NCBI GenBank assembly: GCA_016218575.1
Contig: JACRDN010000019.1
Location: 186,001-250,000 of the forward strand
Source: Elusimicrobiota bacterium
GTDB taxonomy: Bacteria > Elusimicrobiota > Elusimicrobia > UBA1565 > UBA9628
Length of the DNA stretch: 64,000 bases
Reading direction: 5' to 3'
Positions 1 through 64,000 of this stretch are shown here, piece after piece; positions within the stretch are counted from its first letter, which is position 1; each line of letters opens with the position of its first letter. A model generated the notes under the pieces. The model was not told the origin of the DNA. It saw only the letters and a list, made by a program, of their open reading frames with translations, and made no database searches. Position numbers and translations under genes: made by a program.

Positions 1-2
1 AA

Positions 3-287
3 ATGCTGAGGCTCTTGAAGGCGCGGCAACGCCGGCAAATCCAGGACTGGGAGCGGGTGCTCGAGGCCAAGGAGAAGGCCCTTAAATTTTCCCGCCAGAG
101 GGAAGCGGATATGCGCCTTAAGCTTAAATTCCTGCGAGAGGAGGTGCTGCGCCTGGAGACCGAGATCTTCAAGGAAAGGCAGGAGCGCTTGAACTGGCAG
201 GAGGCGGCCGAGGGCCTTGGCAAGGAACAGAAGAGCCTCGAGGATGAGTTGGAGAGATTGTTGCGCCAAACAAGCGGCCTTGGTTAA
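3..287 (+). CDS. Coiled-coil protein, possibly C-terminal part of a longer gene
   Basis: The 94 codons read from an ATG two bases inside the window are almost entirely charged helix (K/E/R/Q with spaced L), typical of a coiled coil. No domain is recognised. Because the ATG lies at the very edge, the true start may be upstream and this may be only the C-terminal end of a larger protein. It stops at TAA, and the next 95 bases are AT-rich and separate it from the large exported protein downstream. FliJ- or kinase-associated coiled coils would look similar, so no function is assigned. Confidence 0.6.
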   Translation: MLRLLKARQRRQIQDWERVLEAKEKALKFSRQREADMRLKLKFLREEVLRLETEIFKERQERLNWQEAAEGLGKEQKSLEDELERLLRQTSGLG

Positions 288-382
288 TGCGGGCTTTACA
301 ATTTTTTAATCGTCTTTTAATAATAACGAAATAGTAATCGGATAAACTTATTTCCGAGTAGCACCCGGGACATGGCTTTTTA

Positions 383-3300
383 ATGAAACAACAGAGGTGC
401 TTTTCTAGCGCGCGGCTCTTGAGCGTCGGGATTTTTTTCCTGGCTTCTCTTCTTTGGCCCGCTTCCGCCTCGGCCAACATCCAGCTCTACATCGAAAGCG
501 CCTTCGTGCATCGCAAGAACTCCAACTGCGTGGTGCAAAACTTAAACGGCGTCCCCCGTTTCCGCTGTCCTCCGCTCACCGATGCCCTGTGCCAGAGCAT
601 CACCACAACCTGTCCCGTCTCATGCACGGACGACGACGGCAACCGGGCCAACGGCTGCGGCGCCGGATCGGCCGCCAATGGGCCGAGCATCAACCCCCTG
701 GAGGACGGGAGCATCACCGGGGCCTACGGCAACCTCTCCAACGAGCCCCACATCGAGTTCGACACCCCATCCTCGGCCAGCCGGTGCTTGAGCAGCGTGC
801 CGCCCAACGGCTTGAGCGGTGCGGCCGCGGGCTCTGCGCCGCTCAACCCCGGGAGCGCCATCCAGAACGTCTGCAATTCAGACCTGTTTCTGTGCGCGAC
901 CATCGGCTACGGCACGGGCGGCGAGACCGCCGCGATAGCCATAGACGAGGTTAACTTCGAGATTTTCAAGTTCCAAGCGGGCTCCAACTCTTTGGACCCG
1001 GCCTCGACACCCCCTTTGCGCACCTTCTTCATCGACGCCCCCGGCTCCTTGCCCGCCAATACCAACAGCAGCGCCTCGGGCCCCTTGGGTCCCTTCTGCG
1101 TGCTCTGGGACGGTTCGGTCAACCTCAATGGGGAGCTCGGCAAGACCAACGGGCAATACGGCTTCCGGGTGACGGTCAAGACCAACCAAAGTGGCTCCCA
1201 GGCCGGCAATATCCAGATCACGGCGGTGCGCGCCTACCCTTCGGGTGCTACCAGGGACTCGAGCAATCTCGTCGTCAGCCAAAAACCCATTGCCGTGGAC
1301 GTCTCGAACGTGCACGTGGTGCGTTCCTCGCCGACCGTGGTTGGGACCATCACCGCGGTCCCGGCCCAGCCCTATAATTTGACCTACCGCCTCGCCAAGG
1401 ACGCGACCACCTTCATCAAGATCACGGACACCGCGGGCACGACCTTGCGGACCATAGTCCCCGGCCTGCCGCGGGTGGGGGAGGGAACCCCGGGGACCGA
1501 GCCGCCGCTCATCAACGGCGACTCCTGGAACGGGAGGGCCGACAACGGGGCTTTCCTGCCGAGCGGGATTTATTTGGCGAGCTTCCATGCCTTCGCGCGC
1601 GACCAATACGGGGATGACTTGTCCGAGGGGACCACGCGCCAAATCGGCATCGATCCCCTGCAGATCACGGATATCCGAGTGGCTCCGCTTCTTGATGGAG
1701 CTACTTCTCTGGCGGTCCTCGACTATGTCTTGACCGAGCCTGCCACCACCTTCATAGACATCTATCCCCCGGGCATCCAGTTCTGCGCGACGAGCGGTCT
1801 CAACAACGTGCCGGCGACCGCTGATGACGGCAACCCGAGCAACCCGCCCAAGCAATTCCTGCCCAAATTTGATTGCGCCGGGGCCAGCGTCGTGACTCCC
1901 TTGAAGCGCATCGTGGAGCAGAAGAACTCCCGGACTCGCGTGATCAGCTTCTGGGACGGCCGGGACTCTTCAGGGACCTTGCTTCCCGATGGGGACTACG
2001 TCTTCGTGATGTATGGGGCCATGCCCTCGCCCAACGGCGTCATCTTCAACGGCAGCGGCGCCGACAGGAGGATTTGGACGTCGCAGGCGAAAAGCGGATT
2101 CCTGCCCGTCATCCGGGGATTCATCGGGATCAGCCAGATCACGCCGTCCTCCACGGTTTTGGGGTCGAGCCCCTCGGTGGCCGGTCTTCCTCCTTATATA
2201 TTTCGCTACTCCCTGTCCCGGGACGCCTTGGTCAACATCAAGATTTTCGACGCGGCCGGAACGACTGTGGTGAAAACTTTGGTCAAGGACGAGATCCGCC
2301 CGGGACTCTTCGGCAACTCGGAGCGCTGGGAGGAGCCCATCGCGGACAACGGGCGCTGGGTGTCCTCGGGAACTTATCTCGTGCAGCTGACCGCGGCCGA
2401 TCCCTCCTATCCCGTCAAGGTCACGACCACCACGGCGGTGTTCCCGGTGAACCCTTTTCGCATCACGGACGTGCAGACGACCCCGCTCTTAAACGGAGCC
2501 TCGGACGTGGCCCTCATCAGCTACCAGCTCTCCACCAACATGAACCTGGGGCTCAACATCTACCCTCCCGGGACCGTGATCGCCAACAGCACCACGACCT
2601 GGCCGCCCTGCTCGAGTCTGACCCCCGGCCTCTGCGCCCAGGTCACCGACTCCAACGGCAACCAGCTCTCCCCGCTCATCACCATCCGGGGACACCGGGC
2701 CGGGCGCCTCAAGATCACCGAGCAGTGGGACGGCAGGGACACCAACGGGCTTATGGTCCCGGACGGCAGCTACGTTTTCACTTTGGTGGCCCAATCGAGC
2801 ACGACTCCCAAGTTCTTCGCGACCGACCGCATCACGGGTTCCATCGTGGTCCAGCGCGGGGCGATTCTCTTCCCGAGCTTCACGGTGAACCCCGACATTC
2901 CCCAGCTCTTCAACTCGAGCAACACCATCACCTTGCATCCCTTCACGGTGAGCTATTCCTTGACCCGCCAGTCCTCGGTCACGATCCAGATACTGAACAC
3001 CTCGGTGCCGCCGGTGGTGGTCCGCAACCTCGTGTCTGGGGCGGTGCGCGAGAGCGGGCTTCTCCTCCAGGACGTGTGGGACGGCCGCGACGACAGGGGA
3101 AACTTCCCGCCGGCCGGCTTTTACACGGTGAGAGCCGTCGCCCAGGACCTGGCCTCCCAGCTGTCTTCGCCGTCCACGGCCCAGGTCACGGTTTCCTTTG
3201 ACCCCATTCGGATCTATGACGTGGCGGTCTCGCCCCTGCGTCTAGACACGGGCGGCTCCTCCATCCTGTACCAGGTGTCCGAGCCCATGAAGATCGCGAT

Positions 3301-3922
3301 CAAGATTTACAAGCCCAACACCATTTTCGACAACGCCGGCAACCCCTCGCCGCCAGAGTCTGTCTCCTTGGTCAAGCGCATCGTGGGGGTCAAGCCCGCC
3401 CGCACCGCCATCGAGGACGTGTGGGACGGCACCGACCTGCGCCTGAGCATGGTCCCGGACGGCAACTACAAGTTCAAGATCGTGGGCTCCACCGACATCC
3501 GGGCCATAGACGACATCACGGGCAACGTGGTCAACCCCGGGGCCCTCTCCCTCGACCGGCCCTTGGACGAGATCCCGGTCGTGCGCAACGGTTCCCTGGA
3601 CCCGCTGGGGGACTTCGAGAGAAACACCTTCGTCTACCCCAATCCAGCGAGCGGGGCCACGGCGACTTTCTCGATTTATCTGCCTTTCCAGGGTAAGACC
3701 ACGCTCAAGATCTACACCATCGCCGGCGACCTCGTGTTCGAGCGGGACTTCGGCGAGAGGGCGCCCAGCTTCACCTCGGACCCCTTGAGCTTCGCCTGGA
3801 ACAAGACCAACCCGTCCGGCCGGGCCGTGGCCCGCGGGATTTATTACGCTGTGGTCCGCGTGGAGGAGACCGTGGGCGGCAAGAATACGGTGCAGACGGT
3901 TAAGAGGCTATTAATCCCATGA
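383..3922 (+). CDS. Large exported protein with about seven FlgD-type Ig-like repeats and a C-terminal sorting-like domain
   Basis: This 1179-residue protein begins with a signal peptide (basic start, hydrophobic core, ASASANI cleavage region near residue 32). A Cys-rich N-terminal part of about 300 residues is followed by repeats carrying the FlgD Ig signature WDGRD-x-x-G-x-x-(V/L)PDG-x-Y near residues 381, 523, 649, 781, 899, 1013 and 1139. The last unit has a YPNP motif and ends in KRLLIP, like the FlgD_ig/type A sorting domains at the C-termini of many cell-surface proteins. The stop overlaps the start of a PorV-like barrel (ATGA), so the two are translationally coupled. A surface or secreted adhesin-like role is inferred. 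A TAAACT box lies at 343-348, but I see no convincing -35. Confidence 0.85.
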   Translation: MKQQRCFSSARLLSVGIFFLASLLWPASASANIQLYIESAFVHRKNSNCVVQNLNGVPRFRCPPLTDALCQSITTTCPVSCTDDDGNRANGCGAGSAANGPSINPLEDGSITGAYGNLSNEPHIEFDTPSSASRCLSSVPPNGLSGAAAGSAPLNPGSAIQNVCNSDLFLCATIGYGTGGETAAIAIDEVNFEIFKFQAGSNSLDPASTPPLRTFFIDAPGSLPANTNSSASGPLGPFCVLWDGSVNLNGELGKTNGQYGFRVTVKTNQSGSQAGNIQITAVRAYPSGATRDSSNLVVSQKPIAVDVSNVHVVRSSPTVVGTITAVPAQPYNLTYRLAKDATTFIKITDTAGTTLRTIVPGLPRVGEGTPGTEPPLINGDSWNGRADNGAFLPSGIYLASFHAFARDQYGDDLSEGTTRQIGIDPLQITDIRVAPLLDGATSLAVLDYVLTEPATTFIDIYPPGIQFCATSGLNNVPATADDGNPSNPPKQFLPKFDCAGASVVTPLKRIVEQKNSRTRVISFWDGRDSSGTLLPDGDYVFVMYGAMPSPNGVIFNGSGADRRIWTSQAKSGFLPVIRGFIGISQITPSSTVLGSSPSVAGLPPYIFRYSLSRDALVNIKIFDAAGTTVVKTLVKDEIRPGLFGNSERWEEPIADNGRWVSSGTYLVQLTAADPSYPVKVTTTTAVFPVNPFRITDVQTTPLLNGASDVALISYQLSTNMNLGLNIYPPGTVIANSTTTWPPCSSLTPGLCAQVTDSNGNQLSPLITIRGHRAGRLKITEQWDGRDTNGLMVPDGSYVFTLVAQSSTTPKFFATDRITGSIVVQRGAILFPSFTVNPDIPQLFNSSNTITLHPFTVSYSLTRQSSVTIQILNTSVPPVVVRNLVSGAVRESGLLLQDVWDGRDDRGNFPPAGFYTVRAVAQDLASQLSSPSTAQVTVSFDPIRIYDVAVSPLRLDTGGSSILYQVSEPMKIAIKIYKPNTIFDNAGNPSPPESVSLVKRIVGVKPARTAIEDVWDGTDLRLSMVPDGNYKFKIVGSTDIRAIDDITGNVVNPGALSLDRPLDEIPVVRNGSLDPLGDFERNTFVYPNPASGATATFSIYLPFQGKTTLKIYTIAGDLVFERDFGERAPSFTSDPLSFAWNKTNPSGRAVARGIYYAVVRVEETVGGKNTVQTVKRLLIP

Positions 3923-4899
3923 TAGCCAGCACCCCAGTAAAGACCTTCCTCCTGGCCGCGCTTTTTATTGGCGTGGCGCGGCCCGCGCTGGCCATCGACT
4001 CTGCGGCCGGGACCGCGGGCGGGTCCTTTCTTAAGATCGGGCAGGGCTCGGCCCGGGCCATGGCCCTAGGGCGCTCCTACGTGGCCATCGCCGAGGGCTC
4101 CGACTCCCTGAACTGGAACCCGGCGGGCCTGGCCGTGACCCAGCAGAAGGAGCTTGCCTACTCCTACTTGCGCTACGTGCAGGATCTCGACACTCCCCTT
4201 TACATGGCCTACGCCCACCCCATGGGCCGCACGGTGCTCGGGGCCAACATCGCCTATCTCTCGGCCAGCGGCTTCGACGTGCGCGACGCCAACGGGGTGC
4301 CCCTGCCGAGCGAGAACGTGCGCGTGAGAAACGGCTGGGGGACGATGGGAGTGGCCCGCTCCTTCTGGTACGAGAAGCTGTTTTTGGGCGCGGCCATCCG
4401 AGGCATTCACGAGGACAACGCGGGCACTTTGCACGACACCGTGGTCGGGGACGTGGGCGTCCTGGTCAAGCCGAGCCCGACCTTGTCCTTGGGGTTCGCC
4501 CACCAGAATTTCGGCTCGAACGCGGCCAACGTGGCCAAGGTAACCCGCTTGGGGGCGGGGTTCAAGATGGGGGATTTCTTTGGGCTCAGCCTCGAGCTCA
4601 ACAAGGCCTCCGACGCGCCCTACCGCATCGGGATCGGAGGCGAGTTCCAGGTCCCAGAGGAGTACCTTGAACTAGGGCAATTGGCTTTCCGGGTGGGCTA
4701 CTACAGCTCGGACAGCCTGGGCCAGAGCGTCAGCGACCAGTTGAAGTCGCTGAGGCTTGATCGGAGCAGCGGGCTTACCTTCGGCTTCGGCCTTTACACC
4801 ACGCAGGCTTTCGGTTACGGCGTGGGGCTAGACTACGCCTTCGTGCCCTTCGGGGCCTTGGGCACGGTGGACCAGGTGTCTTTGAAGCTTAAATTTTAA
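3919..4899 (+). CDS. PorV/PorQ-like (UPF0164) outer-membrane beta-barrel protein
   Basis: The 326-residue product has a signal peptide ending near ALAIDSA. Just after it comes the PorV/PorQ family hallmark: a GxxFLKIGQGSARAMALG segment followed by NWNPAGLA near residue 70. The remainder is alternating amphipathic beta strand with Gly/Tyr/Phe turns and a terminal aromatic strand (VSLKLKF), as expected of an outer-membrane barrel. PorV proteins serve as outer-membrane shuttles in type IX secretion, and relatives occur widely in phyla without T9SS. The 4-base ATGA overlap with the Ig-repeat protein suggests that protein is a partner or substrate. Confidence 0.85.
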   Translation: MIASTPVKTFLLAALFIGVARPALAIDSAAGTAGGSFLKIGQGSARAMALGRSYVAIAEGSDSLNWNPAGLAVTQQKELAYSYLRYVQDLDTPLYMAYAHPMGRTVLGANIAYLSASGFDVRDANGVPLPSENVRVRNGWGTMGVARSFWYEKLFLGAAIRGIHEDNAGTLHDTVVGDVGVLVKPSPTLSLGFAHQNFGSNAANVAKVTRLGAGFKMGDFFGLSLELNKASDAPYRIGIGGEFQVPEEYLELGQLAFRVGYYSSDSLGQSVSDQLKSLRLDRSSGLTFGFGLYTTQAFGYGVGLDYAFVPFGALGTVDQVSLKLKF

Positions 4900-4921
4900 A
4901 TGTCTTTTTATCGGGCGGATA

Positions 4922-4950
4922 TTGACAATGACAAAGGCGGCTGTTACACT
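4922..4950 (+). promoter_or_regulatory. Sigma70-type promoter for the Tad/Flp operon
   Basis: TTGACA at 4922-4927, a 17-base spacer, then TACACT at 4945-4950. The same architecture recurs before other genes here. It implies that the first pilin starts downstream, at GTG 4961, rather than at TTG 4922 or ATG 4928, which lie inside the promoter. Confidence 0.75.
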
Positions 4951-4960
4951 CAAAACGCGA

Positions 4961-5131
4961 GTGAAAAAAAGGTTTTTCCCGACGGGAACGGCGGGGCAGA
5001 CCGCCGTCGAGTACATGCTGACCACCTTGACCTTGGTCACGGTTTTCGCGGGCATGTACGGATTTTTGCAGGGGGGCTTGAAGAAGCTGTTCATTTCGGC
5101 CGGAATCAAGATACTAAGGTCATACTACTGA
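4961..5131 (+). CDS. flp: Flp-family pilin (type IVb prepilin), first copy
   Basis: A prepilin of about 56 residues with a short basic leader, then the processing motif G|QTAVEYM (Glu and Tyr at +5 and +6, the Flp hallmark) and one hydrophobic helix that continues to the C-terminal region. Flp pilins are cut by a TadV-type peptidase and assembled by the Tad machine. I place the start at GTG 4961 because the upstream in-frame TTG and ATG fall inside the promoter; ATG 4928 is the alternative. No Shine-Dalgarno is visible. It sits 19 bases before a second Flp-like gene. Confidence 0.8.
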   Translation: MKKRFFPTGTAGQTAVEYMLTTLTLVTVFAGMYGFLQGGLKKLFISAGIKILRSYY

Positions 5132-5150
5132 AACCTGGAGGGTGGACAAG

Positions 5151-5345
5151 ATGAAGAAGATGCGCGCTTGGCTCAAGGAAGAGAGAGGCCAGAACACCGT
5201 CGAGTATCTGCTCATGCTCACGGTCGTGGTGGGCGTGGTCTTGATCGCCGGTGTGGCCCTGAAGAAGTACATGCCCGGTCTTTTCCAGCAGATCCAGGGC
5301 ATGATCACCGGAGCCGCCGGCCAGCTCGGGAGCGGATCTAATTAG
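5151..5345 (+). CDS. flp: Flp-family pilin (type IVb prepilin), second copy
   Basis: A 64-residue protein with a basic leader, the cleavage motif G|QNTVEYL and a 20-residue hydrophobic helix, followed by a small Gly/Ser-rich tail. This fits the major Flp pilin subunit. ATG 5151 is chosen over GTG 5142 because GGAGG at 5137-5141 is well spaced from the ATG. It probably shares the transcript of the first pilin. The divergence between the two suggests major and minor pilins rather than a recent duplication. No prepilin peptidase gene is visible in the window. Confidence 0.88.
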   Translation: MKKMRAWLKEERGQNTVEYLLMLTVVVGVVLIAGVALKKYMPGLFQQIQGMITGAAGQLGSGSN

Positions 5346-5349
5346 CTTC

Positions 5350-5423
5350 ACTCCTTTCGGTGCCTGGCTCCCGAAGGGTGCCTGGCACCGGCTGTTGCAC
5401 AAGCCTCCCCCGGGGAGGCGCGC
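5350..5423 (+). repeat. Intergenic palindromic repeat (REP-like, GTGCCTGGCAC type), copy 1
   Basis: It contains GTGCCTGGC twice and closes as GGTGCC...GGCACC. A second perfect hairpin follows (GCCTCCCC...GGGGAGGC, 5403-5420). A copy about 85 % identical lies at 7537-7610. It may modulate the operon by folding in the RNA between pilin and tadE; there is no T-tract for an intrinsic terminator. Confidence 0.8.
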
Positions 5424-5448
5424 AGCACGAGGGGTTAGCGTGGATTAA

Positions 5449-5970
5449 ATGACAAAACTTAAGCGCAAGCGCAGCCGGCTGGGCCAGGTGGTGGTGGAGA
5501 TGCTGCTCATTCTCCCCATCTTCATGACCATCGTGTTCACGATCATGGAGCTCGGCTACCTTGCCTTCTGGATGATCATGCTCAACCACGCCACCTACGA
5601 GGTGGCCCGCATCGGGGCCTTGGTCGCGACTCCCCGCAACGGGGGCAATCCCCAGCCGGCCAAGGCCCAGGCGGAGATGAACAAGTTCATGGCCCGCATC
5701 ATCCCCACGGCCTGGGTCGAGTCGTCCCCGGAGCAGACCTTGTGGGACCCGCAGGCCGACGTCCAGAACCATGAGCTGGTGGTGACGGGCAAGTACCAGG
5801 TGCGTCTGGTGTTTCCCATCAGCAGCATGCTCCTGGCCAAGCCCAAGGGCAGCGCCAGCCGGCTGCTGGAGGCCGTGGTGCGCATGCCCATCGAGCAGCC
5901 CCTGCAGCGCGGGGAATCGGCCAAGGGCTTGGGCGGCAAGGGCGGCGGGAAGTTCAAAAAGGGAGGCTGA
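5449..5970 (+). CDS. tadE: TadE-like minor pilin
   Basis: This 173-residue protein has a basic N-terminus, a G|QVVVEML processing site and a hydrophobic helix (residues about 15-40), then an extracytoplasmic region with the LNHATYEVARIGAL segment typical of TadE/TadG family pseudopilins. The C-terminus is Gly/Lys rich. It follows the Flp pilins and precedes cpaB by 3 bases, as expected in a Tad operon. TadE proteins are pseudopilins needed for fibre assembly or surface attachment. Confidence 0.88.
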   Translation: MTKLKRKRSRLGQVVVEMLLILPIFMTIVFTIMELGYLAFWMIMLNHATYEVARIGALVATPRNGGNPQPAKAQAEMNKFMARIIPTAWVESSPEQTLWDPQADVQNHELVVTGKYQVRLVFPISSMLLAKPKGSASRLLEAVVRMPIEQPLQRGESAKGLGGKGGGKFKKGG

Positions 5971-5973
5971 GGC

Positions 5974-6729
5974 ATGGAAAAGAAAGGAATCCTGGTCCCC
6001 ATGGTCTTGGCGATGGCGGCGGCCACGGTCTACCTCATGGCCTTGTCGAGCAAGGAGAGGGCGCTCAGCAATTCTTACGAGACGGGACAGGTCCTGACGG
6101 CCAAGGTGGACATCCCCGAGCGCACCGTGCTCAAGGAAGAGATGGTCGAGCCCATGGCGGTGCCCCGCAAGTTCATGGAGCAGGACGGCTTCGAGGTGAA
6201 AAGCCCCTCGGACATCAAGCTCATCTCGAACCTCGTGACCCGGGTGCGCATCCCCAAGGGAAACCAAGTCACGCAGTCGGCCTTGGTTTCCCTGTCGCCG
6301 GAGGCGGGACTCAGCGTCAAGATTCCTCCCGGCTACCGCGGGGCTATCATCCCTATTGAGAACGAGCTCAAGAGCCTCATCAAGCCGGGTGACCGGGTGG
6401 ATGTCTTGGTCACCTTCGACGCGGTTCTGGCCGACAACCGCAAGGAGAAAGTCACGGCCACGATTTTGCAGGCCGTCCTGGTGGTCGCGGTGGGGACCAA
6501 CATGGGACAGGGCTTGACCGCCAAGCAGTTCAAGTCCGCGGGGGAGAAGGAGGACAAGACCGCGGCCTTCTCGGAGAAGGCCGTGATCAGCGTGGCTTTG
6601 AACCCGAATGAGTCCCAATATTTGGCCCTCTCCACGATTCAGGGCGATATCCGGGTGGTTTTGCGCGGCTTGGGAGATTTGGAGCTTCACCCGATGGAGA
6701 TGGCGAGCTTTAGGAAATTGTTTCGCTGA
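5974..6729 (+). CDS. cpaB: Flp pilus assembly protein CpaB/RcpC
   Basis: The 251-residue protein has an N-terminal membrane anchor (residues 7-24), then an SAF-like domain with the signature pattern 'AKVDIPERTVLKEEMV' and later 'IKPGDRVDVLVTF' near residue 130, both diagnostic of the CpaB/RcpC family. CpaB proteins act in the periplasm near the secretin and are thought to stabilise or gate it. It sits between tadE and the secretin, as in other Tad loci. The length is near the family norm. Confidence 0.92.
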   Translation: MEKKGILVPMVLAMAAATVYLMALSSKERALSNSYETGQVLTAKVDIPERTVLKEEMVEPMAVPRKFMEQDGFEVKSPSDIKLISNLVTRVRIPKGNQVTQSALVSLSPEAGLSVKIPPGYRGAIIPIENELKSLIKPGDRVDVLVTFDAVLADNRKEKVTATILQAVLVVAVGTNMGQGLTAKQFKSAGEKEDKTAAFSEKAVISVALNPNESQYLALSTIQGDIRVVLRGLGDLELHPMEMASFRKLFR

Positions 6730-6791
6730 CTGGTAATAGACATCTAGGGGAGTAGTGCGACAGGTTAGGCGTTTCTAGGTAAGACAACAGA

Positions 6792-7532
6792 ATGAGGCAA
6801 CTAGTTAAAGCGGCAGTGATATTGGCGCTGTTGGCGCCGGGGCTTTGCGCTCAGCCCGAGGATTCGCTCATCGCCATCTCGGCGGACATCGTCGAGATAG
6901 CGGGGTCGAACCAGCGGGACGTGGGATTCGTTTGGGGGCCCTTTCAGACCGGGATCAACTTCGCCGAGCAGCAGATCCCGGGGATTTACACGATAGGCGA
7001 TTTCGCGCGGCAGACCGCGCTGCAGGCTTCGTTGAAGATGCTAGAGACCGAGGGCAAGGCCCAGCTTCTCTCCAATCCCAAGGTGATCGTCCAGGCGGGC
7101 GCGGACGCCGCGAGCTTCATCGTGGGCGACAAGCTGCCCTTCCCGGTCTGCGGCAACCAGGGCTGCACCGCGGAATTCAAGGATGCCGGCACGATTTTAA
7201 ACATCGCTCCCGTGATCAACCCGAACAAGAAGGAGACCATCCGCGCGACCTTCCAGCTCGAGGTGTCCAACCCCGACTTCTCCAAGGCCGTCCAGATCGG
7301 CAACGCCACCGTGCCCACCATAGTCACCCGCCAGCTCCAGAGCACCGTGGAGCTAAAAAGCGGGGAGACCTTGGTGATCGGGGGACTCAAGTCCAGCCGC
7401 AAGAACGTCTCCAAGACCCGGGTCCCCTTCCTGGGCCGGATCCCGATTTTGGGCCTTTTGTTCACGACCACCAGCATTATCGAGGAGCAGAAGTCCCTGT
7501 TCCTGTTCATCACGATGGAGATTGTTAAGTAG
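6792..7532 (+). CDS. cpaC: Short secretin CpaC/RcpA (outer-membrane Tad channel)
   Basis: The 246-residue product has a signal peptide (cleavage near LCAQPED) and then almost only the secretin core: VGFVWG, 'LETEGKAQLLSNPKVIV', PVINPNKKETIR, and the C-terminal ETLVIGGL...RVPFLGRIPILG...LFLFITMEIV typical of the type II/III secretin family. RcpA/CpaC proteins are usually much longer because of N-terminal periplasmic domains; these appear to be absent. The gap of 62 bases before ATG 6792 holds no in-frame extension. Another periplasmic protein may supply the missing contacts. Confidence 0.88.
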   Translation: MRQLVKAAVILALLAPGLCAQPEDSLIAISADIVEIAGSNQRDVGFVWGPFQTGINFAEQQIPGIYTIGDFARQTALQASLKMLETEGKAQLLSNPKVIVQAGADAASFIVGDKLPFPVCGNQGCTAEFKDAGTILNIAPVINPNKKETIRATFQLEVSNPDFSKAVQIGNATVPTIVTRQLQSTVELKSGETLVIGGLKSSRKNVSKTRVPFLGRIPILGLLFTTTSIIEEQKSLFLFITMEIVK

Positions 7533-7536
7533 CGTG

Positions 7537-7610
7537 ACTCCTATCGGTGCCTGGCTCCCAGAGGGTGCCTGGCACCGGACGCCGCAAGCCTCCCCCGTGG
7601 GGAGGCGCGC
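7537..7610 (+). repeat. Intergenic palindromic repeat (REP-like, GTGCCTGGCAC type), copy 2
   Basis: A near copy of 5350-5423: CGGTGCCTGGCTCCC, GGGTGCCTGGCACCGG and then the GCCTCCCCC/GGGGAGGC hairpin. It starts four bases after the cpaC stop and precedes the cpaE-cpaF fusion, so the same element sits in two gaps of one operon. Confidence 0.8.
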
Positions 7611-7664
7611 GGCCGCGAAGGGAGGCTGAGGGCTGGTGTCGCGCGCTGATTTTAATTAACAAAG

Positions 7665-9896
7665 ATGGAAACCGAACGCGGCAAAGAACCCAACCGGGTG
7701 GTAGTCTTCACCGGCCCCAAGGAAGGGGTCGGAAAGAGCACGCTCGCCCTGAACCTCGCCTTGGCCTGGGCCGGAAGCCAGAACCGAAAGGTAATCCTGG
7801 TCCACATGGACCCGCTCTGCCGCAACGATTTGAGCTTCCAGTTGGGGGTCAACCCCCCAACCTTGGCCAGCATGGTCCAATTGGCCGGGGACAACCCCAC
7901 GGGCTTAGGAAGGCTCCTGCGCGGCCGCATCCCCATGACCGCGTGGGGGGTGGGGCTCCTGCCCTTGGCCTCCAAGCGCTCCGAGATATTCTCGCTGTCT
8001 CCCCAGCTTATCGTGAAGGTTTTGGGATCGCTCGCGGAGAGTTACGATCTCTTCCTGGACGTCGATCCCTACTTCCCGATGCAGGTCTTCGCCTTCGACC
8101 TGGCCGACCTGGTCTATTGGGTGTGCCTCCCGCAGCGGGGTCATTTCGAGGCCACCTACTCCCTCTTCAACGAGATCAAGGCCCTGCATTTCCCGCTCGA
8201 GAAGTTCGAGGTCGTGGTCAACCAAGCCAACCTCCCCGGGGCCCTGGCCCCCAAGGAGGTGGATAAGTTCTTCCATGCCATGCAGAAGCGGGTGCTGGCC
8301 TACATGCCTTGGGAGGACCTGATTCCCGAGTACGCCAACACTCAGAAAATCGTGGTGGTCGAGTCCATGCAGAGCGATTGGGTCAAATCCTTGCGCCTGG
8401 TCCTGGGCCGCACCATGGAGGTCAAGCCCACGCTCAAGGCCTGGGAGAGCTCGCTTTCCGCCGAGGAGCTTCACCAGGCCGCCGACTTTCTCTGGAGGCC
8501 GGCGGTGGGTGCTGCCGACGGCGCCGGCTCGGCCCGCCCCAAGAGCGCCGCGCCCGCGACAGCGGCATCCACCCCCGTGCCCGAGTTTTGGGATGACCTA
8601 AAGACCAAGCTCCACAAGCTCGTGGTCTCGGCCATGGAAACCGAGCGCATTAGGATCTCCGACGACGCCGGGCAGAACGAGGAGAACCGCAGCAAGGTTT
8701 CCGGGATCATCGAGAACCTCATTCAAAAGGAGTCGAATCTCCCCTTGAGCCGCGCCCAGCGCGAGCAGTTCATCACGGAGCTCGTCGATGAGATCCTGGG
8801 TCTGGGGCCGCTCCAGGCCTTGACCCGCGACCCCTCGGTCAACGAAATCATGGTCAACGCCCACGACAAGATATATATCGAGCGCGCGGGCAAGCTCGTG
8901 CTCCTGCCCATTCGCTTCCGCAACGACGAGCAGGTGATCCAAGTCATCAAGAGGATCGTGGCCCCGATCGGCCGGCGCATCGACGAGTCGGTGCCCCTGG
9001 TGGACGCGCGCTTGAAGGACGGCTCGCGCGTCAACGCCATCATCGCCCCCTTGGCCGTCTCGGGCCCGACGCTCACCATACGCCGCTTCTCGGCCAAGCC
9101 CTTCACCTTCAAGCAGCTCGTGGGCTTCGGGGCCGCCACGCCGGACATGGTGGAGTTCCTCAAGAGCTGCGTCATCCTGCGCAAGAACATCATCATCTCG
9201 GGCGGAACCGGCACCGGAAAGACCACCTTCCTCAATATGCTCTCGAACTTCATCCCCGAGGACGAACGCATCATCACGGTCGAGGACACCGCGGAGCTCA
9301 AGCTCATGCAGGAGCACTGGATCAGGCTCGAGAGCCGCCCCCCCAACATCGAGGGCAAGGGAGAGATCACGATCCGCGACCTCGTCAAGAACTGCCTGCG
9401 CATGCGCCCCGATCGGATCGTGGTCGGCGAGTGCCGCGGCGCCGAGGCCCTGGACATGCTCCAGGCCATGAACACCGGCCACGAGGGTTCGCTGGCCACC
9501 ATCCACGCCAACACCCCCAACGACGCCATCTCTCGCTTGGCCGCCATGTGCTTGATGGCGGGAACCGACCTCCCCATGTCGGTGCTCACCGACATGATCG
9601 CGAGCGCTGTCCACATGTTCGTGCAGCTCACCCGCTTCTCGGACGGCAAGCGCCGCGTGACCTACATCACCGAGGTGACCGGGCGCGACGGCGTCAAGAT
9701 CCTGACCAAGGATATTTTTCGGTTCAACCAAACCACGGTCACCGAGCAGGGCCAGACCATCGGCTATTTCACCGGCTCCGGGCATGTCCCCAGCTTCCAG
9801 GAGGAGTTCAAGCTCAAGGGTTTGAGCGTGCCGACCTCCATTTACAAGGAGACCAAGGATCCCAACGCGCCCGGGCCCGGGCCGAGGTCGCAATGA
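7665..9896 (+). CDS. cpaF: Fused CpaE/TadZ-like ParA domain and CpaF/TadA secretion ATPase
   Basis: A 743-residue two-part protein. Residues about 10-270 form a ParA/MinD-type ATPase with the deviant Walker A GPKEGVGKST (17-26) and DVDPYFP further on, matching CpaE/TadZ, which places the Tad machine in the cell. An Ala/Pro linker (about 285-305) leads to a complete CpaF/TadA hexameric ATPase: Walker A GGTGTGKTT (513-521), Asp box VEDTAEL, Walker B region RIVVGECRGAE (about 584-594) and His box 'TGHEGSLATIHANTPND'. In most Tad loci these are two genes. CpaF powers pilus extension and retraction. The stop overlaps tadB by 4 bases. Confidence 0.93.
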   Translation: METERGKEPNRVVVFTGPKEGVGKSTLALNLALAWAGSQNRKVILVHMDPLCRNDLSFQLGVNPPTLASMVQLAGDNPTGLGRLLRGRIPMTAWGVGLLPLASKRSEIFSLSPQLIVKVLGSLAESYDLFLDVDPYFPMQVFAFDLADLVYWVCLPQRGHFEATYSLFNEIKALHFPLEKFEVVVNQANLPGALAPKEVDKFFHAMQKRVLAYMPWEDLIPEYANTQKIVVVESMQSDWVKSLRLVLGRTMEVKPTLKAWESSLSAEELHQAADFLWRPAVGAADGAGSARPKSAAPATAASTPVPEFWDDLKTKLHKLVVSAMETERIRISDDAGQNEENRSKVSGIIENLIQKESNLPLSRAQREQFITELVDEILGLGPLQALTRDPSVNEIMVNAHDKIYIERAGKLVLLPIRFRNDEQVIQVIKRIVAPIGRRIDESVPLVDARLKDGSRVNAIIAPLAVSGPTLTIRRFSAKPFTFKQLVGFGAATPDMVEFLKSCVILRKNIIISGGTGTGKTTFLNMLSNFIPEDERIITVEDTAELKLMQEHWIRLESRPPNIEGKGEITIRDLVKNCLRMRPDRIVVGECRGAEALDMLQAMNTGHEGSLATIHANTPNDAISRLAAMCLMAGTDLPMSVLTDMIASAVHMFVQLTRFSDGKRRVTYITEVTGRDGVKILTKDIFRFNQTTVTEQGQTIGYFTGSGHVPSFQEEFKLKGLSVPTSIYKETKDPNAPGPGPRSQ

Positions 9897-11428
9897 CGGC
9901 GAGGCTCCTCTTCTTGTCGGCGCTCCTGGGTCTGGCCGCTCCCTTGCGCGCCCAAGTCTTCACCCCGGCCGAGGTCAAGCATTTGGCGGACAAGAACGAC
10001 GGGGCCGAGGCGCGCATGCAGAAGTTCTACCACTACTTCAAGCGCGACCGCGACCCGAGCCTCCCGGTTCCGGCCTGGGTGGACCAGACCTTGGAGGCCA
10101 TGTTGAAAAGGCCGGTTTGGCAGGATCCCGAGGAGGGGATATTGAACGAGGCCCAGCTATGGCAGGCGCCGGCCTCCGTGCTCTACGAGTTTTTCGAGCT
10201 GACCAGGAAGACCTTCCTGCCGGCCGACGGGGGGCAGCTGGCCAACCCAACCTCGCTTATCCGGGATTACGAGGACAACCGCATCCGCTTCCAGATGTCT
10301 TTGGACCGGCTCTACCGGGCGAGACTCGGGAGCTCTCTCTCCGGCCGGGGGCGCTCCGTGATCTCGGACTTTGACCTCATCATCAAGGAGATGGACACCT
10401 TGATGGACGCCCTGACCTCGGGGCGCGTCACCTGCGAGGCCCATGACGACAAGTCCTGCTACAAGCAGGCCGTGATGGCCATCGGGGCCTTGAGCCGCAA
10501 CGCCTATGATGTCCTCCACGCGCCCCCGCGGGGCTACGCCCCGCCGGGATCCGAGAAAAAGGCCTCGCCCGTCGCGGCCTATGTCTTCAAGCTCCTGGGA
10601 ATCCTCCTGATGTTTACGACCGGCTGGCTGGTGGGCAGCCTCAACGAGGCCAAGATCAGCGATTGGGCCGATAAATACAGGGCCAAGGCCAAGGAGTGGG
10701 CCTACGAGTACGAGCGGCAGTTCTTGACCATCAAGATAAACTACCTGGTCGGCGGGCCGGCGGCCTTGGGCCTGCTCATCGGGATACTGACCTTCGACCC
10801 CTTCGGCTTCGTCATTTTTTCGGGCTTCGGGATTTACTGCGGGCTGATCCTTCCCGGCTGGCTTCTGCGCAACATCCGATTTAGGCGCGGCATGAAATGC
10901 GAGGCCCAGCTCATGGACGCCATGATCTTGATGTCCAACGGACTTAAGTCCGGCATAGATCTTGTGCAGTGCATCGAGCTCGTCCAGAGAGACCTCCAGC
11001 CCCCGATCTCCGAGGAGTTCGGCCTTTGCATCAAGAATTACCAGCTCGGGACTCCCTTGGAGAGGGCCCTGGAAGGAGTGGAGGAGCGGGTGCAGAGCCG
11101 GCTTCTTTCCTACATGATCAAGGCCGTGGTCATTCAGCGGACCGTGGGAGGAAACCTCACCAAGATCTTCGACCGCATCGTTGATAACATACGCGAGGAG
11201 TCCAAGCTCGTGGAAAAGACCGCCGCGCTCACGGCCCAGCAGCGCATCCAGGCGATCGTGGTCGGGATCATGCCCTGGGTCATGCTCATCGTGATGTTCC
11301 TGTTCCAGCCGGGCCCCATGAAGGAGTTCTACTTCACGGGCCTGGGGTTCATGGTGCTTCTCTTCTGCACGGTCTGGATCGCCATCGGCATGAAGGTCGT
11401 CAATAAGCTGGGAGACATCCAGGTTTAG
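9893..11428 (+). CDS. tadB: TadB-like pilus platform protein with exported N-terminal extension
   Basis: The 511-residue protein starts at the ATGA overlap with cpaF. It opens with a signal peptide (cleavage near LRAQVF) and about 200 residues of predicted periplasmic helix containing two Cys. A membrane helix near residue 226 and a cytosolic helical stretch follow. The T2SF domain (from about 337, 'AQLMDAMILMSNGLKSGIDL') and two closing helices resemble TadB/GspF. Ordinary TadB is near 300 residues, so the exported extension is unusual. It forms the inner-membrane platform with TadC. Confidence 0.88.
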   Translation: MTARLLFLSALLGLAAPLRAQVFTPAEVKHLADKNDGAEARMQKFYHYFKRDRDPSLPVPAWVDQTLEAMLKRPVWQDPEEGILNEAQLWQAPASVLYEFFELTRKTFLPADGGQLANPTSLIRDYEDNRIRFQMSLDRLYRARLGSSLSGRGRSVISDFDLIIKEMDTLMDALTSGRVTCEAHDDKSCYKQAVMAIGALSRNAYDVLHAPPRGYAPPGSEKKASPVAAYVFKLLGILLMFTTGWLVGSLNEAKISDWADKYRAKAKEWAYEYERQFLTIKINYLVGGPAALGLLIGILTFDPFGFVIFSGFGIYCGLILPGWLLRNIRFRRGMKCEAQLMDAMILMSNGLKSGIDLVQCIELVQRDLQPPISEEFGLCIKNYQLGTPLERALEGVEERVQSRLLSYMIKAVVIQRTVGGNLTKIFDRIVDNIREESKLVEKTAALTAQQRIQAIVVGIMPWVMLIVMFLFQPGPMKEFYFTGLGFMVLLFCTVWIAIGMKVVNKLGDIQV

Positions 11429-11429
11429 C

Positions 11430-12326
11430 ATGAACGACCAATTCCTCCACTATTTTCTCCTGGTCGTCGGGGTCCTGGGCTCGGTCGCGGCCTACACCGC
11501 GGCCCACAGGCTCCTGTCCCCGCCTCCGGAGGAGGACGCTTCCGACCTCTCCAGGCTCGCCGGCAAGCAGGTCGGCACCACCTCGGCCTTCTCGAGCTTG
11601 AACCCCAAGGGGAGCGCCCTCGACCGCCTGGACCTTTTCCTCCTGAGGGCCTTCCATCTGGATGTCAGGCTCGAGGAGCTCTACATGATGATGGGTCGGC
11701 CGGAAAAACCCACTCCCCTCCAGATGCTGCACATGAAGGAGCTGGCGGCCCTGGGTTTCGCGGGCCTAGCTTATCTTCTCACCGACTCGCTCTTCTCCGT
11801 GGTTTTCTCGGCCTTGGGCTTCATCCTGCCGGATCTTGTCTTCAGCTCACGGATCCGCGCGCGCCAGACAGAGATCATGCGCAACTTCCCGACCTTGGTG
11901 GATTTGGCGGCCTTGACCATCGAGGCCGGCCTCGACTACATGAACGCCTTCGACAGGATACTGAAAAGCTCGAAAAAGAAGACCGAGCTCGAGCTCGAGA
12001 TGGGCAAGGTCATCAACGAGATTTCGCTCGGCTACTCCCGCCGGGACGCATTGAAGCGCCTGGCCCTGCGCACGGGCCTGCAGGAGATCCGCTCCTTCGT
12101 TGGGCTCATCGTCCAGTCCGACGAGCTAGGCACGAGCCTGGTCGAGCTCCTGCGCAATTACGCCGCGGACATGCGCTTCAGGCGCCTGAACAAGGCGGAG
12201 AAGCTCGCGGCCCAGGCCTCGACCAAGATGCTCATCCCGCTTTTCATCTTCATTTTCCCGACCGTCTTCATCATGATGCTGGCTCCCATGATGAAATCCC
12301 TCATGTCGGGGGGGCTGGGGTTCTGA
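11430..12326 (+). CDS. tadC: TadC-like pilus platform protein
   Basis: The 298-residue protein has an N-terminal membrane helix, two helices in the middle (about 105-145), a T2SF domain starting near residue 151 ('RNFPTLVDLAALTIEAGLDY') and a C-terminal hydrophobic pair. The order, size and position directly after tadB fit TadC. It begins one base after the tadB stop, and its stop overlaps the next start (TGATG). It is expected to work with TadB as the inner-membrane platform. Confidence 0.9.
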   Translation: MNDQFLHYFLLVVGVLGSVAAYTAAHRLLSPPPEEDASDLSRLAGKQVGTTSAFSSLNPKGSALDRLDLFLLRAFHLDVRLEELYMMMGRPEKPTPLQMLHMKELAALGFAGLAYLLTDSLFSVVFSALGFILPDLVFSSRIRARQTEIMRNFPTLVDLAALTIEAGLDYMNAFDRILKSSKKKTELELEMGKVINEISLGYSRRDALKRLALRTGLQEIRSFVGLIVQSDELGTSLVELLRNYAADMRFRRLNKAEKLAAQASTKMLIPLFIFIFPTVFIMMLAPMMKSLMSGGLGF

Positions 12327-13675
12327 TGAAGGCTGATAACGCCAGGCTGGCGCTATTAATAACGGCACTCTTCAGCCTCGGCGCAGGCTCGGCCATGGCC
12401 GAGCCTGCGCCTCAGCGACTAAAGGACGCCGACTCCCTGTTTCTCGACATGTCCCACGTCAACCTCGGCACCATCAACTCCGAAGAGGACAAGAAGAAGT
12501 ACATCTACTCGATCCAGCTCGAAAAGGCCCGCATCATGCGCAAGACCCTCAAGGGGGTCTACGAGAACGCCTTCGACCTCTACAAGAGCGGGCAGTACGA
12601 GGGCAGCCGGGAGCTTACCTCGGAGATCCTGAAGATCGACCCGGCCCACGAGGACGCGGCCATCCTCCAGCGCGCGGCCATGGACTTGAACGGCTCGCCC
12701 CGGCCCCGCTTCTCCGAGAGAAAGCTCGTCGAGGATAAGTTCGAGGAGGGGATGGCCCTTTACCGCCAGGGGCGCCTTGTCGAGGCGGCCGGGCGCTGGG
12801 AGGAATCGGTCAAGCTTGCCCCGGGCAATCTCAAGGCTCGCTACTGGCTCAAGAAGGCTCGCGGCGAGATGGCGGAGGATCACTTTACGCGCGGCCAGAA
12901 GGCCTACCGACAGCACCGCTTGCGGGAAGCCCTCGACCAGTGGTACGCGGCCTTGGTCCTCAACCCCAAGTATCCCAAGCTCTCGGCCGCCATCGCCAAG
13001 GTCGAGGCCGAGGCCCGCGAGGCAGAGGCCAACGAGAAGCTGCAGGCTGCGCTCAACCTTTACAGCCAGGGGGAGGTGGCCGAGTCCTTGAAGATGCTCG
13101 ACAAGGTCCTCGAGGCCGGCCCCGGCAACGCCAAGGCCCAGAAGCTCCAGGCCGAGATCCGCTCGGAGATGGCCAGCCAGCACGTGGCCCAGGGCCGCCA
13201 GTTCTACGAGGGCCGCAAGTACACCGAGGCCATCGCCCAATGGAAGGCGGCCTTGACCTACGGCTATGATCCCAAGGCCGCGGACCAGCTCATCGCCCGG
13301 GCCAAGGAGCAGATGCGCCGCGAAGAGACGGCCAAGAAGCGGGCGGTGGAGCTGGCCAAGGAGCGGGAGGAGGCGGCCAAGAAGGAGGCCGAGGAGGCGG
13401 CCAAGAAGGAAGCCGAGGAGAAGGCCAAGAAGGAGGCCGAGGCCAAGGCCGGCGGCGAGGCCGTTGGGGTGGGCGCGCCCGCCGCGGGCGGGGTCTCCGA
13501 GGACGCCAAGCGATCCTCGCAGCAGCACTACCTTTCTGGAGTGATCTTCTTCCAGAAGGGAGACTATGACAAGGCCCGCGACGAGTGGGGCCTGGCCAAG
13601 CAGCTCGACCCTTCCAACTCCGACGCCCAGGCGGGCCTGGAGCGCATCGAGAAGGTCCTGAGCGGAGGGCAATGA
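12326..13675 (+). CDS. TPR-repeat exported protein (TadD-like position)
   Basis: A 449-residue protein with a signal peptide (cleavage near AMAEPAP) and at least six TPR-like helix pairs (FDLYKSGQYEGS, MALYRQGRLVEAA, QKAYRQHRLREAL, LNLYSQGEVAES, RQFYEGRKYTEAI, VIFFQKGDYDKAR). A TolA-like stretch of K/E/A helix lies near residues 335-375, between the fifth and last TPR. In Tad operons a TPR protein (TadD) acts as an assembly factor, and this gene sits in that position, but TadD is usually a shorter lipoprotein. The repeat type is clear; the exact role is inferred. Confidence 0.8.
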   Translation: MKADNARLALLITALFSLGAGSAMAEPAPQRLKDADSLFLDMSHVNLGTINSEEDKKKYIYSIQLEKARIMRKTLKGVYENAFDLYKSGQYEGSRELTSEILKIDPAHEDAAILQRAAMDLNGSPRPRFSERKLVEDKFEEGMALYRQGRLVEAAGRWEESVKLAPGNLKARYWLKKARGEMAEDHFTRGQKAYRQHRLREALDQWYAALVLNPKYPKLSAAIAKVEAEAREAEANEKLQAALNLYSQGEVAESLKMLDKVLEAGPGNAKAQKLQAEIRSEMASQHVAQGRQFYEGRKYTEAIAQWKAALTYGYDPKAADQLIARAKEQMRREETAKKRAVELAKEREEAAKKEAEEAAKKEAEEKAKKEAEAKAGGEAVGVGAPAAGGVSEDAKRSSQQHYLSGVIFFQKGDYDKARDEWGLAKQLDPSNSDAQAGLERIEKVLSGGQ

Positions 13676-14790
13676 GGCTTTCCTCGAAGTGGTTCTTGTG
13701 GTTCGCCGGGATCGGCGTTTACGTCATGTTCCTGGGGGGCATCTTCTATTACAACCTCTTCAAGTGGACCTTCGATGAGAAGCTCAAGCAGGAGTCCATC
13801 GACATGGTCCGCCTCTACGCCCCGACCTTGATCAATGGGCTCAGCCGCAATCAGAGCGCGATCTCCATGGACGAGTTCGACACGGTCACGCGCTTCTCCA
13901 AGGACGACCGAGTCGCGGCCCTTTTGTATCTCAACAAGTACGGGGAGGTGCGCTGGTTCCGTGATCCGAGCGAAATCACCAAGACCTTCGACGAGTTCAC
14001 CAAGAGAATCGCTCTTCCCACCGACGCCATCGAGCAGGCCTGGCTTTCGAAGTCCCCCGTGATCCGCGCGGTGCCCAACCTGCCGATGTACGACATCGCC
14101 ATCCCCCTGGCCTTGAGGGGGGACGTCCTGGGCGTGCTCAACATCCAGGTCAGCCGCGCCGGCGTGGTCAAGGTCATCAACAAGGCCATGAACAAGTACG
14201 CCATCGGCGCCGTCGGAGTGCTCCTGCTCCTCGGAATTCCCCTCTATTTTTTTCTCCATCATTTCGTCATCAACCCCCTCTTGAGCCTTCGCGACGCGGT
14301 GGAGGCCATTTCCTTCAAGACCTTGGAGCTGAAGTATCCGCCCCGAAATGATGAGATCGGCGAGGTCGCCGGCATTTTCAGCGTATTCCTCTCCAAGGTC
14401 AAGGCTGAGATCGCCAACGCCATGGTCAAGGAGAAGCAGCGCGGGGCCGCCGAGGCGCGCTGGTGGCAGTCCATCCTCATGGCCATCGTGTCGAAGAACC
14501 ACAGGGCCATCGTGGTGGACGAAGACAACACCGTGCTCTACACCAACTTCGCGGTGACCGGGACCGTGGCCGAGGCCAAGCTCCACCTTTTGGACGTCAT
14601 CGATAGCCAGCAGCAGGACGTCCTTAGGCTGGTCGGCGTGGCCTTGGACCGCCCCAACCAGCTCGTAGAGGCCGACACAACCTTCCGCTCCGAGCCCTGC
14701 CACGTCAAGGCCGTTCACCTCGAGGAAGAGGGGGAGCTGCGCCGCACCCTCATTCTCTTCGAGCCCAAGCAGGTCGGCGTCCGGATTTAA
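13672..14790 (+). CDS. Membrane sensor protein with HAMP domain and degenerate PAS-like tail
   Basis: The 372-residue protein starts with the ATGA overlap of the TPR gene. It has a membrane helix (residues about 8-27), an extracytoplasmic region of about 150 residues with a single-Cache/PAS-like look, a second helix (about 182-205), a HAMP region, and a cytosolic part carrying 'VSKNHRAIVVDEDNTVLYTN', which resembles a PAS core. No kinase, cyclase or methyl-accepting motif is visible, so it is a sensor without its own output. The overlap with the Tad operon suggests it reports envelope or pilus state to the kinases downstream. Confidence 0.75.
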   Translation: MRLSSKWFLWFAGIGVYVMFLGGIFYYNLFKWTFDEKLKQESIDMVRLYAPTLINGLSRNQSAISMDEFDTVTRFSKDDRVAALLYLNKYGEVRWFRDPSEITKTFDEFTKRIALPTDAIEQAWLSKSPVIRAVPNLPMYDIAIPLALRGDVLGVLNIQVSRAGVVKVINKAMNKYAIGAVGVLLLLGIPLYFFLHHFVINPLLSLRDAVEAISFKTLELKYPPRNDEIGEVAGIFSVFLSKVKAEIANAMVKEKQRGAAEARWWQSILMAIVSKNHRAIVVDEDNTVLYTNFAVTGTVAEAKLHLLDVIDSQQQDVLRLVGVALDRPNQLVEADTTFRSEPCHVKAVHLEEEGELRRTLILFEPKQVGVRI

Positions 14791-14794
14791 GTCC

Positions 14795-14814
14795 GCGGGC
14801 GGCTTGCCGCCCGC
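14795..14814 (+). terminator. Strong GC hairpin ending the Tad operon
   Basis: GCGGGCGGC, TT, GCCGCCCGC form a perfect 9-bp stem 5 bases after the sensor stop, followed by a pyrimidine-rich tail without a clear T-run. It may be a weak intrinsic terminator or an RNA 3'-end stabiliser. The rest of the gap to 14903 is AT-rich and may hold a promoter for the signalling block (TTTACT, 17 bases, TAATCT), but that is weak. Confidence 0.45.
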
Positions 14815-14902
14815 GCCTTCTCTCGTGTCGTCGTCCTGGAAGAATGCGGGCTTCTCTGGAAATTTTCTTTACTTTTGCATTAAGTATTGTTAATCTCTCA
14901 AA

Positions 14903-15334
14903 ATGAGCTACCAAGTCAAGAGAATCGACCCATTTTGGCACACTCATCCCATGATTCCGACGGCCGTGGCCATCGGGCTCATGTGCGGGGTCGCTGGCTA
15001 CCTGCGCCAGCTGTTGCCGGTGACCATCGGGGGCGTTGCGATCGCGGCCTTGGCCATATTCTTCGCGGCGCGGCCCGCCTTATCGGCCCTTTTCGCGACC
15101 ATGGGATTCTTGGGTGGAGCGGTCAAGTTCCTCCTGATTCCCGCCATCGACGTCGTGAGCATGAGCCTCAAACTCAAGATTCTTTCCATGCTGATCTTCG
15201 TCCTTTTTTACATGGTTCTGATGAACGCCCTGGTCCTTGTGGTGGCCGTTCTCTACAACCTCTACGCCGGGGCTCTGGGCTGGGGGGGGGTGCGCCTGGA
15301 GCTTGAGGCCGCGACGGAGGCGGAGAGCGCCTGA
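14903..15334 (+). CDS. Small multi-span membrane protein, unknown function
   Basis: A 143-residue protein with four likely membrane helices (about 17-33, 37-56, 60-85 and 95-118) and an acidic C-terminal tail. No known domain is recognised. The stop overlaps the start of the OmpR-type regulator (TGATG), so the two are co-translated. A role as membrane partner of that regulator is possible but unproven. Confidence 0.75.
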   Translation: MSYQVKRIDPFWHTHPMIPTAVAIGLMCGVAGYLRQLLPVTIGGVAIAALAIFFAARPALSALFATMGFLGGAVKFLLIPAIDVVSMSLKLKILSMLIFVLFYMVLMNALVLVVAVLYNLYAGALGWGGVRLELEAATEAESA

Positions 15335-16176
15335 TGCGCATCAACGTTGTCTACGCCAGCCGCGAGCCCAACCGCGCCGGAGCCATCTTGGAGGCTCTTT
15401 CCGGAAGCGGGATGTCGGTGACGACGGCGCAGAAGGCCAAGGAAGTCCTGGGCCTTCTAGCCCACCGCGGCTGCGACCTGCTTCTGGTCGGCCAGAAACT
15501 GGCCGACGACGAGGGCGTGAGTCTCGTCAAGACCCTGCGCGCCAAGGCCCAGACCAAGCAGCTCCCCATCGTGGCTTTGGTCGAGCACGCCGAGGCTCCC
15601 GCTGGCCCGGATAAGCCCAGGAACACGGCCTACGCCCTTTTCAGCCAAAAGACGGCGGAGACCATGAAGCGGCTCGAGAGCAACTCCGCGCATCCCGGGG
15701 CGGGAGTCGTTGCCCCGGGGGCCTTCGCCCGAGACAGGGTCTCCCTGCGCCTGGCCTTCTTCCAGGCTGGGGCCGACGAGTGCCTTTCCCTCAACTGGGA
15801 CATGGCCGAGTGCATCGCCCGCATTAAGGCCGTGCTGCGCCGAACCCAAGTGAGCAGTTCTGAGGAAGTTATTCAAATGGGCGAGATCGAGCTCAACCTC
15901 ACCAGCTACACCTTGCACGTCGCGGGCAAGAAGGTCCCGCTCACCTCCAAGGAGCTCGACCTCCTCTATGTTTTCCTGAGTTCGGCCAACCGGGTCTTGA
16001 GCCGCCCCTATCTCATCGAGCGCGTTTGGGGCTACAATTATTTCGGTTCGCCGCGAACCGTGGACGTCCATGTGCGCCGTCTGCGCGAGAAGCTGGGCCC
16101 CGCCGCGCGCTTCATCACGACGATTCCCTGCGTGGGCTACAAGCTGATTCCGCCGGGCGCGGAAATGCGGAGGTAG
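15334..16176 (+). CDS. OmpR/PhoB-type regulator with degenerate receiver (pseudo-receiver)
   Basis: The 280-residue protein has an N-terminal receiver-like fold (1-165) and a C-terminal winged-helix DNA-binding domain with the OmpR signature LTSKELDLLYVF...RPYLIERVWG and 'SPRTVDVHVRRLREKLGP', ending in TTIPCVGYKL. The receiver lacks the usual acidic pair after beta1 (YASREP instead of DDD) and has Gly53 where the phospho-acceptor Asp should be (DLLLVGQKL). A 45-residue insert lies between beta4 and beta5. It is therefore probably not controlled by phosphorylation. It is coupled to the small membrane protein upstream. Confidence 0.88.
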   Translation: MRINVVYASREPNRAGAILEALSGSGMSVTTAQKAKEVLGLLAHRGCDLLLVGQKLADDEGVSLVKTLRAKAQTKQLPIVALVEHAEAPAGPDKPRNTAYALFSQKTAETMKRLESNSAHPGAGVVAPGAFARDRVSLRLAFFQAGADECLSLNWDMAECIARIKAVLRRTQVSSSEEVIQMGEIELNLTSYTLHVAGKKVPLTSKELDLLYVFLSSANRVLSRPYLIERVWGYNYFGSPRTVDVHVRRLREKLGPAARFITTIPCVGYKLIPPGAEMRR

Positions 16177-16177
16177 C

Positions 16178-16564
16178 ATGACCAGCAACGCCAAAGCCCC
16201 CAAACTTTTGATCATTGACGACGACGCGCATCTCAGGGAGAGCCTGGCCGAGGTCCTGGAGCTCGAGGGCTTCGAGTGCCACCAGGCCGGGGCGGCCCAG
16301 CCCGGCATCGCGGCAGCCGGTAAGCTGAACCCCGACGTCGTCATCATGGACATCCAGCTTCCCGACTCATCGGGCTTCCAGATATGCCAGGAGCTGCGCA
16401 AGAGGTCCAAGACCACCATTCTCATCATGATGACCGGGCGCTTTCTCTCCGCCGAGGAGAAGAAACAGGGCTTCGAGCTCGGGGCCGATGAATATATGAC
16501 CAAGCCCTTCGATCTGGCCGAGCTTTCCATCCGCATCCGCCAGCTTTTGTCCCGGAATCAATAA
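16178..16564 (+). CDS. Single-domain response regulator (CheY-like)
   Basis: The 128-residue protein is a lone receiver with a full active site: acidic residues DDD at 14-16, phospho-acceptor D58 (DVVIMDIQLPD), Thr in MMTGR and Lys in TKPF. It has no output domain, so it is likely a phosphotransfer or protein-interaction element. It starts one base after the pseudo-receiver regulator. Its stop codon forms the first bases of a palindromic repeat. The kinase encoded next is an obvious phospho-donor. Confidence 0.9.
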   Translation: MTSNAKAPKLLIIDDDAHLRESLAEVLELEGFECHQAGAAQPGIAAAGKLNPDVVIMDIQLPDSSGFQICQELRKRSKTTILIMMTGRFLSAEEKKQGFELGADEYMTKPFDLAELSIRIRQLLSRNQ

Positions 16565-16632
16565 TTCGGTGACAGTTACCGAATTCCTTCAAATGGAGAA
16601 TGTAGACGGAATTCGGTAACTGTCACCGAATT
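16563..16632 (+). repeat. REP-like inverted repeat (GGTGACAGTTACC type), copy 1
   Basis: AATTCGGTGACAGTTACC at 16563-16580 begins a unit that is itself near-palindromic, and an inverted copy ends at 16632. A second, very similar element lies at 21453-21512. Both begin on the stop codon of the gene before them. Confidence 0.85.
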
Positions 16633-16686
16633 ATCACCGGATTATCCGAAACATATTCTTAATTTCATTGTCGTAAACTGTCCTGG

Positions 16687-18591
16687 ATGGCAGCGGTGAC
16701 TAGGCGCGGCAAGCTCGCCTACAAGATTCTATTCTGGTTCCTGCTCATCTCCCTGGCCCCCATGGGAGTGGTGGGCTACCATCTGGTCAACATCTCCCAG
16801 TCTTCCTTGCGCAAGGAAACCTTGGCCATGCAGGAGGCCTTGGCCGTTGGGTTTGCGGACACGGTCTACAAGTACGTGATGAACTTCAAGAACGTGCTGG
16901 CCGAGACCTCTGGCCTCGAGGAATTCACTGGCATGAACCCGGTCAAGCAGCAGCAGTACCTGAACCGGATCATCCAGGTTCACCTGGCCATCCTCGAGCT
17001 TTCCGTGGTCAATGCGGACGGAACCGAGACTTTGAGGACCGGGCGCTACCTCGGCCCCTCCCCCGAGATGCGCCAGCTCTCCAAGGACGAGTCCTTCGTC
17101 ACGGCCATGTCTCGCGGGCAGTATATCGGCAAGCTCGAGCGCTTCCAGGGTCTGTACCCGGCCATGACCTTGGCCGTGGCCATCCTCGATCCCAAGGCCC
17201 AGCCGCCCAAGCCCATGGGCGTGCTTTCGGCCAAGGTCAGCTTGAACGGCCTCTCGGCTCTCTTGAGCATCGAGTTCCCGCAGACCGGAAAGGGCTCCGC
17301 CGCCGTGGTCCACCCCGACGGTTTCCTGATCGCCCACTCCAATTACAAGGAGGTCTACAGGCCGGACGCCAAGCTCAGCGACGACATCCTAAAAGTCGTC
17401 ACCACCCAGACCAGCGAGAAGGGCGGCGGCGAGATCGAGCTTTCGGGCGGAGAGCGTCTGTTGGGCGCCTATTCCGACGTCAAGGACCTGGGCTGGGTGG
17501 TCTATATTCAACAGCCTGTCGAGACGGCATACCAGACCGCGGCCGAGATGCGCCGCCAGATTTTCCGCGTTTTTCTTTGGGTCGTGCTCTTCACCGTCAT
17601 CCTCTCGCTGGCGGTGGCCAACCACATCACCCAGCCGGTCAGGCTTCTTCGGGAAGCCGCCGACAGGCTGGGCAGGGGGCAGTTCGAGGATATGCCCGAG
17701 ATGATGCTGACCAACGACGAGATCGGGGATCTCGCCCAGACCTTCCTCGCCATGAGCGACTCCTTGAAGGAGAAGACGGGCGAGCTCATCCACGCCAAGC
17801 AAGAGCTCGAGAAATTCACGAAGTTTCTCGAGAAGCGTGTCGAGGCCCGGACCCGGGAGCTCAAGGCCGCGCAGGACGAGCTCATCAAGAAGGAGCGCCT
17901 GGCCGCCATCGGGCAGATGGCATCGGTGGTGGGCCATGAGATCCGCAACCCCTTGGCCGTCATCAACAACTCCATCTACTTCATCAAGACCAAGCTCGGC
18001 GCGGCTCTCGATTCCGACCCCAAGATCGCCAAGCATATCAAGATCATCGAATCCGAGATCCAGCAGGCCAATGGGATCATCAACGAGATCCTCACCTACT
18101 CTCGCCAGAGGGAGCTCAAACCAGAGCGAGTGCTCTTGAACAGCTTCCTGGACGAGCTTCTCTCCGTCTACCCTTTCCCGGCCCACATCAAGGTCGAGAA
18201 GGCCTTCGACGCGGCCAACCCCATGGTGGACATTGATCCTACGGAGATGCAGCAGGCCTTGAGAAACCTCATCGGCAACGCCATCGAGGTGATGCCCGCC
18301 TCGGGCCGGGTCGCGGTGCGCACGCGCCTGTCGGAGGAGGGCGGGGCGGCCGCCGCCGTCATCGAGATCGCCGACTCCGGACCTGGCATCCCGCAGGACG
18401 TCCTCGACAAAATATTCACCCCGTTTTTCACCACCAAGGCCCGCGGCACGGGCTTGGGCCTGGCGGTGGTGCGCAAGGTCGTGGATCGCCACAACGGACG
18501 GGTGGATGTCGAGAGCGTGGTGGGGCGGGGCACGGTGTTCCGCCTATTCCTGCCCGTGGCCCAGAAAATCGTCAATACCGTGAAGAGCTGA
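16687..18591 (+). CDS. Membrane sensor histidine kinase with Cache-type input
   Basis: The 634-residue protein has a first membrane helix (about 13-33), an extracytoplasmic double-Cache-like region of about 260 residues (VVHPDGFLIAHS near 215), a second helix near 295-315, HAMP, a coiled coil and a kinase core. The H-box is VVGHEIRNPLAVINN with phospho-acceptor H417. The N-box (LRNLIGNAIEVMP), G1 (ADSGPGIP), F-box and G2 (GTGLGLAVV) are all present. A -10-like TAAACT (16674-16679) ends 7 bases before the ATG. The next gene, a receiver-kinase hybrid, follows one base after the stop. Confidence 0.92.
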   Translation: MAAVTRRGKLAYKILFWFLLISLAPMGVVGYHLVNISQSSLRKETLAMQEALAVGFADTVYKYVMNFKNVLAETSGLEEFTGMNPVKQQQYLNRIIQVHLAILELSVVNADGTETLRTGRYLGPSPEMRQLSKDESFVTAMSRGQYIGKLERFQGLYPAMTLAVAILDPKAQPPKPMGVLSAKVSLNGLSALLSIEFPQTGKGSAAVVHPDGFLIAHSNYKEVYRPDAKLSDDILKVVTTQTSEKGGGEIELSGGERLLGAYSDVKDLGWVVYIQQPVETAYQTAAEMRRQIFRVFLWVVLFTVILSLAVANHITQPVRLLREAADRLGRGQFEDMPEMMLTNDEIGDLAQTFLAMSDSLKEKTGELIHAKQELEKFTKFLEKRVEARTRELKAAQDELIKKERLAAIGQMASVVGHEIRNPLAVINNSIYFIKTKLGAALDSDPKIAKHIKIIESEIQQANGIINEILTYSRQRELKPERVLLNSFLDELLSVYPFPAHIKVEKAFDAANPMVDIDPTEMQQALRNLIGNAIEVMPASGRVAVRTRLSEEGGAAAAVIEIADSGPGIPQDVLDKIFTPFFTTKARGTGLGLAVVRKVVDRHNGRVDVESVVGRGTVFRLFLPVAQKIVNTVKS

Positions 18592-18592
18592 C

Positions 18593-19708
18593 ATGGGAAA
18601 AAACGCCAAGATTCTCATCGTAGACGACGACGCGCACATTCGCGAGACGGTCTCGGACAACCTGGAGATCGAGGGCTATAAAGTCTCCCAGGCCGAGAGC
18701 GGGGCCGCGGCCTTGGCCGCCGTGCGCCGGGAGTTCTTCGACGTGATCCTGATGGACTACAACCTCACGGATTCCACCGGCATCGACGTGATCAAGCAGA
18801 TCCGTACCCACAACTCGGAAAGCCCCATTCTCATGCTCACGGCCCACGCCTCGCTCGACACGGCACTTCGGGCCATCCAGGAGTCGGTCTACGATTTCCT
18901 CATCAAGCCCGTGGACTTCGGCTATCTGAAGCTCGCCATCGCCAAGGCCTTGGACAAGCTGCGCTTGGAGCAGGAAAACCGCAGGCTCATCGCCGATCTC
19001 CAAAAGGCCAACGATCAACTCGTAAACTTGAACGAGATGAAGTCGAAGTTCCTGTCCATGTCTTCCCACGACATGTCGAATTCCCTCATGACCCTCCAGG
19101 TGAGCTTCGAGATGCTCTGCGCGAGCATCGCCCCCTCGGCCGAGCAGAAGAAGCACATGGTCTACATCTCCAACGGCATCAGCCAAATCACCCGTCTCAT
19201 CGAGGATTTGGTGGATTGGGCCTCGATCGAGCAGGGGAAATTCCGGCTAGAGCACTCCGATGTGCCGCCGGGCCCCATGCTCGAGGAGGCCCTGGTCGGC
19301 CCCCAAGGGCGGGCCATGAGCCGCGGCCAGGCCTTGAAGGCCGAGATCGCGCCGAACCTTCCGCCCATTCGCGCCGACCGGAGGAGACTGCTCCAGGTCT
19401 TGAACAACCTTCTTGAGAACGCGATGCGCCACACTCCTAGGGGCGGCCAGATCATGGTTTCGGCCTCGGCCCGGGATTCGGGAGTCTGCTTCGCGGTGAA
19501 GGACACGGGGGAGGGAATCGCCCGGGAGGACTTGGACAAGATTTTCCGGAGTTTCTACCAGGGCCACGGCCAGGCCGGGGGAGGGCGCCTGGGCCTGGGG
19601 CTTTCCATCGCCAAGGAGATCATCGAGGCGCACCACGGCCGCATTTGGGTCGAAAGCCCGGGTCCGGGGCTCGGCTCGACGTTTTCCTTCATTATCCCGA
19701 GTTCTTGA
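18593..19708 (+). CDS. Receiver-histidine kinase hybrid, cytosolic
   Basis: In this 371-residue protein, residues 1-120 form a complete receiver (DDD 11-13, acceptor D55, Lys105) joined by a coiled coil to a kinase core with H-box MSSHDMSNSLMTL (H159) and ATP-binding boxes NNLLENAMRH, VKDTGEGI and GLGLSIAKEI. There is no membrane segment. The order receiver-kinase suggests a relay that takes phosphate from the upstream kinase. Its tail overlaps the promoter of the next regulator, which may therefore be expressed separately as well as by read-through. Confidence 0.92.
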   Translation: MGKNAKILIVDDDAHIRETVSDNLEIEGYKVSQAESGAAALAAVRREFFDVILMDYNLTDSTGIDVIKQIRTHNSESPILMLTAHASLDTALRAIQESVYDFLIKPVDFGYLKLAIAKALDKLRLEQENRRLIADLQKANDQLVNLNEMKSKFLSMSSHDMSNSLMTLQVSFEMLCASIAPSAEQKKHMVYISNGISQITRLIEDLVDWASIEQGKFRLEHSDVPPGPMLEEALVGPQGRAMSRGQALKAEIAPNLPPIRADRRRLLQVLNNLLENAMRHTPRGGQIMVSASARDSGVCFAVKDTGEGIAREDLDKIFRSFYQGHGQAGGGRLGLGLSIAKEIIEAHHGRIWVESPGPGLGSTFSFIIPSS

Positions 19709-19733
19709 CAATTTCGGCATAGTCAGCTACCCT
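19705..19733 (+). promoter_or_regulatory. Promoter of the NarL-type regulator
   Basis: TTGACA at 19705-19710, a 17-base spacer and TACCCT at 19728-19733, overlapping the stop codon of the kinase gene. A CGGAGG lies at 19735-19740, so a transcript starting near 19740 would lose it, whereas a read-through mRNA would keep it. Confidence 0.55.
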
Positions 19734-19743
19734 TCGGAGGCAT

Positions 19744-20409
19744 ATGGCACCCAAGAAAAAAGTGAGAGTTTTGATTGCGGACGACCAAACGCTCTTTCGC
19801 GAGGGGATCAAGGATCTTCTCGAGAACGAGAAGCTGATCGAGGTGGTCGGCGAGGCGGCGGACGGCCAGGAGGCTGTGCGCCAGGCCAAGAAGCTCAAGC
19901 CCGACGTGATCCTCATGGACATCAAGCTGCCCCACTTGGACGGCGTGGCGGCGACCCGCCTCATTCGCAAGGAATGCCCTTCCACCAACGTGCTCATCCT
20001 CTCGAGCTTTGAGGATGAGGCCCATGTCATGGAGTCGATCCAGGCCGGGGCCAACGGCTACCTTTCCAAGATGCTGCCGGCGGTAGAGCTCGTCAACGCG
20101 CTCAAGGCCTTCGCCAACGAGGGCGTGATGATCCCCCAGCAGGTCATGGGCAAGCTCCTGGCGGGACTGCGGCAGATGGTCAAAAACGAGTCCCAATCCC
20201 CGGTGGCGCTCACCAAGACCGAGATACGGGTCATGGTGCTCCTCGGCAGCGGCCTTTCCAACAAGGAAATCGCCGGCAAGATGAACTGCTCGGTCAAGAC
20301 CATCAAGAACCACTTGAACGCCGTCTTCCAGAAGCTGGGAGTCACCAACCGCACCGAAGCGGTGGTCAAAGGCATCGACATGGGGCTTATTTCCGCCGAA
20401 CAATCTTGA
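19744..20409 (+). CDS. NarL/FixJ-type response regulator (LuxR HTH)
   Basis: The 221-residue protein has a receiver (DD 13-14, acceptor D59 in DVILMDIKLPHLDG, Lys in YLSKMLP) and a C-terminal LuxR-type helix-turn-helix (LTKTEIRVMVLLGSGLSNKE, then IAGKMNCSVKTIKNHL). CGGAGG stands 3 bases before ATG 19744. It is the only regulator in the block with both a complete receiver and a DNA-binding output, so it is the likely end point of the kinase relay. Confidence 0.93.
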   Translation: MAPKKKVRVLIADDQTLFREGIKDLLENEKLIEVVGEAADGQEAVRQAKKLKPDVILMDIKLPHLDGVAATRLIRKECPSTNVLILSSFEDEAHVMESIQAGANGYLSKMLPAVELVNALKAFANEGVMIPQQVMGKLLAGLRQMVKNESQSPVALTKTEIRVMVLLGSGLSNKEIAGKMNCSVKTIKNHLNAVFQKLGVTNRTEAVVKGIDMGLISAEQS

Positions 20410-20413
20410 GGGT

Positions 20414-21454
20414 GTGACCAAAGAAGAGTTCATCTCCCAGCTCGACCGCGCCGCGGCCACGATGCCGGGACTGCCGGTGAGCACAGCACTCGTCAGGCAT
20501 TTGAGCGAGGCCTTGAAGAAGGGAGACCCCCCGTGGTGGCAACTTACGCAGAAGGCCTGGGAGAAGCGGAGCTTCGTGGCCTGGACCGAGGCCTGGGGCC
20601 TGTTTCTGGCCTGTCTGCACTACGAGGTCTTGAGCGACGCGGAGAACCCCTTGGTCCCGTATTTTCCCTCCTGCGGCGGCACCGATGAGGCCGATCCCTC
20701 CTCGGCCCTGGCCCAGGTCTTGAGGGCGCTTCCCAAGACCTTCTTCGACAATTTGAGGGTGGCCCAGCGCCGGACCTACGTGGAGGCCCGGGCTCCGCTT
20801 TGGATCAACCCGGCCATGCTCTTTTTCCAGTCTCGGAATCTTTCTTTCTACCTCGTCGAGGTCAACGCAGGAGCGGGCTTGAACCTGGTGGCCGACCTCG
20901 CCGTGCCCCAACGTGGCTTCAACCCTGAGCTGGTGGCCGCGCGCATAGGCCTAGAGCCCACGCCGCTGCTCCTGGAGGACATCGGCCACCGGCGCTGGCT
21001 CACCGCGGCTCTCATGCCGGACCAACTGCCCCTCATCAAGGCCCTCGACAAGGCCATAGACGTCGCCCTCCAGCGGCAGCGCCAGGAAGCCGCCTTCATC
21101 CAGATCGTGCCCTGCTGGCCGGACCAGGCCGCCAAATTCCTGGCCAAGAACATCCCGGCCGACGACCCCGACGTGGGGCTTCTCCTCTTTAACATGGGCA
21201 CGACCGTGCGCATGACAGACGCCGAATACGAGGCTTACCGACGCGGCGTCGCCGAGGCCCTGCGCCCATGGGGGGACAGGGGTCTTTGGGTCGAGATGGA
21301 GAACGTCCGCGGCGAGATGTATTCCACCACCTACCAGCTGCGTGCCCACCGCCATGCGGGCGGCCAATGGCGGGGCCATGTCATGGCAAGCTTTGATTTC
21401 GCCGCCGACAAGACCGTCTTCGACCTGGACCAAAGCAAGGTGTTCCTCTCTTGA
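20414..21454 (+). CDS. DUF2332-like protein, copy 1
   Basis: The 346-residue protein starts at GTG (GTG ACC AAA GAA), 4 bases after the previous stop. Its features match DUF2332: a Trp-rich helical first half, YFPSCGGTDE, and a glycine-rich VEVNAGAGLNL segment near residue 150 that resembles a Rossmann/SAM-binding motif I. The biochemical role of DUF2332 is unknown; a methyltransferase-like fold has been suggested by the motif only. A clear paralogue lies at 34385-35434 on the other strand with the same GTG-ACC-AAR-GAR start. Confidence 0.72.
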   Translation: MTKEEFISQLDRAAATMPGLPVSTALVRHLSEALKKGDPPWWQLTQKAWEKRSFVAWTEAWGLFLACLHYEVLSDAENPLVPYFPSCGGTDEADPSSALAQVLRALPKTFFDNLRVAQRRTYVEARAPLWINPAMLFFQSRNLSFYLVEVNAGAGLNLVADLAVPQRGFNPELVAARIGLEPTPLLLEDIGHRRWLTAALMPDQLPLIKALDKAIDVALQRQRQEAAFIQIVPCWPDQAAKFLAKNIPADDPDVGLLLFNMGTTVRMTDAEYEAYRRGVAEALRPWGDRGLWVEMENVRGEMYSTTYQLRAHRHAGGQWRGHVMASFDFAADKTVFDLDQSKVFLS

Positions 21455-21512
21455 ATTCGGTGACAGTTACCGAATTCGATCTGGACGGAATTCGGTAACT
21501 GTCACCGAATTC
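21453..21512 (+). repeat. REP-like inverted repeat (GGTGACAGTTACC type), copy 2
   Basis: Two inverted units of GAATTCGGTGACAGTTACCG separated by about 10 bases; the first overlaps the TGA of the DUF2332-like gene. A partial third unit (CACCGAATTCCC) follows. It is nearly identical in its arms to the element at 16563-16632. Confidence 0.85.
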
Positions 21513-21551
21513 CCACCGAATTCCCGTTGCCGTTTTTTTACCGTTTAGACC

Positions 21552-21579
21552 TTGAATTTTAGCCTCAGACCATTAAAAT
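21552..21579 (+). promoter_or_regulatory. Possible promoter of the TadG-like gene
   Basis: TTGAAT at 21552-21557, 16 bases, TAAAAT at 21574-21579. If used, the TTG at 21552 is not a start codon and translation would begin at GTG 21585, leaving almost no leader. Confidence 0.4.
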
Positions 21580-21584
21580 ATAGT

Positions 21585-22781
21585 GTGGTATCCAAGCTCG
21601 GCAGGCAGGGCCAAATCGTCATCCCGGCCCTCTTCATTTTCCCCTCTTTATTCCTATTCATTTTCCTGATTTTTGAGACCGCCAAGCTCTCCCAGCAGAA
21701 GATCCGTCACCAGTTCGCCGTGGACGCGGCCGCCTTCGTGGAGCTGACCAACTACTCGGATTTCTTGAACCGCTCGGCCTACGTCAACGGGGCCTTCCCC
21801 ATGCGCATATTCTACGAGGGCTTCCATGGCGAGACCTTGGATTGCCAAGGCAAGGACCCCTGCCCCGGCCCGACGCCGATAGACGAGATCCTCTACAAGG
21901 ACGGGGTGTTCCCGCGCTCCCTGTCCGACGCGGGCCGTACCAATTACGGCGAGGAGGAGAAGTGGGATATCGGCTACGGGGGGGCGCGCTCCGATATGAA
22001 CAGCTCCAACCCCGAGGTCGCCTCGCGCGACTGCATCGTGACCGGCAAGGGGGAGCGGCCGGCCGACGGCAACGTGGGGGGCACGGCCCAGGACAATTGC
22101 TTTACCTTGATCAGCATGGAGACGGCCAAGCATTGGTGGATCAACTGGGATGACGCCAACCAGATATACAAGCTCTACGTCCAGATATACCAGCTCCTGG
22201 GCTCGGTCGAGTCCGCCCAGTTCTCCGTGCTCCGGCGCCTGAGCGACAACCATAACTTCTTGAAGAAGTCCTACTGGCTCAACACCGGCGACGATCCTCA
22301 ATACCCGGGGCGCAATCTCATCGAGGCAGATCAGGCAGTGGCCAATTTCCGGAACGTGGCCGATACTAATTTCCCTCTGTGTAAGAACTGCGCGGTCAAG
22401 TTCAGCTGCGTCCAAAACCTGCTCTTCCACGGCAACCAGTTCGTCCATTCCACCTTCCAGCAGTACAAGATATTCGCCTCGGACCCGCCTCCCCAGATGC
22501 CCAAGACCATAGACGAATGCGAGGGGCTGTTCCAGCTGGTGACCGTCAAGCCCAACGCCATCAAGAGTTTGACGCAGCCTTCCGGCTCCGGCTATCCCGG
22601 CTGGCCGGTGGAGGTGCATTGGATGGCGCCCAAGAACTACTTCGGCGTGGACTTCAACCGCATGGCCGCGGTCGAGAGCGGGGCCAGCCCCAAGGTCCAC
22701 GCCACCGTGGCTCTCGAGGGCAAGAACCCCTCGGTCTGGCCCGAGCCCACCCCGCGCTTCCAAGTGAGGCTTTATCCGTGA
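21585..22781 (+). CDS. TadG/TadE-like large minor pilin
   Basis: The protein of about 398 residues (409 if TTG 21552 is used) has a basic start, a G|QIVIPALFIFP prepilin-type junction and a hydrophobic helix, followed by 'QKIRHQFAVDAAAFVELTNY', which matches the start of TadG/TadE pseudopilins. The long exported part has several Cys pairs (including the paired Cys of CKNCAVKFSC) and no recognised domain. GTG 21585 is preferred because TTG 21552 looks like part of a -35 box. The stop overlaps the next gene (GTGA). These two may form a minor-pilin tip pair for the Tad fibre encoded at 5-14 kb. Confidence 0.7.
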   Translation: MVSKLGRQGQIVIPALFIFPSLFLFIFLIFETAKLSQQKIRHQFAVDAAAFVELTNYSDFLNRSAYVNGAFPMRIFYEGFHGETLDCQGKDPCPGPTPIDEILYKDGVFPRSLSDAGRTNYGEEEKWDIGYGGARSDMNSSNPEVASRDCIVTGKGERPADGNVGGTAQDNCFTLISMETAKHWWINWDDANQIYKLYVQIYQLLGSVESAQFSVLRRLSDNHNFLKKSYWLNTGDDPQYPGRNLIEADQAVANFRNVADTNFPLCKNCAVKFSCVQNLLFHGNQFVHSTFQQYKIFASDPPPQMPKTIDECEGLFQLVTVKPNAIKSLTQPSGSGYPGWPVEVHWMAPKNYFGVDFNRMAAVESGASPKVHATVALEGKNPSVWPEPTPRFQVRLYP

Positions 22782-23317
22782 CGGTGCCAGTCATTTACAT
22801 TCTTAACTTAGTAAACTTGCTCGGCTCGAAAGTTAAGAAAGTTAAGAATGTAAATGACTGGCACCAACGCGGCCAAGCCACGACGGAGGTGGTGCTTCTC
22901 TTTCCTATTTTCATGTTCTTCCTATTCGCCTTCACCAAGATCTACGGGCTTCTCATCCTCACGCAAAAGCTGGAGATCGCATCCTACTACGCGTCGCGGC
23001 GCTGGCAGCTCGAATCCCACCGCAACGCGGCCTATGAGGGTTTCGACGATGGAGCCTTGAAGAGCGACATCAAGCGGCGGGTGAGCCAGTACCTGGGCTA
23101 CGGAGACTCGACCGGGAGCTTCCTAGGCCTGGTGGGGCCCGCTGTCCAGCTCGACATTACCCGCACCCAGGTCTGGAACGTGGTCACCTTGACCGCCCGG
23201 ACCCGCTCGGTGGACATCGCCTGGATGTACCACGCCCCGGAGTTCAAGTTCGAGGTGACCAAGTATGTCCCCAACCGAGACCGTCCCATCGCCTTCGTCC
23301 TGCCAGGTTTGCAGTAA
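22778..23317 (+). CDS. TadE-like minor pilin with a REP-derived leader
   Basis: In the frame starting at GTG 22778 (overlapping the previous TGA) the product is about 179 residues. A leader of about 30 residues is encoded by a 27-bp inverted repeat and its spacer, then comes the processing site G|QATTEVVLLFP and a hydrophobic helix with 'LTQKLEIASYYASRRWQLE', typical of TadE. The C-terminal half is beta-rich. ATG 22854 lies in another frame, so no shorter ATG start exists in this frame before the cleavage site. The leader, unlike the mature part, is AT-rich. Confidence 0.75.
   Translation: MTVPVIYILNLVNLLGSKVKKVKNVNDWHQRGQATTEVVLLFPIFMFFLFAFTKIYGLLILTQKLEIASYYASRRWQLESHRNAAYEGFDDGALKSDIKRRVSQYLGYGDSTGSFLGLVGPAVQLDITRTQVWNVVTLTARTRSVDIAWMYHAPEFKFEVTKYVPNRDRPIAFVLPGLQ
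22783..22865 (+). repeat. Perfect 27-bp inverted repeat inside a coding leader
   Basis: The arm at 22783-22809 starts GGTGCCAGTCATTTAC, and its exact complement is at 22839-22865, with a 29-base spacer. It looks like a mobile palindromic element of the GTGCCAG family that has landed at the gene junction and is read as part of the prepilin leader. Confidence 0.85.
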
Positions 23318-23345
23318 TGCCCAATTCCACAAAGGAATTGGGCAT
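23317..23345 (+). terminator. Perfect hairpin after the TadE-like gene
   Basis: ATGCCCAATTCC, ACAAA, GGAATTGGGCAT: a 12-bp perfect stem that starts on the last base of the stop codon. There is no T-run, so it may be a REP-like element or RNA 3'-end rather than an intrinsic terminator. A TATACT box lies at 23363-23368, ending 11 bases before the FtsH-like start, with a poor -35. Confidence 0.5.
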
Positions 23346-23379
23346 CCTGCCGTTAAATTCTGTATACTGAGGCTAAATC

Positions 23380-25011
23380 ATGCTCTGGGCTAAATTCCGG
23401 CTTTTCCTCCAGCGCCATTGGCTTTGGCTGGCCATCCTCGTTGGGATTTTCATCTCCATCCTCCTGCCGATATGGTACATGTCGGGGATGGAGGAGAGCG
23501 TTCGGCGCTACATCATCGGCATCAACGTCGCCTCTCTTCCCTGGGGTATACTCCAGACCTTGGTTTTCGTGTGCTTCCTGTACCTCCTGCAGTACGGGGG
23601 GGGCTTCGTGCGCTTCAAGAAGTCCCGGGTTGGCGCGCACTCCGTCAACGTCCGCTTCTCCGACGTGATCGGGCTCACCGAGGCCAAGCGCGAGGCCTGG
23701 GAGATGGTCCAGCTTATTAAGGACCGCGCGGCCTTGAAGAAAGTCGGCGGCAAGATCCTGCACGGCATGCTCATGATCGGCCCGCCCGGCTGCGGCAAAA
23801 CCATGCTCGCCAAGGCCATCGCCACCGAGGCCGGGGTCCCCTTCCTCTCCACCTCCGGCTCTGAGTTCGTCGAGATTTTCGTGGGGGTGGGGGCCGCGCG
23901 CGTGCGCAAACTCTTCAAGCAGGCCCGCCAATACGCCAAGGCCTACGGGGCCTGCATCATCTTCATAGATGAGCTCGAGGTCGTGGGCAAGACCCGGGTC
24001 TTCATGGACGCCTTCGGCGGCTCCTCGGAGTCCAACAGCACCTTGAACCAACTTTTAGTCGAGATGGACGGTTTGAACGATGAGGACGCCCACGTGGTTG
24101 TCGTCGGGGCCATGAACGCCCAGGAGGAGGTCTTAGACCCCGCTTTGCTGCGGCCCGGGCGCTTCGACCGCACCATCACCATCGGCCGCCCGAATCTCTC
24201 CGAGCGCCAGGATATCTTCGCCTATTACGCCAAGAACATCCGCATGGACCCCGCCGTGGACCTGGCCCGCCTGGCCAGGAAGGCCGTGTACAAGACCCCG
24301 GCCGAGATCGAGAACATCTTGAAGGAGGCCGCGCTGATCGCGACCCGCGAACGCCGGGATAGGGTGTCCTATAAAGATGTGTCCGCCGCCATCGAGCGCA
24401 TCGAGCTCGGGGTGGCCCATCGCCTGAGCATGACCCCAAGGGAGCGCGAGATGACGGCCTACCACGAGGCCGGCCATCTCCTCATCCTGTACCTCACCCA
24501 CCCCACCAGCGACGTGTTCAAGGCCTCCATCATCCAGCGTGGGGGGACCTTGGGCGTGGTGCATCCCATCGCTCGCGAGGAGCTCTACAGCTCCGACACC
24601 AACACCTTGCGCGCCGACATCAAGATGTACCTGGCGGGCTACGTGGCCGAGAAGCTTAAGTACGGGGTCACCACCAACGGGGTTTCGGCGGATTTTACCT
24701 ACGCCATGAACATCGCCCACGACATGATTTGGCGCTTCGGCATGGGGGAGAACGGCTTCGTGGGGGATTTCACCCGCATCCCCAAGGACCAGCTCTCCGA
24801 CGACCTCAAGGAAAAGCTCAACATGGCCACCCAGAAGCTTCTCCACCAGTCGCTCGAGGAGGTGGAGAAGATACTGAAGTCTGAACGGGTCATCCTTGAT
24901 CGCTTCGCGGACGAACTCCTGAAGAAGGAGGAGCTCGACTACGACGAAATCGTCTCCATCTTCACCGAGTACGGCAAGCCCCCCAAGCCCATTCCCATCC
25001 CCGCAACGTAA
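23380..25011 (+). CDS. ftsH: FtsH-like membrane AAA+ zinc protease, short form
   Basis: The 543-residue protein has two N-terminal membrane helices (about 13-32 and 50-70) joined by a loop of only about 15 residues, where ordinary FtsH has a periplasmic domain of about 70. The AAA+ part has Walker A GPPGCGKT (134-141), Walker B IIFIDELE and the second region of homology with the arginine fingers (LLRPGRFDR). The protease part has HEAGH (362-366) and the third zinc ligand in VSADFTYA. All catalytic residues are present. FtsH degrades membrane proteins. Its place before the membrane-protein array suggests a specialised paralogue, but I cannot see whether another FtsH exists elsewhere. Confidence 0.9.
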   Translation: MLWAKFRLFLQRHWLWLAILVGIFISILLPIWYMSGMEESVRRYIIGINVASLPWGILQTLVFVCFLYLLQYGGGFVRFKKSRVGAHSVNVRFSDVIGLTEAKREAWEMVQLIKDRAALKKVGGKILHGMLMIGPPGCGKTMLAKAIATEAGVPFLSTSGSEFVEIFVGVGAARVRKLFKQARQYAKAYGACIIFIDELEVVGKTRVFMDAFGGSSESNSTLNQLLVEMDGLNDEDAHVVVVGAMNAQEEVLDPALLRPGRFDRTITIGRPNLSERQDIFAYYAKNIRMDPAVDLARLARKAVYKTPAEIENILKEAALIATRERRDRVSYKDVSAAIERIELGVAHRLSMTPREREMTAYHEAGHLLILYLTHPTSDVFKASIIQRGGTLGVVHPIAREELYSSDTNTLRADIKMYLAGYVAEKLKYGVTTNGVSADFTYAMNIAHDMIWRFGMGENGFVGDFTRIPKDQLSDDLKEKLNMATQKLLHQSLEEVEKILKSERVILDRFADELLKKEELDYDEIVSIFTEYGKPPKPIPIPAT

Positions 25012-25037
25012 AAATACAGTAAGAAAGCCCCATTCTA

Positions 25038-25066
25038 TTGACAAAATTTGGGGCAGGGGCTAAACT
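25038..25066 (+). promoter_or_regulatory. Promoter of array gene 1
   Basis: TTGACA (25038-25043), 17 bases, TAAACT (25061-25066). The start codon follows 12 bases after the -10, so the leader would be about 6 bases. The spacer (ending GGGCAGGGGC) is strikingly like that of the promoter at 35494-35522 (GGGCCAGGGC). Confidence 0.8.
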
Positions 25067-25078
25067 GGAAAAGCCCTT

Positions 25079-26098
25079 ATGACGGCCATTTCCATCGGCA
25101 TCCGGCGCGACAACGACCCCTTCAAGAGGTATTGGTGGGCCATTTTGCTGGGTTTCATGGCCGTGGGCGGCTGGCTTTGCCTGCCTTTCCTGGACTCCTC
25201 GGGCGCCTCGACCCCGGCCCTGAAGGAGGGGGCTCTCAAGTCCTCGGAGCAGAGCCTGGACGCGGTGCAGAACCCCTCGGGCGCCCCAGGCTCGGCCGTG
25301 GACCTGTCCATGGAAGGCGGGGCCTACAAAAAGAAGAATTTGGACGGTCCCATCGCCTCTTCCTTGTATGAGCCGCCGCCTGAAGAGAAACCGGCCGGCT
25401 CGCCGGCCGGCGCGGGAGCCGCGCCGGCTTCTTCAAATCTTGCCAGCGCCCTTACCCAGGTCAGCCAAAAAACCTCCGCCTCCGCTGACCCCACCGGCTG
25501 GGGCGGCCGCCAGGCGATCAAGGCCTTCACCCCGCCCAAGGCGAGCTTCGGCTCGCTCTCGGGCCTGGGAAGCGGCGGGGGCTCGACCGGGGCCTCCTCG
25601 TCCGGAGGCGGGTCTTTTTCAGCGAGCTCATTTGGTTCGAGCCGCGCCAACACCGGTCTTGAGTCCACCCGCGGCCTGCACGGCAACCCCGGGGACATGA
25701 AGGGCGCTCCCGCGGTGAAGGCTTTGCAGACGGCCCAGTCCCAGGGGGTCTCGGCCGCCGCCCAGAGGAGCAACGACGCCGCCGCAGCCGGGGGCGGCTA
25801 CAGCTTCGACGGCAGCGGCGGCCGCGGGGCGGGCATCCCCGGACAGGGCTCGGCCACCGGAGGTGCCAGCAGCCTTTACGCGGATTTGGATTCCAAGCCC
25901 ATGAATTTGAAGGCCAACGACGCCAACCTCGACAAGAAGAAGATCGAGCCCCCGCCCCAGGCCGAGGCCAAGGAGAAGAAGGACCCCGAGGAGCAGCGCA
26001 AGCAAATGATGATGATGCTCATGACCATGGTGGTGGGCGGGCTTGTCAATGGAGTCATGGGCGGAGTGATGGGTGCGATGGGTATGGGTAAAGGATGA
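25079..26098 (+). CDS. Gly/Ala/Ser-rich membrane protein, array member 1
   Basis: The 339-residue protein has a short cytosolic head, one membrane helix (about 19-37), a Ser/Gly/Ala/Pro-rich linker of about 270 residues, a charged K/E segment and a Met/Gly-rich hydrophobic C-terminus (MMMMLMTMVVGGLVNGVMGG). No known domain is recognised. A segment near residue 205 (PAVKALQTAQSQGVSAAA) resembles the QL-x-x-A-x-x-x-S motif of the other array members. It stops 13 bases before member 2. Both termini look membrane-embedded, with the linker probably outside the cytoplasm. Confidence 0.75.
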   Translation: MTAISIGIRRDNDPFKRYWWAILLGFMAVGGWLCLPFLDSSGASTPALKEGALKSSEQSLDAVQNPSGAPGSAVDLSMEGGAYKKKNLDGPIASSLYEPPPEEKPAGSPAGAGAAPASSNLASALTQVSQKTSASADPTGWGGRQAIKAFTPPKASFGSLSGLGSGGGSTGASSSGGGSFSASSFGSSRANTGLESTRGLHGNPGDMKGAPAVKALQTAQSQGVSAAAQRSNDAAAAGGGYSFDGSGGRGAGIPGQGSATGGASSLYADLDSKPMNLKANDANLDKKKIEPPPQAEAKEKKDPEEQRKQMMMMLMTMVVGGLVNGVMGGVMGAMGMGKG

Positions 26099-26111
26099 TT
26101 TGGAGGTATTC

Positions 26112-27626
26112 ATGAGCGCGCAAATGCCCGACATCACGCCGGAAACGAACAAGGACGGAGAGGAAGAAAAGAAAAGAAGCGGAGTTCTCTATTCACTCCT
26201 TTCCCGTTTGGGACTAGGCTCCTCCGGTGGCTTGGGAAGTGCTGCCGGAGGTTTGGGCGGCTACGGCGCGGCGGGAGGCATGCTCGCCACCAAGGCCGGG
26301 ATCGTGGCCCTTATCGTCGCCGGAACCACCGTGGCCGGGACCTTCGCCTGGATGGGCCATCGTTATCTCGGCGCGGGCTCCGAGCGCCCCATGGACGGCA
26401 ATTTCCAGAGCCTGTTCGCCCCCAAGCCCCAATCGGGCGCCTCGGGGGGAGCTCAGGCCGGCTCGGCCTCTTTGGCCTCCGATTCCCTGCAGAAATTCGT
26501 GGACGCCAATAAGACCGCGGCGACGGACGGGGCCCCGGACGGGAGCGCCCAGGCTGGCGACGCCGCCGCGCCCTCGGCTCCGGCGGGCGCCGGGGCCGCC
26601 GCCGGAACCTCAGTTTCTCCCCCGATCGCGAGCAATAACCTCGCCCCCAAGAGCGAGGCCAACCCCTTGGCCAAGTTCGGCATGAAGAAGGCCGAGCTCT
26701 CGAAGTTGGGCGCCTCCTCCTCCGGAGCCAGCACTTCGGCCAGTTTCTCCTCCAATAATGCCGCCAACAACGCCGCCTTGGCCAGGACCGTCGGAGGCAA
26801 AGGCGGGGCGGGCGGCGCCGGGGGGGCCCGCGCGGCCGGAACCGGCAGGGGGCTCGCCGCCGCCACGAGGAGGGGAGGTAATTTCAGGGGAGTGGGCGGC
26901 GCCATTCGGCAGGCTCAGAACGCGCGCAGCCTCGCGGGTAATACCGGTCCCCAGATGGATGGCAGCACCAGCCGCGCTGGAATCGGCGGAGCCGACGCCG
27001 GCATTGGGGGTGCCGGCACCGGAGCGGGTGCTGGCTCGGGAGTCACCACCGGTCAGCCCACCTCCGTATCGGGCGACGACAAGCGCTTCCCCGAGTCCAA
27101 CGTCCCCACCGTGGCCGGCAAGAACGTCACCCCCTGGCAGAAGGCCATCCAGACCGCGACCATGCTGATCGCGGGGGCGGCGATGCTGTTGATGGTGGCG
27201 AGCAAACAGGGAAAAGAAAATCCAGTTTTGGCTCAGGTTCTTGCTGGCGTCGCGGCCCTGTTAGGCCTGGCGGCCGTGGCCATAGGATCCATGATTGCAG
27301 GGGGCAAGTACGGCCAGGGCATGCAGGGCAATATGTTCGTTCTGGCCGGAGGTTTGATCTCGGTGGCTGCCGGTGGGTTGATCTATGCCAAGGGTAATTT
27401 GGACGGCGATGGTGCCCAGCAATGGGTCAAATGGCTGGTCTACATCTCCGGCGCCGGGGCCTTGGCCGCCACCATGGCGGGATTTATGATGAAGCCCAAG
27501 AGCTATCCCGCCCAGCAATTCAACGGCGGCAAGCCCCCGGACATGGGCCAGTACCTGCGCGCTCCGCGTTCGGAGCGCGCGGTCGAGCGCTATGCCTTTC
27601 TCTTTAAGGAAGAGAAGCGCTGCTAG
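26112..27626 (+). CDS. Gly/Ala-rich membrane protein with C-terminal multi-span domain, array member 2
   Basis: ATG 26112 is chosen because GGAGG stands at 26102-26106; an upstream in-frame ATG (26073) lies inside the previous gene. The 504-residue product has an acidic/basic head, a Gly-rich stretch and membrane helix (about 60-80), a linker of about 270 residues rich in G/A/S, the motif KNVTPWQKAIQTA near 340, and then about four hydrophobic helices. Members at 32512 and 35530 share the TPW motif and C-terminal helices. Unknown function. The stop overlaps the stop of the RelE-like toxin on the other strand by 4 bases. Confidence 0.75.
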   Translation: MSAQMPDITPETNKDGEEEKKRSGVLYSLLSRLGLGSSGGLGSAAGGLGGYGAAGGMLATKAGIVALIVAGTTVAGTFAWMGHRYLGAGSERPMDGNFQSLFAPKPQSGASGGAQAGSASLASDSLQKFVDANKTAATDGAPDGSAQAGDAAAPSAPAGAGAAAGTSVSPPIASNNLAPKSEANPLAKFGMKKAELSKLGASSSGASTSASFSSNNAANNAALARTVGGKGGAGGAGGARAAGTGRGLAAATRRGGNFRGVGGAIRQAQNARSLAGNTGPQMDGSTSRAGIGGADAGIGGAGTGAGAGSGVTTGQPTSVSGDDKRFPESNVPTVAGKNVTPWQKAIQTATMLIAGAAMLLMVASKQGKENPVLAQVLAGVAALLGLAAVAIGSMIAGGKYGQGMQGNMFVLAGGLISVAAGGLIYAKGNLDGDGAQQWVKWLVYISGAGALAATMAGFMMKPKSYPAQQFNGGKPPDMGQYLRAPRSERAVERYAFLFKEEKRC

Positions 27627-27931
27627 ACATTTCCTCGGCCAGCCGTTCCGTGATCCATGTCCGCAAGGCGCCGGCGAATTTGATCGTGATTTCCTGTTAA
27701 GACGAAGGTGGTGAGGTCGTGTTCTAAAATGAAGAGGACGCGCTTGTCCAATGAAAGGCGGATCTCCCAATAAGGGTCCCTCAATTTCCTTAGCCCTAGG
27801 CCGATGGGGCGCGGTCCTCCTCCGAAATAATCCAAGAGCGACCGAATAGCCTGATGAGCTTTCCTTCTTTCTTTCAGAGAGAGAGACTGCAGGGTCTTAT
27901 CGAAAGACCTTAGAAACCTAACCTTGATCAC
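27623..27931 (-). CDS. RelE-family toxin
   Basis: The 102-residue protein has the RelE/ParE fold pattern: MIKVRFLRSFDKTLQSL at the start, a helical region rich in K/R, then RKLRDPYWEIRLSLDKRVLF and TGNHDQIRRRL. RelE-type toxins cut mRNA on the ribosome. The start is GTG, overlapping the stop of the antitoxin by 4 bases (GTGA). The usual C-terminal basic/aromatic catalytic residues cannot be assigned with certainty. Confidence 0.8.
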   Translation of the reverse strand: MIKVRFLRSFDKTLQSLSLKERRKAHQAIRSLLDYFGGGPRPIGLGLRKLRDPYWEIRLSLDKRVLFILEHDLTTFVLTGNHDQIRRRLADMDHGTAGRGNV

Positions 27932-28203
27932 TTCAAGAGTCGTTTAAGGTGCGTTTCGGCTTCTTGGGGGTTGGAGTATTGGGTGTATTGTTTTTTTCGA
28001 ATCTGCCCGCGCACCAGTTCATCAAGGGCCTCCCAATCTTTCGCGGCAAAATCCTTTTCCACGACTTGCCTTCGCTCCAGGGTGATTTTCCCGTCATGGG
28101 CTTCGAGGGCCACTAAATCTCCCTCTGAAATCCCCGCGATTTTTAGAAGGCTTGGTGGAATGGTGATTTGGTTGCGTTCGCTGATCTTGCGTAAATAGGC
28201 CAT
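27928..28203 (-). CDS. AbrB/MazE-type antitoxin
   Basis: The 91-residue protein has an N-terminal swapped-hairpin AbrB domain (RKISERNQITIPPSLLKIAG, then EGDLVALEAHDGKITLERR) and a helical C-terminus that probably binds the toxin. It lies upstream of, and overlaps, the RelE-like toxin gene, so the two form a TA module; an AbrB antitoxin with a RelE-type toxin is a less common pairing. Expression is probably autoregulated through the palindromic ATTCTG/CAGAAT repeats in its promoter. A GAGG stands 8-9 bases before the ATG. Confidence 0.85.
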   Translation of the reverse strand: MAYLRKISERNQITIPPSLLKIAGISEGDLVALEAHDGKITLERRQVVEKDFAAKDWEALDELVRGQIRKKQYTQYSNPQEAETHLKRLLK

Positions 28204-28223
28204 GATTAAAACCTCATATATGC

Positions 28224-28252
28224 AGAATATCAGTAATTCTGAATTCTGTCAA
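28224..28252 (-). promoter_or_regulatory. Promoter and likely operator of the AbrB-RelE module
   Basis: Read on the minus strand: TTGACA (28252-28247), 17 bases, TATTCT (28229-28224). The spacer holds CAGAATTCAGAATTACTGATATTCTG, whose ATTCTG/CAGAAT repeats are a good candidate operator. Confidence 0.7.
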
Positions 28253-28269
28253 GCGCAAGTCCTTGTTTC

Positions 28270-30315
28270 CTAGCCGCCGAGGGCTTGGAGGAACGCCGCC
28301 GAGAGCTCGGCGCCGCTATGGAAGCGGTCGCGGGAGTTGGGGTTTAGGGCTTTCTCGAAGAAGGGGTCCACAGCCGCCGGGGCCCCGTGTTTGGAGGCCG
28401 GGGAAAAGCGCCCCTGGACCTTGGCGTCGCGGCCCTCGAAGGGGAGTCTTCCCGCCAGCATCTCATAGGCGCATATTCCGAGGGCGTAGAGGTCGGACTC
28501 GCGGCTGACCTCTCCGGCTTCCTCTTCGGGGGCCATGTAGGAGGGGGTCCCGATCACGAAAGTGGTGGTCGTGCGCTGGTCCGGGCTCTCGATGCGCCGG
28601 GCGATGTCGAAGTCCATCACCTTGACTGTCCCGTTTCGCTCGAGCATGACGTTGCCGGGCTTAAGATCGCGGTGGATCACCCCGCGCTCGTGGGCGTAGT
28701 CCACGGCCGAGCCGATGGCGCGGACGATTCCGAGGCACTCTGGCGCCTTGAGCTTGCCCTCTCGGGCGAGACGCTCCTGCAAAGTCTCCCCCGCGCAGAG
28801 CTCGAAGACGACGCAGAGGGCCTCGTCCTCCGTGAAGGCGTCGAAGACGCTCACGATGTTGGGGTGCCGGAGGCTCGCCACGGTCTTGGCCTCGGCCAAA
28901 AAACGCTTGAGGTCCCGGGGGTCTCGCTCCAAGGCCTCGTGCAGGCGCTTGATGGCGACCTTGCGCTCGAGCTGGAGGTCCCAGCCCTCGTAGACCTTGC
29001 CCATACCTTCGCTGCCCAGCAGTTTTCCTAGGAGAAAGCGCTTCCCTAGGACTTTCTTTTCCCCGGCCTGGGCGGCTTGCCTGGAATTCAGGCGGAGGCC
29101 CCATAGGGCCAGCCCCGCCAGGATCAGCAGAAGCGCGCTCATAAGGGCGGGCCGCGGGAAATAGCCGCCCCTAGGTGCTGCAGGCGCCTTGGGCTTCTTC
29201 ATGCGGGAGAGCGCCGCCTCGTAATCCGCGGCAAAATGCCCGGGATCGAGTTCGGCCGCGCGCTGAAAGTCCGCCAGAAGCTCCTCCGTCTTGCCGCCCA
29301 ACCCCTCCCGGGCCTGGGCGCGCTGGGCCGAGGCCTGGGCGCTTTTGGGATTGAGCCGCAGGGCTTCCTCGGCGTCGGCAAGGGAGGACTTGAAATCCCG
29401 GTTCTCGAGTGCTGCCATGGCGCGGGCGTTGTGCGCGCTTGCGAGAGCCTCCGTGCTTCCGCCCCGAGCCTGCCAGAGGGAAATGGCCTTGCCGAGTTCC
29501 TCCTGGGCCGATTTTAAATCCTTGAGTGCCAAGTAAGCCAGGCCCCGCTGCATGTAGATGTCGGGAAGGGCGGGGTCGAGGTCGAGGGCCTTACCGGCCA
29601 GGTCCAGAGCCCCTCTGGGGTCTCCTACTTCCAGGTGACTGCGCGCCTCGCCCAGAACTTCGATGGCCTTCACCCGTCCCTCGGCCCGCCGGCCCATGTT
29701 GCGCACTCGTATGTCGTTCAGGGGAGAAGTGTTTTGCCAAAGTTTTTGGAAGGCCGTGTCTGCGGCCGCAGGATTACCTGATATGTCGGAGTCGTCTATG
29801 GCGGCGGCCCGCCTGTTCTTTGAGAGCATGATCACGGCCCGCGCCGAGTCGGCGTAAGGCCCCTTGGGGTCTAGCTCCAAGGCCTCCCGGGCCCGGGCGT
29901 AGGCCCGAGGGTAGTCCCCGTTTTGCCCGTAGCCGATCGCCATGGTGAGGAGAGCGGGCGGCAAGTCCCGCCGGGTCTCCTCGGGGTTCTTCCGGGCCCG
30001 GGCGAGTTCCACGGCCTTCTCCGCCCGGGCCATGCCGGTCTTTGCATCGCCCAGCACGAAGGCCGACCGCGCCGCACTGTTCTGCACCACCGAGGAGCCC
30101 CCATGCTCCTCCGCGAGTTTTTCGATGGCCGCCAGTTTTTTGGAGATGACGCCCGGAGGGGCGGAAGCTTTTTTGGCTTCTTGGATTTCGGTGGTGGTTT
30201 GAGTGATTTGAACGGCCGCAAAGCCCTCTTCTTCCAAGGTGGGTTTAAACTTAGGCTGATTGTTTTTGCTAAAGGAAATGCTTGGCAAAAGCAAACATAG
30301 TAAAAATTGCTTCAC
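28270..30315 (-). CDS. Membrane Ser/Thr protein kinase with exported TPR sensor half
   Basis: The 681-residue protein begins at GTG 30315 with a signal peptide or anchor ([16 protein letters not shown]), then about 350 residues of TPR-like helices, a membrane helix near 393-412 ([17 protein letters not shown]) and a C-terminal Hanks-type kinase (about 428-681). The kinase has [11 protein letters not shown], the VAIKR lysine, HRDLKPGN and GTPSYMAPE, but the DFG motif reads DFD (VMDFDIA). The order is reversed compared with PknB, where the kinase is N-terminal. It is divergently transcribed from the pseudogene at 30354. Confidence 0.88.
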
Positions 30316-30320
30316 GGCTC

Positions 30321-30350
30321 ATTATGTTAAAATAGTCCCAGTTTCCACAA
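30321..30350 (-). promoter_or_regulatory. Promoter of the kinase gene
   Basis: Minus strand: TTGTGG (30350-30345), 18 bases, CATAAT (30326-30321). The GTG start follows 5 bases after the -10, so the message would be leaderless. Confidence 0.55.
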
Positions 30351-30353
30351 GTT

Positions 30354-30880
30354 ATGCGATTTTCCCTCTTTTTTCTGATTGTCAACGCTCATTCCGGCCA
30401 GAAAATTAACCCTCCATCAAATAGATTTATCCAAAAAGTCCTAAAGACAGGCGCTGATATTATCTACGGTATCCCAAGAGCAAAATTGTTGGACTTGGAG
30501 CCTGGGGCTAAGGCAAAAGCGATTGAGATTGTAAATGATGAGACCAGTGATGGACTGGATCATACCTGTGAATTGGTATTAGCTTCCAGTGCGCATACTC
30601 CCGGACGAGTCGTATTCAGGGCTGGGAAATCAGGGCTGGGAAAGAAGATTTAGACAAGCACGAAAGCGAGGCTTACTATTTCCGCCTCAAGATTTCTGGT
30701 GCGTTAGAGAAATCTCTTATTGCCCGAGTAAAACTCGACGAAAACAACAAACCCATCCGCGGCTCGGGAGTCGCCGAGGTCCTGGACGTCAACTCCCCCG
30801 AGGTCAAGGAGAGGCTTCAGCATGAGCTTGATTTCTGGCTGAAGGGTCGCTACCGAAGAAAAGTCAAGCGCAAGGTTTGA
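30354..30880 (+). pseudogene. Small exported protein gene broken by a 14-bp duplication
   Basis: Reading from ATG 30354 gives 99 residues ending at TAG 30651-30653. A second reading frame then continues (EDLDKHESEAYYFRLKISG) for about 78 residues to TGA at 30880. Removing one copy of the 14-bp tandem repeat at 30616-30643 joins both into one open frame of about 170 residues (VVFRAGKEDLDKHES). The N-terminus looks like a short signal peptide; no domain is recognised. Base use is more AT-rich than its neighbours. The 3' end overlaps the antidote gene on the other strand. Confidence 0.65.
30616..30643 (+). repeat. 14-bp tandem duplication
   Basis: TCAGGGCTGGGAAA occurs twice without a gap. The length is not a multiple of three, and it shifts the frame of the gene it lies in. 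Confidence 0.9.
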
Positions 30881-31154
30881 AGGACATCCGAAGGCCTGAA
30901 GCCCGAAGTATTCCGATAAGCGTCTTGAATTCGGGATTCCCTTTTTTGGACAGAGTTTTATACAGCCCCATCCTGGAGAGCGCAACTTTTTTCGCCATTC
31001 TCGAAAGCCCATGGGCTCTGGCTACCTGGGCGAGGGCGGTTAAAATGAGGGCGGGCTCGCCTTCCTCCGCCGCCACATTTAAATAAAGGGCGGCTTCCTT
31101 CGGGTCTGTCAGTACGTCATTCAGGTAATCTTCGTGGCTTCTGTAGTTTCTCAT
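30864..31154 (-). CDS. Addiction-module antidote protein (HigA-like, XRE type)
   Basis: The 96-residue protein matches the 'putative addiction module antidote' family: ALYLNVAAEEGEPALILTAL, then ARAHGLSRMAKK and LSRMGLYKTLSKKGNPEF, ending in ILRASGLRMSF. This is a helix-turn-helix antitoxin. Its ATG overlaps the stop of the toxin remnant encoded just upstream (ATGA), the normal toxin-first order for this family. As the toxin is truncated, the antidote is an orphan here. Confidence 0.85.
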   Translation of the reverse strand: MRNYRSHEDYLNDVLTDPKEAALYLNVAAEEGEPALILTALAQVARAHGLSRMAKKVALSRMGLYKTLSKKGNPEFKTLIGILRASGLRMSFKPCA

Positions 31155-31258
31155 GTAATTTTGGCCGCGCCGATTCGGTCCTTAAGGCAATCTATATAGT
31201 CCGCGTATGGCTCGGAACCTAGCGCGGTCTTAAAAATGATCGAGCGGAAAGGACCCAT
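31151..31258 (-). pseudogene. Truncated RelE/HigB-type toxin, 35-codon remnant
   Basis: ATG at 31258 reads MGPFRSIIFKTALGSEPYAD, then YIDCLKDRIGAAKIT and stop. The family toxin of this module usually starts with a similar 'F..WL..LKD..A...I' pattern and continues for another 60 or so residues (RIxRxxxGNxG). The remaining two thirds are missing, and the stop overlaps the antidote start. This looks like an internal deletion that kept the operon junction. Confidence 0.65.
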
Positions 31259-31262
31259 AAGA

Positions 31263-31291
31263 AGTGTATACTATAGTGTACAAATAGTCAA
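31263..31291 (-). promoter_or_regulatory. Promoter and operator of the truncated toxin-antidote module
   Basis: Minus strand: TTGACT (31291-31286), 17 bases, TACACT (31268-31263), with the start codon 4 bases later. GTACACTATAGTATAC across the spacer is a near-perfect palindrome and a likely operator for the antidote. Confidence 0.65.
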
Positions 31292-31306
31292 GTAGCACCA
31301 CTGACG

Positions 31307-32290
31307 TTACCCAGGCCGCTGCTTTTCCCGCCCGAACCGTTCCATGTGCCCCTCCCCGAAGGCTTGGACCGCCGCGAATCGGTTGTGCGTCCGGCAGAGC
31401 AGGCGAATATTGGCCGGATCCGAGGAGGTCCCTCCCCGGGCCCAGGGCCGGACGTGGTCGTACTCTAGCCCGCCGCGCTCCTCGCAGTGCCTACCGTCGG
31501 GGCTCATGTAGGAGCACCGGCCGCCGTCGCGGCTCCAGACCTCGTCCTTGACCGATTGGGGGATGTAGCGGGAAGCCCCTTGTCTCGGGGCTTCCCGCAG
31601 AGATAGTTCCTTCGGGGCCGCGGACGAGGTCCGCGGCCGACTCCGGCGCTGGGGATCCTTCCTGTCCAGAAAGACCTCCAAAGTCTCCGCGAAGACGTCC
31701 TCGAGCCGTCCTGTGGGGTGCTTGTGCCTGAGGAGGTCCCGGGCCCGCTCGAATTTATCCAGGAGCCCGAGATCGGCCGTAAAGCTCAGGCGAAACCTTT
31801 GGGTGGAAAGAGGCTGGACAAGCTCGCCCTGGACGAGGCGGTCCTGGGAAACCTTGCGGATGGTGTCGGCCTCGACATGCCGGGGCTGGAAGGCGGCCAC
31901 CACCGTTTCGAGCTCGCGCCGGTTCTTGAATTTGGCCCTCTCGAGGAGGTCCGCGCAATTGCTCTGATCCAGGTAGGGGGCCAGCGTGGCCAAGGCGGAC
32001 AAAGAGGGCGCGCCGTCGGTCAAATAGGAGAGTATCTCCGGGAAGCTCCGGCTGGCCCGGGCGACCTGGGCCCTGCGGTAGGCGGCTCCCTCGGAGTAGC
32101 CGAGTTCCTTGACGCAGTAGACGTACAGCGACGAATACCCCTCTCTCTGCCACAAGCGCCTGCGGTCGAGCTCCGCCAGATGGGCCAGCAGCTCGACGAG
32201 GCAACGCCGCTCGCCGGCGACGAGGTTCTTCAGAGCAGACAGCAGGTCCGCGTCGCCCAGGCTCCTGGAATGGTCGAGCATATCGAACAC
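31307..32290 (-). CDS. HNH endonuclease-domain protein
   Basis: The 327-residue protein has an N-terminal helical region of the type often found in DUF222/HNH proteins (REGYSSLYVYCVKELGYSEG) and a C-terminal HNH nuclease (about 245-310): RYIPQSVKDEVWSRDGGRCS, then GLEYDHVRPWARGGTSSDPA and NIRLLCRTHNR. The His of DH and the final HN, and the Cys of RCS and LLC, fit the metal site. It may be a stand-alone homing-type or phage-derived nuclease. It follows the TA remnant on the same strand but has its own upstream gap. Confidence 0.85.
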   Translation of the reverse strand: MFDMLDHSRSLGDADLLSALKNLVAGERRCLVELLAHLAELDRRRLWQREGYSSLYVYCVKELGYSEGAAYRRAQVARASRSFPEILSYLTDGAPSLSALATLAPYLDQSNCADLLERAKFKNRRELETVVAAFQPRHVEADTIRKVSQDRLVQGELVQPLSTQRFRLSFTADLGLLDKFERARDLLRHKHPTGRLEDVFAETLEVFLDRKDPQRRSRPRTSSAAPKELSLREAPRQGASRYIPQSVKDEVWSRDGGRCSYMSPDGRHCEERGGLEYDHVRPWARGGTSSDPANIRLLCRTHNRFAAVQAFGEGHMERFGREKQRPG

Positions 32291-32475
32291 CTCCCACTAG
32301 TTATACGACGGAGCGCCCCGAAAAGTTCCATGGAAAAAGTTATTCACATAACTTCGCCGCGAAGTTTTGTGGATGGACGGCGGTGCTAACATCCGCCCTC
32401 GCTATATATAGGACCGAGGGGCCTGAAAAGTTCCCTCTTCCTCCAGTAAAAATGCGGTAATCGGCGCCAAAACTA

Positions 32476-32504
32476 TTGACAAGTCAATGATTTCGGGGTT
32501 AACC
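32476..32504 (+). promoter_or_regulatory. Promoter of array gene 3
   Basis: TTGACA (32476-32481), 17 bases, TTAACC (32499-32504). The start codon is 7 bases after the -10, so the transcript would be leaderless. The gap 32291-32475 before it has no gene; it holds an AT-rich TATATATA run and a DnaA-box-like 9-mer at 32340 that I do not interpret. Confidence 0.6.
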
Positions 32505-32511
32505 TTGCGCG

Positions 32512-34395
32512 ATGGGCGACCAGGAGCCGGATATCCCCGCGCGCAAGCTCGCCAAGGTCGGGGCCAATAAAGAACGCAAAAAAGGAGGCGTCCCGCTGCT
32601 TGCCGGGTCCGGCGGCCGGGTTTCCGGCTTGTTCGGGATGGGGGGAGGCGGCGTTAGCGCGGGCTCCTCGGGCTGGGGCGGAGCGGGGCTTTCCGGGCTC
32701 CTCGGGGGTTTTGGCGGCAAGGTCCTGATCATCTTTGCCGTGGCGGCCCTCGGGGTCGGTGCTTATGGGGTGTCCGAGTTTTTCTCCTCCCGCGCGACCT
32801 TCGACTCCGACCGGATCAAGCCTTTTTCCATAGATAAATCCGCCGGCGGCGGGACGGGGAGTTCTTCTTCCTCCAGGGCGGTCTTGGGAGGCGGCGGGCG
32901 GACTGGATCTGTGGGCTACGTGAGCGAAAGTTTGGACGGCAAAACCCCGGAGCAGCGCGCGGCGGAGGCGGCGGCCAAGGCCGCGGCCGAGAAAGAGGCC
33001 CAAGCCCGGGCCGACGGCGACGGCGCTAAATCGGGATCCCGGGGAGGCGCCGGCCTCGACCCCGCGGCCTTGGCCGCCGCCGCGGGCTCCGTGGTTGCCA
33101 GGGGTCGGGATCCCCTCTCCGGCAAGGCCTTGGGCCAACTGGGCCAGTTCAATAAGGACATGGGTGCAAGCTGGGCGGGGGGGGCGCTTTCCGGAGGGGT
33201 GGGCCAAGGCTTCCAGTCCGCTCTCCGCGCCCCCAAGGTTAAGGGAGGCGGTTCGGGCTCCAATACCGGAGGATTCGCCAGATCCAACGCGGTGGGGCGC
33301 TCGGCGGCGCGGGCCGTCCGGGCCAGAGGCGGAGGGAACACCTTGGCCGGCAAGCAGTTGAGGAAAGCTTTCGGGCACTCCATGGCCGCCCGAGGGGGGC
33401 CGTTGGAGCAGGGCTCGGCGCAGGCCACGAACGCTTTCGAGAACGCTCCCGCGGCCAACTCGGTGATCGGCGGAGCGGGGACCAAGATAGGAGGCGCTGG
33501 AACAAGCTCGGGAGGCGGGGGGCTTGCCCAAGGCTCTCAAGGCGGCGGCGCCGGAGCGGGCGGCGGGTCCTCGGACCCGAATAGCCAGCCGAGCGAGGCC
33601 GGCTACGGCCCGGCGGGGCAGGAAGGCCCGGCCGAGGAATTGCCGGGAGCCCCTCCGGTCAAGGCCAAGGACAAGACGCCTTGGAAGAATCTCCTTGATA
33701 TTGCCAGCAAGCTGCTTCTAGCGGCAGGACTATTGTTAAGCATCGCGGCTTTGATCGGCAAGACACAATGGGGCAAGCAAATCGCTCTTTATCTGGCCTG
33801 GGCCGCTGCGGCCCTAGCCGGTATCGCGACCATCATGGGTATGATGATCATTGGGATGGGGGCAACATCGCAGGGGCTGATATTGACCGTAACAGCAGGA
33901 ATTTTAACGGCGGTAGCGGTTTATACGGCTCTTAGTGGTGATGAAAAACCATCGCAGGATGCGATCAATGACCCGACTAAAACAAAACCACCTCCTGGAG
34001 CGGACGGAACGAAGGTTGCTCAAACTGGCGCGGATAGTGGACGCATACCGCCAAATGAGCAAACGGCGGGACTGCCTGATTCGACAGCGGCGCCGGATAA
34101 CACGGCATCAATTGTTGATCAGAATGGATTTCCTGAGGGTTTCGAACCTCCCCCATCTAATGCAGTTGAAGGATCGCAGCTTGCCATGGAACCAGGACGG
34201 GCGGCAACATCGTGGAATGGAACGAATTTTTATCCCGGCCAGATAAGGCCGGGAGACGGCATGATGTGGACTGGACAACGATGGGCACCCGTTGAATACT
34301 TCAATGGACACGCCTACGCAATGCCCGCGCCGGGGCCGCTTGGTCCTGTCGCTCCCTCGCCCCCGAATGCCCCACCCAGGCCTTTTACTCCTTGA
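32512..34395 (+). CDS. Gly/Ala-rich membrane protein with multi-span domain, array member 3
   Basis: The 627-residue protein has a basic head (LAKVGANKERKKGGVPLL), a membrane helix (about 75-92), the signature GKTPEQRAAEAAAKAAAEKE near 143-162, a long G/A/S linker, the motif QLRKAFGHSMAARGG and ATNAFENAPAANS near 300, TPWKNLLDIA near 387, then about four helices (to about 475) and a hydrophilic Pro-rich tail. Member 4 shares all of these in the same order. From about 33700 on, base composition drops to much lower GC while the frame is unbroken. It overlaps the convergent DUF2332-like gene by 11 bases. Confidence 0.78.
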   Translation: MGDQEPDIPARKLAKVGANKERKKGGVPLLAGSGGRVSGLFGMGGGGVSAGSSGWGGAGLSGLLGGFGGKVLIIFAVAALGVGAYGVSEFFSSRATFDSDRIKPFSIDKSAGGGTGSSSSSRAVLGGGGRTGSVGYVSESLDGKTPEQRAAEAAAKAAAEKEAQARADGDGAKSGSRGGAGLDPAALAAAAGSVVARGRDPLSGKALGQLGQFNKDMGASWAGGALSGGVGQGFQSALRAPKVKGGGSGSNTGGFARSNAVGRSAARAVRARGGGNTLAGKQLRKAFGHSMAARGGPLEQGSAQATNAFENAPAANSVIGGAGTKIGGAGTSSGGGGLAQGSQGGGAGAGGGSSDPNSQPSEAGYGPAGQEGPAEELPGAPPVKAKDKTPWKNLLDIASKLLLAAGLLLSIAALIGKTQWGKQIALYLAWAAAALAGIATIMGMMIIGMGATSQGLILTVTAGILTAVAVYTALSGDEKPSQDAINDPTKTKPPPGADGTKVAQTGADSGRIPPNEQTAGLPDSTAAPDNTASIVDQNGFPEGFEPPPSNAVEGSQLAMEPGRAATSWNGTNFYPGQIRPGDGMMWTGQRWAPVEYFNGHAYAMPAPGPLGPVAPSPPNAPPRPFTP

Positions 34396-35434
34396 CTGCT
34401 TGGTCATGCACGGCGAGAAAGGCTAGTCCGGGCGGATGATATTTAAGTTCGGTGCCGAAAAGCTCGCCCAAGAGTTGCCCCTTCAGGTTTCCTTCTAAGA
34501 TTCGTCCCAGCAGTATCTGATATTTGGCGAGATTATAACTCGCCCGTGAATTCTCGACCTCGACCCAGAGCCCCCGGTTTCCCCAAGGCTGAAGCATATC
34601 AGACATATCCTTGGTATAGGCTGAAAAAACTTTGTCTGTCATTCGGGAGATTACTCCTATGTTTAGGACGAGCAAACCCAAGCCTTCCTCTGCGGGGATG
34701 TTCTTGGCGATGAATTTGGGGGCTAGCTCGGGTGGGCAGGCTTCCAACTGGATGAAGTCTTGTTCTTCCTGGAGTTTGGCTCCTGCGATCGCGATGGCTT
34801 GGTCGAGCTCCTCGATGGCGGGCATGTGGTCCGGCCAATGGGCTGCGGTGAGCCAGCGGCGATGGGAGATGTTGTCGAGGCTGAGTGGGTTGGGATCGAG
34901 GCCTATGCGGGCTTGGATCATAGTCGAGTCGAAGCCTTCCTGGGGGGTAATGATGTCGGAGGCGAGGTTCAAGCCCGCCCCGGCGTTGACTTCCACGATA
35001 TAGAAGGGCAGCGCTCTTTCTTGAAAGAATTTTTGGGCCGGAACCAGCCATTGCCCGGCCCGCAACGCGGAATACACCCGGCGCTCGGCCGTTCGGAGGT
35101 TTTCGAAGAAGGAGGCGGGCGGCTTGGCCAGGAACTCCGCGAGGGCCGGCCTGGGGTCGGAGGCGGCCCCTCCGCAGGAGGGAAAGCACTCGGTAAAAGG
35201 GCTGTCCTCGCTGTTGAGAGCCTCGAAGTGAATCGCGGCCAGGAGCAGGCTCCAAGCCTCGGTCCAGGTTGCGAAATTCCTGTTCCGCCAGGCCTTGGCG
35301 GTTTCCCTCCACCACAGCGGATCTCCCTTTTTAAGCTCCGCCGCGAGATAAGCGAGCACGGTCGAGCTGAGGGGGAGATCCTTGGCGACGGCGGCGGCCT
35401 GTTCGCATTGGGCGGCGAATTCTTCCTTGGTCAC
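34385..35434 (-). CDS. DUF2332-like protein, copy 2
   Basis: The 349-residue paralogue of the protein at 20414 starts at GTG (GTG ACC AAG GAA). Shared segments include TKEEF at the start, WTEAWSLLLA near residue 60, CFPSCGG, FFENLRTAERRVY, VEVNAGAGLNL near 150 and RRWLTAA. The GAGLNL loop resembles a nucleotide- or SAM-binding turn, but the function is unknown. It lies antisense between two members of the membrane-protein array, and its start faces the promoter of member 4 across about 60 bases. Confidence 0.72.
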   Translation of the reverse strand: MTKEEFAAQCEQAAAVAKDLPLSSTVLAYLAAELKKGDPLWWRETAKAWRNRNFATWTEAWSLLLAAIHFEALNSEDSPFTECFPSCGGAASDPRPALAEFLAKPPASFFENLRTAERRVYSALRAGQWLVPAQKFFQERALPFYIVEVNAGAGLNLASDIITPQEGFDSTMIQARIGLDPNPLSLDNISHRRWLTAAHWPDHMPAIEELDQAIAIAGAKLQEEQDFIQLEACPPELAPKFIAKNIPAEEGLGLLVLNIGVISRMTDKVFSAYTKDMSDMLQPWGNRGLWVEVENSRASYNLAKYQILLGRILEGNLKGQLLGELFGTELKYHPPGLAFLAVHDQAVKE

Positions 35435-35493
35435 CGCTATAATTATGCCAATAATTGCCTAAATAAAAAAATGGTAATAAGTCCCGCCGCGTA

Positions 35494-35522
35494 TTGACAA
35501 AAACTAGGGCCAGGGCTAAACT
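35494..35522 (+). promoter_or_regulatory. Promoter of array genes 4 and 5
   Basis: TTGACA (35494-35499), 17 bases ending GGGCCAGGGC, TAAACT (35517-35522). ATG 35530 follows after 7 bases, so a start at or next to the A of the ATG is expected. In-frame GTG/TTG codons upstream fall inside the promoter and are rejected as starts. Confidence 0.8.
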
Positions 35523-35529
35523 GACACGC

Positions 35530-37071
35530 ATGGCTAACCCCGAGGTGGAGGTGCCGCAGTTCAAGCTGGCCAAGGTCGGCAAGGAGCGCGGGAAGAAGAA
35601 AGGCGGCCTGCCGCTTTGGTTCGGCTCCGCCGGGAAGGGCGCTGGGGCCTTGGCCACGGGCGGGGCGGGCTCTGCGGCCGGCGGGGGCGGCCTGGCGGCG
35701 TTTCTGGCCACGGTGGGCGGCAAGGTCGCGGTGGCCCTCCTGGTAGCCGCGCTGGGGGCGGGGGCCTACGGCATTGGCAAGCAGCTCGCCCCCAACGAGG
35801 GGGCCTTCGAGGCCGGGCGGAAGCCCAAGCTCTTCGCCAGCGATAAAGGGAAATACGAAGGGGACCTCTCCAATCTTCCCAAGAACACCCATAGCATCCC
35901 CAATTCGATGGGCTACGTGACCGGAAGCCTAGACGGCAAAACCCCGGAGCAGCGCGCGGCGGAGGCGGCGGCCGCCGAAGCCGCGGCCAAGGCCGCGGCC
36001 GAGAAGGAGGCGCAAGCCCAGTCGGGGGAGCCTCCTCCGGCTCCGGAGGCGACCCCTGGGGGAGTAGACCCCGCGGCTTTGGCCGCTGCGGGAGCCGCAG
36101 GTGCTCCAGGCGCTGCCGGGGAGAACAAAGGCCCCCTTGGCGGCAAGAAGCTTGGGGAGCTCAGCAAGAGCCTAGGCTCTGGCTTAGGAGGAGGAGGGAT
36201 GTCAGGGGGGATCGGCCAGGCCTTCTCGGCGCCGAAGCTGAGCGTCAAGGCTCCGGCGCCGTCCAAGACCGGTAACTTCGCTCGGGCGACGAAGGCCGGG
36301 CGGGCCTCGGCCCGAGCGGCGAACGTGGGCTCTGCCCGTGGCAAGACCTTGGCGGCGCGCCAGCTCAACCGGGCCTTCGGTCAATCCGTGGCCGCGCGCT
36401 CGGGGCCCTTGGACAACAGCAGCGCGCGGGCGACCAACGCTTTCGAGAACCAGCCCGCGGCCAATTCCGGGATCACCGGGGCGGGTGCCGGGACCGGAGC
36501 CGGGATACAAGGCCCCGGGAGCGGCACGGGAGGGACCGGGGTCAACAGCCCGAGCGGGGGACAACCCACGGAGACGGGCAACGCACCCCAGGCCGAGGAG
36601 TTAGCGCCGGCCCCGGCGGTGGGCAAGAAGAACGTGACGCCGTGGCAGGGGCTGATCAAGACCGCGGCGGCGATGTTGATGTTGGCTGGCTTATTGCTGC
36701 TGGTGGCTGGTATTTTGGTGGAAATCGCTAAAAGAGCCTCAACTGTCCCAGGTGCACAAGTTGTGGCTGTAGCTACTCTTAAAATGGCTAAGACTTTGGC
36801 AATGATTGCGACTGGTCTCGCAGGCATTGCAACATTGATGGGACTTATGATTATGGGCCAGGGGCAATCAAAACAGGGGGCATTGCTGACTGGACTCGGA
36901 GCTATTACGACTGCTGCGGCAGCGTGGGTTGCTTTTGGTGGTATGGAAACAGCTAATAAATTTCAGTTGGAGAGTGAACAATTTATTCAAATTAATAATA
37001 CAGCTATTTATACGGCCATGGGCGCCGGCGCCTTGGGCGGCCTCGGGGGGGCCGCGAGCCTATTTGGTTGA
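35530..37071 (+). CDS. Gly/Ala-rich membrane protein with multi-span domain, array member 4
   Basis: The 513-residue protein has a basic head (FKLAKVGKERGKKKGGLPLW), one membrane helix (about 63-82), MGYVTGSLDGKTPEQRAAEA near 131-150 followed by an Ala/Glu helix, a linker, QLNRAFGQSVAARSGPLDNS near 283 and ATNAFENQPAANS, then KNVTPWQGLIKTAAAML and three to four helices. It is the closest relative of member 3. The part from about 36690 to 37015 is AT-rich, then the last 50 bases are GC-rich again. It ends one base before member 5. Confidence 0.78.
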   Translation: MANPEVEVPQFKLAKVGKERGKKKGGLPLWFGSAGKGAGALATGGAGSAAGGGGLAAFLATVGGKVAVALLVAALGAGAYGIGKQLAPNEGAFEAGRKPKLFASDKGKYEGDLSNLPKNTHSIPNSMGYVTGSLDGKTPEQRAAEAAAAEAAAKAAAEKEAQAQSGEPPPAPEATPGGVDPAALAAAGAAGAPGAAGENKGPLGGKKLGELSKSLGSGLGGGGMSGGIGQAFSAPKLSVKAPAPSKTGNFARATKAGRASARAANVGSARGKTLAARQLNRAFGQSVAARSGPLDNSSARATNAFENQPAANSGITGAGAGTGAGIQGPGSGTGGTGVNSPSGGQPTETGNAPQAEELAPAPAVGKKNVTPWQGLIKTAAAMLMLAGLLLLVAGILVEIAKRASTVPGAQVVAVATLKMAKTLAMIATGLAGIATLMGLMIMGQGQSKQGALLTGLGAITTAAAAWVAFGGMETANKFQLESEQFIQINNTAIYTAMGAGALGGLGGAASLFG

Positions 37072-37072
37072 T

Positions 37073-38614
37073 ATGTCAGAAGCCGACATCCCCGACTTTA
37101 AGAAGAAAGAGAAGGAAGAAAAGAAGAAGGCCGGCTTTTGGTGGCGCTGGCTTAAAGGGAAGGCCTCGTGGCGCGGAGCGCCGGGCGGACCCTCGGGGGG
37201 GCTGGGGCTTTCCCGCGGGGCGGCGGGTGCCGCCGCGAGCGCGGCCGCGCGCTCCGTGGCCGCCGGGGCCGTGGCGGAAAGCGGGGCGGTCGGCTTCTGG
37301 GGCGGGCTTGCCGGGATTTTCGGGCGGCTGGCGGGGACCTTGGCCGGCAAGGCGATTTTGGCCCTTATGGCGGCGATGCTGGTGGCCGGCGGGATCGCGG
37401 CTTACAAGGCTCTCCAGAGGGGCGCCGCCCAGGCCGGCGCCGGGGGAGGGCTTGAGCTGGGGGCGCCCGGCTCCTCCTTGAAGGTCCGAGGGCCGGGCGG
37501 CGGCTCCATGGATTACGCGGCCCAGGGCGCCAAGGGCGAGCTCAAGTTCGACGACGGGCAGCAGGCCCCGGCTCCGCCGCAAAACGAGCCGGCCAAGGAA
37601 GAGGTCACAGCTCAAAACCCGGAAGGGGAAAACATGCAGGCCGAGGGGCGCAATCAGGGCTCCAAGCTTCCCCAGAGCCTCCGGGACAGATTCGGGCAGA
37701 CCTTGGGAAAGCTCAGCACCGGCATGAGCGGTGTCTTCGGCGACAAGAGCATCTTCAACAATTCCAGCGCCCCCAAGTTTAGCCTCAAAACTCCGTCAGG
37801 CCCGGCCGTCCCCAGGGTTTCCCTCAGCCGCAAGACCACGTCCATGGCCCGAGCGTCCAGGATTTCCGCGGGCCGGGCGACGAAGGCCGGGCGGGGGTTC
37901 TCGCCGCGCGCGATAGGGCAGTTGAAGCTCGCCAGGACCCTCTCGGGCCAAGGCCTTAGCGCGGGAACCGGGGACGCGGCCAGGACCAGCGCCGCCGACG
38001 CCTTTGATCAATCCGCGACTCCTCAAGGAGGAGGGAGTTCCATCGCGGGGCCCTCGGACAAGGTCGTGAGCCCCAACGCCGCGGGAGGGGGAGGTCCGTC
38101 CGCCGGCGGCGCTCCCGACGTCGTGTCTCCGCCCATGCCGACTTACAACGACCAGCCCCAGTACCAGCAGTTGGCTGACGCGGCCAAGAACGCGGCCAAG
38201 GAGGCGGCCAAGCTGAAGAATCAGGGCACCATGATGATGATGATGGGTCTCGCCTTGATCGCCATCGGCATTGCCTTGGTCGCCACGGGATTTGCCGCAG
38301 GGGTCGGCTGGGCGCTCATCGCCGCGGGTGCGGCCATGCTCCTCATGGCCATGATGATGTTGAACCAAAGCAAGCAGATGGGAGAGAAAGGCAAGCAGAT
38401 CGCCGGGCAGCTCGCCAACATGGAGAATCAGTCCAAGCAGGGCGAGATCATGAAGTCCTGCATCGACCAGGCCGTGGCCAACGGCACCGACCCCGACGCC
38501 TGCCAAGCCGAGCAGCAGCAGCAGCCCAAGACCAACGTCAAGAAGGCCGTGGAGGAAGAGCAGGGGTCAAGCTATTGTATCGAAGACAAGGACGGCAGGA
38601 TAATGTGCCCATGA
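37073..38614 (+). CDS. Ala/Gly-rich membrane protein with C-terminal helical hairpin, array member 5
   Basis: ATG 37073 lies one base after the stop of member 4, so they are co-translated. The 513-residue product has a very basic head (FKKKEKEEKKKAGFWW), a membrane helix (about 93-112), a linker with RISAGRATKAGRGFSPRAIG and QLKLARTLSGQGLSAG near 280-300 (the array motif), then a Met-rich helical pair (MMMMMGLALIAIGIALVATG and a second helix, about 384-430), and a Gln-rich tail containing four Cys (two near 465-480 and two at the end). Function unknown. GC stays high throughout. Confidence 0.75.
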   Translation: MSEADIPDFKKKEKEEKKKAGFWWRWLKGKASWRGAPGGPSGGLGLSRGAAGAAASAAARSVAAGAVAESGAVGFWGGLAGIFGRLAGTLAGKAILALMAAMLVAGGIAAYKALQRGAAQAGAGGGLELGAPGSSLKVRGPGGGSMDYAAQGAKGELKFDDGQQAPAPPQNEPAKEEVTAQNPEGENMQAEGRNQGSKLPQSLRDRFGQTLGKLSTGMSGVFGDKSIFNNSSAPKFSLKTPSGPAVPRVSLSRKTTSMARASRISAGRATKAGRGFSPRAIGQLKLARTLSGQGLSAGTGDAARTSAADAFDQSATPQGGGSSIAGPSDKVVSPNAAGGGGPSAGGAPDVVSPPMPTYNDQPQYQQLADAAKNAAKEAAKLKNQGTMMMMMGLALIAIGIALVATGFAAGVGWALIAAGAAMLLMAMMMLNQSKQMGEKGKQIAGQLANMENQSKQGEIMKSCIDQAVANGTDPDACQAEQQQQPKTNVKKAVEEEQGSSYCIEDKDGRIMCP

Positions 38615-38777
38615 AACCTCAACCTGCCAAATCTAGGGCAACGGCCAGCCGGTGAAGTAGAAATCAGACCAGCTCTTTCTCTTCAATGCTTTGTGCAGGA
38701 GGGCTGATTCTTTATTCGTGAAATCAGCTTGGTTGTTTTTCATGGGCCTGTTCCTCCTCAAGAATTTCGATTCGTTT

Positions 38778-39158
38778 CTAATGGTGATCCAGAATGTCCT
38801 GGTGCCGCGTCAGTTTGTTTCCGTGGAGAATGACATCTCTGTTGTTGGATTCCAGTCTGGCGGCGGATTTATCCTGGGAGGATAAAATGCGATCGGCAGT
38901 GGCCATCATTGCTTCAAGCAGAGAGTTTTTTAGATCGAACATGCCCCCCTTGATAATGGAAATTTCCACGGCCATGCGTCTGGTTCTCCGTTCCAAATCG
39001 CTGATGTCCTCCTTCGTCGCGAATTGCTTCAAGTCTTCTTTAGTCGCGAACTGCTTCGCATCCTCTTTCGTTGAAAAACGGCCAAGCTCTCGGAGGATGT
39101 TGCCCTCAAGACTTTCCAGGTCCTTCTTCGTGATCGCTTCCATAAGCTCGGCTCCCAT
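38778..39158 (-). CDS. Small coiled-coil protein with TKED repeats
   Basis: The 126-residue protein is mostly charged helix. STKEDAKQFATKEDLKQFAT followed by KEDISDLERR shows a repeated 'ATKEDLKQF' unit, and the hydrophobic residue spacing suggests a trimeric or dimeric coiled coil (heptads through residues 10-110). Similar proteins occur widely as small unknown genes next to mobile or TA genes. It lies antisense between array members 5 and 6. The hairpin AGGCCTAAAAGAGGCCT is just upstream at 39187-39203. The short overlapping plus-strand frame at 38691-38885 is not supported. The stretch 38615-38777 holds nothing I recognise. Confidence 0.65.
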   Translation of the reverse strand: MGAELMEAITKKDLESLEGNILRELGRFSTKEDAKQFATKEDLKQFATKEDISDLERRTRRMAVEISIIKGGMFDLKNSLLEAMMATADRILSSQDKSAARLESNNRDVILHGNKLTRHQDILDHH

Positions 39159-39286
39159 TGGCTGAATCTAGCATTTTTATTTCCAGGCCTAAAAGAGGCC
39201 TTTACATCTATACGAGCGGGGCCGCGAAAAGGTTCCCGAGGAGCGGCGGGGGATTGTTTAAATTTGGTTAAAAAGTCCCGATTCTA

Positions 39287-39315
39287 TTGACAATTTTATG
39301 AGGGCCTATTACACT
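39287..39315 (+). promoter_or_regulatory. Promoter of array genes 6 and 7
   Basis: TTGACA (39287-39292), 17 bases, TACACT (39310-39315), with a leader of about 20 bases before ATG 39342. Confidence 0.75.
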
Positions 39316-39341
39316 ATTTTGGATTTTGAATAAGCCCAGCC

Positions 39342-40010
39342 ATGTCGACATTTTTTGACCGGCAGAAGAAGCAGAACGCCACCCAGTCCAGGGAGGACTC
39401 CCCGGGGTCGCGGCGCGCGCTTTGGGCCTTGCTGGGCCTGGCCATGGCCCTCATGTTCTCCCCGCCGGACTGGACCTTGAACGCGCTCTCCCGCTTGTGG
39501 TTCACGCGCCCCGCGCAAAGCCAGGTGGCCCAGGCTTTCAAGGCCGCGCAGGAGAGGCGCCAGGCGGCCCGGGCGGGAGCGTCCTCGAGCTTTCGCCCCT
39601 CATCCGTTAAAGCGCCCTTGTCCCCGAACTCCACCGAGATGGTTAAGGCGAGCGCAGTCAAGGAGGAGAAACCGGGGATCCGTGCTGCGGACCCCGAGGA
39701 CAAGCGAGATTTCGATTCCTTCGTCTACCTGGACCTGGCCGGGGATTCCTCCAAGCCCAGCCGGCCGCTGATTTACCGCAACAGCCCGCTTCAAGCCGGC
39801 CGCTTCGACCTCGGCCGGCACCGGAGCTTGAGGCAGCTCCGAAGCCTGGTGGCCTTGAACATGCCTTACCGCGGCGGCCGGGGGCTTTCCGGCGCGCTCG
39901 AGTTCGGCGCGGCCTCGGGAGGGCGGCATTTCGACGGGACTTTCATATCGGGGGTGAGCCGGCCATTCATGGGCGTGCCCGCCCCCGAGTCTTGGACGAG
40001 CCGGCGGTAG
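39342..40010 (+). CDS. Small single-anchor protein, array member 6
   Basis: The 222-residue protein has a short charged head, one membrane helix (about 27-43) and a basic, Ser/Ala-rich exported part. A segment near 160 (SLRQLRSLVALNMPYRGGRG) resembles the QL-x-x-A motif of the other array members. It lacks the hydrophobic C-terminal domain. It is followed 12 bases later by member 7, presumably in one transcript. No known domain is recognised. Confidence 0.68.
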   Translation: MSTFFDRQKKQNATQSREDSPGSRRALWALLGLAMALMFSPPDWTLNALSRLWFTRPAQSQVAQAFKAAQERRQAARAGASSSFRPSSVKAPLSPNSTEMVKASAVKEEKPGIRAADPEDKRDFDSFVYLDLAGDSSKPSRPLIYRNSPLQAGRFDLGRHRSLRQLRSLVALNMPYRGGRGLSGALEFGAASGGRHFDGTFISGVSRPFMGVPAPESWTSRR

Positions 40011-40022
40011 CGGGAGACTCTC

Positions 40023-42671
40023 ATGGACGACAAAGAGAAGGACAAGGAAGAGAAAAAGACCGGGCTGCCCCTTCCCTCTTTGAAGGGCTCCACCAAGCCC
40101 GGCGTTCCGGGAGGCGCTCCCCAGATCCCTTCCCTCAAGGACGCGACCAATCCCTCCACCTCCCGCTTCAAGGGCTTCGGCCTCGGCGGGAGCACCTTGA
40201 GCGAGCGCCTCAAATCTTTCAAGAAGAAAGATTTAGCCTTCATTTTGGCGGGCTTGGGCGTTCTTCTCATGGCGCCCTTGGCCGAGCATTTCCTCATGAG
40301 CCCGTCGAACGAAAACGGGGCCTTCAAGGAGGGTTGGGGATTCCGGGACGGGGTCGGGGGCTTTGGCAAGGGGGGATCTCCCTACGAGCCGGGGATCACC
40401 GGGCTTTCCCCGGGGAACCTGGTGGGCGGGGGCTCGGACGTCATCACCCCCTTGAACGTGCGCGACCCTTCCGCCTTGGTCCTGGGCCCAGGAGCCACCC
40501 AGCAGCCCCCGGCGGGTGCCGTGACACCCCCGCCCTCGGAGGCTCCGCCCAAGGATGACTGGAAGAAGACCTTAAAGGACGCGGCCAACGCGGCCGGCGG
40601 GGCCGGGGGCCGGCCGAGCCTGCCCGTGCCCAAGATCAATTTCGCGGGGCCGGCCTTGCGGGGCCTGGGCGGCGGAGGCGGCGGAGGGACCGGGGCGAGC
40701 TATTCCTTGGCCCCGATCTCGGCGGCCAACGTCCCCAACAAGGCGGCGGGAAGCAACTCCTTGACCAACGTCCGGCCGGTGCAGGGCTTTAAGGGCGCTG
40801 CCGGCGCCCGGGGGCTCACCAGCGGCCATCCGGGCAATTTGGAGGAGCTCAAGAAAAACGCGGGCTCCCAGGGCACCGATTTCAACCGCGGCGGTTCCGC
40901 GGCCACCGCGCTCGAGCAGGCCGCCAACCGCGCCATGGGCCAGGGCAGCGACGGCCAAGGGGGTGCTGGCGAGCAGGGCCGCGGCGGCGAGGACAAGGGT
41001 AACAAGGAGAACCAGGACAAGGCTGCCAAGTCCACCGGGGATTCTTTGGATTTCCTCCTCAGGAAATCCCGCCTCGAGAAGGAGCTCGACCTCGAGTTCA
41101 AGAAGCGCGAGAAGCGCGAGATGTTTCCCATCGAGCTGCAGCAGAAGTTCATCGAGAAGCTCGCCATGGCCCCGGCGGATGCGTTGGCGGAGTTTGTGAA
41201 GGGCGCGATTAAGGATGCTGGCGTCGCGGCGGGAGCTTCAGCGATTTACAAGTGTCCAAATGGCTCTAAGTTTAAAAAAGATGAAGTCAAACCTAACTGT
41301 AATACTGAGGAAAATCGAAAAAGTCCTTGTATTTTGGCAAAGAAGGATGGGCAGTACACAATTTCTGTTGGGGGGACACAAATTACAGGCTGTTACCTTG
41401 ATTCGGGGGATGCCGATGATTCCAAAGGGCCTCCTCAAACAGACCCCTCGGTTGGCGGTATGAATCCTGGTTCATCTGAAACTGTTAATAAGACTTTTGA
41501 AGAGGACTGTAAGGCTCTCGCGCTTTGGACCCAGGAAAAAATAGCTGGTGGTAAATCTGGTGTGATTTATAATGATGTCCAAAAGGCCGGCAGTGATTAT
41601 GCACTTGCTATCCGCGAGCTTGTCGCCGCAAGTTGGGGTCTTTCTGGGGCAAGGAAAACTGGAACCATCCCAAGTTGCGTTTCCTCTAATAACGATGATT
41701 ATTCACAAGAGGTGCTTCTCCCAGGCTGGAATATTCAAGAGAGGCTTAGGGAAATTGAGAGAACGCTTATTGGCAAGCCTGATGGGGCGTTGAGGAGGCT
41801 TACCGATGTTTCGATCTTGGCTACGGCAGCTCACACTCAATTGGTTAATATTGAGGATGGCCAAAAGGCGGATTTGGAGAAAAAGGACGCTGATATGTCT
41901 TTAGCATTAGGCGTAATTGATTCCGCTACTGCGGTTCCAACTCAAGAACAAAAGAATGAAGTAAAGGTTGCTGCAGAGGCAATTGTTTCTTTGACAGTGG
42001 AGGCCTCTGCTGTAAAAAAACTTATTGATGAGATGCAAGTGACATATAAAGCGATGACAAAGACAGATTCGCCAGTAACCTCGGCAAAGCTCGCTAACGC
42101 TAAAAAAGAATTGCCTGCTCTAGGAGATGCTCTTAAAAAAGTGGGAAGTCATATTGAGGCAGCGACTGCTGCAGGCAAAAGGGCCCAAGAATTCCAAAAA
42201 AAATTTTCTGGGAATAAGGATTTGGAAGGCTATTATAAGCAAGGAGAGGCATTAAACACAAAAATCTTACAGCAAAGCGAACAGATTGATATAATAACAG
42301 CTCAATATGAGAAATTCCGCAGAACAAATATGCTGGCAGCTGTAGAGAATGCTAAGTATAATGAAATAAATGCGGTCGTTAAAGAGAATGGCAAGACATT
42401 TGAAGCTATTCTAGATGATAAAGATGATAAAGTAAACGCTAAGAAGTTGGGCGTGACTGCCAGGAAGATAAGCGAAAAAGTTGGGGCGTTGTCGGCACTT
42501 CCAAACGGGGGCGTGCACTTCAAGGGAGAATTTGACACACAAATGACTCAAACTCAAGGCAGTATTAGAAGTGTGGGTGCGGAGATTTCTGGATATAAGA
42601 AAACCAATGAATTTAACGCCAATGACATAGAGCGACGAGGTATAGCCTTGGGGCTTGGTTTGAATCCGTAA
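40023..42671 (+). CDS. Large mosaic protein with array-type N-terminus and AT-rich coiled-coil C-terminus, member 7
   Basis: The 882-residue protein has an acidic/basic head (DDKEKDKEEKKTGLPLPSLK), a membrane helix (about 73-90), a G/A/P linker with NRAMGQGSDGQGGAGEQGRG near 300 and a K/E-rich helix near 350. The last 490 residues are a hydrophilic domain with three Cys and then mostly coiled coil. At about 41200 the DNA changes within a few codons from about 70 % GC to clearly lower GC with A/T-ending codons, with no break in the frame. This suggests the two halves have different origins. The C-terminal half has no recognised domain. Confidence 0.75.
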   Translation: MDDKEKDKEEKKTGLPLPSLKGSTKPGVPGGAPQIPSLKDATNPSTSRFKGFGLGGSTLSERLKSFKKKDLAFILAGLGVLLMAPLAEHFLMSPSNENGAFKEGWGFRDGVGGFGKGGSPYEPGITGLSPGNLVGGGSDVITPLNVRDPSALVLGPGATQQPPAGAVTPPPSEAPPKDDWKKTLKDAANAAGGAGGRPSLPVPKINFAGPALRGLGGGGGGGTGASYSLAPISAANVPNKAAGSNSLTNVRPVQGFKGAAGARGLTSGHPGNLEELKKNAGSQGTDFNRGGSAATALEQAANRAMGQGSDGQGGAGEQGRGGEDKGNKENQDKAAKSTGDSLDFLLRKSRLEKELDLEFKKREKREMFPIELQQKFIEKLAMAPADALAEFVKGAIKDAGVAAGASAIYKCPNGSKFKKDEVKPNCNTEENRKSPCILAKKDGQYTISVGGTQITGCYLDSGDADDSKGPPQTDPSVGGMNPGSSETVNKTFEEDCKALALWTQEKIAGGKSGVIYNDVQKAGSDYALAIRELVAASWGLSGARKTGTIPSCVSSNNDDYSQEVLLPGWNIQERLREIERTLIGKPDGALRRLTDVSILATAAHTQLVNIEDGQKADLEKKDADMSLALGVIDSATAVPTQEQKNEVKVAAEAIVSLTVEASAVKKLIDEMQVTYKAMTKTDSPVTSAKLANAKKELPALGDALKKVGSHIEAATAAGKRAQEFQKKFSGNKDLEGYYKQGEALNTKILQQSEQIDIITAQYEKFRRTNMLAAVENAKYNEINAVVKENGKTFEAILDDKDDKVNAKKLGVTARKISEKVGALSALPNGGVHFKGEFDTQMTQTQGSIRSVGAEISGYKKTNEFNANDIERRGIALGLGLNP

Positions 42672-42800
42672 TTGACACTTGAGAGCGTCTATCACGCCAC
42701 ATGAGCGGTATTGGGGGTCAAGTCTTCGGATTACGTTTTATGTTCGGCATCGCGGCGCCGGCGAAGGCGGTGCACAGTCGAGCAGGCCCTCAAGCTCGGG

Positions 42801-42842
42801 CGCTGTTCATGGAACCTCCAGTGAGTTGCCTGCATTCCAGCC
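42801..42842 (+). repeat. Direct repeat left of the brnTA module
   Basis: A 42-base sequence (starting CGCTGTTCATGGAACC, ending CCTGCATTCCAGCC) recurs 820 bases downstream at 43621-43662 with 34 of 42 positions identical. The two copies bracket the hicA remnant and brnTA. Confidence 0.75.
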
Positions 42843-42847
42843 AGCAG

Positions 42848-43010
42848 TTATAAGAAGGCCAGGAATTCTTCTTTGCTTAAGCCCGCTTGATCAAGGATTG
42901 AAGGAGTCCCAGATTGCGTTTTAGTCGGCTCTCCCGTTGAGCCGCGATGTTGGCGCGCTACCGTTCTTCCCGTGCATCGTGGCGAGTATTTCGAGACAGA
43001 TTGGGAAGAG
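42848..43010 (-). pseudogene. Probable hicA toxin remnant (C-terminal end only)
   Basis: The minus strand of this gap reads SILDQAGLSKEEFLAFL and stop, the usual C-terminal helix of HicA mRNA interferases, preceded by a GRTV-like strand, but the conserved GSHR catalytic part and start are absent and the reading before the helix looks degraded. No hicB partner is visible. The rest of the gap 42672-43013 contains only the flanking repeat. Confidence 0.5.
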
Positions 43011-43013
43011 CCA

Positions 43014-43042
43014 TTGACAGGCCGGCTTAAGTCCTGTATAAT
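43014..43042 (+). promoter_or_regulatory. Consensus promoter of brnTA
   Basis: TTGACA (43014-43019), 17 bases, TATAAT (43037-43042): both boxes match the sigma70 consensus exactly. CACTATAC between -10 and start may be part of an operator. The start codon (TTG 43054) follows 11 bases later. Confidence 0.85.
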
Positions 43043-43053
43043 CCCACTATACA

Positions 43054-43368
43054 TTGGAAACGGCATTTGCTTGCGAAGGGTTTGAGTGGGATGAACACAA
43101 TGTCCGCAAGAATTGGGAAAAACATGGAGTTTCCTTCGCGGAGAGCGAGGAAATATTTTTTAACGAGCCGCTTCTTGTGGCGGAAGTGGATCGAAGCAAA
43201 ATACTGTATGGAGAACAAAGACGACTAGCTTATGGAGTCAGCAACGAAAAAAGGCCGCTTTTTATTGTGTTCACCATGAGGAATAATAAAATTAGGATTA
43301 TTTCGGCTCGGGATATGAATCGCAAGGAAAAGAAATTTTACCATGAAGAAGCGAAAAACTCCAATTAG
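43054..43368 (+). CDS. brnT: BrnT-family toxin
   Basis: The 104-residue protein has the BrnT signature at the start (FEWDEHNVRKNWEKHGVSFA, then EEIFF) and the closing RPLFIVFTMRNNKIRIISAR with RKEKKFY. BrnT is a RelE-fold ribonuclease that inhibits translation. TTG 43054 is used as the start because it is the first in-frame codon after the promoter and gives the family N-terminus. It overlaps the antitoxin by 26 bases. Confidence 0.9.
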   Translation: METAFACEGFEWDEHNVRKNWEKHGVSFAESEEIFFNEPLLVAEVDRSKILYGEQRRLAYGVSNEKRPLFIVFTMRNNKIRIISARDMNRKEKKFYHEEAKNSN

Positions 43369-43612
43369 ATTTAGAAGCGAGAAGGAAGAATTCGAGTTCT
43401 GGTCCAAGGCGGATTCAACGGACTATGTGGATCGGGCCACGCTCGTCAAGGCGCATTTCCCCGAGCTCAGGCCTACTAGCCGGCCCATTCCTTTAAGACT
43501 GCCGATCGCTCTGATCGATAGATTGAAGGTGTTGGCCCATAAAATGGATATGCCCTATCATTCGCTGATGCGAAGATGGATCGAGCAGGGGCTGCGGCGA
43601 GATTCTCGATAG
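43343..43612 (+). CDS. brnA: BrnA/CopG-type antitoxin
   Basis: The 89-residue protein has the family segment EKEEFEFWSKADSTDYVD and a C-terminal ribbon-helix-helix type sequence (IPLRLPIALIDRLKVLAHKM, then PYHSLMRRWIEQGL), which binds the operator. It is encoded downstream of and overlapping brnT, the normal order. It should neutralise BrnT and repress the promoter at 43014. Confidence 0.88.
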   Translation: MKKRKTPIRFRSEKEEFEFWSKADSTDYVDRATLVKAHFPELRPTSRPIPLRLPIALIDRLKVLAHKMDMPYHSLMRRWIEQGLRRDSR

Positions 43613-43620
43613 AGAGGGGT

Positions 43621-43662
43621 CGCTGCACGTAGAACCCTCAGTGAGTCGCCTGCATTCCTGCC
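43621..43662 (+). repeat. Direct repeat right of the brnTA module
   Basis: Second copy of the 42-base repeat at 42801-42842, ending just before the -35 box of the phd-vapC promoter. Confidence 0.75.
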
Positions 43663-43666
43663 GCTA

Positions 43667-43696
43667 TTGACAAGACACTATTATGTACATTATAAT
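43667..43696 (+). promoter_or_regulatory. Consensus promoter of phd-vapC
   Basis: TTGACA (43667-43672), 18 bases, TATAAT (43691-43696). ATG 43683 and ATG 43695 lie inside the promoter, so ATG 43707, 10 bases after the -10, is the likely start. Confidence 0.8.
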
Positions 43697-43706
43697 GACT
43701 TTACCG

Positions 43707-43931
43707 ATGACAACGATCACCTTCAGCGAGCTGAGAAACCGGGCCAAGAAGTACTTCGACGCCGTCGAACGGGGGGAGACCATCGAGGTCTGCCGCCACG
43801 GCAGGCCGGCCGCCTTCCTGATACCCGCCCGAAGGACGGGAGGGGAGCGTTGGAAAACCGCCCGCCCGATGAGGCTTTCCGGCGTTTCCCTCAGCGGAGC
43901 CATCCTCGCGGACCGCTCGGAAGGGCGTTGA
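43707..43931 (+). CDS. Phd/YefM-type antitoxin
   Basis: The 74-residue protein MTTITFSELRNRAKKYFDAV...VERGETIEVCRHGRPAAFLIP is a Phd/YefM-type fold: a beta strand, a helix pair that contacts the operator, and a C-terminal tail for toxin binding. It is followed by a PIN toxin with a TGATG overlap of one base. Such antitoxins repress their own promoter. Confidence 0.85.
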   Translation: MTTITFSELRNRAKKYFDAVERGETIEVCRHGRPAAFLIPARRTGGERWKTARPMRLSGVSLSGAILADRSEGR

Positions 43932-44359
43932 TGAGGATTTTCCTGGACTCCTCGGCCTTGGCCAAGAGGTACGTCGAGGAGCCGGGCAGCGAGGAGATTC
44001 TTAGGCTTTGCCGGGAGGCCGAGGAGATTATCCTGAGCTCCCTGTGCGTGCCGGAGATCATATCCGGCTTTGCCCGCCTAAAAAGGGAAGGGAGGCTCTC
44101 CGCCTCCCAATACCGCAAGCTCAAGCGCGAGCTCGCCGCCGACGTGGACGCCGCCACCGTGGTGGACTTGACGCCGGCCGTGATCGGCCGGGCCGTCGGC
44201 TGCCTGGAGCGCTCGCCCCTGCGCGCCTTGGACGCCATCCACGTGGCCTGCGCCTTGGAGTCCTCCTGCGGGCTCTTCGTGACGGCCGACCGCAGGCAGA
44301 GGGACGCCGCCGTTTCCTTCCACCTGCGGCTCGGGCCGAGTCTAGGCCTTTCGTCCTAA
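43931..44359 (+). CDS. vapC: VapC-type PIN-domain toxin
   Basis: The 142-residue PIN domain has the acidic residues expected for Mg-dependent RNA cleavage: Asp in IFLDSSALAKRY near residue 6, Glu in VPEIISGFAR, Asp in ALDAIHVACAL and Asp in TADRRQRDAA. A Phd-type antitoxin gene overlaps its start, giving a two-gene module. The start is ATG 43931; the frame is open further upstream but that part is the antitoxin in another frame. Confidence 0.92.
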   Translation: MRIFLDSSALAKRYVEEPGSEEILRLCREAEEIILSSLCVPEIISGFARLKREGRLSASQYRKLKRELAADVDAATVVDLTPAVIGRAVGCLERSPLRALDAIHVACALESSCGLFVTADRRQRDAAVSFHLRLGPSLGLSS

Positions 44360-44382
44360 GAAGCGGCTAGGACCTTCGGCCC

Positions 44383-44411
44383 TTGCCGGGGTCGAGCTTC
44401 GGGGGTATGAT
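44383..44411 (+). promoter_or_regulatory. Promoter of the 1118-residue exported protein gene
   Basis: TTGCCG (44383-44388), 17 bases, TATGAT (44406-44411). Unlike the promoters of the array, it leaves a leader of about 35 bases with GGAGAG (44442-44447) before ATG 44452. Confidence 0.6.
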
Positions 44412-44451
44412 ATGGGACCGTGTGCGCCAAAGCCCCTTTGTGGAGAGTGGT

Positions 44452-47400
44452 ATGAACGACAGGCGATTTTTGAAGGTCTTCCTTGCGATTTCCCTCGCTT
44501 TAGCTTTGGCCCCGCTGAAAGCCTCCTCCGAGCAGAAGCTGAAAATGGCGACGGTCTTCGTCAATGACAATAACGACACCACGGTGCGGTTCTTTTATGT
44601 AGAACGAGACGCCCTCAAGCTATTGATGTCCGGTCCGGAGCCGGAGGACGGCTCCAAGGAAAGGTACGACGGCGTTCCCGGCAGGTCCGCGCCTCTTTGG
44701 GAGAAGAGCTACAAGAGCCGCGCCGAAATGCCGACGTTGACGGCCGAAGAGGCCGCGAAAGCGCCTAAGCTGATCCGCCTTAAAGAAGGCAATAAATTTA
44801 AGCTGGTTTATTGGGCCTCCTGCGATAAATGCGGATGGAACTCCTTCCACTCCCTGGCCAGGGAGCTCACGATGCCCAAGGACGAGCCCGCGGCCAAGCC
44901 GGACAAGCCCGCCCCCGCTCCGGCCACGCCCGGCGCCAAGCCCAAGCCTAAACCCGCCCCGGCGCCGACGCCCGAGGCCAAGCCCGAGGGCGTTTCCGAC
45001 GAGATTTGGGATCTGTCCAATCACAAGCCGGCCCTGGCCGAGGCCTTGCAGAATTACGTTGCCAAGAGCAAGGACAGCTCTTTTCCAGGCAAGCTCAAGG
45101 CCGCCAGCCAGGAAAAGCGCGACGGCATCTTGAACCGCGTCCTCGCTATGCTCGACGCGGGCAAGAGCGAGAACGAGGTGCGCCAATTCCTGGCCTATGC
45201 CTCCAAAACCTTATCCGGTTCCGGCCCCGCGGCCGGCCCGGCGGGCTCTCCCGGCGGAGGGGCTCCGGCAGGGGCCAGCCCCGGCCCCGCTTCCCCCGGC
45301 CCCCAGGCGCCTCCAGCGCCGGGCAAAAAGGACACAGGAACCGGCAAGAAGGACGAGGGCAAGCAGGAAAACCCCATCAATACCTTGGCCGGGCTCTTGA
45401 AAGATCCCAAGACCCGTGATAACGTCAACCTCAGCATCGCGGAGCGCTTCTTCAACCTGACGGCCAAGCCCAGGAAGGACAAGAAGAGCTACATCACCGA
45501 CGAGGTCGCCAAGGATAAGGGCAAGGTCCTCCAGCGTCTCAAGGGCGAGATCGAGGCCTTGGTGAAATCCGACAAGGGGGCCTTGAAGGACCCGATGACG
45601 AAAGCCGAGCTTTACTTCGTGGTCGGGGCCGACAAGGAGGCTCCCTCCTGGGCCCAAGGCAACGTCATGCTCAAGAACTCCTTGAGCTCCGGCGCCAAGC
45701 TTTCCTTCCGCTCCGATTTCGACAACAAGATGGCGGATTGGACGGGTGCCGCCAAGGCCCCCGGCCAGAAGGGCCAGTATGTCGGCAAGGACGATGCCTC
45801 GAAATGGACGATCGCCTTTTTCACGGACGGCGCTTCCCAGGCCCATGCCCTTCTCAATGATCCCAGAGTCAAGAAGGAGATCGAGGATAACATCAAGAAG
45901 AACTTCCAGGGCGACAAGGAGCCCGTGCCCGGCACCCCGGACGGCGGCCAGAAGCCCGCCTTCGCCATGGGCAGCAAGCGCCCCCTCAACGTGGATGACC
46001 TCTACATCAACGGCGCCCGGACCGCCTACCTCCCCATCCCCGGCACCTACGGCAAGAAGGCCAACGGCCAGATGGATTTTGACTACCGCCGCGTGTCGCT
46101 CAAGCTGTACACGGAGGTGGTCATCGGAGCAGACGGCTACCCCGTCATGACCAATAAGGTGGATGTTGAGGATATCTCGGTCCCCGGCGACGACCACAAG
46201 CCCGGGATTTTCGGGCGGCGCCTGCCCATCCCCCAGGGCGGCACGCGCGTCGAGGACGCCAACTTCCACATTGACGACCGGGTCTCCAACAGCCACGCCT
46301 ACAAGGTGGTCTTCGAGCCCAACGGGGACATGGTTTTCACCTTGCCCGACGCCCAAATGAAGCAGGCCAAGGCCGACGCCACGAAGAGCCTTTCAGGGGA
46401 GGAGGCCGTCCAAGCGGCCAAGGACTTCGAGGCCAAATGGACGATCAAGACCAGCGTCTCCGACCTCTACAACGTCCGGCGCGAGCAGATCGCCAAGGAA
46501 GGCTGGTCTGAGGAGATCAACGGCCAGTATTTCCGGGTGTTCGGCCAGGGCGGGCCCAAAGGGGCCTGGCTCTACTACAAGGCCGACAAGAAAACAGGCC
46601 AGCTCTCGGGCACGGGCTATACCCCCGGCATGATGGCCTACGTCAACAAGGTCGGAGCCAACGGGGTCGAGATCGTCACCGATCCCCAAGCCTTGGGCTT
46701 CATTGGGAAATCCCCCAAGGACCCGACCAAGGATCAATACTATTACCAGCAGTGGAACCGTGAGGCGCAGAGGTTCGAGTACAACCCCAAGGACTTCACC
46801 GCGCCGCCCAAGGGCGAGAACACGGGCGACCCCCAGACCCCGCCGGATGGTGGGACTCAGCCGCCCGAGACTCCAGGCGATGGCGGCAATCCCCAGCCTA
46901 ATCCCGACCCCAACGGCACCACTCCGCCCCCGGCCCCTGGAGGCGGCGGCAAGCCCGCCCCAGGCGCGGGCGGCAAGAATGATCCGCAGAACCCGTCCCA
47001 GGCGCCTTCTTCGGCGACCCCGATCGAGAAATGCAACGACCCCGAGGCCTTCAGCAACGCCGGAGCCCCGCGCACCAGCAGTTTCGGCGGCAAGAAATGG
47101 TCGTATTGGGTCAACGACGACGGGATGACCTATTACTGCCTCTACGGCAACGGCTTCTTCGCCAGCCAAGGGTATCTCGCCAATATTGCCGAGACCGACA
47201 GCGAGTTGCGCGTCACCATAGTGACCGTGGAGAACCCCACGGCTGGGGTGGACCGCATCAGCCTTGAAAGCATTCGAGAGGGCGTTACCATCGCTAAACG
47301 CCAGGGACATCCCGACGTGGAGCTTCACGTCTCCGGCGTTTCCATCCATTATCTCCCCAAGAAGGGGCTTCTGGCCAAGACCGGCAAGTCGCAGGCCACC

Positions 47401-47808
47401 CAATTCTCCAAGGTGGGCTGGCTCGTGGAGGAGCGCGACAAGCGCAAGATCGGCAAGAAAAGCGAGCTCCGCGTTTATACCGACGAGAACGGCCCGGACC
47501 GGGTCAAGGCCGCCATGGCCATGCTGATCAAGAACAGCGAGGACAGCGGCGTTTTCGGTGGGGACACCAACGCTGGCAACCGCGAGAAGCTCTTCTCCTT
47601 CCTCAACCGCCACATCGCCCAGGACAAGAGCCCCCTCAAGGAAACGGCCAGGCCCCATGCCCGGATCAACCTCCATATCGACGAGCCCAGCCGCGACGGC
47701 CAGGACGTGATCGTCTACTGGAACCGCGCCACCCAGAGGACGGCCCTGCAGTGGGTCAACCCCCAGGGCGGGCCGGGCCCGCACCTGGAGGATCCGGCCG
47801 GGAAGTAG
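44452..47808 (+). CDS. Large exported protein with Pro/Ala-rich linkers, unknown function
   Basis: ATG 44452 (signal peptide LKVFLAISLALALAPLKASS) is preferred over upstream in-frame starts because GGAGAG precedes it and the promoter lies before it. The 1118-residue product has an N-terminal domain with CDKCGW, a Pro/Ala/Lys linker near 145-180, a helical region, a Gly/Pro linker near 265-310, a large central region (about 330-790), a second Gly/Pro/Asn linker near 790-850 and a beta-rich C-terminal domain (about 860-1118). Three Cys occur in the C-terminal domain. I recognise no family. Its modular, linker-joined layout suggests a secreted or surface multi-domain protein. Confidence 0.78.
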   Translation: MNDRRFLKVFLAISLALALAPLKASSEQKLKMATVFVNDNNDTTVRFFYVERDALKLLMSGPEPEDGSKERYDGVPGRSAPLWEKSYKSRAEMPTLTAEEAAKAPKLIRLKEGNKFKLVYWASCDKCGWNSFHSLARELTMPKDEPAAKPDKPAPAPATPGAKPKPKPAPAPTPEAKPEGVSDEIWDLSNHKPALAEALQNYVAKSKDSSFPGKLKAASQEKRDGILNRVLAMLDAGKSENEVRQFLAYASKTLSGSGPAAGPAGSPGGGAPAGASPGPASPGPQAPPAPGKKDTGTGKKDEGKQENPINTLAGLLKDPKTRDNVNLSIAERFFNLTAKPRKDKKSYITDEVAKDKGKVLQRLKGEIEALVKSDKGALKDPMTKAELYFVVGADKEAPSWAQGNVMLKNSLSSGAKLSFRSDFDNKMADWTGAAKAPGQKGQYVGKDDASKWTIAFFTDGASQAHALLNDPRVKKEIEDNIKKNFQGDKEPVPGTPDGGQKPAFAMGSKRPLNVDDLYINGARTAYLPIPGTYGKKANGQMDFDYRRVSLKLYTEVVIGADGYPVMTNKVDVEDISVPGDDHKPGIFGRRLPIPQGGTRVEDANFHIDDRVSNSHAYKVVFEPNGDMVFTLPDAQMKQAKADATKSLSGEEAVQAAKDFEAKWTIKTSVSDLYNVRREQIAKEGWSEEINGQYFRVFGQGGPKGAWLYYKADKKTGQLSGTGYTPGMMAYVNKVGANGVEIVTDPQALGFIGKSPKDPTKDQYYYQQWNREAQRFEYNPKDFTAPPKGENTGDPQTPPDGGTQPPETPGDGGNPQPNPDPNGTTPPPAPGGGGKPAPGAGGKNDPQNPSQAPSSATPIEKCNDPEAFSNAGAPRTSSFGGKKWSYWVNDDGMTYYCLYGNGFFASQGYLANIAETDSELRVTIVTVENPTAGVDRISLESIREGVTIAKRQGHPDVELHVSGVSIHYLPKKGLLAKTGKSQATQFSKVGWLVEERDKRKIGKKSELRVYTDENGPDRVKAAMAMLIKNSEDSGVFGGDTNAGNREKLFSFLNRHIAQDKSPLKETARPHARINLHIDEPSRDGQDVIVYWNRATQRTALQWVNPQGGPGPHLEDPAGK

Positions 47809-47822
47809 GCGTCGGAAAGCAA

Positions 47823-48995
47823 CTACTTAAGTCCGGAGAGCAGCTTGTCCGCGGAGATTATCCGCACGCCGTTTAAGAAGCGGTCGATCCCGTCTTTTTT
47901 GACGACCTGGTAGACGAATGGGATACTCAGCTTTTCCTGGAAATACTTGAGATGGGGAGATGGGTTCTCGTCATTGAGCTTGGCCTCCACCGCGAACCAG
48001 GGCTTTTCATCCACCGCCACCAGGAAGTCCGCCTCCCGCTTGGCCGTGTCACGCAGGAAGAAAAGCGCCGCCTTGTAGCCCTCCCGGTCGCGCAGCCAAT
48101 GGACCAGCTTGAGCAGGTGGGAGGCTACGAGGTTTTCGAACCGCGCCGGCTCCTCTGGGACCTCCGACCAGTCCCAAAGGTAGAGTTTGGGCTCCTTCTT
48201 AAGGGATCTAAACGAGCCCCGCGCGAAGGGGTAAACCCGGAAGTGATAATAGAAGGATTCGAGAATATCCAGCCAGTGGGAAACGGCCCGGTGGCTTAGG
48301 TCCAGGTCCCCGCGAAGCGAGTTGGCCGACAGCAGCGAGCCCACCCGGGCCGGCAGCATGTCGCTCAAGACCTGCATCTTGCCCAGGTCGCGCACCAGCT
48401 CCACGTCGCGTATGTCCTCGCGAAAAAGCCTCTCGCACCGCTCGCTGTGCCAACGCCGCAGGTTGCGATCGTTCTGGGAAAACAACGGCTCCGGAAATCC
48501 TCCGAAGCGCTCCAGGGCCCGCAATTCGCCGCTCGACGGCGCGGAGCTCAAGGCAAGCTCCTTGAAGGGCTCTATGTCGTTGTCGGCGTTTTTCATCTCG
48601 GCCAGGGAAAAGGGATGGAGGCGATAATGGTGATAGCGGCCCTGCAAGGAATCTCCACCTCGGCGATAAATCTCCATGCGGGCGCTTCCGGTAACCAGAA
48701 AACGGTATCTTTCCTGGAAGACGTCGTATTGACCCTTGAGGAAGCTCTTCCAGCCCTTGAATTTATGCATCTCATCGAGGATGATGAGCTCGGCCGGGCC
48801 GGGCCATTGGGCCGCCATGATTTGGCGGCGGTCTTGGCGATTGTCCCAGTTGAAATAAGCGGTGTCGTTGAAGAACTCCCCGACGAGGGCCTTGGCCAAG
48901 GTGGTTTTGCCCACCTGCCGAGGCCCCCCGAGAAAGACCATCTTGGCCTTGAGATCCTCGGCCACGGGCGCGGTTAAATAGCGGTTTTTAACCAT
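47823..48995 (-). CDS. AAA-type ATPase with DUF4143 domain
   Basis: The 390-residue protein has Walker A GGPRQVGKTT (about 23-32), Walker B AELIILDEMHKFKGWK near 68-84 and sensor LVTGSARM, followed by the DUF4143 C-terminal domain with RFENLVASHLL and the nuclease-like EADFLVAVDEKPWFAVEAKL. This AAA_14/DUF4143 class is common and frequently horizontally transferred; its role is not well defined. It starts at ATG 48995, 5 bases after a good -10 box, and is transcribed away from the giant protein downstream. Confidence 0.9.
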   Translation of the reverse strand: MVKNRYLTAPVAEDLKAKMVFLGGPRQVGKTTLAKALVGEFFNDTAYFNWDNRQDRRQIMAAQWPGPAELIILDEMHKFKGWKSFLKGQYDVFQERYRFLVTGSARMEIYRRGGDSLQGRYHHYRLHPFSLAEMKNADNDIEPFKELALSSAPSSGELRALERFGGFPEPLFSQNDRNLRRWHSERCERLFREDIRDVELVRDLGKMQVLSDMLPARVGSLLSANSLRGDLDLSHRAVSHWLDILESFYYHFRVYPFARGSFRSLKKEPKLYLWDWSEVPEEPARFENLVASHLLKLVHWLRDREGYKAALFFLRDTAKREADFLVAVDEKPWFAVEAKLNDENPSPHLKYFQEKLSIPFVYQVVKKDGIDRFLNGVRIISADKLLSGLK

Positions 48996-49000
48996 GACAA

Positions 49001-49029
49001 AGTATATGTAAATATTTGCATAAAAGCAA
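49001..49029 (-). promoter_or_regulatory. Promoter of the DUF4143 ATPase
   Basis: Minus strand: TTGCTT (49029-49024), 17 bases, TATACT (49006-49001), then 5 bases to the ATG. TTTGC/GCAAA repeats (49015-49066) surround it and may be binding sites for a regulator. Confidence 0.7.
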
Positions 49030-49076
49030 ATAACATCATAAAAATATTTGCCTTACAGCAAAAAAGTTAATTAGGT

Positions 49077-49140
49077 CCTTTGGGTTATAAACCTAGGCCC
49101 AAAGGCCCGCTTAAGCCCTAGGTCCTAGGGCCCTGGGACC
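49077..49140 (+). other. Palindrome cluster before the 2447-residue protein gene
   Basis: CCTTTGGG at 49077 pairs with CCCAAAGG ending 49105; CCCTAGGTCCTAGGG (49116-49130) is a perfect palindrome; GGTCCTAGGGCCCTGGGACC (49121-49140) is nearly so. A TAAACT box follows at 49157-49162, ending 7 bases before the ATG, without a clear -35. Confidence 0.6.
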
Positions 49141-49169
49141 GCCTCGAAAAGCTAGCTAAACTCTAGTCA

Positions 49170-52100
49170 ATGAGGCGGCAATTTGCGCCCGAGAAATTCC
49201 TCTCCTTGGCGCTTTCGGCGGCTCTCGTGCTGTCCGGCCCGGGGTTCCAGGGCTGGCTTCTATTCGCCGAGGTCCCGGCCGCCCAGACCGTCCAGAGGGT
49301 CATAGACCCCAGGACCAACCGGATATACAAGCTCGAAAGGCCGGTGGTGAGCAATATCCGCCTTCTCCTTAGCCGCCCCGACATCTTAAACCGCCTGGAC
49401 CCGGAGTTTCGCCAGCGCACCTTCGAGTTTTTGAACCGCGCCGGCGAGCTCGCGGGAGGCTCCCCGGATCTGGTGGAGAGGCTTTCCAAACTCGAGAGCG
49501 ACCTCCAGAACTTGAACGGCCGCGACCCCGGGATCCTGCTCACCCAGGCCTTCGCTAACTCGGCCTACCACGCCGGCAAGGCCGAGGGGGGGCGGGTCCA
49601 TACCGAGTCCCTCGTGGAGGACCAGTACGAGAGACGCTACCGGGTCAATAACTCCCACATCGGGCGAACCCAGCAGGACGTGGACATCCAGGAGATCAAG
49701 CACGGCTTCCAGCGCTTCGTGGTGCGCCAGCCCGACCCCAAGCATCCGGGGCGCGAGGTCATCGAGCAGGTCGGCTACCAGGCCTACGAGCGCGGGGCCG
49801 AGAAGCAGAAGATCGCCTACAGCCGGACCTTCGCCGAGATGCTGCGCCTGATCATCCGCTTCTTCCACGACCGGCCCGACATCAAGGACCTCTTGGACGA
49901 CGGAAAGGTCCCGGAGAAGAGCAAGGAAGGCTTGAGGCGTGAGCTCAAGCTCATCCAGGCCCAGTTCCCGAAGGAGCTCCTGGGCTATGAGAAGGAGTTG
50001 AAGCTCCTCGAGGCCCGCATCCAAGAGTCCCCCGATCTCAACCCCGAGGAGCTGAAATTCGAGGCCAAGAGGCTCGAGGGCATGCAGGCCCGCATCCAGG
50101 CCTTCTACAACAACAACCAGCTTGAGATGCTGCAGAAGACCTTGCTCGCCCAGTTCGTCTTCTACTTCACCATGATCTCCGGCACCTCCTTCAACCCCTT
50201 CGACAAGAAGGACAACACCGGGGTGGACCTGACCCGCATGAGCCTAAACGATATCCAGGGCATGCTTTCCAACTTCGAGCAGGGCTGGATCCCGGGGACG
50301 GGCTGGATCCCCTGGAAAGCGAGTTGGAGCGACATGGACTCCAACAAGCACCTGAGCTTCGAGCTCCAGATGATCGCGAGCGAAGCCATCCAGTACCTGA
50401 ACTTCGCGGCCGACGCCCAGAGGCGCCTCTACAGCCCGGAGAACATGAGGAAGGCCCTATTCAAGCCCGAGCTCACCAAGCAGGACCGCGAGGCGACCTT
50501 GGCCGAGATGGACCGCTGGGTGCGCCTGGCCCAGCTTCACATCCAGCGCTTCGAGGTGCAGAGCCTGGCCGTCCAGGTTTGGCGCCTCAAGGAGAGGAAG
50601 CTCAAGGGCGAGTTGGGCCTGTCCAGCGAGGACCCGCTCATGATCAAGCAGGCCGAGCGCATGATCCGCACCGCCGAGGCCGAGATTTTGCCCGAGATGA
50701 GGAAGCTCGAGGGCTCCTCGCGCGAGTCCCTCATCCACGAGACGGCCTACGCCTTCTCGACCGCTTTGTACCGCGCGCGCTACGCGAGCACGAATTTGGA
50801 GGCCTTGGAGGATGACGTGCATGAGCTCCTGGCCCAGGCCCGGCAGATGCGGGCCCTCTTCCAGGCCAAGCAATTCAACATTTTCCTGTACTCTCCGGAG
50901 ATGCGGGCGAAGTTCTCCGCGGCCCAGCAGGCGCAGGGCAGTCTTTACGCGCAGTTCCTGGGGAGCTTATCCCCCCAGGCCAAGGAGACCTTGGCCATCT
51001 TCGACGCTCTCCTCAACGACTTGCAACGCCTCCAGCAGAAGGGCCTTTCGGTCTCGCAGGTCAAGGACAGCCTCTACCCCATCCAGCTCCAGCTTAAATC
51101 ATTGGTGGCACTTCTGGGCATGTCCTCCATCCCCAACCCCGAGGGCCTGAAAAAGGAGGCTGACCGGCTCAAGGTCTACCAGGCCAACCTCGGGGCCGTG
51201 GTGCAGAGCTTCAGCACGAATTTGCGGCTTTTCGACATGTTGAACGAGCTCCAGATCTACATGGGCATGTACGGCAGCTCCAAGTGGAACGAAAACGAGA
51301 AGTGGTACGAGCTCAAGCAATTCGACAGGTTCTTCAACGGCATCACCGGCGGCCTGCGCGACAAGGCCGGCGAGGAGACGGCCCGGCTCATGGACCCCGA
51401 GGCCTGGGAGGTCTTGAAGGGCAAGGAAGGGGTGAGGCTGGACGCCATGGACCTCCTGCGCAAAGGGCGGTTCAACGAGGTCCTTTTGAAGCTCGCCGAA
51501 CTCGACCCTAGGGGCGCTGAGACCGCGCGGGTGCGATTCCTTCGCGACCAGCAGGACCCCGAGCTCGATCTTGACATCGTCTCGCTTTTGAGCAAGGGGC
51601 CGAGGAGCCCCGACTCGGCCGCGGCCGTGGGGGCCCTGAACGGGGCCTTCGAGCATTTGACCACCTATATCAAGGGCTTTATGATCGGGACCGCGGCGGT
51701 GGACGCCGTGGCCGGGACCTTCGCCATGGCCGGCGTGGGGCCGCTCATCGCCAAGGCCTTCACCGTGGCCGGCCGGGCGGCCCTCGGGGTCTCGCGCCTG
51801 GCGCGCCTGGGGGCCCTCGGGCGCATGGCCGAGAATTTGGGCATGCTCCAGCGCATGATCGGGTTTGCCGGCAAGCTCTCCCCGGGGCTTTTCCCCGGGA
51901 CCTTTCGGTTCGCGGGGAAGATATTGACCAACGTGGGCCGCAACATCCGGGTGACCTTGGGCCTTCCCGCCAATTTGAAGGAGGCCATGGTTAAATCCCT
52001 AACCTTGAGGGGCTTTGCTAACGTGCTCCTGAACGCGGGAAAATTCCAGATTAGGAACACCATCACCATGGCCTTGGCCAGCGCCATGATGTCGGAGGGC

Positions 52101-55100
52101 ATCCACCTGTGGTCCCCGGAGACCTCGCCTTTCAAGGACTCCCAGGACGCCATCACTCAAGGCCTGGCCGGGGGTGCCGGCTTCGGGGCCAAGACCGGCT
52201 TCCTGCTCTTGGCCAACCCCTTCCCGACCACGGCCTTCGGCAAGACCGGCTTCGGGGGCGTTATGCGCCGCCTGGGAGAGTCCAACGGCCCCCTCGAGGC
52301 CTGGGTGCTCAATCCCCTGGCCCGGGCCTTCACCCGCGCCCCCGGGGAGACCGCCATGGCCAAGGTCGGGTTCTGGGGCTCGGCCATGCAGTGGGCCGAG
52401 AACCTCTCCGGGGCCGGGCTCAAGGTCGGCGGCCGCCAGGTCTGGGGCTCGGGGCTGGCCAGCCAAGCTTTGCGCCAAGCCGCGCAATGGCTGGTCTTCG
52501 CCGGGTCTTTCGTGGATGGGGGCCTCAAGTATTTCGCCGCGGCCGAGATGAGCAAGGAGCTGGCCACGGTCGGGGGCTACGGCTGGGCCGAGCTTCTCCA
52601 ACCCGAAAGGGACCGGGGGGATTTCGCGGCCTCCGGCCACATCAACCGCCTCACCTACGCCCAGTCCTGGGGCGACGGGGCCCAGCAGGTGTCGTGGCTG
52701 CTTCTACCCACCCAGCCCCATGTCTCGGTCGAGAACATGAGGGACTGGAAAGAGAGCTCCCGTGCCCTGCACACCTTGAACAAGCAGGGCCGGCTCATGG
52801 ATGTCCTCGGCAAGGACGCGGCCCTCGAGGGGAGACTTCACGTTAACAAGCCTCTCCTGCAATGGGGAGTAAAGGAGTTTCTCGGCTTCATTCTAAACCG
52901 CACCTGGGGCCGGGTCCGGGGGCACCCGCAGATTGGGCGGCCCAAGGACAAGCTTGACATCTCCCCGGAGCTTCAGGCCATGGTGGTGGAGAGGATTTGG
53001 AAAAGCCTCGGCCGTCAGGCCTACCGCTTCTCGATTGCCGATCTTATCGCCATCCGCTCGGCCCGCGAGGAGCTCTTCAACTCGGAGCGGAGCATGGAGG
53101 AGGTCCTGGCCGTTCTGGGAAGGGGCGACGGCTCGACCGCCGAGGAGCGCGAGGCCGTCAACTTCCTTCTCCTTCCCAGGCTGCGCGAGTCCGCCGATCA
53201 GATCCTGAGAAAGCGCCTGGGCAGCTTCTGGAACCGGGGGCTGCTCAAGGACATCGTCCGCCAGGTGCGCGAGCACGAGGCCGGCTCTCTTTCCGGCATC
53301 GAGGTGGAGGGAACGCCCATCTCCAATCCCGACGTGATCAAGGACTTGGGCGACCTCGCGGCCTGGATACTCATCGAGAAGGCCCCGATCGGGGAAAGCA
53401 AATGGGCCCCGAGACTGCACGCGGCCCTCACGCCCAACGCCCCCATGAAGCAGAAGGCGATTTTAGTCGTGGATAGGCTGGCCGCGCGGATCGCCGCGAA
53501 AAACAAGGCCGCGGGAGGAAGTCTCGAGGCCGAGGAAATCGCGGAGATGGTGGAGCGGGAAATGGACGATTTCCTGAAGGCTTACTCCCGCCCCGGGCGC
53601 GGCAACTTCCGCTGGGCCTTGGAGCGCCACCGAGGCTCCTTGCAGGGAGACGCCTTGGACCGCTACAACGCGGAGAGCTTCCTCGAAGACGCCGTGAGCG
53701 GGAAGTACCGCGACGTTGACTCTCCCCAGGCCCAAGCGCGGGTGGAGCGGGCCGTGGCCCTCGCCGCGGCGGCCCTCAAGACCCACGGGATCGTGGACGC
53801 CCACGGCAACAAGATCGCGGAGTACAAGGACGTGCAGACGAATATTTTCAAGGACTTCCTGCGCATATTCCAGCAGGAGGGAGGCGACGTTCTGAAGGCC
53901 CTCAAGGTCTACCTCTTGGCTCACACCGGGGCTGGGAAATCCGCCATTTCCATGATCATGCTCATGCCCTTGGCTCGGGCCGTCGCCAAGAAGGCGGGCC
54001 TGGAGGGGGTGGACTACAACACCCACGGCGATCTCCTGCGCGCCCAGGCCCAGGGGGTGTACCGGGCCTATTTCAAGGGGCGCCTGCCGGATTTCCGCAT
54101 CCAGAGCTACAGCGATCTCGTCCTCGAGGACTTGATGGCCATCGAGGAGGGAAACCCCTCTCCCGTGGAGACGCGCTTCCAGATCAACGACGAGTACGAC
54201 CAGATATTCCTCGAGCCTCCGACTTCCCTCGGCAAGGACTCCGGGAAAATGTCCTGGAAGAGCCCGCTCTGGGAGGCCCACCGCAAGGCCGTGGAGCTCA
54301 TAGACGCGCTCCACGCCAAGACGCGCCTTGAGGGCGAGCATTTCGCCAAGGAGCTTGAGCGGGGCGGGGACTTGGCCAAATCCTTCGATGAGGTCGAGGC
54401 CCAGGTCCTGGGATTTTTCCGCCAGGCCTTGAAGGAGCAGAAGAAAAGCCGCGATCCCGAGCTTAAGAAAGAAAGGGGAAAATTCTTGGACTTGATAGCG
54501 CATATGGAGCGCTACGGCTTTTCCCTCAAGGGCTATATCCGCAGCAACCTGATTGACTTCTACAAGACCGCGGGGATCAAGGACCCGTCCTCGGTGATGC
54601 TGAAAAGGCCCCAGAGAGGCGGCTCCGCCGACCCCGCCCGGGCCGGCGAGCAGCCCGCGGAGAAGGGCGATGGCACCTTGGCCGTGCACGGGGGCGGGAC
54701 GGCCGTGTACTCGGCCCTGGACACCGGCGGCCAGAGGATTTACTACGACGTCAAGGAGAACGCCGACATCACCAACCCCTACGAGAACCTGGCCATGACG
54801 GACGCAGCAGGGCTTCTCTCGAGGACGCGCTACATGGTGGCCCTCTCCGGCACCTTGGCCGAGATGCTGCGCCCCATCCTCGAGAGGTACGGGGTGCTGG
54901 TGCGCGGGCATTGGTCGCGGAGCCTCGAGGGCCGCACCGTGATGGGCAAGGACCGCCGGGAGTCCTTGGAGCTCATGACGAGCTACGCCCACGGCAACGC
55001 CGCGGGCGGCGGCCGGAACTTGTCCATGATCCTGATCAAGACCAACGGCGACGCGGACGCGGTCGAGAAGCTGCTCGTGGAGCGGTATGGGGTCCGTCCC

Positions 55101-56513
55101 GAAACGATCGTGCGCCACCGGGTGGGAGACACCTTCAAGGCCGAGAACCTGTTCATGGGCGAGGAGGTTCGCCGGGATAAAAATGAGGCGGCCTTGGAGG
55201 ACGGCACGGCTCGGTATGTTCTCTTGACCGTGGGGGCGAGCCGAGGCCTGGACATGCTGCTCAAGACCTACGACCGCGTCAACCTCTACATCTTGGGCAA
55301 GGAAAACATGTCTTTGTCTGGCTATATCCAGGGCAAGGGCCGCCCGCACCTCGACCGCCTGGCCCCGGCGGCTTTCAGCGACGTCTACGAATTCACCGAC
55401 GCCCAGAGCCTGTCCGAGTACCGGACCTACCGCGAGACGAGCCGCTGGCTCCTGGGCCTGGCCTCGGAGGGGCAAGGTCCCGAGCTTGCCGCCTCCATGG
55501 CCGCGAAGATCCGCGAGGAGTGGCTGTCGGCGGGCAAATACTCCAAAGGTGCGCTCGACAAGATTTCGGACGAAGCCGTGGTGCGCCGTTATCTCGGCGA
55601 GACGCGCGAGACGGTGGCCGAGGGCCTGCGCGAGCAATGGGCCAAGGAGGAGCCCGCCCGCGCCGCCGAGATCGCGGCGATGCCGGCCGAGCGGATCACC
55701 CGGGAGTTCCTCGATATCGTGGTCGCCAGGGCCAAGGCCGAGCACGTGGAGGGGATGGAGAAGCGGCTTTCGGAGCAGTTGAGGAAGGGCCAGCTCACCC
55801 CGGAGGAGGCCGCGCGCAAGCGGGCCGACATAGAGCTTGTCCGCGCCGAGCTCAATACCATGCCTCACGATGAGGCCCTTCAGTGGGCCCTGGAGAATCC
55901 CTACTCCATTTCAAATCCTAAGGTCTTGAACGCGGCTCGCGAAATGGTGCTGGCCCGGCGCTTGAGCCAGGCATTCCAGGACGAGCTCGCGCGAGCCCAG
56001 GCCGGCGATCCCTCGGCCCTGGAGAGCCTGTTGAGCGATTCCCGGCTCTACGACATGGTGGCCTCCCAGGTCCAGCGCCAGGTCGAGCTCTCGGACCTGA
56101 CCGGCTCCGGGATCATGCGGGTGGAGCGTATCCTAGAGCCCGAGGACATCCAGGCCCTGATGATAGGGGCCATCAGCCTGGTCTCCGGAGCGGGCATGGT
56201 TTGGACGCTGGCGCATATCCCCTCGTACTTCGCTTTCCTGCAGGGCTGGCTTCCGTGGCTGGGGGGCATCAACATGATGGCTCCTTGGAACGGGGCTTTG
56301 GCCTTGGCCGCGAAGGTCTCTCCAAGCCTGGCGGCGGGGTTCGCGCAATACGCGCCGTATTCAGTGCCCCCCCTGACTATGATGACCGCCTGGCTCTTTG
56401 GCTACCGGCGGAGCGCCATGGGCCAATTGGCCCCCGAGCCGAAGCCCTTTTACAAGGGCGGGCAGGCCAAGGCCGAGCCGCCGCCGGACGACGGCTCCGA
56501 GAAGCCGAAGTAA
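49170..56513 (+). CDS. 2447-residue exported/membrane protein with a degenerate SecA-like helicase core
   Basis: The protein has a signal-like N-terminus (FLSLALSAALVLSGPGF), about 800 residues of helix-rich sequence, a hydrophobic region (about 830-1150), a SecA-like motor, and two C-terminal membrane helices (about 2330-2420). In the motor, Walker A is HTGAGKSA (1585-1592), the Walker B counterpart is NDEYDQIFLEPP (from 1673; SecA has DEVDSILIDEA), motif III is VALSGTLAEM near 1891, and the motif VI region is GYIQGKGRPHLDR near 2050 (SecA: GRxGRQGD). Order and spacing fit SecA, but the arginine-rich motif VI and C-terminal zinc domain are altered or absent. The gene was probably built for a dedicated transport task; this is inference. 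Confidence 0.72.
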   Translation: MRRQFAPEKFLSLALSAALVLSGPGFQGWLLFAEVPAAQTVQRVIDPRTNRIYKLERPVVSNIRLLLSRPDILNRLDPEFRQRTFEFLNRAGELAGGSPDLVERLSKLESDLQNLNGRDPGILLTQAFANSAYHAGKAEGGRVHTESLVEDQYERRYRVNNSHIGRTQQDVDIQEIKHGFQRFVVRQPDPKHPGREVIEQVGYQAYERGAEKQKIAYSRTFAEMLRLIIRFFHDRPDIKDLLDDGKVPEKSKEGLRRELKLIQAQFPKELLGYEKELKLLEARIQESPDLNPEELKFEAKRLEGMQARIQAFYNNNQLEMLQKTLLAQFVFYFTMISGTSFNPFDKKDNTGVDLTRMSLNDIQGMLSNFEQGWIPGTGWIPWKASWSDMDSNKHLSFELQMIASEAIQYLNFAADAQRRLYSPENMRKALFKPELTKQDREATLAEMDRWVRLAQLHIQRFEVQSLAVQVWRLKERKLKGELGLSSEDPLMIKQAERMIRTAEAEILPEMRKLEGSSRESLIHETAYAFSTALYRARYASTNLEALEDDVHELLAQARQMRALFQAKQFNIFLYSPEMRAKFSAAQQAQGSLYAQFLGSLSPQAKETLAIFDALLNDLQRLQQKGLSVSQVKDSLYPIQLQLKSLVALLGMSSIPNPEGLKKEADRLKVYQANLGAVVQSFSTNLRLFDMLNELQIYMGMYGSSKWNENEKWYELKQFDRFFNGITGGLRDKAGEETARLMDPEAWEVLKGKEGVRLDAMDLLRKGRFNEVLLKLAELDPRGAETARVRFLRDQQDPELDLDIVSLLSKGPRSPDSAAAVGALNGAFEHLTTYIKGFMIGTAAVDAVAGTFAMAGVGPLIAKAFTVAGRAALGVSRLARLGALGRMAENLGMLQRMIGFAGKLSPGLFPGTFRFAGKILTNVGRNIRVTLGLPANLKEAMVKSLTLRGFANVLLNAGKFQIRNTITMALASAMMSEGIHLWSPETSPFKDSQDAITQGLAGGAGFGAKTGFLLLANPFPTTAFGKTGFGGVMRRLGESNGPLEAWVLNPLARAFTRAPGETAMAKVGFWGSAMQWAENLSGAGLKVGGRQVWGSGLASQALRQAAQWLVFAGSFVDGGLKYFAAAEMSKELATVGGYGWAELLQPERDRGDFAASGHINRLTYAQSWGDGAQQVSWLLLPTQPHVSVENMRDWKESSRALHTLNKQGRLMDVLGKDAALEGRLHVNKPLLQWGVKEFLGFILNRTWGRVRGHPQIGRPKDKLDISPELQAMVVERIWKSLGRQAYRFSIADLIAIRSAREELFNSERSMEEVLAVLGRGDGSTAEEREAVNFLLLPRLRESADQILRKRLGSFWNRGLLKDIVRQVREHEAGSLSGIEVEGTPISNPDVIKDLGDLAAWILIEKAPIGESKWAPRLHAALTPNAPMKQKAILVVDRLAARIAAKNKAAGGSLEAEEIAEMVEREMDDFLKAYSRPGRGNFRWALERHRGSLQGDALDRYNAESFLEDAVSGKYRDVDSPQAQARVERAVALAAAALKTHGIVDAHGNKIAEYKDVQTNIFKDFLRIFQQEGGDVLKALKVYLLAHTGAGKSAISMIMLMPLARAVAKKAGLEGVDYNTHGDLLRAQAQGVYRAYFKGRLPDFRIQSYSDLVLEDLMAIEEGNPSPVETRFQINDEYDQIFLEPPTSLGKDSGKMSWKSPLWEAHRKAVELIDALHAKTRLEGEHFAKELERGGDLAKSFDEVEAQVLGFFRQALKEQKKSRDPELKKERGKFLDLIAHMERYGFSLKGYIRSNLIDFYKTAGIKDPSSVMLKRPQRGGSADPARAGEQPAEKGDGTLAVHGGGTAVYSALDTGGQRIYYDVKENADITNPYENLAMTDAAGLLSRTRYMVALSGTLAEMLRPILERYGVLVRGHWSRSLEGRTVMGKDRRESLELMTSYAHGNAAGGGRNLSMILIKTNGDADAVEKLLVERYGVRPETIVRHRVGDTFKAENLFMGEEVRRDKNEAALEDGTARYVLLTVGASRGLDMLLKTYDRVNLYILGKENMSLSGYIQGKGRPHLDRLAPAAFSDVYEFTDAQSLSEYRTYRETSRWLLGLASEGQGPELAASMAAKIREEWLSAGKYSKGALDKISDEAVVRRYLGETRETVAEGLREQWAKEEPARAAEIAAMPAERITREFLDIVVARAKAEHVEGMEKRLSEQLRKGQLTPEEAARKRADIELVRAELNTMPHDEALQWALENPYSISNPKVLNAAREMVLARRLSQAFQDELARAQAGDPSALESLLSDSRLYDMVASQVQRQVELSDLTGSGIMRVERILEPEDIQALMIGAISLVSGAGMVWTLAHIPSYFAFLQGWLPWLGGINMMAPWNGALALAAKVSPSLAAGFAQYAPYSVPPLTMMTAWLFGYRRSAMGQLAPEPKPFYKGGQAKAEPPPDDGSEKPK

Positions 56514-56689
56514 TTCGCAGGCGTCCTGTCGGATCACGCTAAGGAGGCCTCTTTCGGTCTCGTGGTTCATGCGGGGCCGGAGCATCGTTTGTTGGGGCCT
56601 CGGATTATCGCCCTTTCCGCGAGAGCTTTCTAGGTCCAACGGGGAAAAGGGGCATGGGCCCAAAGACTGTTTAACTTTTTCAAAAACGC

Positions 56690-56700
56690 GTGCCTGGCAC
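56690..56700 (+). repeat. REP core GTGCCTGGCAC before the transposase
   Basis: A perfect palindrome (odd centre) ending 29 bases before the transposase ATG at 56730; same core as in 5350-5423 and 7537-7610. The preceding 56514-56689 holds no other feature I recognise. Confidence 0.7.
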
Positions 56701-56729
56701 CGGAGGAAATGTGCTATCCTGAACCCAAC

Positions 56730-57626
56730 ATGGGAAGGCCCAAGCGCATCCAGTTTCCTGGAGCCTGCTATTACGTCATCCTGCAGGGCAACAACCGCCA
56801 GGACATCTTCCTCTCCAACCAAGACCGGCGCTATTTCCTAAACCTCCTGCGCTCCTACAAGGAGCGCAGGAGCCTCAAGGTCTACGCCTTCTGCCTCATG
56901 GCGAGTGAAGTGCACCTCTTGATCGAAACCCAGCACGCCAACCTTTCGACGGTGATGCAGGGCTTCAACACCGGCTACACCAAGTACTTCAACAGCCAGC
57001 ACGACAGCATGGGGCACGTGTTCCAGGGTCGCTACCGGGCTCTTCTGGTGGACAAGGACAAGTTCCTGGCCGAGACCACCCGCTACGTCCACCTCCGGCC
57101 GGTGCGGGCCGGACTCAAGGAAAAGCCTTGGCGCTACGTCTGGTCGAGCTGTGCGGCCTACGTGGAGGCCCACAACCCCGACCATCTGGTGGACTCCGAG
57201 GCCGTGCTCAAGCCCCTGGCCAAGACTCGGCTTGCCCAGTCCGTGCGCTACCTCACCTACATCAAGGAGCGCCTGAAAAACGCCCACCAGTTCGAGCTCC
57301 CCGTCCAGGACGGGGTGATCGGCGGGGAGGAGTACCTGGCCAAGCTCGCCAACATAGAGCCCGTTTCCCCGGCTCTGGCCCGCCCGATCGTGGTTCAGGA
57401 CGCCAAGCGCATCCTCTCCGAGATGGCCGTCAAGCACGGTATCGAGGAGGAGCGGCTGGTGGGGCGGCTCCAGTGGCGGGAGATCACCGCGGTCCGCCGC
57501 CAGGCTATTTACAGGATATGGAAGGAAACCCGGATCGGGGTGACCGAGCTTGGCCGGCTCTTCAACCGCACCCCCAGCGCGGTTAGCCAGCTTATCCGGG
57601 ACATGGAAGCCCCGACCTCCCGGTAG
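56730..57626 (+). CDS. REP-associated tyrosine transposase (RAYT, Y1 family)
   Basis: ATG 56730 gives MGRPKRIQFPGACYYVILQG and 298 residues; ATG 56709 is the alternative. The Y1-transposase core shows the metal-binding HUH-type position (here EVHLLIE near residue 65), NTGYTKYFN near 90 and GHVFQGRYRALLVDKD (about 100-116), with the tyrosine region TTRYVHLRPVRAGL near 128. The C-terminal third has a helix-turn-helix (IGVTELGRLFNRTPSAVSQL), as in other RAYTs. RAYTs mobilise or maintain REP palindromes. Flanking GCCTGGCAC motifs at 56690 and 57667 fit. The first His of the HUH pair is Glu-Val-His here, so activity should be checked. Confidence 0.85.
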   Translation: MGRPKRIQFPGACYYVILQGNNRQDIFLSNQDRRYFLNLLRSYKERRSLKVYAFCLMASEVHLLIETQHANLSTVMQGFNTGYTKYFNSQHDSMGHVFQGRYRALLVDKDKFLAETTRYVHLRPVRAGLKEKPWRYVWSSCAAYVEAHNPDHLVDSEAVLKPLAKTRLAQSVRYLTYIKERLKNAHQFELPVQDGVIGGEEYLAKLANIEPVSPALARPIVVQDAKRILSEMAVKHGIEEERLVGRLQWREITAVRRQAIYRIWKETRIGVTELGRLFNRTPSAVSQLIRDMEAPTSR

Positions 57627-57666
57627 CCAAAAAACCGCGTTTAAAGTCATTTATTTAACCTTTTAA

Positions 57667-57675
57667 GCCTGGCAC
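57667..57675 (+). repeat. Half REP core GCCTGGCAC after the transposase
   Basis: Nine of the 11 bases of the core at 56690, on the same strand, about 40 bases after the transposase stop. It may be the right end of the element. Confidence 0.5.
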
Positions 57676-57699
57676 TATTAAGAAAAATGGGCCTAAGGT

Positions 57700-57720
57700 C
57701 CTATATAGGCCTGGGCCTAT
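57700..57720 (+). other. Palindromes before the giant coiled-coil gene
   Basis: CCTATATAGG (57700-57709) and ATAGGCC-TG-GGCCTAT (57705-57720) overlap. Similar AGGTCCT/GGCC words occur before the 2447-residue gene, so both giant genes have a palindromic leader. Confidence 0.5.
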
Positions 57721-57785
57721 TGTAGGGGTTTCCCCGCCCCAAGGGCCCAGGCCGGGGAGCCTGCTAAAGGCTATCCTTAATCCTG

Positions 57786-60700
57786 ATGGGGTGTCGAAAG
57801 GCCGGTAAACGGCTCGGTTGGCTTATGGCCTGCCTGGGGCTGGTTATTTTCCAACTACGTCCGGACGTAGTCGGGGCCCAGCCGCCGGCCGGCGGCCAAG
57901 CCCGGGTTTCCGCCCTCCTGGACGCCGTAGAAAAATATAAGGTTTTTTTCAAAAAAGACCCCCACAATCCCGCCACCCGCCGCTTCCTGCCCGAGCTTCA
58001 CGAGATCAAGGAGGCCGCTTTGGCCCCCGAGGCCCCCCGGGACGTGGAACGGCTCGAGGCGCGGTTTTTGCGCTGGAAGGATGCCTTCCTGGCCTATCTT
58101 CGGGGGCTTTACGGGGAGCGCTTCGCCCGGGACGCGGCGGGCTTTGAGGCCGCGGCCCAGGAGCGGTTGGACGCTCTCATCGCGATCCGGGATGGCCGCC
58201 CGACTTTGGGCCGGGACCCCCGCCTTCTGGCCGACCTCGAGGCCTTGAAGGACGCGGTAAACCAAGGCGTGGACCCGGGGCGCCTCAACCGCTACTACGA
58301 CCGCCTGGGCCTTTCCAGGCCCTTGGCCCGGCGGGACGGCTCCATCGCCGCGGCGAGATTTTCCCGTGGGCGGGCTGGGCTGAAACAATACCGGAGGAAC
58401 CTCTCTTCCAGGGGAGCAACGCCGCCCACGGCGCATACTTTCAGTCCCAGGCCGAGCGACGCCCCGGCATCGGCCTGGGACTACTTGAAGAAGGCCTCGG
58501 AGTGGGTCGCAAACGCGGCCAAGGCCGTGGCCCGACCGTTTTTCAACCTGCTGTATAAATTCCAGGACAGCGTGGGGCTCAATATTCTCCCCAGGGCTCC
58601 GGCGCCCGCTCCCGCCCCAGCGCCCAGGCCCCAAACATCACCCAAGAGGTCGGCGGCAGCGCCCGCTCGCGCGCCCATTCAGCCGCCCGCCGCGCCGCGG
58701 CGGGAAACCGAGGCCCAGAAGGCACGAGGCCGCGTCGCCGCCCTGAACCGTCAGCTTTCCCGGGTCGAGGGCCAGATCCAGCAGGCCCGCGGCAAGGAGA
58801 GCCCCGTCACCGAGGCCGAGAAGGCGGAGTTTGACCGCATTTGGGGGGAGCTCGATCCCAAGCGCCGGGAAAGCTATATCCGCTCGAAGTTGGGCCAAGG
58901 CCATGACCTGAAGAATCCGAAGCCCCGGGATTTGCAGGACATCAAGGCCCTGAAGGCCCTCCAGGACTACTACAACGGCCTGCTCCTGCCCGGCCAGGCC
59001 GATCAGCCCGGGCTCTGGGAGAGCCTGGAGCTCCGGCTGGCCGAGCAAATGTCCCTAAGGGACCGCCTCAAGTCTTTGGCCGAGAAAAAACCCCTGGCCC
59101 GAGACCAAGGGGCGCTTCCCCGCGTGGCTCCGGAGACGGTGCAGAAAATCGAGGGGCTTCTCTCCGAGGTCGAGCGCCTGCGCGGGGAGGCCAAGGGGGA
59201 GATGGCCACTTACGAGGCCCTCTCCCAGCTTCTGGCCGCCGTCAACAAGGTCCGCAACCAGGCCTTGCGCGAGCGCCGCGACGCCAAGGAGATGCTGGCC
59301 TTCGAGAAGGATATGTCGCGCCTGGCCACGGTGATGGACCTGGCCTTCGCCATGAACCAGATAGACGCGGCCGAGAAGGTGATCCACCAAATGCTCGAGC
59401 TTCTCGAGGCCAAGCTCGCCAAGATCGGGGGGGCGCGCCAACAGAACCAGGAGGCGGCCAAGATCGCGGACGCGAATCTCGCCGAGCTCGAGAAATGGAA
59501 GGCCGAGGCCCAGGATGAGATCAGGGCCGACGAACAGCGCAAGGCCGACATCGCCAAGTACTGGGAGCAGACGGGGTTGGCCCAGCAAAGCATCGGCCAG
59601 TTCCGCGTGGAGACCGCCAACCTTTTGGATGCGATCCGCCTGCGCGACGGGGGGGACAGCGGCGACCCCATCGCCGAGTACCAGGACAAGATCCGGAAAA
59701 TCGCCGAGGTGGCCCAACAGCGGCGCGAGGGCTCCGACGCCTTCTCGCTTGCCACCCTCCAAGCGAACCTGGACCGCATCCGGAAAAGCCTCAAGCTCCT
59801 GAAGGAGGGCGTGGCCCAGCTTGAGTCGGAAAGAGACCCGGTGGAGGGCGCGGCCGTGGCCATTTTCATGGTGGTCAACGAGCCGGAAGTCAATTACTCC
59901 GGGAACCTCAGCCAGGCCTTGGACCGCGCCAATCTGCAGAGGATACTTTCCGAGCGCGAGGCCTATTGGCAAGGCCAGCTCCGGGACTTCGAGAAAAACT
60001 CGAAGTCCCTGGAGAATCTTTTGTCGCGCTCCAACTCCGCCATGACGGCCGACGAGTTCGGCTACCGCCACAAGGAGTCCTTGCCCCTCTGGCGCGATGA
60101 GGAGGCCCAAATCCTGGCCCAAGCGCAGGCGCAGGTGCGCGAGCTCACCGCTGATATAGACCAGCGTGCGGCCCGCATCAACGCGGTAGCGCAGTCTCAT
60201 ATTCCGAGCCTGGGGAACCTAGGTCTCACCGAGCTCCAGAAGGCCGTGAAGAGCTACGGGGACCATTTGCGGGTGGTGAAATTTCCAGATCGAGACGACT
60301 TGGAGACGAGCAAGGCCCAGGTGGACCTCATCCATATAGCGCGGCTCCTGCCGCAGGCGGCCGACGAGCTCATCCGCTGGTCGCGGGCCGACGGGACCAT
60401 CAAGGCCATAAATGACGCCCTTCCCAAGATATCTCCGGCCCAGGCCAGGCTCCAAGCTCTCGTCCAGATGGGACGCGACATCGTGGAGGACATCCATCAA
60501 GACCAGGTCCTCATCAACAGCGACAAGGCCTTCTCCCGGAGCCGCGAGGAGAACCAGGCGATACTTACCCGAAAGACCATCCTTCTTCGCGACAAAATGA
60601 AGCCCGCCTTGGAGGGCATGGAGGAGATGCTCTCCCTGTCCCTCATTCCTTACGTCAAGGACTCCCTCTCCTCGCTGCGCTCCGATTCTTCCGGGGACTT

Positions 60701-63700
60701 CTACAAGCTCTTCGACGCCCAGCTGGGCCTCTATAGGGAGATCAAGAAACTCTACGAGGAGACCATGCCCTGGGCTTTGGCCAGCCATGGCGCCGCCGAG
60801 GGCAACAGGAGCGAGGCCGCCGCGAAGGTCGCGGCCTGGAGAAAGCAGTTCACCGACAACTTGAACGGCTACGACGACGCCCAAGGGCATCACAAGGGCG
60901 TCGAGGAATTCCTGACCGAGGTCAAGAACCGGGACAATCCGGATTTCAAGGGCACGGAGGTGCTCTACGGAGAGCTTCAGCCCTTCAGCCTTCACAGAAA
61001 AATCAAGGAATACGAGAAGGAGCGCGCCGAGAAAGCCCAACAGTTGAAGGCCCAACATGCCGAGGTCAATAATATTCTCGCCGAAATAGAGAGTCTCTCC
61101 AAGGCCCGCTCCGCGGGCCCTTACAACCTCTTGGCCTATCGTCTGCCCACGGACATCAGCGCGGACTCGGCCGGCGCCGAGCGGGTCCAGGCCCTCGTCA
61201 ACAGCCCCCTCATCTATAGGCTGGGCGACGAGCTTAGGCGCATCGGTGTCGAGGCCAAGGCCGAGGCCGGGGCCGAGGATACCAATTTCATTCCTGCTAA
61301 TGACCAGCTACTCTCCGGCACTCAGGAAAAAGTCAAGGTTTCCGCCATGGGCAAGATCGCGCTCTTGGCCAAGAGCGCGGGCGCGCGCCTGGTGCAGTCC
61401 TCCGAGATAAAGCCCGGAGGGGCTCCGGCCTCGACCGCGATGGCGCGCTTTCTCTTCGCCGACGGGATTATCAAGGCCTCGCAGGACGCTCTTAGGGATC
61501 AGATCCCCCGGGCCAAGGACTTCCTGACCAGGGCCAAACAAGTTCTCGAGCATGCCGTCGAGCTCTCCCGGCTGGACGAGGCCTACCTCAACGGCAACGG
61601 GGAGACGGCCGAGCCGGTGTACGCCCGGCAGCTCGGCCTCTACGCCGAACTGCACTCCTTCTTGAGGGAGGGGCTGGACTTCTTCGACGTGAAGGGCCAG
61701 TGGAACGAGGACCGCTTCAAGGTCTTAGACAAGGTCCGGGAGTACTACCAGGGACTCAAGGACATCGGCCAGGGGGGGCTCGAGGTCAACGGCGGGGAGG
61801 CCGAGGCCGCGCGGAAAATGCAGGAGGTCCTCAAAAAGACCTTCGACCAGCTCGAGGCCAACCGGGCCAAGGTGGCGCGGTGGCTGGCCCAGTTGAACGA
61901 TCCCCACGAGTCGGCCGTGCGCCGTCCCCTCATCCGGATCTCCGAGATCATGAAGGAGACTCGGGCCGTCCTCGAGGCCAACATCAACTACCACGACTTG
62001 AAGGACCAAAGCGGGCGCTCGCGCCAAATCCTCTCGGCTTTGCTGGGTCAAATCGAGGACAAGCAAAACGAGCTCTCCGAAGTCCTGGCCGACCCCGCGC
62101 TCCAGGACGCTTTGCCCGCGGCCTTGGTCTCGCGCATCGAGAACCTGAGGCTCTCGCGCGGGATGTGGGCCATGCCGGGCGAGGGCAAGGACAAGGGCGC
62201 GTCGGCCTTGGTGGTGCGCAAGTCCGAGTACTCGGCCTTTCTCGACGGGCTTCTCAAGATGATCCGCCCGCAGGGCGCCTCGCAGGATCTCTCGGCCATT
62301 AAACAGGGCCTTTTGGGCAACCCGGCGGGGCTTTCGAGCTTCATCCCCCAGGCCCAGGTCCTGGACTTCGGGGACTCCGCGGACGGCTTCTATCTCGTCT
62401 ACCAGACCCGCTTCTCCGTCCCCAACGGGCTCGAGACGGAAAGCTGGGTGACCTTGGGCAACATCGCCCGGGTCCTCGGCAACAACGTAAGCGTGGTGGG
62501 CTGGCAGTTCGCCAGTCCCCCCAACGACCGCAACGCCCCCTACGGCGGCAAGGGCTTCGGCGTGCAGGTCGAGTCCATCCAGGGCCGGGACTGGGTCAAC
62601 TACTTCATGATCACCTTGCACCGCTCGGTCTTGAACGTCCCCAAGGAGGCCACCTTCGCCTCGCAGAGCCAGGAGGTACGCGTCCAGGTGTTCGAGGACC
62701 ACGCGCGCATGCTCCTGGGCGACACCCTCTACGTGGCCGCGGCGGGATACGCGGACTTCGCTTTGAACCACCCGGAGGAGCATCCTTATTATTACGGGGG
62801 CAACTTCAAGACCTCGATCAAGTTCTTCCCGGTCATGAGGCTCAACTACGAGCACCAGGAGCTCTGGGCCAAGGACCCGCGCAAATTTGATCAGGAGGTG
62901 AACCTTGACTTTGCCCACTACGACGAGTTCTTGAACAGGACCTTCCACATCCATGCCGAGGGCGCCAAGAAGCATTTCTCCCGCGACCAGCTGGGCCCGA
63001 GCTTCGACATAGGCTCTCTTCTCAACTCGGAGGACACGTTTACCTTGGACCTGTTCCTGGCCAGAAGCGGCGGCAGCGACGACATCACGCAGAGGTCCGC
63101 CGGGATCACCGTGCTCAAGGGATTTACCTTGCGCGACGACAAGGGCAAGCCCTGGATGCTCGTCAACAACGAGGCCACGGTCGAGCTCGGTGAGAAGTAC
63201 CCGACCTACGTGGACCGCCTGGCCGTCAATCTCCTCGACCAGGGCCTGGTCTTTAACGCGGAGGGCCGGCTCCTGGGCAAGGTCGGGGCCTACCATGTGG
63301 GCGTCTCCAAGACCCTCGACCAGGTGACGACCTTCAACGTGGGCTACGGCAATCCCTATCCCGGCGCCCCGCCCCGCGCCGAGGTCATGATCCGCACCTC
63401 CCAGGTCCTGGGCGAGCTCTGGGACAAGGTGACGGGCCAGGCCCGCCAGGACCTCCACGGGGGGGAGATCCTCAAGCCTTTCAACGACCGCTTGGACGAG
63501 TTCTACAAGGCCGAGGAAGGCGGCCCCTCGGCCCGCAAGGTGGCCGAGCTCAAGCGGCTCTTTGAAACTGACGTGGCCCGGCGCCTGATCAGCCAGGACA
63601 TGGGAATACTCGCCCGCGACATTCAAGCCCTGCGCAAGGCCGGGGCCATCCTCGACAACACCCGCATCGAAGGGATGGTGGGTTTCGTCTCCAAGCCAGT

Positions 63701-64000
63701 GGCCGACGGCCAGGCCGAGAAGGCCCTCACCGGAGGCCCGTCCCTGGGCACGCGCACCGAGCTCACCTTGAGCCGCGAGCAGAGGGGCCTTATCCAAGCC
63801 AAGGCTCAAAGCCTTTACCGCGAGGGCCTGCGCCTGCAGATGCGCCTTCTTGAGCTCGCCAAGGAGTGGCAGTCCACCGTGGTGGAGCTGGCCCAGGCCC
63901 AGTGGGAGCTCAAGCTCGCCAAGTACATGGCGGAGCGCGCCCCGAGCCCGGCCCTGCGCGCCGAGGGGGAGGTCAAGGCCGCCCAGGCCACCGCGCGCCT
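57786..64000 (+). CDS. Giant exported coiled-coil protein, runs off the right edge
   Basis: One open frame runs from ATG 57786 to the window end without a stop: at least 2071 residues. The start codes for a signal peptide (LGWLMACLGLVIFQLRPDVV near 11-30, then GAQPP). A helical region, a Pro/Ala linker (about 278-308) and about 1200 residues of charged coiled coil follow (LNRQLSRVEGQIQ, DEIRADEQRKADIAKYWEQT). Near residue 1515 a beta-rich section begins (LETESWVTLGNIARVLGNNV, VGAYHVGVSKTLDQVTTFNV), like a barrel or surface domain. The last part (QSLYREGLRLQMRLLELAKE) resembles the long helices of TolC-type outer-membrane proteins, a weak similarity. No enzyme motif is seen. Confidence 0.8.
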   Translation, partial: MGCRKAGKRLGWLMACLGLVIFQLRPDVVGAQPPAGGQARVSALLDAVEKYKVFFKKDPHNPATRRFLPELHEIKEAALAPEAPRDVERLEARFLRWKDAFLAYLRGLYGERFARDAAGFEAAAQERLDALIAIRDGRPTLGRDPRLLADLEALKDAVNQGVDPGRLNRYYDRLGLSRPLARRDGSIAAARFSRGRAGLKQYRRNLSSRGATPPTAHTFSPRPSDAPASAWDYLKKASEWVANAAKAVARPFFNLLYKFQDSVGLNILPRAPAPAPAPAPRPQTSPKRSAAAPARAPIQPPAAPRRETEAQKARGRVAALNRQLSRVEGQIQQARGKESPVTEAEKAEFDRIWGELDPKRRESYIRSKLGQGHDLKNPKPRDLQDIKALKALQDYYNGLLLPGQADQPGLWESLELRLAEQMSLRDRLKSLAEKKPLARDQGALPRVAPETVQKIEGLLSEVERLRGEAKGEMATYEALSQLLAAVNKVRNQALRERRDAKEMLAFEKDMSRLATVMDLAFAMNQIDAAEKVIHQMLELLEAKLAKIGGARQQNQEAAKIADANLAELEKWKAEAQDEIRADEQRKADIAKYWEQTGLAQQSIGQFRVETANLLDAIRLRDGGDSGDPIAEYQDKIRKIAEVAQQRREGSDAFSLATLQANLDRIRKSLKLLKEGVAQLESERDPVEGAAVAIFMVVNEPEVNYSGNLSQALDRANLQRILSEREAYWQGQLRDFEKNSKSLENLLSRSNSAMTADEFGYRHKESLPLWRDEEAQILAQAQAQVRELTADIDQRAARINAVAQSHIPSLGNLGLTELQKAVKSYGDHLRVVKFPDRDDLETSKAQVDLIHIARLLPQAADELIRWSRADGTIKAINDALPKISPAQARLQALVQMGRDIVEDIHQDQVLINSDKAFSRSREENQAILTRKTILLRDKMKPALEGMEEMLSLSLIPYVKDSLSSLRSDSSGDFYKLFDAQLGLYREIKKLYEETMPWALASHGAAEGNRSEAAAKVAAWRKQFTDNLNGYDDAQGHHKGVEEFLTEVKNRDNPDFKGTEVLYGELQPFSLHRKIKEYEKERAEKAQQLKAQHAEVNNILAEIESLSKARSAGPYNLLAYRLPTDISADSAGAERVQALVNSPLIYRLGDELRRIGVEAKAEAGAEDTNFIPANDQLLSGTQEKVKVSAMGKIALLAKSAGARLVQSSEIKPGGAPASTAMARFLFADGIIKASQDALRDQIPRAKDFLTRAKQVLEHAVELSRLDEAYLNGNGETAEPVYARQLGLYAELHSFLREGLDFFDVKGQWNEDRFKVLDKVREYYQGLKDIGQGGLEVNGGEAEAARKMQEVLKKTFDQLEANRAKVARWLAQLNDPHESAVRRPLIRISEIMKETRAVLEANINYHDLKDQSGRSRQILSALLGQIEDKQNELSEVLADPALQDALPAALVSRIENLRLSRGMWAMPGEGKDKGASALVVRKSEYSAFLDGLLKMIRPQGASQDLSAIKQGLLGNPAGLSSFIPQAQVLDFGDSADGFYLVYQTRFSVPNGLETESWVTLGNIARVLGNNVSVVGWQFASPPNDRNAPYGGKGFGVQVESIQGRDWVNYFMITLHRSVLNVPKEATFASQSQEVRVQVFEDHARMLLGDTLYVAAAGYADFALNHPEEHPYYYGGNFKTSIKFFPVMRLNYEHQELWAKDPRKFDQEVNLDFAHYDEFLNRTFHIHAEGAKKHFSRDQLGPSFDIGSLLNSEDTFTLDLFLARSGGSDDITQRSAGITVLKGFTLRDDKGKPWMLVNNEATVELGEKYPTYVDRLAVNLLDQGLVFNAEGRLLGKVGAYHVGVSKTLDQVTTFNVGYGNPYPGAPPRAEVMIRTSQVLGELWDKVTGQARQDLHGGEILKPFNDRLDEFYKAEEGGPSARKVAELKRLFETDVARRLISQDMGILARDIQALRKAGAILDNTRIEGMVGFVSKPVADGQAEKALTGGPSLGTRTELTLSREQRGLIQAKAQSLYREGLRLQMRLLELAKEWQSTVVELAQAQWELKLAKYMAERAPSPALRAEGEVKAAQATAR

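Follow-up and report, generated by a model that had tools for sequence, protein, structure and literature searches.

The locus and its surroundings

The window, by which is meant the whole stretch of 64,000 nucleotides analysed here, has a GC content of 62% and carries four genes of a conserved locus on the same strand, referred to here as A to D.

40023..42671, + strand: gene A, 882 aa, with an N-terminus rich in lysine and a single membrane segment; its place upstream of B is conserved in several genomes
44383..47808, + strand: gene B, an ORF of 1141 aa with a signal-peptide-like start; many genomes have a gene of similar size immediately upstream of C
49170..56513, + strand: gene C, encoding the giant protein P0001, 2447 aa (ATG start, 2447 codons)
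57786..64000, + strand: gene D, a second giant, which runs past the end of the window; in the genome its open frame extends over 4168 codons

The order A-B-C-D is also present in genomes G001 and G003, where the D homologues are 4960 aa and 5280 aa and are aligned over about 3900-4000 residues. D is homologous in most of the pairs tested, and genus g5 has a gene for another protein, not D, downstream of C. Gene A is homologous across 5 genomes (E 1e-62 to 1e-100), with more relatives in L040, L044, and L054, and the proteins encoded upstream of C are detectably homologous between many, not all, genomes. A TolC-like (OEP) reading of giant D was rejected. It stems from one weak Pfam OEP match, at residues 2215-2310 of the second giant of G001 (L101:2-12925; 24.9 bits against a cut-off of 22), which did not recur in the further D sequences scanned, of which some were partial, and the profile alignment is not significant.

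Between B and C there is an AAA_14/DUF4143 ATPase gene (47823-48995, - strand), and between C and D a Y1-type, IS200-like transposase gene (56709-57626). Near the locus is a gene with a Pkinase domain and tetratricopeptide repeats (28270-30315, - strand). Orphan genes encoding lysine-rich N-termini and membrane segments are found upstream (26073-27626, 32512-34395, 35494-37071, and 36929-38614); the first three form a related group, and the last three have relatives upstream of A in G002 (L040). A single ordinary SecA (923 aa) and a single SecY, the latter on a different contig from the locus, are encoded in the genome, so that C adds to the Sec system and does not replace it.

The giant protein and its family

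The ORF at 49170-56513 (+) is a real gene. Its GC content by codon position is 0.63/0.42/0.88, the pattern expected when a gene in DNA of this composition is translated, and its alignment with homologues spans the full length. Searches of Pfam, NCBIfam, PHROGs, and PDB sequences with P0001 gave no useful match, and there were zero matches to the Pfam SecA models even at E 1.

About 40 homologues, 20-30% identical, were identified, from Elusimicrobiota. One search of 57 genomes found homologues in 21 of them. The complete homologues are themselves giants, mostly of 2,356-3,437 aa, with proteins of 5,022 and 6,078 aa in one further family. The 6078-aa giant (genome G047, L047:14248 to L103:4481) combines the present motor with domains of the pyruvate phosphate dikinase type (PPDK_N, PEP-utilizers). 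A profile of the motor matches 46 of 295 genomes of the phylum, including most of the good genomes of the same order, a count in which a few of the weakest are short matches to ordinary helicase-sized proteins and some are fragments at contig ends. A scan of the genome contig collection with the single P0001 sequence found nothing, and a profile built from the family alignment found 11 loci there and 0 in the viral contig collection; tblastn of the motor against the plasmid and phage collections gave 0 matches.

It is conceivable that the motor motifs described below are chance matches, or that an assembly artefact has fused two genes, and the window itself does rest on a single contig of a draft genome. 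The same layout is however present, with no internal stops, across many independent assemblies, the neighbouring genes are conserved, and the codon-position GC speaks against it as well. This explanation is refuted by the homologues and is extremely improbable.

Elusimicrobiota are rich in huge proteins, without assigned functional categories (PMC11573180; see also PMC12057145), and the main text of PMC11573180 mentions neither SecA nor helicases. P0001 is comparable in this to the giants of Elusimicrobiota and Omnitrophota, phyla known for their many proteins of very large size and little-understood character (PMC11573180; preprint cited in PMC12057145). It is a member of an Elusimicrobiota family of giant envelope proteins for which, as for its locus, no description was found in the non-preprint literature searched. 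Almost every relative within its order has a giant of this type, often with the same neighbours, and P0001 therefore probably contributes to a cell-envelope machine that has yet to be described.

Motor motifs and their conservation

The full set of superfamily 2 (SF2) motor motifs is present in P0001, in order.

53835..53837, + strand: glutamine Q1556 of the Q motif; invariant in an alignment of 12 motor domains and conserved in at least 90% of a wider lobe-1 alignment
53925..53942, + strand: Walker A, TGAGKS, residues 1586-1591; from the sequence and alignments
54189..54200, + strand: Walker B / motif II, DEYD, residues 1674-1677; D, E, and D invariant
54201..54845, + strand: insert between motifs II and III, where SecA has its preprotein cross-linking domain; placed by motif spacing and predicted by AlphaFold2 to be mostly helical
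54846..54854, + strand: motif III, SGT, residues 1893-1895; from alignments
55242..55253, + strand: motif V, RGLD, residues 2025-2028; R and G invariant, in register with RGTD of SecA
55329..55358, + strand: motif VI, Q-GKGRPHLDR, residues 2054-2063; Q, R, and R invariant, in register with QLRGRCGR of SecA

The original prediction listed Walker A, DExxD, SGT, and GKGRPHLDR in SecA order. The order and all of these motifs are borne out, with GKGRPHLDR at residues 2055-2063, except that motif II reads DEYD and is therefore of the form DExD, not DExxD; Q1556 and the RGLD of motif V are additions to that series. In the 12 motor domains, of which the other members are 22-29% identical to P0001, the invariant residues are T, G, and K of Walker A, D, E, and D of motif II, S and G of motif III, R and G of motif V, and Q, G, R, and R of motif VI. 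The core catalytic residues are likewise invariant or conserved in more than 90% of the wider lobe alignments of 30-31 members. That homologues of 20-30% identity retain these residues as well as a signal-like N-terminus argues that the motif series has not arisen by chance, and such conservation, far beyond chance in divergent proteins, suggests that the motor is a working ATPase.

SecA-like or generic SF2 motor

SecA is a soluble protein of about 900 residues, and bacterial protein export is thought to use a few types of motor. To call the motor of P0001 SecA-like, as was done originally, is supported in part, by its predicted fold, its motif spacing, its DExD and [ST]GT motifs, and its lobe-2 profile, but not as membership of the SecA family, since there is no Pfam SecA match and lobe 1 is at least as close to generic ResIII/DEAD motors as to SecA.

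An AlphaFold2 model of residues 1440-2215, made from 12 sequences, is of moderate confidence (pLDDT 65, pTM 0.50). Its order of strands and helices, with the SF2 proteins matched by Foldseek, indicates tandem RecA-like lobes at this moderate confidence. When the model was compared with the PDB, ranks 1 to 16 were all SecA (best E 7.7e-9), with MDA5 next at 5.5e-7; the TM-scores to SecA in that search are low, at about 0.33.

The spacing between motifs II and III discriminates between motor types better than scores do. It is 181-1390 residues in the family and 218 in P0001, against 184-189 in SecA of the same phylum and 26-37 in those RecG, Mfd, UvrB, and ResIII-type controls in which the motifs could be located, with 176-178 in one further control group; the control families are named from their motifs and sizes, and the measured set is one without DEAD-box and PriA-like proteins. 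The family shares DExD and [ST]GT with SecA, in place of which DExH or DExQ and SAT or TAT are seen in the controls measured. In profile-profile alignment of lobe 2, SecA scores above every other family compared (46.7, P 3e-5, 171 columns), its motifs III, V, and VI lining up with those of the family, and a single DEAD-box protein reaches a similar P over 65 columns.

The motor might instead be of the nucleic acid type, a ResIII/DEAD-like translocase captured by the giant, whose likeness to SecA would be due to convergence or to the common SF2 fold. Lobe-1 segments of the homologues match Pfam ResIII (PF04851; 26/31) and DEAD (PF00270; 17/31) at E <= 0.1, and SecA_DEAD once among the 31 (E 0.027); such matches, with homologues exceeding Pfam cut-offs, equally support the SF2 assignment made in the preferred interpretation. 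The lobe-1 ResIII/DEAD match is a property of the homologues and is absent in the window protein. Matches of PDB profiles to lobe 1 are to Brr2 and DEAD-box helicases, with SecA far lower, and those to lobe 2 are to DEAD-box chains, weakly. Several controls, ResIII-type included, outscore SecA in profile-profile alignment of lobe 1, and for lobe 2 the Pfam matches are Helicase_C, weakly, in 10 of 30 segments and P-loop_SecA once (E 0.0014). Against this, the DExD and [ST]GT motifs and the large insert are of SecA type, SecA tops the fold search, and the short motif II-III spacing and SAT-type motif III of ResIII/DEAD motors were not found. A nucleic acid motor would also sit poorly with the export-type N-terminus and with neighbouring genes whose products have signal or membrane segments, and this explanation is considered rather unlikely.

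The preferred interpretation, of a motor that would be SecA-like in its working parts and not of proven SecA descent, also has to accommodate differences from SecA. Both have two RecA lobes, the Q motif, DExD, [ST]GT, RG.D, and motif VI, and a large motif II-III insert at the same place, and SecA (SecA_DEAD, SecA_PP_bind, P-loop_SecA) is the best match by fold in the PDB. Unlike SecA, the motor of P0001 is part of a fused protein of 2447 aa whose N-terminus is of export type, has no SecA Pfam match, SecA_PP_bind included, and has an insert that is very variable in length in the homologues and predicted to be mostly helical with few strands, at a confidence that is partly low. No PPXD, helical scaffold, or two-helix finger was recognised in the motor; C-terminal helices, in the place where SecA has its helical scaffold, wing, and two-helix finger, are predicted by AlphaFold2 at low confidence. 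An HMM of the motor failed to separate SecA from other SF2 proteins, so SecA assignment by this route was rejected and membership is not claimed from sequence. From ResIII/DEAD motors, which are matched by Pfam to lobe 1 in most homologues, the family differs in its long motif II-III distance and in having DExD and SGT, not DExH/DExQ and SAT/TAT.

A genuine SecA domain is present in another giant, from a genome of the same class, a 5255-aa protein with an export-type N-terminus and a DnaJ domain (L104:2161-17925, genome G048), for which Pfam gives SecA_DEAD (205 bits), P-loop_SecA, and SecA_PP_bind. It is similar to P0001 in combining an export-type N-terminus and a SecA-type motor in one giant, and differs in that its domain is of the real SecA family, accompanied by DnaJ; it was not found as a member of the P0001 family.

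Membrane segments and topology

Outside of the motor, the following features are seen in P0001.

49170..49283, + strand: signal-peptide-like N-terminus, residues 1-38, read from the sequence by eye, with cleavage after VPAA as a guess
49284..51659, + strand: N-terminal region, residues 39-830, conserved and largely helical, with a sheet of six strands at about 143-218 (alignment, AlphaFold2), presumably periplasmic
51708..51770, + strand: conserved, marginally hydrophobic segment, residues 847-867, a candidate single membrane crossing that recurs in most homologues
56154..56210, + strand: C-terminal hydrophobic helix, residues 2329-2347, from hydropathy; not conserved in homologues

The signal-like N-terminus of the original prediction is present, and the complete homologues also begin in this way, many with an AxA-type site when read by eye. 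In several giants of the phylum that differ from one another (among them L090:9175, L090:20351, G047, G213, and the second giant of G001), the N-terminal hydrophobic stretch has a common ending of about LLxTAPGxG, which is possibly a lineage-specific sorting signal. An AlphaFold2 model of residues 23-1222 is mostly helical (pLDDT 60), and no match to solved folds was found for the N-terminal model at E <= 0.001.

The membrane helices that had been described at the C-terminus amount to one clear helix, at about 2329-2347, and a second stretch near residue 2376 that is marginal by hydropathy, neither being conserved in the family. A central hydrophobic region does exist, but it is a single, marginal segment at 847-867, with a Kyte-Doolittle mean of 1.48 over 21 residues. 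Most members have a hydrophobic segment about 700-950 residues before Walker A, with values of about 2.2 in some and 0.8-1.1 in others. Over 24 members, the C-terminal flank of this segment has 114 K/R and 58 D/E residues, and the N-terminal flank 103 and 107; a net positive C-flank beside a neutral N-flank would favour a cytosolic location for the C-terminal side.

Alternatively, all of P0001 may be exported, leaving the motor outside the cytosol either as a structural relic or in a place where ATP is supplied, for example in a contacted cell. The signal-like N-terminus is found throughout the family, and most members, P0001 included, are without a strong internal membrane helix, none being found in an approximate membrane-insertion scan of P0001; giants of related phyla have also been interpreted as surface weapons (PMC12057145). 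That the catalytic residues are kept at 20-30% identity nevertheless argues for access to ATP, and the recurring marginal segment has its positive C-flank, so that export of the whole protein is judged unlikely. Placement of the motor in the cytosol, which was suggested at the outset, is plausible from the recurring segment, its positive C-flank, and the conserved ATPase residues, but the segment is marginal and the placement unproven.

Proposed mechanism and significance

The explanation as a whole is that P0001 is an envelope giant with a cytosolic SF2 motor of SecA type, which would use ATP to move polypeptide and would work with A, B, and D; the chances of its being right and of its being wrong are put about level. 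In such a scheme the ordinary SecYEG/SecA would carry the N-terminal 800 or so residues across into the periplasm, the segment near 847-867 would halt transfer, and residues from about 870 to 2320, including the motor, would remain cytosolic. The motor would then hydrolyse ATP, with closure of the lobes leading to polypeptide movement as in SecA, while the large motif II-III insert may act as a clamp facing a substrate or partner. The motor would in this way serve a dedicated assembly in the envelope, of which A, B, and giant D would also be components.

A more specific proposal, and a distinctly more doubtful one, is that a membrane-anchored, dedicated SecA-type motor, with the N-terminal half of the protein in the periplasm, drives an undescribed machine for envelope export or assembly with A, B, and D, parallel to ordinary Sec. 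A conserved family that builds a SecA-like motor into a giant of the envelope, with a second giant encoded alongside, would link cytosolic ATP to work in the envelope in a new manner, and the P0001 family offers a tangible starting point for understanding the giants of Elusimicrobiota.
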